A DNA stretch of 37,808 nucleotides, from the NCBI GenBank assembly GCA_029261455.1, contig JAJDBH010000011.1, positions 1-37,808 on the forward strand, read 5' to 3'. Source of the DNA: Nitrospinaceae bacterium (lineage in GTDB: Bacteria; Nitrospinota; Nitrospinia; Nitrospinales; VA-1). Shown one piece after another: positions 1-37,808 of the stretch. Position 1 is the stretch's first letter. Each line of letters begins with the position of its first letter. The translations under genes were made by a program, and so were the position numbers. The notes beneath the pieces were generated by a model. It was not told the origin of the DNA, searched no databases, and saw nothing but the letters and a program-made list of their open reading frames with translations.

Positions 1-1
1 A

Positions 2-583
2 ACCTGGACGCAGGCTACTGGATCTGCAGCCTGGCCTGTTCGCTATGGTCATGGCTCTGTGGTGTTTGACAATAAAATGTGGGTCATGGGAGGGTTAAAT
101 AATACTAGTGGTACTGTTTTCTACAACGATGTCTGGTACTCCACAGATGGGGTTACCTGGACTCAGGCTACTGCTTCAGCAGCCTGGTCGGTGCGTATCT
201 ACCCATCCCCCGTTGTTCACGATAACAAAATGTGGGTCATGGGCGGTGATGCTAATGGCAGTAATAATAATGTCTATTACAGCTCAGACGGAGTTACCTG
301 GACTCAGGCCACATCCTCAGCAGGATGGTCAGCCCGATATGGTCAGACTTCCGTGGTCTACGATAATAAAATGTGGGTGATGGGTGGATACGATGGTGCT
401 TATAAAAACGATGTCTGGTATTCCAGTGAGGGCATCACGTGGACTCTTGCCACGGCATCTGCCGCCTGGCCCGTCCGCTCAAGCCACAATTCGGTGGTCC
501 ACGATAATAAGATGTGGGTGATGGCTGGGACTAGTGGTGGTGGCATAGGAAAAAATGATGTCTGGGAAACTAGCTCAACTCCT
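2..583 (+). repeat. Tandem 141-153 bp coding repeats
   Basis: Equivalent points (the ACC/ACG-TGG-AC codons for TWT) fall at 2, 155, 296 and 437, giving periods of 153, 141 and 141 bases. Similarity is visible at nucleotide level, for example the GATAATAA-ATGTGGGT block in every unit, which suggests recent duplication or gene conversion. The array continues leftward out of the window. Confidence 0.8.
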
Positions 584-586
584 TAG
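2..586 (+). CDS. Kelch-repeat beta-propeller protein (5'-truncated)
   Basis: The frame is open at the left window edge, so the N-terminus lies outside; about 194 codons and a TAG stop are visible. The protein is a string of near-identical repeats of 47-51 residues. Each carries a VV-x-DNKMWVMGG core, a DVWYS segment and a GVTWTQAT segment, followed by AAW-x-VR. The paired glycines after WVM and the spaced Tyr/Trp are the kelch signature; each unit would form one four-stranded propeller blade. Such proteins in bacteria are commonly exported or surface-attached and act in binding or as galactose-oxidase-like domains. No catalytic residues can be assigned here. A signal peptide or anchor would lie upstream of the window. 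The last repeat ends in a short KNDVWETSSTP tail with no C-terminal anchor. A strong terminator follows within 40 bases. The family is sure; the function is unknown. Confidence 0.85.
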   Translation, partial: TWTQATGSAAWPVRYGHGSVVFDNKMWVMGGLNNTSGTVFYNDVWYSTDGVTWTQATASAAWSVRIYPSPVVHDNKMWVMGGDANGSNNNVYYSSDGVTWTQATSSAGWSARYGQTSVVYDNKMWVMGGYDGAYKNDVWYSSEGITWTLATASAAWPVRSSHNSVVHDNKMWVMAGTSGGGIGKNDVWETSSTP

Positions 587-620
587 TGAATTTACGGTTG
601 TGTTGATAGCTCTATCGAGA

Positions 621-647
621 GGGGATGCTTGCGGGCATCCCCTTTTT
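621..647 (+). terminator. Rho-independent terminator after the kelch gene
   Basis: Perfect 8-bp stem GGGGATGC (621-628) and GCATCCCC (635-642) around a 6-nt loop, followed directly by TTTTT (643-647). It lies 35 bases after the kelch stop codon. The opposite strand has no T-run, so it should act on plus-strand transcription only. Confidence 0.9.
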
Positions 648-659
648 GCATTGATTTCG

Positions 660-1769
660 CTAATTGCCTGCTCTGTTAAGAGCGTCTTGTTTGAGGGCTT
701 TTTCGTAGCCGACCAGTTCGACATAGCCTTTTCCTGATACCGGCTGTCCTTGCAATTCACCTTTTATGGAGACGCTTCCTTCCCAGTAAGAGCCGGAAAT
801 GGAGCGCAGGTTATAAAGTTCCTGATCTGCGAAATCGGGTGTGACGTGGAGTTCTCCTTCGGGCAGGGTGAGAGTCCAGCTTGCCGGGTAGATTGCCTTT
901 GTGTGCGGGCTGGTCCAGAATTTATTGGGAGTGATGGAGAACTCGTCATGATGGATGTGGCGGGACTGTCCAGCTGCCGATATAAAAGTTCCGCTGGAGT
1001 GCGGGTCTTTGCCGCCATCTTTATCGCGCAATTGGTAAAGCATGACTTCGGTCTGGTTATTGAGTTTTATGGAAAACCAGTCCCAACCAACAAGGTTATC
1101 GTTCAGTTGGTTGCTGGAAAATTCGTGGTCCATCCAACTGGTTCCTGTTACGTCAAACTCCTCTCCTTTCAGGAAAATCTTCCCGGTGGTTTGCATGCGC
1201 GGGAAAGAAAAATAATGCGAGGCGTTCCCGGAGCCACTGCCTTTTTTACTGATCCCGTCTTTGCCGTGCAGGACTCGTTTTTTAATGGGAGTCAGTTTCA
1301 GATCGAGTCCTGTCCCTTTTTCGATGGCTTGAAGGTGATGGGTATTGTTTTTTGAGGTCAGGTTCCAGTTTTCATTCCAAACATGCAGCTGGTCGGATGC
1401 CGCACCGGCATTGTTTACACCTTTCCGATTTATTCGCTCGAAGAAATGAAATTTTTCATCATGGATATCGGAGACGGTCAAATGAGCGAAATAGAGATGG
1501 TCAATTTTCCAGGAAGAAGGGTTGGCGACAGGATTTTCACCTTCTAGCCCAACTCTGAAAAAAGTGAGTTGGTAGCCGAACGGACGGTCTTTTTCATCTT
1601 TCAGGTTGCCGGTGTAATACCACCATTCAATGCGAAACTCGTCGTGCGAGAAATCATCACGAGGGAAGTGGTAGGAGTATCCGGGAAGGGCCTGTTGGTA
1701 CGGGGCTTCTGCAACGACTGGTGACGGAAGAAGGAAAAGCAAGAACAGAAATATAATGACAAGGCGCAT
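660..1769 (-). CDS. Secreted AttH/CrtC-like lipocalin-fold protein (putative hydrolase)
   Basis: 369 residues. Residues 1-20 form a classic signal peptide: a basic start, a run of Ile/Leu/Phe, then PSPVVA before EAPYQQ. The mature part has the EWWYYTGNL motif near residue 48 followed by GYQLTFFR, then TSWMDHEFSS, GWDWFSIKL and MLYQLRDKDG. These mark the AttH / carotenoid 1,2-hydratase-like family (COG5621, 'predicted secreted hydrolase'). The family forms a double lipocalin barrel, and the biochemical role of the periplasmic members is not established. The start is supported by AGGAG ten bases upstream of the ATG. It appears monocistronic: it converges on the kelch gene and is divergent from the SDR gene. 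In other bacteria this family often sits beside an ABC exporter (LolE-like permease), but none is visible here. Confidence 0.85.
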   Translation of the reverse strand: MRLVIIFLFLLFLLPSPVVAEAPYQQALPGYSYHFPRDDFSHDEFRIEWWYYTGNLKDEKDRPFGYQLTFFRVGLEGENPVANPSSWKIDHLYFAHLTVSDIHDEKFHFFERINRKGVNNAGAASDQLHVWNENWNLTSKNNTHHLQAIEKGTGLDLKLTPIKKRVLHGKDGISKKGSGSGNASHYFSFPRMQTTGKIFLKGEEFDVTGTSWMDHEFSSNQLNDNLVGWDWFSIKLNNQTEVMLYQLRDKDGGKDPHSSGTFISAAGQSRHIHHDEFSITPNKFWTSPHTKAIYPASWTLTLPEGELHVTPDFADQELYNLRSISGSYWEGSVSIKGELQGQPVSGKGYVELVGYEKALKQDALNRAGN

Positions 1770-2034
1770 AGGCCTAAAGCTCCTGAAGAAAAATGCCGTA
1801 AAAACACTATAGAATAGATGTCATCGAGCGTGGCTCGTGGCTGAATGAGGTTATCAGAGAGACAGGCTGAATTCAATCCGAGTCGTCTGGTTTTGCATAG
1901 AAAGAGGGGGTATACTGAACTTGGTCAATTCTAAGGATTGATAAAGCCATGCTCCTTCTTGTTGGATTCCACAAGGCAACTGTCCATCCCTTTATTGTTG
2001 CATCTAAACCTTAAAATCTGAAAATTCATAATCT

Positions 2035-2883
2035 ATGCGTATTGGCGTGACCGGAGCAAAGGGTTTTATAGGAACGCATTTGTTATCTGCGTTAAAGAAG
2101 CAGGGAACGGTGGTTACTCTTCCTCGTCGGAAGGGACTTCCCGTAAAGCAGGAACTCAAACGGTTTGTTGCGGATACCGATCTTTTTTTCCACTTGGGAG
2201 GAGTCAATCGAGACACCAATGAGGAGATCATCAATGGGAATATCATTGGCACTTCGCAATTGCTGGAATCCATTTTAAATAATGGTAAACCTTCTGCTCG
2301 GCTTGTTTTTGCATCTTCGGCGCAGGTTTATAATCTGGCAAATAGCAAAACACCCATCCGTGAAACAGGGAAGGCTAACCCCGACACAGTTTATGGCGTT
2401 AGCAAACAGTCTGCGGAAAACCTAATAAGGAACTCTGGCATTCCATTTGTAATGTTGAGGATGTCAAATGTTTACGGACCAGGGTGCAGGCCGAATTATA
2501 ATTCTGTTGTGGCAACATTGTGTCACCGGGCGATAAAGGATTTGCCTTTGGTGATCAACGGAGACGGTGAACAATGCAGGGATTTTATTTATATCGAAGA
2601 TGTTGTGCGGGCATTCATGCTTGCCGGGTTTGAATCTGTGACTGGCTCGGAGAAGATATTTAACGTGAGTTCCGGAAAGATGGTTTCTCTAAAGAAAATT
2701 GTGAGACAGATTGGCAAACTGCATAAAAATACAAAAGTTGAATTTTTAACCGATAAAAAGATTTCGGAAATTTCTTATTGTTGCGATCCTTCAAAGTTTT
2801 CCAAGAAGTATGGGTGGCATCCCAGAGTTTCTTTGGCAAAAGGGATTGAACAGACTCTTTCTTATTTCCGAGGGAGAAAGTGA
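2035..2883 (+). CDS. NAD-dependent nucleotide-sugar epimerase/dehydratase (extended SDR, CapF/WbjC-like reductase half)
   Basis: 282-residue extended short-chain dehydrogenase. The N-terminal NAD-binding motif is GVTGAKGFIG (residues 4-13), with FASSAQVY (92-99) and the catalytic Y120-xxx-K124. RMSNVYGPG and a GDGEQCRDFIYIEDV segment typify sugar-nucleotide SDRs (GalE/WcaG group). HLGGVNRD near residue 53 resembles the HLAGVNRP motif of CapF/WbjC/FnlB, the UDP-2-acetamido-2,6-dideoxyhexulose reductases. The stop codon overlaps the potential GTG start of the downstream cupin gene, so the two are probably translated together. CapF carries a C-terminal cupin epimerase domain on the same chain, so the pair may do as two proteins what CapF does as one. 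The exact substrate cannot be told. It most likely supplies a deoxy-sugar precursor for LPS or O-antigen made by the neighbouring glycosyltransferases. Confidence 0.85.
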   Translation: MRIGVTGAKGFIGTHLLSALKKQGTVVTLPRRKGLPVKQELKRFVADTDLFFHLGGVNRDTNEEIINGNIIGTSQLLESILNNGKPSARLVFASSAQVYNLANSKTPIRETGKANPDTVYGVSKQSAENLIRNSGIPFVMLRMSNVYGPGCRPNYNSVVATLCHRAIKDLPLVINGDGEQCRDFIYIEDVVRAFMLAGFESVTGSEKIFNVSSGKMVSLKKIVRQIGKLHKNTKVEFLTDKKISEISYCCDPSKFSKKYGWHPRVSLAKGIEQTLSYFRGRK

Positions 2884-2885
2884 AT

Positions 2886-3290
2886 ATGAAGCATTATGAA
2901 ATTCAGGATTTGGACAAAAAGTCAGATGAGAGAGGATGGTTGATAGAAGTTCTAGGAGGTGAACTTCCAGAAGGATGCAAAGAGTTCGGTCAGCTACATG
3001 TTTCGGTGGCTTATCCCGGGAAAGTGCGGGGAAACCATTATCATGCAAGAAAGGTGGAATGGTTTTGTGTCCCGACCGGAAAGGGGCAACTATTGCTTAA
3101 AGACCGGGAGACCGGAGAAGTCCTCGAGATTATGATGGGTGTGGACGACCTGAAGACCATTAGAATTGATCCTGGAACCATTCATGCCATCAAGAATGTT
3201 GGCGAGGGAGATATGGTTTTGCTGGTCTATGCCAATGAGAAGTTTGATCCGGAAGACCCTGATACTTTTTATGAGAAAATATTGGAATGA
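2886..3290 (+). CDS. Cupin-fold sugar epimerase-like protein (CapF C-terminal / WxcM-like)
   Basis: About 134 residues forming a single cupin barrel. The first cupin motif is PGKVRGNHYHARKVEWFCV, with the metal-binding His-x-His, and the second is DPGTIHAIKNVG. This arrangement matches the C-terminal cupin of CapF/WbjC (RGNHYHxxKxExF) and the wider RmlC/WxcM-like sugar-modifying cupins. I start it at ATG 2886, about ten bases after GGGAG. A GTG at 2880 overlapping the preceding stop is possible and adds two residues. Its translation is tightly linked to the SDR gene in front. It is probably cytoplasmic and acts on the same nucleotide sugar as the SDR. The family is confident; the specific reaction (epimerisation versus isomerisation) is inference. 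Confidence 0.8.
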   Translation: MKHYEIQDLDKKSDERGWLIEVLGGELPEGCKEFGQLHVSVAYPGKVRGNHYHARKVEWFCVPTGKGQLLLKDRETGEVLEIMMGVDDLKTIRIDPGTIHAIKNVGEGDMVLLVYANEKFDPEDPDTFYEKILE

Positions 3291-3292
3291 TT

Positions 3293-3311
3293 CATAATGA
3301 GTTTCATTATG
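3293..3311. repeat. Short inverted repeat between the cupin and GT2 genes
   Basis: Perfect 8-bp arms CATAATGA (3293-3300) and TCATTATG (3304-3311) around a 3-nt loop, starting three bases after the cupin stop codon and followed by TTT. It could be a weak AT-rich terminator or a protein-binding site. The stem is too AT-rich to call a terminator firmly. Confidence 0.4.
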
Positions 3312-3374
3312 TTTCTACTAAGATAACAGTGTGATTTTCCTCCCATTTTTTCTTTACGCATACAGACTTTATTG

Positions 3375-4412
3375 ATGAAAAAAGTTTCCGCTATTGTTGT
3401 GAATTGGAACGACAAAGACGTCCTGTCTGGATGTCTTCAATCCCTATTGAAACAAGAATATGAGGATTTGGAAATCTGGGTCAGTGATAATGGCTCGGAG
3501 GATGGTTCGCAGGCGATGCTGAAGGAATTCTACCCATCAGTGCGCTTGTTGGAAAACGGTAAGAACTTGGGGTTTGGTTCAGCGGTTAACCGAGCGCTGA
3601 AAAAAGCTCAAGGGGACTATTTTCTGTTTTTGAATAATGACCTGGAACTGGAGCCTGATTGCGTTGGGCAGCTTGTCGGTTTGCTGGCGTCTGATAAGGA
3701 CATTGGGGCGGCAATCCCAAAAATTCTTTATCACCGGGATGCGCAGGAACTCTCACCGAATGATTCTGCAATGATCAACTCATTTGGTGTTGTTGTGAAT
3801 TATACAGGAGTGTCGTACCCGAACTTGGTAGGTCAACAGGATAAGGATGATTTGCTTATGACCGAGACTGCTTGTGGCGGGATATTCATGTTCAGTCGCG
3901 AAGTATATGAGCAGGTAGGCGGGTTCGATGAAGACTTATTTCTATATCATGAGGATCATGATCTATCTTGGCGAATCAGATTGGGAGGGTGGAAGTTGAT
4001 GGTGACGCCCAAGTCGGTTTGTTCTCACCACTACTATTTTAACAAAGGGGTGCAAAAGTTTTATCGGTCTGAAAAAAACCGGCTCCATATCCTTCTCAAG
4101 AATATGGAATGCAAAACTCTTGTCCTGATCTTCCCAGCTCTGATTGTTGTAGAGCTGGCCCAGATCGTTCATGCCTTGATGCACGGCTGGTTGGGGCTCA
4201 AAGTAAAGAGCTATTTTGAGATTCTTGGGCAATTTGCGCAGATAGCAAGAAAACGCCGGAAAATAAAATCTTTCAGGAAAGTAAGTGACAAAGAGATAAC
4301 CCGGTTATACCGAGGAACGATTGCTGTGAGCGGGATGAAAAACCCGTTAATGGAATATATACTGAGCCCTTTGCTCAGTGCTTACTGGAAACTCATTCGA
4401 GGTTGGATTTAG
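3375..4412 (+). CDS. Glycosyltransferase family 2 (rhamnosyltransferase-like)
   Basis: 345 residues. GT-A fold signature: SAIVVNWND at the N-terminus, WVSDNGSEDGS around residue 40, and FLFLNNDLELEPD, where NND stands at the DxD metal/nucleotide-binding position. Further in come the acceptor-side GGFDEDLFLYHEDHDLSWRIRLGG motif (ExDLxWR) and a histidine-rich HHYYFNKG segment. These are typical of WcaA/RfbN-like rhamnosyl or related transferases acting on lipid-linked saccharides at the inner membrane. A hydrophobic stretch (LVLIFPALIVVELAQIVHAL) near residue 245 is a probable membrane anchor. An upstream TTG (3372) is in frame, but ATG 3375 is the natural start; no clear ribosome site is visible. 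The 3' end overlaps the convergent SDR-SRPBCC gene by 20 bases. Confidence 0.87.
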   Translation: MKKVSAIVVNWNDKDVLSGCLQSLLKQEYEDLEIWVSDNGSEDGSQAMLKEFYPSVRLLENGKNLGFGSAVNRALKKAQGDYFLFLNNDLELEPDCVGQLVGLLASDKDIGAAIPKILYHRDAQELSPNDSAMINSFGVVVNYTGVSYPNLVGQQDKDDLLMTETACGGIFMFSREVYEQVGGFDEDLFLYHEDHDLSWRIRLGGWKLMVTPKSVCSHHYYFNKGVQKFYRSEKNRLHILLKNMECKTLVLIFPALIVVELAQIVHALMHGWLGLKVKSYFEILGQFAQIARKRRKIKSFRKVSDKEITRLYRGTIAVSGMKNPLMEYILSPLLSAYWKLIRGWI

Positions 4413-5778
4413 GGTCTTGAATAAAGAGTTTTTCGATTTGCTGCCTTCTAAAAATAAAGATTTTCTCAAGATCTTTTTTGACATAGGCATGGGCTAGAAT
4501 ATCCCCCGGTACCCACCCTGGAAGTTTGTAAGCCACATTGTCACGAATGACTGTGCCTCCCTTAGATTCGTAAAACTCATGGATGTGATGCCAGAAAGTA
4601 TAAGGCCCTCGGGTTTGCAGGTCTGAAAACCGCTTGTTAGGAAGCCAACCTGTAATTCGCGATTGCCAGCGCAGGGGAATGCTGTGTAGTTTCAACCTAT
4701 AGTCCACGACGGTTCCTTCCTGGGCCTTGGGGTGAGAGACTTTTACGATTTTGAAATGCAGGAACTCGGGAGTGAGGAGTTCCAAATTTTTTGGATCGGA
4801 AAAAAACTCAAAAACCTTATCAATAGGTTGTGGTACCCATTGCTCGGTGACAAGTTTATGACCAGCTTGGTCGCAAGTGACTTTTAGCGCGGTTTTTAGT
4901 TTTGGATAGATGAACTTGTAACCAAGGCCGACAGCTTTTTGTGCTGAAACATTCTGGCTGACCAATAGTAGTTGGGACATTTCCCCCAACAAAAGTTTCA
5001 GTACAAAAGCCGGAATGCTTAAAAAAGCAGGACGTTTTAATACGCCTGCCAGAATACTGGTGAATTCGCTGTTTTTTACTGGATGTGGGCTGACCGCATT
5101 TATGGGCCCTCGGTAAGAAGGGTTTTCAAGAGCGGCAAGAATCAGCCCTGACACGTCCCGCACATGAATCCAACTCATCCACGAGTTTCCTTTTCCCAGC
5201 GGACCTCCAAGCCCCATCCGAAAGGGAGGCAGCATTTTTGCGGTGATACCCCCATCATGCCCGAGAATAACTCCCAGACGTAAAGCCACGGCCCGGATTC
5301 CCAGTGCATCGGCTTTAAAAGTTTCTGTTTCCCAATCCTTACAGACTTTTGCTAGAAAACCATCGCCCGGAGGAGAGTTTTCTTCCAGAACCGGATGGTC
5401 AGAGCTTTTGTAATAGCCAATTGCGGAGGCAGAAATCCATATTTTGGGAAGAGTTGTAGATTTGCTGATCAGGTTGAGTAAATTGCGGGTGGAGAGAACC
5501 CTGGAGTCATAGATGGCTTGTTTGCGTTTTTTAGTCCAACGTCCATCCGCAATCCCTTCACCGCATAAATGGATCACGGCATCAATGTTTTCAGGGAAAT
5601 CCGGTAAGAGGGGGTGGTCAGTGGGGTCCCAATGGATTATCTGACAAGCAATTGGTAGTCGTACTCCGGCGCTATCCGTGTTCCGAGTCAAGGCAATGAC
5701 CTCGTGTCCATTGTCTTTGAGTAACGGAAGCAGGTTTCTTCCAACCAGACCTGTGGCTCCTGTAACTAATATTTTCAT
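4393..5778 (-). CDS. TIGR01777-family SDR fused to a C-terminal SRPBCC domain
   Basis: 461 residues with two parts. Residues 1 to about 300 are a YfcH/SDR39U1-type (TIGR01777) NAD(P)-binding SDR: KILVTGATGLVGRNLLP, VIHLCGEGIADGRWTKKRK, WISASAIGYY, and the family's GDGFLAKVCKDWE and SWIHVRDV motifs. From about 312 on the sequence is EQWVPQPIDKVFEFFSDP, then LLTPEFLHFKI and YRLKLHSIPLRWQSRI. This is an SRPBCC (START-like) ligand-binding domain of the polyketide cyclase/CoxG type. Stand-alone YfcH proteins are about 300 residues, so the fusion is clear. The cellular substrate of TIGR01777 proteins is unknown; the SRPBCC part suggests a hydrophobic ligand or quinone/lipid-like binding. The gene is apparently monocistronic and divergent from the CDGSH gene. 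Its last 20 bases overlap the 3' end of the convergent GT2 gene. Confidence 0.85.
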   Translation of the reverse strand: MKILVTGATGLVGRNLLPLLKDNGHEVIALTRNTDSAGVRLPIACQIIHWDPTDHPLLPDFPENIDAVIHLCGEGIADGRWTKKRKQAIYDSRVLSTRNLLNLISKSTTLPKIWISASAIGYYKSSDHPVLEENSPPGDGFLAKVCKDWETETFKADALGIRAVALRLGVILGHDGGITAKMLPPFRMGLGGPLGKGNSWMSWIHVRDVSGLILAALENPSYRGPINAVSPHPVKNSEFTSILAGVLKRPAFLSIPAFVLKLLLGEMSQLLLVSQNVSAQKAVGLGYKFIYPKLKTALKVTCDQAGHKLVTEQWVPQPIDKVFEFFSDPKNLELLTPEFLHFKIVKVSHPKAQEGTVVDYRLKLHSIPLRWQSRITGWLPNKRFSDLQTRGPYTFWHHIHEFYESKGGTVIRDNVAYKLPGWVPGDILAHAYVKKDLEKIFIFRRQQIEKLFIQDPKSNLE

Positions 5779-5883
5779 GAAAACCTTTTACCGTTTAAAT
5801 AACTTGTATTATGAATACCCATTGACAACTTCTGGAAAATTTGCGACCTTTCTCTTTTACTAACCTAAATAAAAGGATCATTC

Positions 5884-6114
5884 ATGGCTTACGAAAACAG
5901 TCCTATTTTTACAGATGAAACCCCAGGCAAAAAGTTTTTCTGTACCTGTGGGGAATCTGCCACGAAACCTTATTGTGATGGTTCGCATAGCACGAAAAAT
6001 ACTGGTAAATCCCCTAAAGAGTTTACTATAGAGGAAGCTCGACGATATGTGGTTTGTGATTGCGGGCGCACGGGAAAATCTCCTTTCTGCGATGGTACGC
6101 ATTCTAAGGGCTAG
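5884..6114 (+). CDS. Double CDGSH iron-sulfur domain protein
   Basis: 76 residues with two complete CDGSH [2Fe-2S] motifs. Ligands of the first are C20, C22, C31 and H35 (CTCG...PYCDGSH). Ligands of the second are C58, C60, C69 and H73 (CDCG...PFCDGTH). Both follow the C-x-C-x2-(S/T)-x3-P-x-C-D-G-(S/T)-H pattern exactly, so each should hold a redox-active, acid-labile 2Fe-2S cluster with 3Cys-1His coordination. Tandem-motif small proteins correspond to the CISD3/MiNT type of the family. The role is likely electron transfer or Fe-S handling in the cytoplasm. There is no signal peptide. The start is set by AAAGGA a few bases before ATG. A TTGACA hexamer lies at 5822-5827, but no convincing -10 follows. 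The gene stands alone between divergent and intergenic regions. Confidence 0.93.
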   Translation: MAYENSPIFTDETPGKKFFCTCGESATKPYCDGSHSTKNTGKSPKEFTIEEARRYVVCDCGRTGKSPFCDGTHSKG

Positions 6115-6269
6115 AGAGCAAAGTCTTGTTAAGTGGACATTTTTGTTTCTATAGAATACCGCGATTTATCTTCCCCGCCGGAAAATAATTTTCCTATAAT
6201 AGTGGGCATTTTGAGAGGTTTTGGGCTCACTAGCCTCATTATTTGTAGCTGAATATTTACAGGTCTTCT

Positions 6270-6297
6270 GCGTATGACAAATAATATTGTCATACGC
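6270..6297. promoter_or_regulatory. Perfect 11-bp palindrome, candidate activator (UAS) site
   Basis: Arms GCGTATGACAA (6270-6280) and TTGTCATACGC (6287-6297) flank a 6-nt ATAATA centre with no mismatch. It sits in the 337-base gap 6115-6451 between the CDGSH gene and the small orphan gene. Its centre is about 134 bases before the start point predicted from the sigma-54 motif at 6391-6407, a normal enhancer distance for a sigma-54 activator. No T-run follows, so a terminator is unlikely. A second, tighter AT palindrome (GGAAAAT-A-ATTTTCC, 6180-6194) lies in the same gap. No other feature was seen there. Confidence 0.6.
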
Positions 6298-6390
6298 GGC
6301 CTGCTTCTCTTCTTGTTCTTCCCTTTGAGTCAACCCGAAAAAACCTTGTTATTTCGTTAGTTATTGTCTTTTTTCCTCGGTCCGAACATT

Positions 6391-6407
6391 TTGGCAAAGG
6401 CTTTGCA
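6391..6407 (+). promoter_or_regulatory. Sigma-54 (-24/-12) promoter of the 71-residue orphan gene
   Basis: The 17-nt sequence TTGGCAAAGGCTTTGCA matches the YTGGCACGrNNNTTGCW consensus at all informative positions except two between the blocks. The -24 GG (6393-6394) and -12 GC (6405-6406) are separated by exactly ten bases. Predicted start is near 6418, giving a leader of about 34 bases with AGGAGA (6440-6445) before the ATG at 6452. Confidence 0.72.
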
Positions 6408-6451
6408 TTTTACCAGGTCAATACTAACTTTGATCTTTTAGGAGAAATGCC

Positions 6452-6667
6452 ATGCTTTACGATGTGAAGATTATGAATGCTCAGGGAGCAATTAAGAGGA
6501 TCGTTTCGTCTCAAGAAATCAGCAAGTCATATTGGAATGCATTTCAGTATGAAGAAGCGAATAAGACTCTGAACACAAGCAGTAGGAAGCAGGTTCCAAG
6601 TTGGGTGAAAAAAAGGTTGGATACTGAATATGCTATGCCTATGGATAGCCATAACTCAGCGGCGTAG
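6452..6667 (+). CDS. Small orphan protein of 71 residues (sigma-54 controlled)
   Basis: I do not recognise this protein. Coding is supported by a textbook ribosome site (AGGAGA, six bases before ATG) and a near-consensus sigma-54 promoter at proper distance. The product is soluble-looking with no signal peptide or membrane segment. It begins MLYDVKIMNAQGAIKRIVSSQEISKSYW, suggesting a short beta strand then a helix. A central Asn/Thr/Ser-rich part follows, then a PSWVKKRLDTEY segment and a polar SHNSAA tail. The first half resembles a small beta-alpha fold of a modulator or structural component, but no function can be assigned. It converges on the GT4 gene with 20 bases between stops. Possible roles under sigma-54 control include stress, nitrogen or motility accessory functions; this is inference. 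Confidence 0.75.
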   Translation: MLYDVKIMNAQGAIKRIVSSQEISKSYWNAFQYEEANKTLNTSSRKQVPSWVKKRLDTEYAMPMDSHNSAA

Positions 6668-6687
6668 AGTTTTTTACAGCAAGAGGT

Positions 6688-7827
6688 TCATTTGCCTTGA
6701 GAGGCAATGATCTCCTCGTAAACTTTCACCATTTCGCGGGTATTTTTTCCCACGGAAAACTGTTCAGCTAAGGCTCGACCATTTTGGCCCATGGTCTGCC
6801 GTACAGTTGGATCAAAAAGACTATTGATATTCTCGGCAACTTCTTCGGAGGATTCGGGGGTTTCAACTATCAGGCCGTTTTGTCTGTGCTGGATAATATC
6901 AGCCGCTCCGCAATGGCGGGTGGTTATGACAGGAAGCCCTGATGCCAATGCTTCGAGGTTGGCATTTCCAAAGGGCTCATAAATTGAGGGCAAGGCAAAA
7001 ATATCCGTAGCGGCATAATACTTTTCAATATCTGGAACCGGCTCTTTGTAGATGATTTGACTCCTCAGGTTTTCAGGTGCGAAATGGATATATTTTTTCC
7101 ATTTGCCTTTCCCCATTATTACCAGCCTCCAATCTTTAGACTTGAAATATTGAGTTGCCTGAAGAAGTGATTTCAGTCCCTTCCTTTCAAATCCAGATCC
7201 CACAAATAAAATAAGAACGGAGTTTTTTGGGATTTCCAGCTCCTTTCGGATGTTTTCTCTATATATATTTTTATTCTCAGGATGAAAACGTGTCAGGTCG
7301 ACCCCGTTATAGACCACCGAAATATTTTCCTGCGGGCAATGATAATGTTTGAGTATATCGTTTTTGACCATTTGGGAAATAGCGATGAATTTTCTACATT
7401 GGCCTGATTCGAATATGTTTTTTTCCAGTTTGAGAATCAACCGGTGAAAGGGGTTGAAAGAGAGAGAAAGTCCTTTAAGCACTGGGAGAAAACGTTTCCT
7501 TTGCTCCAGCCATTCCTTATGGCATCCATCGCCAACACGGTAGACACTTTGTTCCCAGGTTTTTTCATGGCTCTGAATAATGTCGAAAGATTCTTTTCCA
7601 ACAGCCCTGGCGGCAAACCATGCAAATGACAGGGTTCTTATGAAAGCATTAAGTTTAAAAGTTCGAACATGATGGAGATGTATATTGGGATGGTCGGATG
7701 AGGACCATTGGTTGGCAAAAATATGAATGTCGTGTCCAGCCTCGGCGAGTTGCTGGATATAGCCTTGAACAAACTGCTCGGCACCGCCATAAAGAACAAA
7801 TTTTTGCCGGATGATGGCTATTTTCAT
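6688..7827 (-). CDS. Glycosyltransferase family 4 (WaaG-like LPS core transferase)
   Basis: About 379 residues with a GT-B fold. The N-terminal domain has IRQKFVLYGGAEQFVQGYIQQLAEAGHDIHIFA, and the C-terminal domain shows LFVGSGFERKGLKSLLQA and VIMGKG. The donor-binding site is YEPFGNANLEALASGLPVITT, with the E-x7-E motif of GT4 enzymes. VGDGCHKEWLEQRKRFLP in the middle is characteristic of the WaaG/RfaG LPS core glucosyltransferase branch. I start it at ATG 7827; an in-frame TTG four codons upstream would give an unusual leader. It follows the other GT4 gene on the same strand with a 21-base gap, so the two are probably one transcript. Role: adding a hexose to nascent LPS core or surface glycan at the cytoplasmic face of the inner membrane. 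The sugar is not identifiable. Confidence 0.87.
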   Translation of the reverse strand: MKIAIIRQKFVLYGGAEQFVQGYIQQLAEAGHDIHIFANQWSSSDHPNIHLHHVRTFKLNAFIRTLSFAWFAARAVGKESFDIIQSHEKTWEQSVYRVGDGCHKEWLEQRKRFLPVLKGLSLSFNPFHRLILKLEKNIFESGQCRKFIAISQMVKNDILKHYHCPQENISVVYNGVDLTRFHPENKNIYRENIRKELEIPKNSVLILFVGSGFERKGLKSLLQATQYFKSKDWRLVIMGKGKWKKYIHFAPENLRSQIIYKEPVPDIEKYYAATDIFALPSIYEPFGNANLEALASGLPVITTRHCGAADIIQHRQNGLIVETPESSEEVAENINSLFDPTVRQTMGQNGRALAEQFSVGKNTREMVKVYEEIIASQGK

Positions 7828-7848
7828 GGTGCAGGCCAACCAAAAGAG

Positions 7849-9093
7849 TTAAGGATGAGAATTATTCAGAACGTCATGATAAATGGTTTCAATATTGTCC
7901 ATCATTCTATCAAGGCTCAATTCTTTTTTGCCGAAGCTATAAGCTTTTTCAGCCATAGATTGCGCTAGTTCAGGATCATTTAATAATTTCATAATTCCGT
8001 TGGCCATGTCCTGTGGGTTTTCAGGTTCGACCAAAATGCCCCATTCACCATTTCCAAGGATAGGTATAATGGAGTCCATGCGAGTGGAGACAACAGGGGT
8101 TTTCATTGCAATGGCTTGGGGAATGACCTGGGTTGTTCCTTCCATGCCGAATGACGCTACGCAATGGATATCCAGTGCGGCCATGATCTCTGGAATATCT
8201 TCACGGTGGCCAAGCACAAAAATGAATTTTTCAAGCCCCTGACTTTTGATTCTATCGCGGATGGATTCGAATGCAGGGCCTGAACCGACGATGGCAAATC
8301 GAGCATCCGGAAATTTTTCTAAAACGAAAGGGACGGAATCTATAAAATGTTCGTGACCCTTCCAACTACGAATCACAGAAACTATACCGATCAAAGGTTG
8401 ATGAGGGCTCAATCCCAGTTCGTTTCTTATTTTCTCTCCACTAATATGGAAGTCAAACTTTCTCAGGTCAACGCCTGCTGGTATGGAAATTATTTTATCA
8501 GCAGAGATCCCGGTATTTTCAGAGACTGTGTCTACAATGCTTCTGCCGCTGGCCAAAACACGCCTGGGTGCCTTCGCATAAAGCCACCGGTTGAAAACAT
8601 GATTTCTTATCGGGATCATGACATGCCGGCTTCGGATAATCGGGGTACCCAGCAGAGTCCCTGCCAAGGCTATCAACCAACTGTCTATAGAGCTGTGCGA
8701 TTGAAGAATGTCAGGTCGGGATGTTCTGATTATTTTTATCAACGAAAACAGGGTCAGTAAGCTGAAGGGCCGTCGCATTATCAAAGGAAAATAGTTCAGG
8801 TTCGGATGGTTGAACTGCTTACATTTTTCGTGGAGCGGACTGTCAGGTTGGCAAACAATAGTGACACGGTGCCCGCGCTCCAGAAGTGATTGGCATTCTT
8901 GAACTATCCTGATCTCCTGCCCGCCCCAACCTGCAGCGGCTTCAGAATGTAAGATGTGTAGGGTTTTCAATAAGGGGGCCTGTGAAAAAATGAGGGTCAG
9001 CGATACACGATTGAAAATTACCTTATCACAACCTTTTAGCGCAATGCAATCCAACGGAGCCACAGGGATTTTATATCTAGAATGCATTGCCAA
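7849..9093 (-). CDS. Glycosyltransferase family 4
   Basis: Up to 414 residues; GT-B. The catalytic module begins at KTLHILHSEAAAGWGGQEIRIVQECQSLLERGH, where the glycine-rich loop binds the acceptor side. It continues with DILQSHSSIDSW, GIVSVIRSWKGHEHFIDSV and FVLGHREDIPEIMAALDIHCVAS. The donor site is MEGTTQVIPQAIAMKTPVVST, so the usual E-x7-E becomes E-x7-Q, and GILVEPENP follows. The start is uncertain. TTG 9093 has AGGAAAG nine bases upstream but adds about 40 residues unlike the family. ATG 9087 or TTG 8970 (which puts KTLHIL at the N-terminus) are alternatives. It is the first gene of a two-gene GT4 unit transcribed away from the heptosyltransferase at 9189. The product probably extends LPS core or O-antigen. 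Confidence 0.83.
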   Translation of the reverse strand: MAMHSRYKIPVAPLDCIALKGCDKVIFNRVSLTLIFSQAPLLKTLHILHSEAAAGWGGQEIRIVQECQSLLERGHRVTIVCQPDSPLHEKCKQFNHPNLNYFPLIMRRPFSLLTLFSLIKIIRTSRPDILQSHSSIDSWLIALAGTLLGTPIIRSRHVMIPIRNHVFNRWLYAKAPRRVLASGRSIVDTVSENTGISADKIISIPAGVDLRKFDFHISGEKIRNELGLSPHQPLIGIVSVIRSWKGHEHFIDSVPFVLEKFPDARFAIVGSGPAFESIRDRIKSQGLEKFIFVLGHREDIPEIMAALDIHCVASFGMEGTTQVIPQAIAMKTPVVSTRMDSIIPILGNGEWGILVEPENPQDMANGIMKLLNDPELAQSMAEKAYSFGKKELSLDRMMDNIETIYHDVLNNSHP

Positions 9094-9188
9094 AAAGTAG
9101 AACTTTCCTGTTAATATTTATGTTCTATGGACAACTGTTAGACATTTAGTTGGGATGCTTATCAAGATTTATAATAAGAAATGAATAA

Positions 9189-10196
9189 ATGATGGAAAGA
9201 ATACTGGTGGTCAGTACAACAGGAATGGGGGACTGCCTTTGGGGGACTCCTGGGATTCGAGCTTTGCGGAAGACATTTCCAAAAATGGAAATTGACATGG
9301 TCGTGAGTCGGTCTTGGAAGTCTTTGTTTGATTTTAATCCTCACCTGAACCAAATTTTTGAATACGATGGTGAATGGTATCGTCAGCCTTTTTTAGGAGT
9401 CAAGTTGTTAGGACGGCCTTATGACGCTATTTATCTTTTTCATGCCAACCGAAATTTTAAAAGGATGTTGCCTTGGCTTCCGTCAGTGCCAATCTGGAGT
9501 TACCAAAACCATGATTGGATTCCTGAATCACATCGCATGAAAATGGATGCTAATGTTCATGGAATCCAGAAAAGATTGATCATGATGGAGAAGTTTGGTG
9601 TGAAATCGGATGGCGGTCAGATGGAAATATTTTTTGATCAGGCTACTATTGAAAGGTCGCGAAATTTTTTAGAGTCTCATGGTTTTAGCCCCGAAAAATA
9701 TGTTTACCTAAACTTAGGAGCTGCAGTAGAAGCCCGTAGATGGATGGTTGAGCGTTTCAGTGAACTTGCTCAACGAATTCTCAAGAAAACATCCTTGAAT
9801 ATCATTTTAGGCGGAGGACCGAATGAAAAAAAGCGAGCTGTTACTATTTTAAATCAACTCAATACCTCTCGGGCGATGGAAGTCTGCAGTCAGTTGATCA
9901 TGGTTAATGCTAGCATTATTTCGCAGGCGAAGATCATGGTAACTTCTGACACGGGGCCCATGCATATCGGGTTTGCAGTGAAAGCTCCGGTTGTGGCACT
10001 TTTCGGATCCATTCCGCCTTCAGGTTCTGGTCCTTATGAGATTCCCGATCATTTATGTCGAGTCATAAGTATTGATCCTGAAGGAAAGGATTCCGTTGAC
10101 AAGGAAAACCCAGGAGAGTTTTACTTAAGATGCATTACGGTAGATAGGGTTTGGGAGCAGGTAGAACAAATGCTGGCAGAACAAGCTAACTCGTAG
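9189..10196 (+). CDS. Heptosyltransferase, GT9 family
   Basis: 335 residues, GT-B fold of the ADP-heptose:LPS heptosyltransferase family. The N-terminal RILVVSTTGMGDCLWGTPGIRALRKTFP is the acceptor-binding loop, with the conserved GD. The C-terminal half has YVYLNLGAAVEARRWMVERFSELAQ and IILGGGPNEKK. Its donor-binding VTSDTGPMHIGFAVKAPVVALFGS carries the D-T-G-P-x-H motif that contacts ADP-heptose in WaaC/WaaF. Two consecutive ATGs (9189, 9192) could start it; the ribosome site is weak. The coding end overlaps the convergent heptosyltransferase by 11 bases. It probably adds a heptose (or a related sugar, since GT9 members vary) to the inner core of LPS. The C-terminal part after FGS is longer and less conserved than in WaaF. 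Confidence 0.87.
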   Translation: MMERILVVSTTGMGDCLWGTPGIRALRKTFPKMEIDMVVSRSWKSLFDFNPHLNQIFEYDGEWYRQPFLGVKLLGRPYDAIYLFHANRNFKRMLPWLPSVPIWSYQNHDWIPESHRMKMDANVHGIQKRLIMMEKFGVKSDGGQMEIFFDQATIERSRNFLESHGFSPEKYVYLNLGAAVEARRWMVERFSELAQRILKKTSLNIILGGGPNEKKRAVTILNQLNTSRAMEVCSQLIMVNASIISQAKIMVTSDTGPMHIGFAVKAPVVALFGSIPPSGSGPYEIPDHLCRVISIDPEGKDSVDKENPGEFYLRCITVDRVWEQVEQMLAEQANS

Positions 10197-11241
10197 TATT
10201 TGCCGGGTAAACTTTGGTTAAGGCTTCCATGATGTCTTCCACAGTGATGATGCTTTTACATTCAGGCCTGCCATTCCAGCACTCTTCTTTTCTTGTTTGC
10301 CGGTTACAAGGTCGGCACTCTATTTCTTTTGAAATGATGGTTGCGTTGTTTCCAGGAGGGCGCCAAGTCTCAGGGTTTGTCCATCCAAACATTCCCACCA
10401 CAGGTGCCCCAAGAGCGGCAGCGTAATGCATATAACCCCCATCATGGCACACGACAAACCGGGCTTTTTGAGTAATGGCCCCAAGTGTTTCTAGATCAGT
10501 GCTGATGAAAGTATAGGGAGCATTTTTTATTGTAGGCGTGATTTCATCAACTATGTGCTCCTGTCCCGGCCCACAGGTCAATAAAGTTTTCATTTGGTGC
10601 TGAGAATAAATCGTGTCGGCGAGTTGTGCGAATTTTTCAGCTTCCCAGCGGTCATATGGTTTTGCCCCAGGATGTAAAATACAGAAGGGTTCGTGAGGGT
10701 CAATGCCTTCTGTTTGCAAAAGTTTGTCGGCTTTAGTTTGCGCAGATTCTGGAATATGGATGGATGGAGCAATTTCTCCAAACTCCACGCCCATTTTTTT
10801 TATCAGGGCGACTTGATAGTCAATAGGCCGGTTGGGGTTGAGAACGCCAAAATCGAGTTTAACGTTATACAGGAAAGATCGATTGGCGAATTTATGACCA
10901 ACACGGTAAGGTGCCTGAGTGACAAAGCACATGACCGCCCCTCTTGTTCCTTCATGCATGTCAATCACGACATCGTATCGGTCGGCGAAAAGTCGATAAT
11001 AAAACCCAAGCGTGTGCAACCAGGACTTTTTTTCAAAAGATAAAACATGGTCAACATCAGGATGGTTTCGGACTATGTCCGACGAAAAGTGCTCCACCAG
11101 TACTGTTAAGTGGCAATCGGGAAAACTTTTCTTTAAGGGGGTATATACCGCCGTATTGTAAACCACGTCCCCAATGGATCGTAGTTTGATAATAAGAATT
11201 CTTGGGTTTTTAGGTAATTTATCCCGGGGAAAACTTAGCAA
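10186..11241 (-). CDS. Heptosyltransferase, GT9 family
   Basis: 351 residues. RILIIKLRSIGDVVYNTAVYTPLKKSFP gives the GT9 N-terminal loop with the catalytic-site GD. DVVIDMHEGTRGAVMCFVTQAPYRVGHK is the usual RxxR-type segment. FCILHPGAKPYDRWEAEKFAQLAD and VVCHDGGYMHYAAALGAPVVGMFGWTNPETWRPP form the nucleotide-sugar site; here H-D-G-G-x-x-H replaces the common D-T-G-P-x-H. A late CRPCNRQTRKEECWNGRPEC cysteine cluster, also seen in other GT9 enzymes of the WaaQ/RfaQ branch, is present. The start is TTG 11241 with GGAG 12 bases upstream; no ATG is available in frame nearby. A promoter with a perfect TATAAT lies upstream (11309-11336). It is convergent with, and overlaps by 11 bases, the other heptosyltransferase, so the two are not co-transcribed despite the likely shared pathway. 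Confidence 0.87.
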   Translation of the reverse strand: MLSFPRDKLPKNPRILIIKLRSIGDVVYNTAVYTPLKKSFPDCHLTVLVEHFSSDIVRNHPDVDHVLSFEKKSWLHTLGFYYRLFADRYDVVIDMHEGTRGAVMCFVTQAPYRVGHKFANRSFLYNVKLDFGVLNPNRPIDYQVALIKKMGVEFGEIAPSIHIPESAQTKADKLLQTEGIDPHEPFCILHPGAKPYDRWEAEKFAQLADTIYSQHQMKTLLTCGPGQEHIVDEITPTIKNAPYTFISTDLETLGAITQKARFVVCHDGGYMHYAAALGAPVVGMFGWTNPETWRPPGNNATIISKEIECRPCNRQTRKEECWNGRPECKSIITVEDIMEALTKVYPANTTS

Positions 11242-11308
11242 GGTAAATCAAAACTCCATTTGAAAAATTGGTGCTAAAATCAGCAAATCGGTCTATTCGC
11301 TCACCTTG

Positions 11309-11336
11309 ATTATAGACCATATCTACATAGGTGCAA
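11309..11336 (-). promoter_or_regulatory. Sigma-70 type promoter for the heptosyltransferase at 10186-11241
   Basis: On the minus strand, TTGCAC (11336-11331) is followed after 16 bases by a perfect TATAAT (11314-11309). The -35 matches only three of six, but spacing and -10 are good. The predicted start near 11302 leaves a leader of about 60 bases before TTG 11241. Confidence 0.5.
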
Positions 11337-11387
11337 AACTTGCTCAAAGTTAACTTGAAAGTTCATTAATGTGAATGCCTGTCGTTA

Positions 11388-12521
11388 TCAAGATGAACCT
11401 GTTATTTTTTCGATCAAATTTTGCAATTTTTCTTCCATGACTTTTAGGTCATAGAGCTCGATACACCGATCTCGAGCTCGAAGGCCTTTTTCCTTAGCTT
11501 CCTCGGGATGATCCAGAACATGCTGGAGGGTGCGGGCAAGCTCCTCAGGATTCCCCGGTTCAACAAGGTACCCGTTCCCCCCTAACACTTCAGGGATATC
11601 GGAGACACGAGTGGTGATTACCGGCTTAGCCATTGCCATGGCATCAAATAGTTTTGCCGGGATCTGCCCTTGGGTATCCGTTGTGTCCCTTTGAGGAACA
11701 ACAAGAATGTCAGCTGCCGAGAGATGTTTGGGAAGCTCTTTAAAGGGAATCTTGGGAAGCACTAATACTTTTTGTTGAGTGGATGTGGGGCTATTCCTAA
11801 CAGGGTCGAAAGAGGGCTCGGCTCCAATAAAGACCAGCCGAAGGTCTGAATGATTTAAATTGTCAACGGCTTTAATAAGGTCGTCAATGCCTTTATGAGC
11901 CCTGGGAGTACCCATAAACATGATCACGCGATTTTTCCCCAGACCGAGAGATTCCTTAACTTCCTGTGAGTCAAAATTATCTGGATTTAAGACTTTTGTG
12001 TCTCTGCAATGATGAATCAGGTGTCCGGTAAAACGGTTTTGCAAAAACTTGTTGCTGACAATGATGGAATCGGCAAATCCTACAAGTTTTTCCATGAACC
12101 AAGTGTAGGGTAATCCATTGGGGTTGGAAAAGTTCAGGAAGCGTCCAACGCATCCCCAAAACCCTGAGTGGTAATAAAACCCAGCCTCCCAATCATCAAT
12201 GTCTACCATGACGGGTTTTCCTGAAAACCATTTTTTCAGTAAAGCAATTCCAAAACTTGTAGGTCGTAATTTGCAGGCGATATAAATATCGGCGTCCATC
12301 TCCCGAAGCATTTTGCGTATGGTAGAGATAAAATGGGGGTAACGGCTCCAGGGATATATTTGGATGGGAATTTCAATGTCACGCATGGGGTACCAGATAT
12401 CCCCATTCTTTGAAGCTCCAATGATTTTAACGTCATGCCGGGTAGCTAGGGCACTGGCCAATAGAGCGGTCCTGCCAAATGAATTGTTAGAAATGTCAAA
12501 ACAGAGCAGGCAAATTTTCAC
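11388..12521 (-). CDS. Glycosyltransferase family 4
   Basis: 377 residues, GT-B. The N-terminus KICLLCFDISNNSFGRTALLASALATRHDVKIIG lacks the usual GGxE but has the short Gly loop. DDWEAGFYYHSGFWGC follows around residue 108. The donor domain has VIMFMGTPRAHKGIDDLIKAVDNL and RLVFIGAEP, then ADILVVPQRDTTDTQGQIPAKLFDAMAMAKPVITT. There the position of the first Glu in the GT4 E-x7-E motif is altered (QIPAKLFDAMA), a variant common in surface-polysaccharide GT4 enzymes. GNGYLVEPGNPEELA ends the module. The start is GTG 12521; the ribosome site is weak. It is read in the same direction as the heptosyltransferase 10186-11241 but separated by 146 bases that hold that gene's own promoter. Sugar and acceptor are unknown. 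Confidence 0.83.
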   Translation of the reverse strand: MKICLLCFDISNNSFGRTALLASALATRHDVKIIGASKNGDIWYPMRDIEIPIQIYPWSRYPHFISTIRKMLREMDADIYIACKLRPTSFGIALLKKWFSGKPVMVDIDDWEAGFYYHSGFWGCVGRFLNFSNPNGLPYTWFMEKLVGFADSIIVSNKFLQNRFTGHLIHHCRDTKVLNPDNFDSQEVKESLGLGKNRVIMFMGTPRAHKGIDDLIKAVDNLNHSDLRLVFIGAEPSFDPVRNSPTSTQQKVLVLPKIPFKELPKHLSAADILVVPQRDTTDTQGQIPAKLFDAMAMAKPVITTRVSDIPEVLGGNGYLVEPGNPEELARTLQHVLDHPEEAKEKGLRARDRCIELYDLKVMEEKLQNLIEKITGSS

Positions 12522-12558
12522 ATTCGTTAATTTTCAGAGGGATTGATAGGAGGTTTAC

Positions 12559-12669
12559 GTGGATGACCCTGAGTTGTTTGAATGCTGGTTTTTGAATGGT
12601 CACCTAGATATGAGTGTTAGAGCAATTCTTCATCGAGATTATCATGGTTGCTTTATTTCTTCTATTTAA
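12559..12669 (+). CDS. Possible 36-residue small ORF with perfect Shine-Dalgarno
   Basis: AGGAGG (12548-12553) sits five bases before GTG 12559, the strongest ribosome site in this region, and 36 codons follow before TAA. The predicted peptide (starting VDDPELFECWFLNGHLDM) has no recognisable domain. It lies between the divergent GT4 gene and the ArnT-like gene, with an 81-base AT-rich gap to the latter. It may be a real small protein, a leader peptide, or the remnant of a longer gene. Codon evidence is too short to decide. Confidence 0.3.
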   Translation: MDDPELFECWFLNGHLDMSVRAILHRDYHGCFISSI

Positions 12670-12750
12670 TTATTGTGATGTTTTAGAAAGATAGTCTGCT
12701 GATCTTATTTTTTTTAATATCCTTTCCTTTTATTCACTTCACAGTAACTT

Positions 12751-14514
12751 ATGTTGACCTTTCTTCAAGAACTCTTCAGTAAGGTAACTGAAAAGCAACT
12801 TGTTTTCCTCTGGTTGATTTTTTGTTCTGCTGCTTTGACTTATCAGCTAGGTGGGGTTCCTCCTTATCATAGTGATGAAAATTATTATGTCGAGTCAACT
12901 CGCAACATGGTTGAGTCAGGAGATTATCTCACCCCCATTCACCATGATGAAAAGAGATTTGCCAAGCCTATCCTTTATTACTGGTTGATGTCAGCATCAT
13001 ACAAAATATTTGGTGTTAGCCTGGTTTCAGCCCGACTGACTTCCGCGCTTTTTGGAAGCCTTGCCATCGGTCTACTTTACCTTGTTTCCAGTAGGTTGTT
13101 TGAAGGTCGAACGGCTTTATACAGTGTTCTGATTTTGCCGGCTACGTTCCTTTATTTTCAGATTTCCCGATGGGCCACCACAGACATCGTCATGAATTTT
13201 TTCGTCCTCTTGGCAATTTATTTTTTTGTGCGTTTGTGTCAGAGTGATTTTAAAGAAAAAAGCAATGCCTATTTGTTTTACGTGGCAATGGCTTTAGGGT
13301 TTATGACTAAGGGGCCTCCGGCAGTCATCATCCCCGGCATGGTTGCGGTATTTTTTTTAATGGCAACTAGAAAGTGGGGGGCTTGGTCTCAAATGCGTAT
13401 TGGTCAAGGCCTGGTGATTTTATTGGTGGTTATTCTTCCTTGGTTTACGACGATGTTCTTGCTCCATGGAGATGAATTTAAGAACCATATTATTGGGGCG
13501 GAGATCGCAAATAGGCTGGTTCATGATAGTCCCTTCAGCCTTTACTTTTTTGGAGTTTTGTTTCGCTATCACTTGCCTTGGGTATTATTTTTTATAGCGG
13601 CATTTCTCAACCAGTTTGGCATTTGCAGTCATTCCCTTTCCCCGGTTTCGGGAGTGTCAGAATACTTCAGGCAGGTTCTGGGGAACATGAGGGCTCGTAT
13701 TAGGTTGTTGTTTACCAAGGAGAATGAGTCGGTTCTGCTTTGTTATATATGGATACTAGTATGTCTGGTTCTATTTACCCTTGTCAGGACAGAACACAGC
13801 CGATATATGTTACCAGCTTCATCGGCGGTTGCCATTCTGGTGGCAAAATTTTTCGCGGATATGGAAAAGGGTGAGGCGGATTGGTTGGGGTATAAAGTCA
13901 CTGCGATTTTAACAGGTGTTATTCTTTTAGTGGCCGGGACATTCTCAGGTGGGGCATTGTATTTTTTTAGTTTGATTTATAGTGTACCCATACATTTTTT
14001 CCTATTGCCTGCGTTGTTTTTGGTGGCAGGCGTTAGCATCTTCGGATTTAGAAAGAAGCGACAATATGGGGGGCAAGTTTTTGTCATTTCGTTTTCTCTG
14101 GTTTTTGCATTTTCTTTTTTGAGTGGAGACATTCTTCCTCATCTTAGTCGTTATCCAATGAAGCTGTTTTCTGGAAAAATATTAAGAGATAATTTTTCTG
14201 GTTCTACAGGGGTGTACCGGTTAGGAAATCAAAGAGCAAAGCTGGGTGTGCTGACAGGGCGAAAGGTTTTTGGGTTTTCCCATCCCAGTCAAATTCAGAA
14301 ATTTATTGATACTGATGACCAGGTTTTGATTGTCATGCGAGAAAAAGATCTTCAGGAGAGCTTTTCCAGTGTCCCAATCAAGATTGTGGCAGAGGATACT
14401 GCATGGTTGAGGGAGCGTGTTGATTGGGAGAGATTAAAAGTGCTTTTTAGAAAAGCAGAATCTGAGGGAGTTTCAGGCCTGACGGAAAAGATCTATCTTT
14501 TGTCGAATAAATAG
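12751..14514 (+). CDS. ArnT/PMT-like lipid-linked sugar transferase (membrane GT-C)
   Basis: 587 residues, polytopic inner-membrane protein with about ten to twelve hydrophobic segments, the first at LVFLWLIFCSAALTY. The first periplasmic loop has YHSDENYYVESTRNMVESGDYLTPIHHDEKRFAKPILYYWLMSASYKIFG. This is the GT-C signature of the ArnT / dolichyl-phosphate-mannose mannosyltransferase families: an acidic DE pair that replaces the family DE/DD, followed by the KPxLxYW motif. SRWATTDIVMNFF and FMTKGPPAVIIPG are further conserved loops. Such enzymes move a sugar from an undecaprenyl-phosphate carrier to lipid A, glycan or protein in the periplasm. The C-terminal third (after about 460) is a soluble periplasmic domain. 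It is convergent with the related gene at 14519-16000, with only four bases between stops. The exact donor cannot be read from sequence. Confidence 0.85.
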   Translation: MLTFLQELFSKVTEKQLVFLWLIFCSAALTYQLGGVPPYHSDENYYVESTRNMVESGDYLTPIHHDEKRFAKPILYYWLMSASYKIFGVSLVSARLTSALFGSLAIGLLYLVSSRLFEGRTALYSVLILPATFLYFQISRWATTDIVMNFFVLLAIYFFVRLCQSDFKEKSNAYLFYVAMALGFMTKGPPAVIIPGMVAVFFLMATRKWGAWSQMRIGQGLVILLVVILPWFTTMFLLHGDEFKNHIIGAEIANRLVHDSPFSLYFFGVLFRYHLPWVLFFIAAFLNQFGICSHSLSPVSGVSEYFRQVLGNMRARIRLLFTKENESVLLCYIWILVCLVLFTLVRTEHSRYMLPASSAVAILVAKFFADMEKGEADWLGYKVTAILTGVILLVAGTFSGGALYFFSLIYSVPIHFFLLPALFLVAGVSIFGFRKKRQYGGQVFVISFSLVFAFSFLSGDILPHLSRYPMKLFSGKILRDNFSGSTGVYRLGNQRAKLGVLTGRKVFGFSHPSQIQKFIDTDDQVLIVMREKDLQESFSSVPIKIVAEDTAWLRERVDWERLKVLFRKAESEGVSGLTEKIYLLSNK

Positions 14515-14518
14515 CAGG

Positions 14519-16000
14519 TTATTTAATGAGAGGTAAGTGCATTGCTGAGAAATCGTATCTGACATTCTCCCTGTTTTTCATGGAAGTAAAAAAAGCATAT
14601 TTGCTATTAGCTTGAATCAAATAAACCTTATTGGGATGCTGGGAGGCCAATTTTCTAAATTCTCCGATAGAGGACAGCCATGTTTTCTTTGGGGTGGAAG
14701 ATAGGGACATCAGTAGCTTCTCTGGGGCACGTATGACGGATGTCTCTATGTCACGACTTGAATAAAACAACATAGCCAATCTTGGATTCGAGGGGGTGAG
14801 ACTGTAGTTGCCTATCGTTTGGTTTTTTGGGGTGTTGAGATTTATGACAGCCGCCAGTTCTCTCACTTCTTTACTACTTTGCTCTAAGGTTACTTTGACC
14901 TGAAATGGAGTGGCATTGACGAACAGAATAGTTGCTGCAATGACTCCGGTCATTATACCCAGAGCACGATTTTTTTGATCAGGCCCTAGCCAGTTAGAAA
15001 TAGTTTTCGCAGTGATAATGGCGAGGGCTGGAAACATCAGGAATAAATAACGGAGCGTCTGGTTTTTGCTCGTGCTCATCACCAAAAAGGTGAGTACTGG
15101 CCACAGGAAGAGTAATAATGCAGTTCGGTCTTTTTCTTTAAAAAAACCGTGCTTGCCAAATTGTATCAGGGCTACCAGAGTAAATGGGAGCCAAGGCCAG
15201 TAATTCCTTAAGAAGTCTTTTGCATAACCCAGGAAATAAAAAGTCTCTTTAACCCCTCCAAAACTTCGGTTGATAATCAGCGAGCCAAAATGCGCGTCTA
15301 TGAACCCTTGTCCGAAGTGTTGCCAATTGATAATGTGCCAACTGAACCCCAAAAGTAGAGCAATCATGCATCCTGATAAAAACCAGGGGTTAATGATCTC
15401 TCTCCATTGTCGACTGAAAATTAAAAATACACCGACGATTGTGAGAGGGAAAAGCCCAAGAACGCTTTTAGACAATATGGCTCCTGCGGTTGCTAAACCG
15501 AAGACCAGATACCAGGGTTTATTATCCCGTGCCTTAAAAAAAGCGTAGAACGCCAGAGTGACAAAAAATGCCACGGGAATATCGACCATGCCTCGACGAG
15601 ACGAGTCAACAAACATTCCGGGGAAAAGCAAAACAAAGGCTGAGGCGAAAGCGATCCAGTTATCTTTGTAAAGCAACAGACTCAACCGGTAGGTTATGAG
15701 GACAATTCCGGTGGCAAATAGGGCTGAAGAAAAAATTGCTGAGTAACTGGAAATCCCAAAGACACTGAAAGCCAAAGCAGTTAACCAGAAAGGCAGGGGC
15801 GGGTTGTCAAAAGCAGGTATCCCGCTGTGATTGATGATCCAGAAGGACCCCGTGTCCAGGATTTCCTTTGCCTTCTGAGCGTAATAGGCATCGTCAAAAT
15901 TAGTGATGCCGGTATCCAATTGTCGACCCAGAAATATTAAAAGTGAAGAAAAAATCAGAAATAAAACCTGAAGTTTCTTGTCATTCAGTGCGGAGTTCAA
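14519..16000 (-). CDS. ArnT/PMT-like membrane glycosyltransferase (GT-C)
   Basis: 493 residues with many membrane segments, the first at LQVLFLIFSSLLIFLG. The periplasmic loop TNFDDAYYAQKAKEILDTGSFWIINHSGIPAFDNPPLPFWLTALAFSVFG carries the DD pair and the NPPLPFW motif typical of the PMT/ArnT superfamily (PF13231/PF02366). SSRRGMVDIPVAFF and ILSKSVLGLFPL occupy the positions of RWATTDI and MTKGPPAV in the neighbour at 12751, so the two are distant paralogues. The start is uncertain: TTG 16000 is the only usual initiation codon near the family start, with no clear ribosome site. It faces its paralogue tail to tail. The 91-residue ORF 16074-16349 precedes it on the same strand. It likely glycosylates a lipid-linked or envelope acceptor. 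Confidence 0.83.
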   Translation of the reverse strand: MNSALNDKKLQVLFLIFSSLLIFLGRQLDTGITNFDDAYYAQKAKEILDTGSFWIINHSGIPAFDNPPLPFWLTALAFSVFGISSYSAIFSSALFATGIVLITYRLSLLLYKDNWIAFASAFVLLFPGMFVDSSRRGMVDIPVAFFVTLAFYAFFKARDNKPWYLVFGLATAGAILSKSVLGLFPLTIVGVFLIFSRQWREIINPWFLSGCMIALLLGFSWHIINWQHFGQGFIDAHFGSLIINRSFGGVKETFYFLGYAKDFLRNYWPWLPFTLVALIQFGKHGFFKEKDRTALLLFLWPVLTFLVMSTSKNQTLRYLFLMFPALAIITAKTISNWLGPDQKNRALGIMTGVIAATILFVNATPFQVKVTLEQSSKEVRELAAVINLNTPKNQTIGNYSLTPSNPRLAMLFYSSRDIETSVIRAPEKLLMSLSSTPKKTWLSSIGEFRKLASQHPNKVYLIQANSKYAFFTSMKNRENVRYDFSAMHLPLIK

Positions 16001-16073
16001 ATTAAGGGATATGATCGGTTGAAGGGTGGAAGCCGGTGCTGAAAACCAAAAAGAGGTGGTGCCCCGGACATAG

Positions 16074-16349
16074 TTATTTTAAATATTGATTTATATGTTT
16101 TCGGTCGTCTTCAGTTAATCTTTTGCTGAACAAAAACCCAAAGGTTTCAAGTCGCCAAACCAGAATGTCCAAGCCCTTGAGCAAATGAAACCAGTAAACC
16201 ATGGCAGAAAAAAAAGGTTTTTGTATTAAACCATTTCTGCAAATAAAAAAATCCCACAGTTGTTTTTTTGATTTCCGAATAAGGGGCCAGTTTCCTCGTG
16301 TTTTTAAGATTTTGCAAAGCTTGAAAAGGTTTTTCAGGTTTTGTAGCAT
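16074..16349 (-). CDS. Hypothetical 91-residue basic protein
   Basis: Not recognised. It lies just upstream of, and in the same direction as, the ArnT-like gene, with 73 bases between. The product is Lys/Arg- and aromatic-rich. Its hydrophobic stretch around residues 45-75 (FFSAMVYWFHLLKGLDILVW...) could sit on or in the membrane, and it has a charged LTEDDRKHINQYLK end. Codon use on this strand looks more protein-like than the overlapping opposite frame. However, no ribosome site precedes ATG 16349 and no family supports it, so it may be spurious. Confidence 0.4.
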   Translation of the reverse strand: MLQNLKNLFKLCKILKTRGNWPLIRKSKKQLWDFFICRNGLIQKPFFSAMVYWFHLLKGLDILVWRLETFGFLFSKRLTEDDRKHINQYLK

Positions 16350-16492
16350 ATTAAATTTCAGGGGAGAAAACTCGTGGGACGAAAGCTCTAGTCAAGAACT
16401 CAAAAACACTTTCGAACCCTTATTTGAAAGATTTTATACCATGCATACCATGAAGTAAAGAACGCTTAACTGAGTCAATAAAAGCACCTAGG

Positions 16493-16521
16493 TTGATCTT
16501 TTATATGATTTAAGCGATTAT
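16493..16521 (+). promoter_or_regulatory. Candidate sigma-70 promoter ahead of the small ORF and M20 peptidase
   Basis: TTGATC (16493-16498) and GATTAT (16516-16521) are spaced by 17 bases; each hexamer matches four of six consensus positions. A start near 16528 would give a short leader ending in AAGGTAGG before ATG 16571. Confidence 0.35.
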
Positions 16522-16570
16522 GTTTGTTTCAAAGTGAAAGAGATTAAACCTTTGATTTTAAGGTAGGTCT

Positions 16571-16675
16571 ATGCAAATCCTTTTAGATAAATCTGATAAT
16601 GAAAATGATCAGGCTCAGTCTGTCCTGAGACTGACAAGTTTGTTGGGCGGGATACCCGCTTCTGCCTTAAAATGA
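16571..16675 (+). CDS. 34-codon upstream ORF coupled to the M20 peptidase gene
   Basis: ATG 16571 follows AAGGTAGG with four bases between and reads 34 codons, ending in TGA at 16673-16675. That TGA overlaps the ATG of the peptidase as ATGA. The peptide begins MQILLDKSDNENDQAQSV and ends in LLGGIPASALK; no domain is recognised. The peptidase start has no ribosome site of its own, so termination-reinitiation from this ORF is a reasonable way to translate it. Alternatively the ORF is a regulatory leader peptide, or the peptidase N-terminus joined by a -1 shift at the AAAA run. Confidence 0.45.
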   Translation: MQILLDKSDNENDQAQSVLRLTSLLGGIPASALK

Positions 16676-18507
16676 AACCTGAATCCTTGGACTCTTTTTG
16701 CTCCGAAATCCTGTGCTCGGACTCCGAACTGGTGCAAAGGCATTTGCAGGTGCTTGAGCAAATGGTTGGTATTGATAGTCGGAGTTTTGGGGTCAATGAA
16801 TTTGAAGGTGACCGTACTACGCCTAGCGATATGCGGGAAATTCTTGAGTGTGCTCGTGATTACCTTCTGGGAATTGGCCTGTCACAGGTCAAAATAAATG
16901 ATTCGCGTTCCAGTAGTCCCTTTCCCATATTGATGGCAGAAACTTTTGTCTCCGCAACAAAACCAACGGTTCTTTTTTATGCACACCTTGATAAGCAACC
17001 CTATATGGATGATGGACGTTTTGAGAAATGGGGAGGTATTCCTCCGACGCAGTTGCGATGGAATGAAGACCGCACAAGAGCTTATGGGCGTGGAGCCGCA
17101 GATGACCTGAGCGGGGTTGTCTCTATTGGTATGGCCATGGATGCGCTGTTCAAGCACTTCGATATTAAGACGGGAGAAAATGACAGAGAAAAACTACTTC
17201 CCTGTAATATTAAAATAATATATGAGACTGAAGAAGAGAGCGGTTCTCATAGCCTGATTGACCAGATCCAGGAAAATAAAGATTTTTTTCAAGGCACAGA
17301 CTGTGTTGTGATTACTGATGTGGTCAACCCAGCTCAAGGCAAACCAGGGCTCACCACCTCCTTACGTGGAATTCTCCAAGTGGATGTGACGGTTAACGCT
17401 GAACGAGGGCAGGTTGCAGTTGATGAGCAAACGGCTCTTTATAAGCTCCTTGCGACACTCATTCGGAAGGATCATTCCTTGAAGATCGAAACAATTGCCA
17501 ATGCGGACGTGCCCGTGACAGATGCTGAGCGAGAAGGTTATTCGCGAGTTCCGACTTCTGTGTCGGCCTTGAAAGAGACCGCAGGTTTATTGCCCAATAC
17601 TCAACTCACGGTTCCCGAAGACATTTCTTCAATCCTGATAGCACAATTGAGAACCTCATTTGCAAATGCTCGCCCGAGGCACCGGGTTTCAGGGAGTGTG
17701 ATCCTTGGAGTGGCCGGGGCTCGTTTAACTTTTCCTGATATTACTGATCCTAAAGAGTTCGAGGAGAGGTTGAAAAAAATTCTTGTAGATCAAAACCGTT
17801 ATCAATTGGATATGAAGACTTCAGTGATCAACGAAAACCCATTGTCGATAGATGTTTTATTACGCTCGTCGGAGAAAGACCCTCACTCGGGAGTCAATGG
17901 TGGGCCGGTTCCCGTTCCAGAACTGCAATTGGCCTGCATGATTGATGAACTCATTTCTTCAGAAGGCCATTGGCACCCCCAGCTTGAAGAGTTACGTAAC
18001 CCGAGGGGAGAGATGGTCCGAGTACAATCTCTTAGAGCTGAGCACGATTTTTCGGCGCAGCCCTTCGAGGCAAAGTCTGCCCGGTCTTGGGTGGAGATAA
18101 GGTTAGCTCCCGGTAACAACGAAATACAAGCTGGAGAGGCACTGCAGTCGCATCTTGAAAAAAATATTTTGCCAGGCTTTGGGTTGGATATCAAAGCTGA
18201 TAAGGGTGCTTCTCCCTGGATGACTGGGATTAAACATCCGGTATTCCCTCTGATACTGGATTCATTGGAAAAAGGTTTTGGTGAGAAAGCTTGCCTTTAT
18301 GGATGTGGAGGCACGATTCCATTTGTTGCGAAGCTCATGCAGGCTTTAGGAAATGTTCATCCCCTTTGTTTAGGTGCCTATGACCCTGATGCCAGAATGC
18401 ATGAGCCGGGGGAAAGCTTGTCTATGCTTGATTTAATTGGGTGTACGCGATCCATCATGCACTTTTTGTGCAGGGTTGATGAAGTTTACGGGGAATTCTC
18501 GTCCTGA
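16672..18507 (+). CDS. M20-family metallopeptidase (dipeptidase/deacylase-like)
   Basis: 611 residues, longer than the 400-480 usual for M20. The co-catalytic metal site is complete: H105 and D107 in FYAHLDKQP, D144 in GRGAADDLSG, the catalytic/ligand pair E188-E189 in ETEEESGS, D216 in VVITDVVNP, and a late His in RMHEPGES. The layout is closest to the CN2/carnosinase-like dipeptidase branch, with the YMDDGRFEKWGGIPP substrate loop. The lid/dimerisation domain is expanded. LTTSLRGILQVDVTV at its start and PRHRVSGSVILGVAGARL in the middle are recognisable. It has no signal peptide and so is probably cytoplasmic. The ATG overlaps the stop of the 34-codon ORF by four bases. The substrate (dipeptide or N-acyl amino acid) cannot be specified. 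It is monocistronic apart from the small ORF. Confidence 0.85.
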   Translation: MKPESLDSFCSEILCSDSELVQRHLQVLEQMVGIDSRSFGVNEFEGDRTTPSDMREILECARDYLLGIGLSQVKINDSRSSSPFPILMAETFVSATKPTVLFYAHLDKQPYMDDGRFEKWGGIPPTQLRWNEDRTRAYGRGAADDLSGVVSIGMAMDALFKHFDIKTGENDREKLLPCNIKIIYETEEESGSHSLIDQIQENKDFFQGTDCVVITDVVNPAQGKPGLTTSLRGILQVDVTVNAERGQVAVDEQTALYKLLATLIRKDHSLKIETIANADVPVTDAEREGYSRVPTSVSALKETAGLLPNTQLTVPEDISSILIAQLRTSFANARPRHRVSGSVILGVAGARLTFPDITDPKEFEERLKKILVDQNRYQLDMKTSVINENPLSIDVLLRSSEKDPHSGVNGGPVPVPELQLACMIDELISSEGHWHPQLEELRNPRGEMVRVQSLRAEHDFSAQPFEAKSARSWVEIRLAPGNNEIQAGEALQSHLEKNILPGFGLDIKADKGASPWMTGIKHPVFPLILDSLEKGFGEKACLYGCGGTIPFVAKLMQALGNVHPLCLGAYDPDARMHEPGESLSMLDLIGCTRSIMHFLCRVDEVYGEFSS

Positions 18508-18749
18508 TTTTTTACTAAACAGCACTTTAACACCCTCTCCTTGAAGTTTGATTCTTGCAAGAAAATAAATGTAAATATGTGTGTGTAAATTGTGACAAAA
18601 AACTGGATTACTTTTAAATCTTGAAAGGTTTATAATCTCCTCAATAGATGTGATAATAATTGTATAATAATTTATTCCTATTCAGCCTTACGCGCAAAAC
18701 TGGTTAAGGCCAAGTAAAGAATACATTTACTATTTATTGTGAGGATAGA

Positions 18750-19721
18750 GTGGGCACAGTAGCTGAAGAAGATAAATTCAGAGAAATCAATATTGAATTC
18801 CTCGCAAAGGGCGGGGATGAAGCCTTTGATATTTTCTATAAAACCGATAATTTTGGGGAAGATAAATTTGTAAAGTTTGCCAGTACGGAGCGCAAACATC
18901 AAGAAAAGGTAATGCGACTTCTGGAAGAGGGCACCGACCAGGAGTTTTATATTCATGAATCAGACCTTTTCAAGTATTACAAATATGCCACCAATTCCCT
19001 GCGGGCGGTGATGGCTAATCCTGATATTCCTATCAAGGAGAAGACCGAAAAAATTTACGAAGTTTCCAAAGGAGTGATGAAGGAGTTTTTTGAGAATAAC
19101 ACTTCAGAAAAGATACTGGAGACATCCGAAGAAGTCATGGAAATGATGGAAGAGTGCATGACCACTGCAGAAGCAGGGTTTCATGGGATTGCAGAAATAA
19201 CCAGCAAAGACTACTACACTTATACCCACAGCGTTAATGTGGGGTTGTATTGCATGACTTTTGGGGTAAAAAGCAAGATGTCTAAAGGAGATATAAAGCA
19301 ATTATCTCTGGGCGGAATGCTGCATGATGTTGGAAAATCGAAAATAGACCATGCTTTGATCAACAAGGATGGCAAGTTAACAGAAGAAGAATTTAAAAAA
19401 ATGCAATCTCACGCCACTGAGGGAGGGGGGATTCTTACTGGAATGAATTGTTTTGCCGGCAATGTAGTGCGAATGGCGGCAGAACATCATGAGAAGTTCA
19501 AAGGTGGAGGCTATCCGATAGGGAAAGTTGGTAATGAAATTCATTTATTTGCCAGGATTTGCAAAGTCATGGATGTCTATGATGCTTTGACAACTCGAAG
19601 GTCTTATAAAAAAGCTCTAAGCGCTTTTGATACGCTGATTATTATGAAAAAACAGATGGCTCATGATTTCGACCCAGACCTTTTACAAAACTTTATTCGC
19701 CTGATGGGCCCAGATTTGTAG
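18750..19721 (+). CDS. HD-GYP domain protein (cyclic-di-GMP phosphodiesterase type)
   Basis: 323 residues. The first 140 or so are mostly helical, a sensor or dimerisation part of unknown type with no membrane segment. The HD-GYP domain follows: YTHS with H160, MLHDVGK with H192-D193 and K196, H221 in QSHATEG, HHE at 246-248, and the GGGYP signature at 252-256. All metal ligands of active HD-GYP enzymes are present, so hydrolysis of c-di-GMP (or a related cyclic dinucleotide) is likely. The start is GTG 18750 with GAGGAT just before it; no better start exists. The upstream 242 bases (18508-18749) are very AT-rich with TATAAT-like boxes at 18631 and 18663, but no well-spaced -35. Its 3' end faces the HDOD gene with 14 bases between, next to a GGDEF gene. 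Confidence 0.9.
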   Translation: MGTVAEEDKFREINIEFLAKGGDEAFDIFYKTDNFGEDKFVKFASTERKHQEKVMRLLEEGTDQEFYIHESDLFKYYKYATNSLRAVMANPDIPIKEKTEKIYEVSKGVMKEFFENNTSEKILETSEEVMEMMEECMTTAEAGFHGIAEITSKDYYTYTHSVNVGLYCMTFGVKSKMSKGDIKQLSLGGMLHDVGKSKIDHALINKDGKLTEEEFKKMQSHATEGGGILTGMNCFAGNVVRMAAEHHEKFKGGGYPIGKVGNEIHLFARICKVMDVYDALTTRRSYKKALSAFDTLIIMKKQMAHDFDPDLLQNFIRLMGPDL

Positions 19722-19735
19722 AGGCAATCCTTCCT

Positions 19736-20584
19736 TCAAGGAATTTGCATCGTATCGAGAGAAAACTCCGCATATTTTTTCAATTCTGGTTCCCACTGTT
19801 CTAATTCTTTTTCAGAAATTCCAAGTAAGGTCAGCAAGTTTTCCCGTTCAGTGGCAGTAAAACCTTTTAAGCCGCTGGGGAAACCCCATTCGGATGCAAG
19901 AGATTTTGCCAAAGCCACAACTGCTGCTATTTCCCAATTTATTTTATTCTTTTCTGGTGCCGCGCATTGCAAAATGACTTGGGAAAGTTGTGCGGGTAGG
20001 CCCCATGCATCTATCATTTCTCCCGCTACTTCAAGATGGGAAAATCCGAGCGTTTGTTTCTCCGCCTCTATAAGGGCAACTTGATTTTGCTCCATAAAAT
20101 CCTGGACCTTGGCAAACGCAGTGGGAAAATAGACTGTTAACGCAATCACTCCTGTATGATGGATGAGCCCTGTGGTGAAACTGACATCCGACTCCATACC
20201 CCCAATAAATCTCCCCAGTCCTCCAGATATAGCCGCCGTGATACCGCTATGGATCCATAACTGAAGGTAGTCAATAGGCAAGGCAGACTTGTCAGAGAAT
20301 CGTTCGATGATAGGTGTTCGCAAAATAATGTTTTTTATTGCACCGGGGCCCAGTAAACCTGCGGCTTGTTGCAGGGAAGAAATTTTCCCAGGGTAACCAT
20401 AAATGGGTGTGTTGGCGACCTTCAATACCGCCATGGCCATAGCAGGGTCATACTGGATCATTTCCACAATACTGTAATCCATGGATGATGAGGTTCCCGT
20501 AGCCATGAGAACATTGTCAATTTGTTCTGGCAGGGAGGGCAGATTTTTTAAAGACCGAAATCGGTCAAGTGTCAATGAGGTCAT
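19736..20584 (-). CDS. HDOD domain signalling protein
   Basis: 282 residues from the chosen start. The HDOD module runs almost end to end: FRSLKNLPSLPEQIDNVL, the IVEMIQYDPAMAMAVLKVANTPIYG signature, ISSLQQAAGLLGPGAIKNIIL, and GLIHHTGVIAL where HD would stand. FSHLEVAGEMIDAWGLP comes further on. The metal-binding HD is replaced by HH followed by TG, as usual for HDOD, so the protein probably acts as a non-catalytic signalling or scaffold partner. I use ATG 20584, which has AAGG eight bases upstream, rather than ATG 20620, which has no ribosome site. The start lies inside the end of the GGDEF gene (20-base overlap), so the two are translationally coupled and probably work in one pathway. Members elsewhere link c-di-GMP to motility and surface attachment. 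Confidence 0.87.
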   Translation of the reverse strand: MTSLTLDRFRSLKNLPSLPEQIDNVLMATGTSSSMDYSIVEMIQYDPAMAMAVLKVANTPIYGYPGKISSLQQAAGLLGPGAIKNIILRTPIIERFSDKSALPIDYLQLWIHSGITAAISGGLGRFIGGMESDVSFTTGLIHHTGVIALTVYFPTAFAKVQDFMEQNQVALIEAEKQTLGFSHLEVAGEMIDAWGLPAQLSQVILQCAAPEKNKINWEIAAVVALAKSLASEWGFPSGLKGFTATERENLLTLLGISEKELEQWEPELKKYAEFSLDTMQIP

Positions 20585-21668
20585 CAGTGGAGCCTTGAAT
20601 AGTCCGGTTTCTTCCTTCATGTTTGGCTTTATACAAAGCGAGATCAGCGACTTTAATCAAGTTTGCCGACTCCTGCATGTGAGTGGCGTCAAATTCTGCG
20701 ATCCCACAACTCACTGTTACTTTAAAATCTTTGCTCTTGGACTGAAATTTATGATTAGCCATTTCTTCTCTAATACGTTCTGCGATATGCAAAGCTCCTG
20801 CTATCGGGGTTTCCGGCAGGACCAGAAAAAATTCTTCTCCTCCATATCTTGCGGCTACGTCGTTGGAGCGGCAGAATTTTTTTATAATGGCCGAAAAGTC
20901 CAATAAAATTTCATCACCCTTCTGGTGCCCATGAGTATCGTTGACATCTTTGAAATGGTCGATATCCATCATGATCACTGAAAGCGGGGAATTGTATCTT
21001 CGGCAGCGCACTAATTCGTTTTTCAGAAGCGTTTGCATTTGCTGATGGTTATCCAGACCCGTCAGTCCGTCTGTTGTGGAAAGCTTCTCTGCCCGCTCAT
21101 ATAACATGGCGTTGCTTATAGAGAGGGCAACGAACTCAGAAACATTCAACGCAAAATCCAGATCTCCTACATTGTAGAGACCTTTCTCATTATCGTTCAG
21201 GTTCATGACTCCAATGATTTCATTTTCGATCATCAGAGGTATGGTGACAAAAAAATTGCAGGAGAAGAGAGGGTTTTTTCTTCCTTGAAAATAGCGTGAC
21301 GCGGAAAAATCCTGTTCAAAGATATATCTTCCCGAAGTCGTTGCCTCCCTCATGATAGGGGAGTCATTTTGATATAAAGAATACTCCTCTTTGATATCAG
21401 GGTGATTGTGACTGACAAGGCTCAGCCTGCGCCGATTTTTATCAAAAAGAAAAAATGAGAAATACTTTATCGATAAAATAAACGGAAGCTTTTCCACCAT
21501 TACCTGATAAATCTCATGCAGGCTGAGGAGATTAATACTTTTCTGCAGATAAATGAGATGGTCGAGATTTTCGAGGGACTCGCCCAGCAACGAATTTTGC
21601 TTTTTAAGAAGGTTCCGAACAGTTTCTGCTTCCTGCCATCGCAGTTTTTCGTACTCAGCTGAACTCAT
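20565..21668 (-). CDS. GAF-GGDEF diguanylate cyclase
   Basis: 367 residues, cytoplasmic (no membrane segment). A short helical N-terminus is followed by a GAF-like sensor domain at about 45-190, with FSFFLFDKNRRRLSL and IPLMIENEIIGVMNLND. The GGDEF domain is at about 195-360: DGLTGLDNHQQM, VIMMDIDHFKDVNDTHGHQKGDEIL, the active-site GGEEF at 276-280, and VTVSCGIAEF. The inhibitory I-site R267-x-x-D270 sits exactly five residues before GGEEF, so both catalysis and product inhibition look intact. The reaction is 2 GTP to c-di-GMP. The 3' end overlaps the HDOD gene, and the HD-GYP gene converges from the other side. Together they form a local synthesis/breakdown/effector set. The ligand of the GAF domain is unknown. 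Confidence 0.92.
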   Translation of the reverse strand: MSSAEYEKLRWQEAETVRNLLKKQNSLLGESLENLDHLIYLQKSINLLSLHEIYQVMVEKLPFILSIKYFSFFLFDKNRRRLSLVSHNHPDIKEEYSLYQNDSPIMREATTSGRYIFEQDFSASRYFQGRKNPLFSCNFFVTIPLMIENEIIGVMNLNDNEKGLYNVGDLDFALNVSEFVALSISNAMLYERAEKLSTTDGLTGLDNHQQMQTLLKNELVRCRRYNSPLSVIMMDIDHFKDVNDTHGHQKGDEILLDFSAIIKKFCRSNDVAARYGGEEFFLVLPETPIAGALHIAERIREEMANHKFQSKSKDFKVTVSCGIAEFDATHMQESANLIKVADLALYKAKHEGRNRTIQGSTDDLIDT

Positions 21669-21866
21669 GTTTTTGCTCGTTTCCTGAGAATCCCAGAAGC
21701 AGTGTTTTTATTTGTAGATCCGTCAAATTTCCGTCTATTTTCCATGAAGAGGTCATGTTTTTCGGGAATTGGTCGAAAAATTTAATAGAGTTATTTAGAT
21801 AATATTAATGATTAAAACGTTTTAAAAATTAGATTTTAGCCCTGCTGAGTCAGGGGCGATAGCACT

Positions 21867-24521
21867 ATGAAGTCAGGTTGGTATAGTTTTTGCTCTATAA
21901 TACAGAAAAAAGCAATTACGTCAAAAATTATGGCTATCTCTTTAAATTTGATCAGGTTCATTTTGCTACTGCTGTTTACCCTATTGGGGGTGCAGGGGGC
22001 CTGCACAGTTGCGTGGGCTCAGGATTTTGAATCTGAATTTGTCCAACGTCCACAGGTTTCAACTATAAGGATAGGACCGCATCCTATTTATACCCGAATT
22101 TTGATCAACCTGACCGAGTCAGTTTCATATCAGGTTAAGGCAGATTTTGCTAATAAGCGGGTCACACTGATTTTATCAAACACAACAAAAAGTGCCAGGG
22201 TACGCAGTAAATCATTTAATGATAAAAATCTGGAGCAATACTCAGTTCGGTCCTTGAATGACGATTTACAAGTAACTTTTTTGCTAAAAAATCCCAATAC
22301 CCGGTTTTTTCATTCTGTGAACCCTCAAAAGTCACAGATCATTTTAGACCTCAAGGGCGAGAGTCGACCTATCTTGAGAACAAAAATAGGAAAGGCTAAG
22401 CGTAAACCCAGGTTTCAGACAAGCACTGAACCGAGCCCAGAGCAGACAGCGCTACCAAAAAAAGCCAGACTGATAGGTTTTAGCCCTAAGGAAATCCGGG
22501 CAATCGTTGCCAAATCCCAGGAAGAAAAGGAAACGAACGGCTGGGAAGATTACCAGAAAGCTTTGACAGAGTTTCAGCAGGCGAAATATCCCTCGGCTTC
22601 AAAAATGTTTAGGGAGTTTCAGTCAAACTACCCTAAAAGCATATATCTCGATCATATCCTTTATTTAAAAGCAGAAGCAGAATACCGCATCACATTCAAA
22701 GAATTGAACCCTATTTTTGATAGGGCTTTGGCCTCTTACAAACTTGCTATGCGGGAATTTCCTAAGTCAAAATTTTACGACCATGCTTTGTTGAAGGTAG
22801 CCAGTATTTTTGATGAAATTGGCTATAGTCTGGAGGCGAGGACACTTTTTAACCAAGGGCTAAAGTCCAAGCCGAGTAGCCTCTATAATGAAGTTCGGAA
22901 GAATAGCCTGGCCGCTATGCTGATGAAGGAGGGTCGGTTGGATGAAGCTTTTAATGCATTTCAGAAGATACTTAGAAAGTCTCCAAAAAATATTGCGGCA
23001 AAGGCAGGGGTTTTTGAAATTGCCAGCAAGTTTTTCGAGGAAGAAGATTATCCTCGTGCGCTAAAGATCTTTGAGACAGGGGCCAAGCGCTGGCCGGGCG
23101 AACTCAATGAGAAGCCTGAAATCAACTTTGCCATGGCTGAAATTTATTTTTCACAAAAAAATTACGAGAAAGCCAGAAAATATTTTTTCAATCTTTTGAA
23201 TCTGGACCCGGTTTCCGAGAACGCACATAAAGCTCTAAATCGAATTGGTGACTCTTTTATTGTCCAAGAAAAGTATCAGAATGCCTTGGCGGTTTTTGAT
23301 GAATCCGGGAAAAGAAAAGATCGGAAGCTAGATGAAGAAGGCAAGCCTGCTTTAGATGAAGAGGGTAACGAAATCCGGGAAGAAACTGCCGAAACCCAAT
23401 ACGGAAAAGTCCGAATGGCTGATATAGGAGTCCGCCAGCCACGTCTGAAAATAAGGGATATTGTTTTTGATGTAGGACCTTATTATAAGCCGTTTAAGAC
23501 TTACGAAAAAATATTTGCAGAAGCTCGAAGCGTTGATATTCTCGCAGAAGTGACCCTGAGTCGAGGCATCGCTTATCTGCTAGAGCAAAATTATCTGAAG
23601 GCTATAGAAGAGTTTAAAAAACTTTTGCCGCTGGGGCCTGGATCCCGATTTTTTCAGGAGGCTGATCGGTACATTCGGCAAGCACTGATTGCACTGGTCG
23701 ATAAATATGCCAAGCAGGATGGAAATCTGCCCATTCTTTACTCTTACAGCGATTTTATCAGTCTTCCCGTTGGTGATATTAACAACGCCCAAACTCTCCT
23801 TCAGGTGGGCGAAGCTTATCAGGCAATTGGCATGTTTGCCGAAGCTGTCAAATTCTATGAAAAAGTGAAGGCGTTGGACTCTCAGAAAACATATCGGGAT
23901 CGGGTTTTTCTAAACTTGGGCCAAATTCACTTGGAAAATTCAAGCTATGATGATGCGCTTTTAGTTGGACGGAATTTCTTGAAAAACTTTCCCAGAAGCA
24001 AGTGGATTCCAGATGCCATGAAGCTATTGGCCAATGCTTTGAAAGGGAAGGGGGATTTTTCAGGAGCCCTCAATGCTTACGAAGATTTTATGATGAAGTC
24101 TGAAGACAAGTCGGAAGTTCATTTTCTCATCGGAGAAACTTATGCGAACATGAATCAACTGGAGGATGCCGCGCAATCTTATCAAAAGGCGATTGCGACT
24201 TATGATCGCCAGGAAAGGGTGATTCCCGAGTATCTGCAGAAGTCTTATTACCGTTTAGGTATATCTTTTTATAAATTGAATCGTTTTGGTCCGGCCGTGG
24301 AGGCATTGAAATCGGCCAGAGAGCTTTTCCCCGATAATTCGTTACGAGACTGGGCAGATTTTCTCATGATTGAGAGCCTTGAGAAACTCGGCGATCCTTT
24401 AAAGGTTACGGAAGGATTAAACCAGCTGGTTAAAAATAAAAATACGGATGATCTTATCCGGCAAGCGGCGGAATCCAAGGCGAAAATTCAAGAATGGGAA
24501 AAACAATTAAAAGAAGGATGA
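21867..24521 (+). CDS. Large exported AMIN-domain TPR protein
   Basis: 884 residues. A long signal or anchor segment (residues 29-51, LIRFILLLLFTLLGVQGACTVAWAQ) is preceded by a basic region. If the start is ATG 21930 rather than 21867, the signal has normal length; neither has a good ribosome site. Residues 60-150 are an AMIN domain (VSTIRIGPHPIYTRILINLTESVSYQV), a periplasmic module that binds envelope or peptidoglycan parts in secretin and amidase systems. A linker with Lys/Pro comes next, then more than ten TPR-like units from about 225 to the end, such as NIAAKAGVFEIASKFFEEEDYPRALKIFETG and FLIGETYANMNQLEDAAQSYQKAI. It resembles periplasmic TPR scaffold proteins next to motility genes. 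It lies 154 bases before the flagellar-type kinase gene, in the same direction. The function is inference. Confidence 0.8.
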   Translation: MKSGWYSFCSIIQKKAITSKIMAISLNLIRFILLLLFTLLGVQGACTVAWAQDFESEFVQRPQVSTIRIGPHPIYTRILINLTESVSYQVKADFANKRVTLILSNTTKSARVRSKSFNDKNLEQYSVRSLNDDLQVTFLLKNPNTRFFHSVNPQKSQIILDLKGESRPILRTKIGKAKRKPRFQTSTEPSPEQTALPKKARLIGFSPKEIRAIVAKSQEEKETNGWEDYQKALTEFQQAKYPSASKMFREFQSNYPKSIYLDHILYLKAEAEYRITFKELNPIFDRALASYKLAMREFPKSKFYDHALLKVASIFDEIGYSLEARTLFNQGLKSKPSSLYNEVRKNSLAAMLMKEGRLDEAFNAFQKILRKSPKNIAAKAGVFEIASKFFEEEDYPRALKIFETGAKRWPGELNEKPEINFAMAEIYFSQKNYEKARKYFFNLLNLDPVSENAHKALNRIGDSFIVQEKYQNALAVFDESGKRKDRKLDEEGKPALDEEGNEIREETAETQYGKVRMADIGVRQPRLKIRDIVFDVGPYYKPFKTYEKIFAEARSVDILAEVTLSRGIAYLLEQNYLKAIEEFKKLLPLGPGSRFFQEADRYIRQALIALVDKYAKQDGNLPILYSYSDFISLPVGDINNAQTLLQVGEAYQAIGMFAEAVKFYEKVKALDSQKTYRDRVFLNLGQIHLENSSYDDALLVGRNFLKNFPRSKWIPDAMKLLANALKGKGDFSGALNAYEDFMMKSEDKSEVHFLIGETYANMNQLEDAAQSYQKAIATYDRQERVIPEYLQKSYYRLGISFYKLNRFGPAVEALKSARELFPDNSLRDWADFLMIESLEKLGDPLKVTEGLNQLVKNKNTDDLIRQAAESKAKIQEWEKQLKEG

Positions 24522-24675
24522 TTTTTATTTTATAATAAGATCGTGTCTTTTGTCCAACCTGCCTCATACTCCATCCAATAGCCATGGGGGCAATAAGTAA
24601 GAACTCATTGTGTTGAGATAAATTCTTTGATACCCATTTCAAAATATGTAAGTTATCCGCGAAGGTTCTCCGTTC

Positions 24676-25956
24676 ATGACTGAAGTCGGCAAAGAAAAGA
24701 GCAAAGATATAGAAGCCCTCATGAAGAATATGGAGGCCTTCAACGAGGTCACTGAACAATTACAACGTTCCTATGATGAATTGCAGGTGAGAGTAAAACA
24801 ACTTGATCTGGAGTTGGAGGGTAAAAACATTGAGTTGGAAAAAAACCTTATTGAAAAAGAAGAAGTTAAAAATTATTTAAACGACATTCTGGAAAGCCTC
24901 ACCAACGGTGTTATTGTGGTGGACCGGTCGGGGAAAATTACAACGTTCAATCAAACTGCAGGTGCTTTAACGGGTTTAAAGCCGCAAAACTGTTTAGGGA
25001 AAACCTTGAAAGAAGTTTTCCCGTTTGATCTGTTTGAAAATATGGTGTCCAGACTTGAGAAAAATAGAGGGGAAACGGTCAGCCGGGATCAGGATATCAC
25101 CACTCCCGATAAGAAAATAATTCATGCCCGTGTTTCTGCTTCCCCGGTATGGGACAATCATGGTGGTCAGATAGGAACAGTGTTGATCTTGCAAGATAGA
25201 ACCGATTTGCGCCGGTTAGAAGAGTTGGCTAATCGTAACCAACGACTTCGGGAAATGGGGGAGATGGCAGCCGGGATCGCGCATGAAATCAGAAATCCCC
25301 TGGCGAGTATCGAATTGTTTGCCTCGTTACTTAAAAAAGATCTGGAAGAAGAACCCGAAAAAGGTAAGCTGGTTCAGCATATCCGCGCAGGCGTGAAGAA
25401 CATGGACCGCATCATATCCACTCTCCTCTTGTTTGCAAAATCATCCAAGCCATCGCGTCAGCAATGCGATATCAATCTTTTATTATCACAACTTTTGGAC
25501 GGGCTGGACGATATCAAAGTACCGGGAAATATTAAAGTAGTGCGAGACTTTGACAAGGAAGAGATGATGGCGAATGGCGACCGGGAATTATTGCGACAGG
25601 TTTTTCCTAATTTGATCCGTAATGCAATTCAGGCTATGCCGGACGGAGGAGAATTGTGTCTGCAAACCAGGAAGGCTCTTATACCTGTGGCCGAAAATGA
25701 TAGTGGAGCAGGTGCCCGTAAATTCATTACTGTTACGATTTCCGATACCGGTGGAGGAATTTCTGCCGATGATATTGCTAAAATTTTTAATCCTTTTTTT
25801 ACTACCAAGGATAAAGGGACAGGGCTGGGGCTGGCCATATCGCATAATATCATCAAAGCCCACCAAGGGACGATTGAAGCCATGAGCGAAGAAGGCAAGA
25901 GCACTTCTTTCAAAGTCAAGATTCCCTGCTGGGATGAGGATTTCGATGAAAAGTAA
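24676..25956 (+). CDS. PAS sensor histidine kinase, FlrB/FleS/NtrB type
   Basis: 426 residues, soluble. A coiled-coil N-terminus (about 5-65) leads to a PAS domain (about 66-180, ILESLTNGVIVVDRSGKITTFNQTAGALTG). HisKA follows with phospho-accepting H203 in AAGIAHEIRNPLAS. The HATPase domain has the N box NLIRNAIQ (312-319), G1 SDTGGGIS (356-363), the F box FNPFFTTK and G2 GTGLGLAI (381-388). All kinase motifs are intact. Its 3' end overlaps the response regulator gene, so the pair is co-expressed. The AtoS/NtrB/FlrB architecture, and the flagellar operon directly downstream of its partner, point to the FlrB-FlrC or FleS-FleR class that drives middle flagellar genes through sigma-54. The signal sensed by the PAS domain is unknown. 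Confidence 0.88.
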   Translation: MTEVGKEKSKDIEALMKNMEAFNEVTEQLQRSYDELQVRVKQLDLELEGKNIELEKNLIEKEEVKNYLNDILESLTNGVIVVDRSGKITTFNQTAGALTGLKPQNCLGKTLKEVFPFDLFENMVSRLEKNRGETVSRDQDITTPDKKIIHARVSASPVWDNHGGQIGTVLILQDRTDLRRLEELANRNQRLREMGEMAAGIAHEIRNPLASIELFASLLKKDLEEEPEKGKLVQHIRAGVKNMDRIISTLLLFAKSSKPSRQQCDINLLLSQLLDGLDDIKVPGNIKVVRDFDKEEMMANGDRELLRQVFPNLIRNAIQAMPDGGELCLQTRKALIPVAENDSGAGARKFITVTISDTGGGISADDIAKIFNPFFTTKDKGTGLGLAISHNIIKAHQGTIEAMSEEGKSTSFKVKIPCWDEDFDEK

Positions 25957-27328
25957 TTCTTCAAAAAAAATTCTGATTGTCGATGATGAACCTGAAATGA
26001 GGGTTGCACTGGAGACAACCCTTCAGCGCGAGAACTATCAACTCGTTTGCGCGGAAGACGGCAAACAGGCATTGGAGCAGTTTGAAAATCAGGTGTTCGA
26101 TCTGGTTTTGACAGATGTGCGCATGCCAAAACTAAATGGATTGGAATTGTTGCGTGAGGTCAAAGAACGTTCTCCTCAAACGCCAGTGGTCATGATGACC
26201 GCGTACGGAACCATTGATAACGCGGTTGAGGCTATGAAGGAAGGGGCCTTTGATTATCTGATAAAGGGTTCAGGATTTTCTGCCGATGTTCTGGTTTCTA
26301 CAGTTAAGCGTGCGTTTTTAAGTCCACAGGATTATATTCCTCCTGCGCGACCATCGGGTGTCATCGATAAAGCTGATTCTCCAGTTACAAAAAGAATTGT
26401 GACTCAGGATGAGGGAATGAAGAAACTCCTGAAGTTTGCCGAAAACGTTGCATACAGTAAGTCGACCGTTCTCATTATGGGAGAGACTGGAACCGGGAAG
26501 GAATTATTTGCGCGTTATATTCATCAATGCAGTCCTCGTACTGATAAATCTTTTATGGCGGTCAATTGCGCCGCATTACCTGAAGGTTTGCTGGAGTCTG
26601 AACTGTTCGGTCATGAGAAGGGGTCGTTCACCGGAGCCACAGAAAATAAAGAAGGCAAGTTTGAGCTAGCGCACCAAAGTTCACTACTTCTGGATGAGGT
26701 TACAGAGATGAGCTTGCCTTTGCAGGCTAAACTGCTTAGAGTCTTGCAAGAGCATGAAGTGGATAAAGTGGGTGGCAAAGCCCCTATCCCGGTGGATGTA
26801 AGGGTGATTGCCACAACCAATCGGGATATTCGTCGCCGGATTGAAGATCATGAATTCAGAGAAGATCTGTATTACCGGTTGAATGTGGTTCCTTTGATCC
26901 TTATTCCTCTGCGTGAAAGAATGGATGATATCCCACTGCTGGCGGAATATTTTATGAATCAGTTTTGCCAGGAAAACTCCCGCCCTCTTTTGAAGATAGA
27001 CCCAGCGACCCTGACCCTGTTGAAGAAATATCGCTGGCCAGGCAATATCCGTGAACTTGGAAATATTATTGAGCGATCCTGCCTGATGTGTCAGGGCGAT
27101 ACCCTTCTTCCGGCGAACCTGTTTTTTGATGACGAGCCTCTCTCGACCGGGAAAAAAGACGCTACGCCAAAGCTATCGGGAACTATTCATGCAATGGAAA
27201 AGGAACTGATCAAGCAAACACTTGAGGAGTTTAGCGGTAATAAAACCAAAGCCGCCGATTCATTAGGCATTAGTATCCGCACCCTGCGCAACAAACTCAA
27301 CGAATATAACGAAGGTGAGAAGGAATAA
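25946..27328 (+). CDS. Sigma-54-dependent response regulator, FlrC/FleR type
   Basis: 460 residues. The receiver domain has acidic D13-D14 and phospho-acceptor D57 in LVLTDVRMPKLNG; the switch Thr is in VVMMTAYG. The conserved Lys is followed by Gly (LIKGSG) where most receivers have Lys-Pro. The AAA+ domain has Walker A GETGTGKE, then ELFGHEKGSFTGATENKEG, where the sigma-54 contact loop reads GSFTGA instead of GAFTGA. It continues with Walker B LLLDEVTE, an ATTNRD sensor and RLNVVPL. A Fis-type helix-turn-helix (NKTKAADSLGISIRTLRNKL) ends the protein. I start at ATG 25946, five bases after GAGGA; ATG 25934 is less well placed. The gene overlaps the kinase gene by 11 bases. It most likely activates the sigma-54 promoter 160 bases after its own stop, upstream of flgC. 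Confidence 0.9.
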   Translation: MKSNSSKKILIVDDEPEMRVALETTLQRENYQLVCAEDGKQALEQFENQVFDLVLTDVRMPKLNGLELLREVKERSPQTPVVMMTAYGTIDNAVEAMKEGAFDYLIKGSGFSADVLVSTVKRAFLSPQDYIPPARPSGVIDKADSPVTKRIVTQDEGMKKLLKFAENVAYSKSTVLIMGETGTGKELFARYIHQCSPRTDKSFMAVNCAALPEGLLESELFGHEKGSFTGATENKEGKFELAHQSSLLLDEVTEMSLPLQAKLLRVLQEHEVDKVGGKAPIPVDVRVIATTNRDIRRRIEDHEFREDLYYRLNVVPLILIPLRERMDDIPLLAEYFMNQFCQENSRPLLKIDPATLTLLKKYRWPGNIRELGNIIERSCLMCQGDTLLPANLFFDDEPLSTGKKDATPKLSGTIHAMEKELIKQTLEEFSGNKTKAADSLGISIRTLRNKLNEYNEGEKE

Positions 27329-27486
27329 AGTAATCCCTTGCTTAACCGGCTGGGGCCAAAATAATGACGAATTTTGCCCTTCTGTAGAAATATCCCTGCT
27401 TTCCCTCCTCCAGCTATAAGCCTGTAACTCTTTTTAAATAAACGGGTTTATCTTGTCTCACCTGTCTTCCCCCCTTTTGGTTTCTA

Positions 27487-27503
27487 ATGGTATGGAACTT
27501 GCT
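27487..27503 (+). promoter_or_regulatory. Sigma-54 (-24/-12) promoter of the flgC-motE operon
   Basis: ATGGTATGGAACTTGCT has the -24 GG (27489-27490) and -12 GC (27501-27502) separated by exactly ten bases, with TTGC(T) perfect at -12 and TGGYAY at -24. Predicted start is near 27514 with a leader of about 64 bases to ATG 27578. It lies in the 249-base gap after the FlrC-type regulator, the expected arrangement for class III flagellar genes. Confidence 0.7.
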
Positions 27504-27577
27504 ATCTTTATATGAAAAAACAGATTGAGGGAAAACCCCTCTTTTACAAAACAAAACTTTAGGGGAAGACGAGGATC

Positions 27578-28015
27578 ATGGACTTTCTGACAAATATGAA
27601 AATCAGTTCATCGGGCTTAAGTGTTCAGCGTAAGCGGATGGAAACTATTTCCAGCAATCTGGCCAATTTGGAGACCACACGAACTCCTGAAGGTGGTCCT
27701 TATCGGCGGAAAGATATCCTGGTCACTGCTTTACCTGTAGAAAATGAATTTGGAAACACTTTTAAAAACGAGTTGGGCGATAAGTTGAGGAAGGTGCAGG
27801 TTACAGATGTGATTGAAGATCAGGAAGAACCGCGTCTGGTTTTCAACCCGAGTCACCCCGATGCTAATGATTTAGGTTATGTAGCAATGCCCAATATCGA
27901 TCAAATGACGGAGATGGTGAATATGGTTACCACGCAACGGTCATTTGAGGCAAATGTCACAGCACTCAATGCTTCCAAGGCTATGGCCATTCGAGCGATT
28001 GATCTGGGCCGTTAA
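27578..28015 (+). CDS. flgC: Flagellar proximal rod protein FlgC
   Basis: 145 residues, normal for FlgC. The N-terminal flagellar rod motif is MKISSSGLSVQRKRMETISSNLANLETTRTPEGGPYRRK, with the ANxxT-type segment and the PYRRK of FlgC. The C-terminal helix is VNMVTTQRSFEANVTALNASKAMAIRAIDL. FlgC builds the proximal rod on the MS ring with FlgB and FliE. It is exported by the flagellar type III system without a cleaved signal. The start is secured by GAGGATC just before ATG. It is the first gene of the seven-gene operon; the usual neighbours flgB (before) and fliE (after) are absent, and fliF starts 36 bases later. The central variable loop is moderately long but the protein looks complete. Confidence 0.95.
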   Translation: MDFLTNMKISSSGLSVQRKRMETISSNLANLETTRTPEGGPYRRKDILVTALPVENEFGNTFKNELGDKLRKVQVTDVIEDQEEPRLVFNPSHPDANDLGYVAMPNIDQMTEMVNMVTTQRSFEANVTALNASKAMAIRAIDLGR

Positions 28016-28050
28016 TAATAAACATTAAAAACCTTTAAACTATAATTCCC

Positions 28051-29646
28051 ATGGAAAACTTTCTGGATTTTTTAAGGCAGTTTGGCGACCGGTTCAACGA
28101 ACTTTCACAAGGCAAGAAAGTGGCGGCTCTGTCTCTTGTGGCTTTGGCGCTGGCATCTTTGTTAGTGATGTCTTTTTGGTTGAAGACTCCAGACTTTCAG
28201 CTACTTTATGCCAACCTGTCTCAGGAAGACGCAGGAGCTATTGTGGATAAGCTGAAAAACCAGAAAATTCCTTTTGAACTTGCCAATGGAGGCCGGACAA
28301 TTCGCATTGCTTCAGACAAGTTACATGAAGTGCGCTTGCAGTTGGCCAGTGAAGGGTTGCCGGAAGGTTCCGATGTTGGTCTGGAAATTTTTGAGGACAC
28401 TCCTTTGGGAATGACGGAGTTTGTGCAGAAATTGAATTTCCAAAGAGCCTTGCAGGGTGAGCTGACCCGTACTATCAAGTCCCTTGACGCGGTGGCCCAA
28501 GTTCGGGTCCATCTGGTTATTCCGAAAGACAATCTGTTTCGTAAGGATAAACCCAAGGGCAAGGCTTCTATTACGTTGAAAGTGAAATCGGGTAAAACTT
28601 TGACTGAAACCCAGGTGCAAGGAATTGTTCACTTGGTTTCCGCCAGTGTTGGGGGTATCGCCGCGCAGGATGTGGTGGTGGTTGATCTGAAGGGTAATTT
28701 GTTGTCCGGCGGGAAAGAACCTTCTACTGAAGCAATGCTTTCATCGACAAATTTCAAACATAAAACGCGGGTGGAAAGAGCGCTGCAACAAAATATCATC
28801 AAAATGTTAGAAGACGCATTGGGGCCGGGAAAAGTGATTGCTAAAGTTACGGCGGCCTTGGATTTTGAAAAGGTAGAAAGAACTGAAGAAATTTATGATC
28901 CGGACTCGCAGGTCGTGAGAAGTGAGAATCAGGTCAGTGAAACCTCTACGGGTGCTGTGCCTCCGGGCGGTGTTCCTGGTGTTCAGGCTCTGGTACCTTC
29001 CGGTGGGGCTCCGGGTGGAGTTGCCGGACAGGCGGCTCAGAGGAATAAATCGAATGCTCTGTTCAATTATGAAATCAATAAAGTAGTTCGGCATGTATCG
29101 AAGCCTCTAGGAGAGATTTCCAAGCTCAGTGTTGCAGTGATGATCGATGGCACTACGGTTGGTGATCCTGCAGAGTATCAGGCGCGATCGCAGGAAGATA
29201 TGGACAAGTACTTGCAAATTGTTCAGTCAGCGGTGGGGTTTGATCAGGATAGAGGGGATATTATTCAGGTTGAGAACATTCAATTTGATCGATCTGAGTT
29301 AGAAGCGCAGAGGGAAAGCATTGCCCGTGCAGAACAGATTGATCTTGGCATGGAAATCGGAAAACTGGTGGTGGGCCTTGTGTTCCTCATTCTGTTTTTC
29401 ACTCGCATCATTCGCCCGATTATCAATTGGATGACGATGTCGGTGGAAGTTGTTGCGGAAACGGACCAGTTGAGTACGGGAGATTTTGATGCAGTTGATG
29501 AAGAGAAACGCCGCCTCAGTGAGATGGCTTCTGAATCAGCTCATGTTCGTGAGTCGGTGGCGGAATTTGTTCACAAAGATCCCAAGTATACTGCCGGCGT
29601 GATCCGGAAATGGATGCGGGAAAAAGAACCTAAAGCGAAAGCTTAA
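28051..29646 (+). CDS. fliF: Flagellar MS-ring protein FliF
   Basis: 531 residues, close to the usual 530-570. Two membrane segments flank a large periplasmic part: residues about 23-44 (KVAALSLVALALASLLVMSFWL) and about 433-453 (IGKLVVGLVFLILFFTRIIRP). Ring-building motifs RBM1/RBM2 are recognisable: LLYANLSQEDAGAIVDKLKNQKIPFELANGGRTIRI, then LASEGLPEGSDVGLEIFEDTPLGMTEFVQKLNFQRALQGELTRTI. The Ala/Gly/Pro-rich insert GAVPPGGVPGVQALVPSGGAPGG near residue 305 replaces the variable beta-collar region. The C-terminal cytoplasmic tail (about 500-531, SVAEFVHKDPKYTAGVIRKWM) is the FliG-binding helix. The rings form the inner-membrane base on which the rod, switch and export gate are built. The ribosome site is weak; it follows flgC closely and is likely translated from the operon message. 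Confidence 0.96.
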   Translation: MENFLDFLRQFGDRFNELSQGKKVAALSLVALALASLLVMSFWLKTPDFQLLYANLSQEDAGAIVDKLKNQKIPFELANGGRTIRIASDKLHEVRLQLASEGLPEGSDVGLEIFEDTPLGMTEFVQKLNFQRALQGELTRTIKSLDAVAQVRVHLVIPKDNLFRKDKPKGKASITLKVKSGKTLTETQVQGIVHLVSASVGGIAAQDVVVVDLKGNLLSGGKEPSTEAMLSSTNFKHKTRVERALQQNIIKMLEDALGPGKVIAKVTAALDFEKVERTEEIYDPDSQVVRSENQVSETSTGAVPPGGVPGVQALVPSGGAPGGVAGQAAQRNKSNALFNYEINKVVRHVSKPLGEISKLSVAVMIDGTTVGDPAEYQARSQEDMDKYLQIVQSAVGFDQDRGDIIQVENIQFDRSELEAQRESIARAEQIDLGMEIGKLVVGLVFLILFFTRIIRPIINWMTMSVEVVAETDQLSTGDFDAVDEEKRRLSEMASESAHVRESVAEFVHKDPKYTAGVIRKWMREKEPKAKA

Positions 29647-29649
29647 TGT

Positions 29650-30648
29650 ATGAATATCAACGGACCTGAAAAAGCAGCCATCTTCCTGATGAACCTGGGC
29701 GAAGAGAAAGCCGCGCAGGTGTTGGCGAATATGGATGAAGAGGAAATCCAAATCCTTGGGAACTACATGTCGACTTTGGGTGAGATAGAAACTCCGGTCA
29801 TGGACTCTGTAAACAGAGATTTTTATAATTTGGTCGAAACGGGATCCAGTAAGTTGAATACGGGTGGGATGGGATTCCTTGAATCCATTCTTAAGAAAGC
29901 CATTGATCCAGAAAAGGCCACCCAGATTTTAAAAAATATCACCTCACCGGGCGAGGAAATGAGCGGTGGCTTGGAAACTGTTCGGCATCTTGATCCTAAG
30001 GTCATTGCTTCATTTATCAGAAAAGAACATCCCCAGACTGCGGCAATTATTCTTGCGCATCTTGAGGGCAACGCTGCAAGTCAGACTCTTCGAGAGATAC
30101 CTGAGGCACAGCGTATGGAAATAGTTCATCGCCTTGCGACTTTAGAAAGGGTGTCACCACGTGTTATTCGTGACTTGGATGATGCTCTGAAGAATGAATT
30201 CAAAAAGTCTGCAGCCGTTTCAGGAAAAAAACTGGGCGGAGTCGAAATGGCAGCAAAACTTATGTCATCTCTGGACAGAACAACGGAATCGGATATATTG
30301 ACTTCTATGGAGGAAGTGGATCCGAGCATGGTCGATGAGATTCGTAATTTGAGGTTCACTTTTGAAGACATTCTTAAAATAGATGACAATGGAGTTCAGT
30401 TAGTCATTAAGGAAGTAGTGCACGAAGATCTATTGGTGTCTTTGAAAACAGCCACCGATGAATTGAAAGAAAAATTGTTTTCTAATATGTCAGAACGTGC
30501 GGCAATAATGCTGAAAGAGGACTTAGAATCTCTGGGGCCAATGAAAATCAGTGACGTCGAGAAGGCTCAGCAGAATATTATTTCTGTGTGCAAGCAATTA
30601 GAAGAAAATGGAAAAGTCCTAATAGGCGGAGGAGAAGCCCTTGTCTGA
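29650..30648 (+). CDS. fliG: Flagellar motor switch protein FliG
   Basis: 332 residues, exactly the usual size. The N-terminal domain (GPEKAAIFLMNLGEEKAAQVLANMDEEEI) binds FliF. The middle domain carries the EHPQ motif in FIRKEHPQTAAIILAHLEG. The C-terminal torque domain has the charged ridge LRFTFEDILKIDDNGVQLVIKEV and LKTATDELKEKLFSNMSERAAIMLKEDLESLGP, where the motor-facing Lys/Glu/Arg/Asp residues are conserved. FliG links the MS ring to FliM and interacts with the stator MotA. It starts four bases after the fliF stop and overlaps fliH by eight bases, so translation is coupled. Nothing is unusual; the protein should be functional, in contrast to the downstream fliI. Confidence 0.96.
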   Translation: MNINGPEKAAIFLMNLGEEKAAQVLANMDEEEIQILGNYMSTLGEIETPVMDSVNRDFYNLVETGSSKLNTGGMGFLESILKKAIDPEKATQILKNITSPGEEMSGGLETVRHLDPKVIASFIRKEHPQTAAIILAHLEGNAASQTLREIPEAQRMEIVHRLATLERVSPRVIRDLDDALKNEFKKSAAVSGKKLGGVEMAAKLMSSLDRTTESDILTSMEEVDPSMVDEIRNLRFTFEDILKIDDNGVQLVIKEVVHEDLLVSLKTATDELKEKLFSNMSERAAIMLKEDLESLGPMKISDVEKAQQNIISVCKQLEENGKVLIGGGEALV

Positions 30649-31570
30649 TTTAAGCAAAATGTTCACCTTGAGTAATCTTGCAGCAGAACGAAAAGAGGAA
30701 GGCAAATCTCCAAAGGAGGCGCGCTCTTACAAATTGAATGAACTGATTATTGAAAGTCCTTCCATGCGTCGAGGTTTCACTTATGACTCGGAAAATGCCA
30801 GGAATTTCGATCAGTCAAATGTAAATAAAGCCAAAGTGGGTGTTAAAGAGCTTCTTAAAGATACTCTGGATAAGGCGAAAAGACAGGCTACGGATATTAA
30901 AGCTCATGCTCAAAAGCAAGGTTATGATGAAGGTTATGCCGAGAGCTTTAAAAAAGGAGAAGATGCCTCCCGGGAGGAATTCCAACCGTTCTTAAAAACG
31001 ATAGAGGGTTTGATTTCAGATTTGACCAGCTTTCGCAAAGATATGTATGACAAGGGAGAGCGGGAGATGGTCGAAATGGTGGTTGGTTTGGCGAAGAAGG
31101 TCATTCACTTTGAATTTTCCACTCGTGATGATGCTGTGCAGGAGATGATTCGTCTGGCAGTTCAATCGGTGCTTGACCGTGAATCGATGGTTATAAAAAT
31201 TAATCCTACAGATAAAGGATATGCTGAGAGCTTTCGTCCAGAATTGCATCATTTATTTAGTGAGATAAAAAATATTACTTTTGAGGCGCATTCCGGGGTA
31301 GAGCGAGGTGGATGTGTTGTGGAAACCAATTTTGGCGTGGTCGATGCGAGGATTGACAAATTGGGCGAGCAGATGGATCGTATCCTCAACCTTGCTCCTC
31401 CCGTTCCCGAGGAATTGGCTTCTGCAGCAAGTGTGAAAACGGAGCCAGCTGTTGAAGAGGACTCTGAAGACGAAAAAAAACAACCTGAAAAGAATGAAAT
31501 TTCTGCAGATGATCAAACCCAGTTGGATGAGAGTGGTGCAGAAACTGAACCTCCTGAAGAAACGAGTTGA
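30641..31570 (+). CDS. fliH: Flagellar export apparatus protein FliH with acidic C-terminal tail
   Basis: 309 residues, against 220-260 in most bacteria. The N-terminal part has FliN/FliG-proximal charged helices and the glycine-repeat-like GYDEGYAESFKKGEDASREEF. The VMD/V-type ATPase stator-like core follows (MVEMVVGLAKKVIHFEFSTRDDAVQEMIRLAVQSVL), then GGCVVETNFGVVDARIDKLGEQMDRI. After about residue 250 a Glu/Asp/Pro-rich tail of about 60 residues has no match in common FliH. FliH regulates the FliI ATPase and docks the FliH-FliI complex to FliN. The start TTG 30641 is preceded by GGAGGAG with ideal spacing and overlaps the fliG end. Because the partner fliI is interrupted, FliH function may depend on readthrough. 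Confidence 0.9.
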   Translation: MSDLSKMFTLSNLAAERKEEGKSPKEARSYKLNELIIESPSMRRGFTYDSENARNFDQSNVNKAKVGVKELLKDTLDKAKRQATDIKAHAQKQGYDEGYAESFKKGEDASREEFQPFLKTIEGLISDLTSFRKDMYDKGEREMVEMVVGLAKKVIHFEFSTRDDAVQEMIRLAVQSVLDRESMVIKINPTDKGYAESFRPELHHLFSEIKNITFEAHSGVERGGCVVETNFGVVDARIDKLGEQMDRILNLAPPVPEELASAASVKTEPAVEEDSEDEKKQPEKNEISADDQTQLDESGAETEPPEETS

Positions 31571-31576
31571 TAAATT

Positions 31577-32896
31577 ATGGATGCTGTAATTGATTTAAAA
31601 AAATATAGTTCCTTTATAAATAAAACCGATTTCGTTAAGAAAACGGGAAAGGTGAATCGCATTATCGGTTTGGTCATTGAAGGTGATGGTCCGGCGGTAT
31701 CAGTGGGAAGCCTCTGCACTATATACCCCAGTAACCGGCCGTCTATTCAGGCTCAGGTGGTAGGGTTTCAAGACAAGAGAATTTTATTGATGCCCTTGGG
31801 AGATATAATGGGAATTGAACCCGGGAGCATTATCGAGGCCACAGAAGAATACCCAACTTATCAAGTGGGTAATGCACTGATTGGAAGAATTATTGATGGT
31901 AATGGTGAGCCTATTGACGGTAAAGGGCCAATTCCTACGGGTGTTGAATATCCGCTGATGGGTAAACCGATGAATCCTTTGGATCGAAAACGTTTGAGAG
32001 AGCCACTGGATATTGGAGTTCGGTCAATCAATGGACTGCTATCTTTTGCCAAAGGTCAGAGATTGGGAATTCTAGCTGGTACAGGTGTTGGTAAGTCGGT
32101 CTTGATGGGAATGATCGCCCGCAATACCAATGCTGATGTCAACGTGATCGCGCTTATTGGTGAAAGGGGCAGGGAAGTAAAAGAGTTTATAGAAGAGAAC
32201 CTCGGTGAAGAAGGCTTGAAAAGGTCTGTAGTGATAGCGGCTGCTTCTGACCAGCCTCCGCTTGTCCGATTACGAGGGGCCTATATTGCTACGACCATCG
32301 CTGAATATTTTCGCGATCAAGGAAACGATGTTATGTTAATGATGGATTCAGTCACTCGCTTTGCTCTGGCGCAAAGAGAGATCGGTCTTTCTGTGGGTGA
32401 GCCTCCCACAACACGTGGATTTACACCGTCGGTATTTTCCTTGCTACCAAAACTATTGGAACGTGCGGGAACTTCTTCTGGAGAAGGTTCAATAACGGGG
32501 CTTTACACAGTTTTGGTTGAGGGCGATGACTTAAACTAGCCAATATCTGATGCTGTGCGGGCCATCCTCGATGGACATATTGTTCTGAGTCGTGACTTGG
32601 CTTCACACAATCATTATCCAGCCATAGATATTCTGAATAGTGTCAGTCGTCTGATGATTGATGTTGTCTCCAAGGAACATTATGATTTATCTATGAAATT
32701 TAAGGATATTTTAGCAACGTATAAATCGGCCGAAGACTTGATCAATATTGGAGCTTATACACGTGGTAGTAATCCAAAGATTGACCATGCCATTCAAAAA
32801 TATGATCTCATGATTCCTTACCTCAGGCAGGGAATAGCAGAAAGTGTTGACTGGAGAACCAGTATGAATGAATTGAAAAATATTCTGGAGAGTTGA
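31577..32896 (+). pseudogene. fliI: Flagellum-specific ATPase FliI, interrupted by one in-frame TAG
   Basis: A single frame of 440 codons encodes a full FliI except for TAG at 32537-32539 (codon 321). Before it come the N-terminal beta barrel, GVRSINGLLSFAKGQRLGI, Walker A AGTGVGKS (167-174), LIGERGREV, Walker B VMLMMDSVTRFA and LLPKLLERAG, up to LVEGDDLN. After it PISDAVRAILDGHIVLSRDLASHNHYPAIDILNSVSR continues in the same frame to the family end. Homologues have Glu at this spot (EGDDMNEPI), so GAG to TAG is a one-base change. The truncated 320-residue product would lose the last 119 residues, including part of the nucleotide-site surroundings and the whole C-terminal domain. Internal restart at GTG 32555 has no ribosome site. 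It is a pseudogene, a sequence error, or a readthrough gene; I cannot decide which. The operon is otherwise intact. Confidence 0.9.
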
Positions 32897-32898
32897 TT

Positions 32899-33333
32899 TT
32901 GAGTTTCCGATTCGAAACCATACTTCGTTTAAATAAAAAGAAGGAAGACCTTCTTCAGAGAGATATGGGCCAGATCAACGTCCATTATCAACGGCAACAG
33001 GATCGCCAACAGTTTATGCAGGATGCCACAGAGGCAAGTAAAGATGAGTTGAACCAAAAGAAAAGATCAGGGGTTAGCGTTGAAACAATGATCTTGTATG
33101 ATAACTTTGCCAGAGGAACCCGAACTCAAGTTGAGAAGCAAAGTAAAATCATTTCTGAAATTAATACCAAGCTGGAGGCCAAGCGAGAAGAGGTGGTAGA
33201 AGCAATGCGCAAGCGCCGGACGATGGAAATTTTGAAAGAAAGAGATATGTTAAAAGAACGAAAAGTCAGGGAAAGGAAGGAAACGGCAATTCTGGATGAG
33301 GTGGCTTCTAATCTCTGGATGAGAAAAACTTAA
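32899..33333 (+). CDS. fliJ: Flagellar export chaperone FliJ
   Basis: 144 residues, the usual size. It is almost entirely coiled coil: FRFETILRLNKKKEDLLQRDM at the N-terminus, then long Lys/Glu/Gln/Arg helices to the end, as in FliJ and the gamma subunit of rotary ATPases. FliJ inserts into the FliI hexamer and couples it to FlhA. I choose TTG 32899 with GGAG eight bases before it; TTG 32893 is possible but too close to that site. It begins two bases after the end of the fliI frame, so its translation depends on ribosomes that reach that end. If the TAG in fliI is real, polar effects on fliJ are expected unless readthrough or the GGAG alone suffices. Confidence 0.82.
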   Translation: MSFRFETILRLNKKKEDLLQRDMGQINVHYQRQQDRQQFMQDATEASKDELNQKKRSGVSVETMILYDNFARGTRTQVEKQSKIISEINTKLEAKREEVVEAMRKRRTMEILKERDMLKERKVRERKETAILDEVASNLWMRKT

Positions 33334-33340
33334 GGGGCAT

Positions 33341-33964
33341 ATGATGAAGTTTAAAGCGATTTTTATTGTTCTGATAGCGACAGCCATTATTCCAGGGGCA
33401 CACCTTTCTGGATACTTGGATTCTGATATGGCTTTTGCTCAGGTGAAACAAATCGATGAGAAGACGGGCAAAGTTCGGGCAGAGGACAAGACCTTGCCTA
33501 TAGAAGAACAGGAGAAAGAAAAAATCCAATTGCCGGGTCAGGCGCCTGCAGTCAGCCCTGAAACTTTCAGGATGATAGAAACCATAGAGAATAAGAATCG
33601 CGAACTTAAAAAAAGGGAAGAAGAATTGCGACTCAAGGAAGTTCGCTTGGAGGCATTAGAAGCTAAAGTCCGGAAGGACCTGGAAAAAATTGAGAAAAGC
33701 CTCTCAGAATCAAAAGAGCAAATGGGAGCTCAAGACGAGAAGACCAAAGAGAATGTGGCGGCTTTGATAAAAGTTTATTCCAGTATGAAACCGGAAGAAG
33801 CGGCTAATCTGGTTGAAGCTATAGACGAAGAACTTGCTTTGAAAATTGTTTCTGGAATGAAAAGTAAAATTGCAGGACAAGTTTTAAGTAAAGTAGATGT
33901 TAAAGTTGCCAAGCGAATCAGTGAGAAATTAGCCGGCAAGAGAGAGAAATCCAAAGGCAACTAG
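33341..33964 (+). CDS. motE: MotE-like periplasmic protein (MgtE-N/FliG-M-like fold)
   Basis: 207 residues. A signal or anchor segment comes first (KAIFIVLIATAIIPGAHLSG, with AFA before QVKQID around 33), then a Lys/Glu coiled coil at about 75-130. A compact C-terminal domain follows: VAALIKVYSSMKPEEAANLVEAIDEELALKIVSGMKSKIAGQVLSKVDVKVAKRISEKLAG. This domain matches the MgtE N-terminal/FliG-middle-like fold of MotE, which in Sinorhizobium helps MotC fold in the periplasm. Proteins of this kind sit after fliJ in many flagellar operons. The start is ATG 33341 with AAGGGG upstream. It is the last gene of the operon, 7 bases after fliJ. The gene symbol follows family assignment, not experiment. 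No clear terminator follows in the 44 bases to the convergent DUF502 gene. Confidence 0.8.
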   Translation: MMKFKAIFIVLIATAIIPGAHLSGYLDSDMAFAQVKQIDEKTGKVRAEDKTLPIEEQEKEKIQLPGQAPAVSPETFRMIETIENKNRELKKREEELRLKEVRLEALEAKVRKDLEKIEKSLSESKEQMGAQDEKTKENVAALIKVYSSMKPEEAANLVEAIDEELALKIVSGMKSKIAGQVLSKVDVKVAKRISEKLAGKREKSKGN

Positions 33965-34008
33965 TGGGTTGATGAAAAGCTGTTTTCGAAACCTTCGGTG
34001 ATAGCAGT

Positions 34009-34653
34009 TTAGCCTTTCAAGCTCGGGGATGTGTCGAGCGACTCAGGACTGGTCATGCCAAATGATATGATCATCTTCAAACCTTCCTCCACAGACATCT
34101 CCATAGGAATAGCGTCCTTCTCCGGGATCATGAATAAGAATCCTGTAGTGGGATTGGGTGAGGTGGGGACAAATACATTCAACATTTTTTCGCCTGCCGC
34201 ATCTTCAATGCCATTTGGTGTGTCACAACATACGATCCCCAGAGTTTTTAGTGGTTCGCGTGGGTAGGTGATGAGTACCATTTTTTGAAAACTGGCAGTT
34301 TCGGTCAGGGAGAGTGTGTCCACAACCTTTTTGATACTCGTATAAATAACTCGAACCACCGGAATTTTGTGGAGGAAATTTTCTCCCATGACCACAATTT
34401 TCTTTCCGATAAAGTTTGTTCCAAATAGTCCCACCCCAATAATAAACAGAACGAGCAGGAGAAATCCCATACCCGGAATATTTAACTCTTCCATCAAGTG
34501 TAGGATTTGAGGCCCAAAAATTCCCTTGATCACCGGTGCCATGGCTCTGTCTACACGGGTGATGACAAAGGACAGGATCATATAGGTCAGACCTGCTGGA
34601 ATTGTCACGAGTAACCCGGCGATCAGGTTTTTTTTGAATGCTTTTTTAAACAT
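34009..34653 (-). CDS. DUF502 family inner-membrane protein
   Basis: 214 residues. Two membrane segments near the N-terminus, KNLIAGLLVTIPAGLTYMILSFVI and GMGFLLLVLFIIGVGLFGTNFIG, sit around the DUF502 signature. VVRVIYTSIKKVVDTLS, FQKMVLITYPREPLKTLGIVC and NVFVPTSPNPTTGFLFMIPE are the strongly conserved family blocks. The start is ATG 34653 with AGGAAA eight bases upstream; a TTG at 34674 is less likely. DUF502 proteins occur widely next to many functions and their role is not established. Here the gene ends the mshL-mshM-mshN-like run and converges on motE. It may simply be co-transcribed with the pilus genes. The C-terminal tail after about 195 (GMTSPESLDTSPSLKG) is polar and not conserved. 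Confidence 0.87.
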   Translation of the reverse strand: MFKKAFKKNLIAGLLVTIPAGLTYMILSFVITRVDRAMAPVIKGIFGPQILHLMEELNIPGMGFLLLVLFIIGVGLFGTNFIGKKIVVMGENFLHKIPVVRVIYTSIKKVVDTLSLTETASFQKMVLITYPREPLKTLGIVCCDTPNGIEDAAGEKMLNVFVPTSPNPTTGFLFMIPEKDAIPMEMSVEEGLKMIISFGMTSPESLDTSPSLKG

Positions 34654-34681
34654 AGAAAGTTTCCTATGACCCAACTTTCTT

Positions 34682-35911
34682 TTACTTCAGGGTCGCAATA
34701 TGTTTTTTGACTTGAACGGACAGTGTTGGGTGACTGGCTGAGGCCAACTCTACAAAGCTTTGATAAAAATGAATTGCAGACTTAATGTTTCCCTCTCCTT
34801 CGTATAATACCGCAAGATTGTAGTGGGTGCCTGCATGAGCCGGATTGATTGCGAGAGCATGGTTTAAAACAGTTTTGGCTCTCTCCATTTGACCCGTACG
34901 TTTATAGACTACAGCCAGGTTGTTCAACGCCTCCAAGTTCTCAGGATCAATTGAGGTCGCTTTCTGATAATTTCTGATGGCTCCCAGGAAATCTTTTTTT
35001 GCGTAGTATACCACGCCAATATTGTTATATGGTTTTGCGTACTCAGGGTTTAAATCTATGGCTTTGAGAAACTCTTCGATGGCCTGATCGTATTGGCGCA
35101 ATTCTTTATAGATCACACCTATATTATTGTAAATATCGGGATTATTAGCATTGAGTTTTGCTGCCTTGGAATAATTCTTCAATGCCTTATCCCAATTCCT
35201 AGACTGCTGATAAAAAATAGCCCGGTTGAAATAATGGACACTGTCCTTAACTATATCTGGCCCAGGTCTTTTCGGAGGCGAGAATGTGTCAGTTTTAGGA
35301 GTGGTAGTCTTGGCCGAAATTTCAGGAGCTTTTGTTGAACCCGAAGATTTGATTTTCATCGAGGGCTCTGTTTCAGCTTTTACCTTTTCTTCGAAGTCCA
35401 TCACCTCGGAGTTCTTCCCTGTAGGTTCTTCCTGAGTTGGCTCCTCTATGGTTTCTTCTGGTTCCTTTTTAGGCCCAGGCACTGGCTTGGGGCCGAACTC
35501 CTCCACTTCATCTTCTGGGACAGTGACTTCAGACATTCCAGGCCCGATCAACGGAATATTTTCAGGTTCCTTTGCGGGAAGTGCACTTGGAGTGGCAGGT
35601 GGGGCTGGAGGCACTGGAGGAGCCGGTCGGCTTGGAACCGGTTGTGGAACAGTTTTAACGGGAGGGGCCTCTGCTACGACCGGAGGTTTTATTGGTTGTG
35701 GATTTCTATTTGAGCCAAAAGGGTTTGCTAGTAGTAAATAGGCCAAAAGCGTAGCTGGTATAACGATGAGGAATACAAACCGTTTTACTTCTTTGGGATC
35801 AAACTTAGGTTTGCCTTTGGAGCCCAGATTTTTGAGAAGATTGATTCCTGGAGCGACGTTGAGGGATTTTTCTTTAATGGCCTTCTTAAGGCTGTCTGCA
35901 ATCAGGCTCAA
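34682..35911 (-). CDS. MshN-like TPR protein of the MSHA pilus locus
   Basis: 409 residues. A cytoplasmic N-terminal stretch (MSLIADSLKKAIKEKSL) precedes one membrane segment at about 44-64 (RFVFLIVIPATLLAYLLLANP). A long Pro/Glu/Lys-rich linker (about 70-215) spans the periplasm. Five or more TPR units lie in the last 190 residues, such as NPDIYNNIGVIYKELRQYDQAIEEFLKAIDLNPEYAKPY. MshN of Vibrio has the same plan of membrane anchor, linker and TPRs, and follows mshM as here. The start is TTG 35911, preceded by AGAGGGG. It begins 12 bases after the MshM-like gene. It probably helps assemble or anchor a type IV pilus complex at the inner membrane. The identification rests on synteny and layout more than on sequence identity. 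Confidence 0.78.
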   Translation of the reverse strand: MSLIADSLKKAIKEKSLNVAPGINLLKNLGSKGKPKFDPKEVKRFVFLIVIPATLLAYLLLANPFGSNRNPQPIKPPVVAEAPPVKTVPQPVPSRPAPPVPPAPPATPSALPAKEPENIPLIGPGMSEVTVPEDEVEEFGPKPVPGPKKEPEETIEEPTQEEPTGKNSEVMDFEEKVKAETEPSMKIKSSGSTKAPEISAKTTTPKTDTFSPPKRPGPDIVKDSVHYFNRAIFYQQSRNWDKALKNYSKAAKLNANNPDIYNNIGVIYKELRQYDQAIEEFLKAIDLNPEYAKPYNNIGVVYYAKKDFLGAIRNYQKATSIDPENLEALNNLAVVYKRTGQMERAKTVLNHALAINPAHAGTHYNLAVLYEGEGNIKSAIHFYQSFVELASASHPTLSVQVKKHIATLK

Positions 35912-35923
35912 GAGATGCCCCTC

Positions 35924-37480
35924 TCAACCGGTGGTGGATACGGATAATAGTATGGGCTTCCGGCCTGAAAACTTTAACGCTTTCAAGTTCACTTTCGCGG
36001 AGTTAAGATCTTTAAACGGACCCACATAAACAATATACCAGTATTGTCCGGCCGAAACTGCTTTTTTCCAGAACGCGTCAAACCCTGCGGTGGTTAACTT
36101 TTCCACATGTTCATTTGCTTCCGTTTGGTTTTTTAGTGAGTAGACCTGAATGCGATAGTTTCCTCCCTGCTTGACGACCGGATTACTAGCCGGTTCTTGA
36201 GTCTTGGGAGCGGGTGATTCTAAAACTGGTTGAGCCGTGTCAGGTTCTTCTGGTTTCAATTGTGGTTCCGGTGTTGTTGGTGTCAGAGATGATGTTTTCG
36301 ATACCCCTCCCTTATTTTGTTTTGGTTCGGGTGCCGAAGGCTCTGGCAAAGCGGGTTTCTTTATTTCTTCTGGGATTGCTTTAGGGGTGTTACCGAAGCT
36401 TGCTTTGCGAATTATTTTGTCCTGTAGTAGAGATAAGTTTATTTGCCCCGGTTCCATTTTAGAAAGGATGAAGAATGTCAACCCGGCAATGAAAAATAGC
36501 AAAGAAGCTACCAAGGGTAGTTGTGTTTGCAAAAAGCGTTTTAAAAAGTAGTTTTTATTCTCTTCGCCCAGAAGGCTCTTAATAGCTTCTCGCACATATT
36601 GTTTGTCAACTTCATCGACTTGGGCGTTATATCCTGCAAGTAAAGCCCGGTCACAAACCAGATTTATCAGGCGAGGATAGCCTTTCGAGTATTTGAAAAT
36701 CTCATTGAGAGCTGATTTTGTAAAGTTGACTTGGGAAGCCGCGCCAGCAACAAGAATTCGATGAGCAATATAATTTTTTGCCTCTTCCTGAGTCAGGGGG
36801 GAAATTTTATAACGGATCGAAATTCTTTGGTTCAATTGCTTTAAGGCGGGGAGCTTCAGTTTTTCGTTCAGTTCAAGTTGTCCTACAAAAATGATCTGCA
36901 GGAGCTTTTCCTTTTCAGTCTCAAGATTGGATAGAATGCGAAGCTGTTCCATAACATCCAGAGACAGGTTTTGAGCTTCATCGACAATCACTACCGTGGA
37001 TTTTCCCTGTTCGTGTTGATCAAGAAGAAATGCGTTCAAGGCATCGATCAATTCTATTTTAGAAGCATTGTTAATCCAAACGAGATCGTTCTGTTGTAAG
37101 TCTTCATAAGAAGGTTCCAATTCGATAGCGATCTCTTCGCCGGTAAAGCCATCTTCAATCATTCCTACGGGTTGTCTTGAATGGAGAGATTTAATACTAA
37201 GGTCTTGCACAATATTTCTTAACAGGTCCATATCAGAAAGCATGGGGTTCAGAATGAGGGCGACTTCGACATTTTCATCAAGTCTGTCCAGCAGGCAACG
37301 GCATAACGTAGTTTTTCCAGTTCCAACATCACCGGCAATGACCATAAAACCTTCCCTTTGCTTGATGCCATAGAGCATATGATCTAGGGCTCCTTGATAT
37401 TGCTTGCTCAGGTAAAGGAACTTTGGGTCCGGCGTTAGGCTGAACGGCTTTTCCTTAAACCGGTAAAAATTTTCGTACAT
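35924..37480 (-). CDS. MshM/ExeA-like AAA+ ATPase with transmembrane and SPOR domains
   Basis: 518 residues. The N-terminal ExeA/MshM-type ATPase has Walker A GDVGTGKTT (50-58), the YENFYRFKEKPFSLTPDPKFLYLS leader of the family, Walker B STVVIVDEAQNLS and a sensor FVGQLELNEKL. It continues with RISIRYKISPLT and GYPRLINLVCDRALLAGY. A membrane segment (LPLVASLLFFIAGLTFFILSKM) lies at about 318-340. A Pro/Lys/Glu linker follows, and then a SPOR domain over the last 75 residues (NYRIQVYSLKNQTEANEHVEKLTTAGFDAFW...YIVYVGPF). MshM and ExeA prepare the envelope for secretin passage through peptidoglycan. SPOR binds denuded glycan, so it could replace the peptidoglycan-binding module of ExeA/GspA. It begins six bases after the mshL stop. 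Confidence 0.87.
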   Translation of the reverse strand: MYENFYRFKEKPFSLTPDPKFLYLSKQYQGALDHMLYGIKQREGFMVIAGDVGTGKTTLCRCLLDRLDENVEVALILNPMLSDMDLLRNIVQDLSIKSLHSRQPVGMIEDGFTGEEIAIELEPSYEDLQQNDLVWINNASKIELIDALNAFLLDQHEQGKSTVVIVDEAQNLSLDVMEQLRILSNLETEKEKLLQIIFVGQLELNEKLKLPALKQLNQRISIRYKISPLTQEEAKNYIAHRILVAGAASQVNFTKSALNEIFKYSKGYPRLINLVCDRALLAGYNAQVDEVDKQYVREAIKSLLGEENKNYFLKRFLQTQLPLVASLLFFIAGLTFFILSKMEPGQINLSLLQDKIIRKASFGNTPKAIPEEIKKPALPEPSAPEPKQNKGGVSKTSSLTPTTPEPQLKPEEPDTAQPVLESPAPKTQEPASNPVVKQGGNYRIQVYSLKNQTEANEHVEKLTTAGFDAFWKKAVSAGQYWYIVYVGPFKDLNSAKVNLKALKFSGRKPILLSVSTTG

Positions 37481-37486
37481 TAAGCC

Positions 37487-37808
37487 TTACCTTTTGAATG
37501 TTGGGTTTACAAGCTGGTCGTTTTTGGTGTTATAGCCCATATTTCTGAGGCGGTTGCTTTCAGCGTTGAATTTTGTGTCAACGGCTTGACCTGCCATGAT
37601 TTCGGGTGTCAGCATGATAACCAGTTCAGTTTTTGATTCGGTTTCATTGTTCCAGTGAAACAGGTCCCCGATATAAGGGATGGCCCCCAAAAGAGGAACT
37701 GAATCGTCATCCACCACTTTTTTGGTTTTCATCAATCCACCGATGACAATGGTCTGCCCGTGTTGGGAGAGAACCACGTTGTTGGATTCACGGACATCAA
37801 GGATAGGC
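37487..37808 (-). CDS. mshL: MSHA/type IV pilus secretin, C-terminal part (mshL-like, truncated by window edge)
   Basis: About 107 codons of a secretin C-terminus read in from the right edge; the start lies outside. PILDVRESNNVVLSQHGQTIVIGGLMK is the strongly conserved secretin motif (DVRE..., GQTxVIGGL). Next come the VDDDSVPLLGAIPYIGDLFHWNNETESKTELVIMLTPEI segment that closes the beta barrel (LGDIPxLGxLF) and a short variable tail (ESNRLRNMGYNTKNDQLVNPTFKR). Together with the ATPase and TPR genes after it, this fits mshL-mshM-mshN order, so MshL is preferred to GspD or PilQ; the assignment is provisional because the N0/N1 domains are not visible. It forms the outer-membrane channel for the pilus. 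Confidence 0.85.
   Translation of the reverse strand, partial: PILDVRESNNVVLSQHGQTIVIGGLMKTKKVVDDDSVPLLGAIPYIGDLFHWNNETESKTELVIMLTPEIMAGQAVDTKFNAESNRLRNMGYNTKNDQLVNPTFKR

Follow-up and report, generated by a model that had tools for sequence, protein, structure and literature searches.

The flagellar export ATPase gene fliI of a Nitrospina relative is interrupted by one premature TAG, which replaces a conserved glutamate codon and is found in this genome alone among the relatives compared. We favour the reading of this TAG as a true allele of the sampled population or strain that arose by one private nonsense substitution, with a probability of roughly 0.6; such an allele would also be recent.

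A lone TAG splits an otherwise intact fliI frame

The window, the whole stretch of 37,808 nucleotides that was analysed, is contig C11 of a 3,512,834-base genome in 234 contigs, estimated to be 84.5% complete and 3.1% contaminated. Among named matches, a Nitrospina sp. metagenome assembly ranks first (90% identity), followed by Nitrospinae and Nitrospinaceae assemblies at 71 to 77%. The fliI frame (31577–32896, plus strand) has 440 positions and carries, besides its terminal stop, one internal stop, the TAG of codon 321 (32537–32539). The portion up to and including this TAG (31577–32539; 320 codons and the stop) encodes the N-terminal barrel and the greater part of the ATPase domain. In the portion past it (32540–32896; 118 codons and the terminal stop) the ATPase domain ends and is followed by the T3SS ATPase C-terminal domain. 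In Pfam, PF00006 continues across the TAG, with profile positions 1–176 matched before it and 178–213 after it, and PF18269, the T3SS ATPase C-terminal domain, comes after the end of PF00006, downstream of the TAG. The ATP-synt_ab and T3SS ATPase C-terminal domains and the placement between fliH and fliJ identify the gene as fliI; a working FliI would need its catalytic and C-terminal domains in one uninterrupted frame, which the stop at codon 321 breaks. These results confirm the TAG-split fliI first noticed from the letters and open reading frames (the sequence-only reading), both as the only defect in a 440-codon frame and as a stop flanked on either side by in-frame sequence with family motifs.

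The surrounding genes are intact. For fliH (30641–31570) and fliJ (32893–33333), both on the plus strand, one Pfam match each and near end-to-end alignment with sister genomes bear out the earlier impression that they are undamaged. Pfam and sister alignments likewise show intact plus-strand genes for a flgC-like flagellar basal-body rod protein (27578–28015), fliF (28051–29646) and fliG (29650–30648) and, upstream of the flagellar genes, a sensor kinase (24676–25956) and a sigma-54 response regulator (25934–27328). The genome also has an intact flhA, and its nine flagellin-domain matches, one of them below the cut-off, lack internal stops. If this genome has begun on a path of flagellar decay, fliI would therefore be its first visible step.

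The TAG is private to one genome

We read codon 321 in 32 relatives from the genus, family and order, 11 of them in the same genus. The frame was open in all, with GAA in 21 and GAG in 11, in agreement with the earlier claim that the TAG replaces a conserved Glu. At the same site, 80 loci from bacteria at large have Glu (65) or Asp (15), always an acidic residue; one additional row of the pattern search (L086) was discarded as a chance hit, and one record was probably counted in both sets (L034 and the contig of G007, equal in length and in match position). When 46 family genomes, including the window's own, were searched with the FliI of an intact relative, 32 matched at E ≤ 1e−60, and none of the 31 others had a stop inside the match. 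The TAG is thus private to the window's genome. Conservation of the TAG had been suggested as a check on readthrough; none of the 32 relatives read and none of the 31 other family genomes share it. The close relatives all have a Glu codon, GAA or GAG, the outcome that the sequence-only reading had named as pointing to an error or a strain mutation rather than a readthrough system.

Both halves of fliI remain constrained

The ratio of non-synonymous to synonymous substitution (dN/dS) was low on both sides of the TAG: 0.034 before and 0.019 after against sister genome G004, and 0.045 and 0.039 against G003. Across seven sisters, the ratio after the TAG fell below the one before it in four and exceeded it in the other three, G015, G002 and G010, and the 118 codons past the TAG contain one amino-acid change private to the window's lineage. 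Because the downstream part is constrained like the upstream part, the stop should be young, wrong or bypassed. We saw no relaxation of selection on the flagellar genes in the window's lineage: their ratio of private amino-acid to synonymous changes (0.61) compares with 0.49 to 2.09 in seven sisters, a set that varies from gene to gene; a loss of selection thus has no independent sign. The private stop, the intact neighbours and the lack of further decay downstream are the features expected of a recent nonsense allele.

Other interrupted genes in the genome

Single stops of this kind also occur elsewhere in the genome. We surveyed 100 stretches of the window's genome only (1,317,699 of 3,512,834 bases, with 13,359 N) for same-frame neighbours separated by one stop and with coding-like sequence on both sides. 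This gave 137 candidates in 80 stretches (73 TAA, 43 TGA and 21 TAG) and, with an extra filter for competing frames, 15 more in 20 further stretches. All 152 were sorted by eye, and both pieces of nine were searched against Pfam. The same family was found on both sides in six of the nine: fliI, L193, L199, L200 and L171, all with TAG, and L188, with TAA; the upstream pieces of L193 and L171 score under Pfam's own cut-offs.

The accepted cases are varied. The TAG in L193 lies in a degenerate GGDEF protein gene. A giant multicopper oxidase (L200; G000:C29, 1561–1563, minus strand) has 930 codons before its TAG and 520 after it to the contig end; the gene consists of repeats of one domain, so its continuity is not strict. 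The site is Lys in all nine readable relative loci (11 were tried; L260 and L261 were off-pattern). The TAG of a lipoprotein gene (PF03923; L171; G000:C3, 975–977, minus strand) falls at a site with Gln in 11 of 12 other loci and Lys in one, and that of an epimerase at a contig end (L199; G000:C28, 174–176, minus strand) at a site with Tyr in all 14 other loci. Two cases involve TAA: a phage capsid gene in a phage-like region (L188; G000:C21, 8606–8608), with PF05065 on both sides, and a cobN-like gene (L213; G000:C42, 10371–10373) from which the stop seems to remove about 76 front codons, accepted by eye with a Pfam match in the downstream piece alone. Two further candidates were rejected, L178 for lack of a Pfam match and L248 as two different genes. 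A separate observation concerns a frame that we take to be TlyA-like (L187; G000:C20, about 4050–4120, minus strand): the 60 codons examined contain no start and, judged by eye, its start is likely to be in another frame just before an A run, by slippage or an indel.

Seven accepted stop-split genes in 1.32 Mb divide 5:2:0 among TAG, TAA and TGA, a split with P = 0.052 for an expected TAG share of 0.345 or P = 0.075 for 0.376, both uncorrected and with the TAG cases examined first. At the four comparable TAG sites the residues found in relatives are Glu, Lys, Tyr and, for the most part, Gln, in codon sets that are all one base from TAG. We read these stops as scattered nonsense and not as recoding, the pattern expected of random nonsense or of random base error.

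True allele or consensus error

The alternative that survives best is a sequencing or consensus error, in which the contig base is wrong, for example through thin coverage or merged strains, and the organism's own fliI is intact. We consider this a real possibility, though a minority one. The bin is fragmented and some contamination is estimated, and divergent versions of a single flagellar region occur in it: the end of C49 (L191) and the start of C219 (L192) overlap by 398 bases at 94% identity. The epimerase likewise has an intact copy on G000:C223 that is 91% alike to the TAG copy on C28. Such divergent copies make a consensus error plausible, and so does the company that the fliI stop keeps, since the conserved genes that carry further single stops in this bin include TAG cases on the short contigs C3 (4.9 kb) and C29 (6.4 kb) and at the end of C28. 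Full constraint on both halves of fliI is also what an error would leave. However, C11 is a long contig (37.8 kb) without N whose other flagellar frames are clean, and the flagellar genes lack the excess of private changes that a high error rate would yield.

A true allele is supported by the privacy of the TAG, the intact flagellar neighbours and flhA, the flagellins without internal stops, the constraint on both halves of fliI with one private amino-acid change past the TAG, the losses of flagella in other members of the genus and the similar single stops elsewhere in the genome. Against it stand the unrelaxed flagellar genes and the codon of the two sisters with the most similar proteins (G004 and G010), which is GAA, two steps from TAG; other members of the genus have GAG. 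A literature search on nonsense mutations in metagenome-assembled genomes found no paper. Weighing both sides, we retain the private nonsense allele as the preferred reading.

Decoding of the UAG is improbable

The sequence-only reading had listed three options, a recent mutation, a sequence error and controlled readthrough of the export ATPase. The first two stand; the third loses its support to the privacy of the TAG, the tRNA search, the conserved codon after the stop and the ordinary fold downstream. In readthrough, ribosomes would decode the fliI UAG often enough, possibly under control, to make a working FliI. Purifying selection on both halves of the gene is consistent with this, as is the share of TAG among the accepted gene-breaking stops (five of seven, against an expected 0.35 to 0.38; P of 0.05 to 0.07, the TAG cases having been examined hardest). 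No relative conserves the TAG, however, and the suppressor tRNA proposed as a check did not appear: none of 37 tRNA genes found with ARAGORN (150 of 231 first-look candidates scored, in an assembly 84.5% complete) has the anticodon CUA. The base after the TAG is C, as had been noted, but it lends no support to a permissive context. It opens a proline codon, and each of the 32 relatives has CCN at that place; the C predates the stop. RNA structure past the TAG was rejected as a signal, folding no better than shuffles (z = +0.56). We found neither stop context nor structure in fliI beyond what coding demands, and we regard readthrough as very unlikely.

Near-cognate tRNAs may nevertheless read the fliI UAG leakily. 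A broader version of this idea is that termination at UAG is weak throughout the lineage, such that UAG nonsense in fliI, the giant multicopper oxidase, the lipoprotein gene and others would be nearly neutral and accumulate, with useful full-length FliI still being made. Weak termination of this sort would be rare in nature, and we hold it to be slightly more doubtful still.

The idea that UAG has been reassigned genome-wide, or codes for pyrrolysine, is already contradicted and has a negligible chance of being right. The further in-frame TAGs in conserved genes could be taken in its favour, but TAG terminates 102 of 491 long stop-ended frames in the sample and 7 of the 30 listed genes of the window, which upholds the earlier statements that TAG is an ordinary terminator of at least seven genes here and that genome-wide recoding is unlikely. 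Loss of release factor 1 is ruled out by an intact prfA (539.5 bits), and the best PylS match scores 23.5 bits against a cut-off of 178.15. Because the TAG sites differ in the residue that relatives carry (Glu, Lys, Tyr or Gln), no single new meaning of UAG fits them. We conclude that the fliI TAG is best explained as an ordinary nonsense allele or else as an error of assembly, and that the readthrough reading is unsupported.

Predicted effect on FliI and motility

If the private nonsense allele is real, the TAG would leave an export ATPase of 320 residues. The truncated FliI would keep the P-loop (residues 168–174) and the catalytic-Glu motif GERGREV (from residue 195), and would lose the arginine of SVSR (355–358) together with the whole C-terminal domain. 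Arginine 358 is probably the arginine finger. A passage of PMC9114704 places the catalytic glutamate of Salmonella FliI at residue 211 and its arginine finger at 374, a spacing that would fit residues 196 and 358 here, compared by position and not by alignment. Given the loss of this arginine and of the C-terminal domain, the truncated product should not work as an ATPase. Section 10 of the same source describes only very weak motility in Salmonella without FliH and FliI, so if the allele is real the cells are likely to move poorly or not at all, with motility weakened or lost.

Flagellar loss in the genus

Flagellar loss occurs in this genus. In one genus member (G013; 98% complete), about 8.9 kb is gone between the equivalents of window positions 23326 and 32217, and the deletion joins the inside of the gene at 21867–24521 to the second half of fliI. 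Its fliJ lies in two frames, a TGA and a shift of frame disrupt its flhA, and the one flagellin match carries a TAA; the decayed system lies at L165 (G013:C14:78000-97999, about 5741–8150) and at G013:C5:292151-293624. FliI, FlhA and flagellin matches were absent from three other genomes (G001, G005 and G014; 57%, 97% and 74% complete), and in G012 (82% complete) fliI was not found although flhA and flagellin are present. The result thus points to a genus that is losing flagella repeatedly, with decay in G013 and no flagellar match in G001, G005 and G014.

Comparison with known systems

The fliI stop is an already known kind of event, one broken copy in one reconstructed genome whose relatives have intact copies, and in itself it matters little. 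It carries two cautions. When one premature stop turns up in a fragmented metagenome bin, it counts as evidence of recoding only if reads and relatives back it, and a '+4' base that looks favourable may be nothing more than the next conserved codon.

With UAG suppression, readthrough and pyrrolysine systems, fliI shares an in-frame UAG with conserved coding sequence beyond it; it differs in that the UAG is unconserved, its context is ordinary, and neither a suppressor tRNA nor PylS was found. The FliI/SctN export ATPases, for which parts of PMC9114704 and PMC6367419 give the landmark residues of Salmonella FliI and EscN, have the same Pfam domains that lie here on either side of the stop, and the P-loop and catalytic-Glu motifs are present, whereas the frame here stops at 320 residues, short of both the likely arginine finger and the C-terminal domain. 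Flagellar nonsense alleles and early pseudogenes differ in that the fliI stop is the sole lesion in the window's flagellar genes, with no other sign of relaxed selection. They resemble it in having one stop in a gene that is otherwise intact, among intact neighbours, and a member of the same genus, G013, stands at a later stage of such decay.
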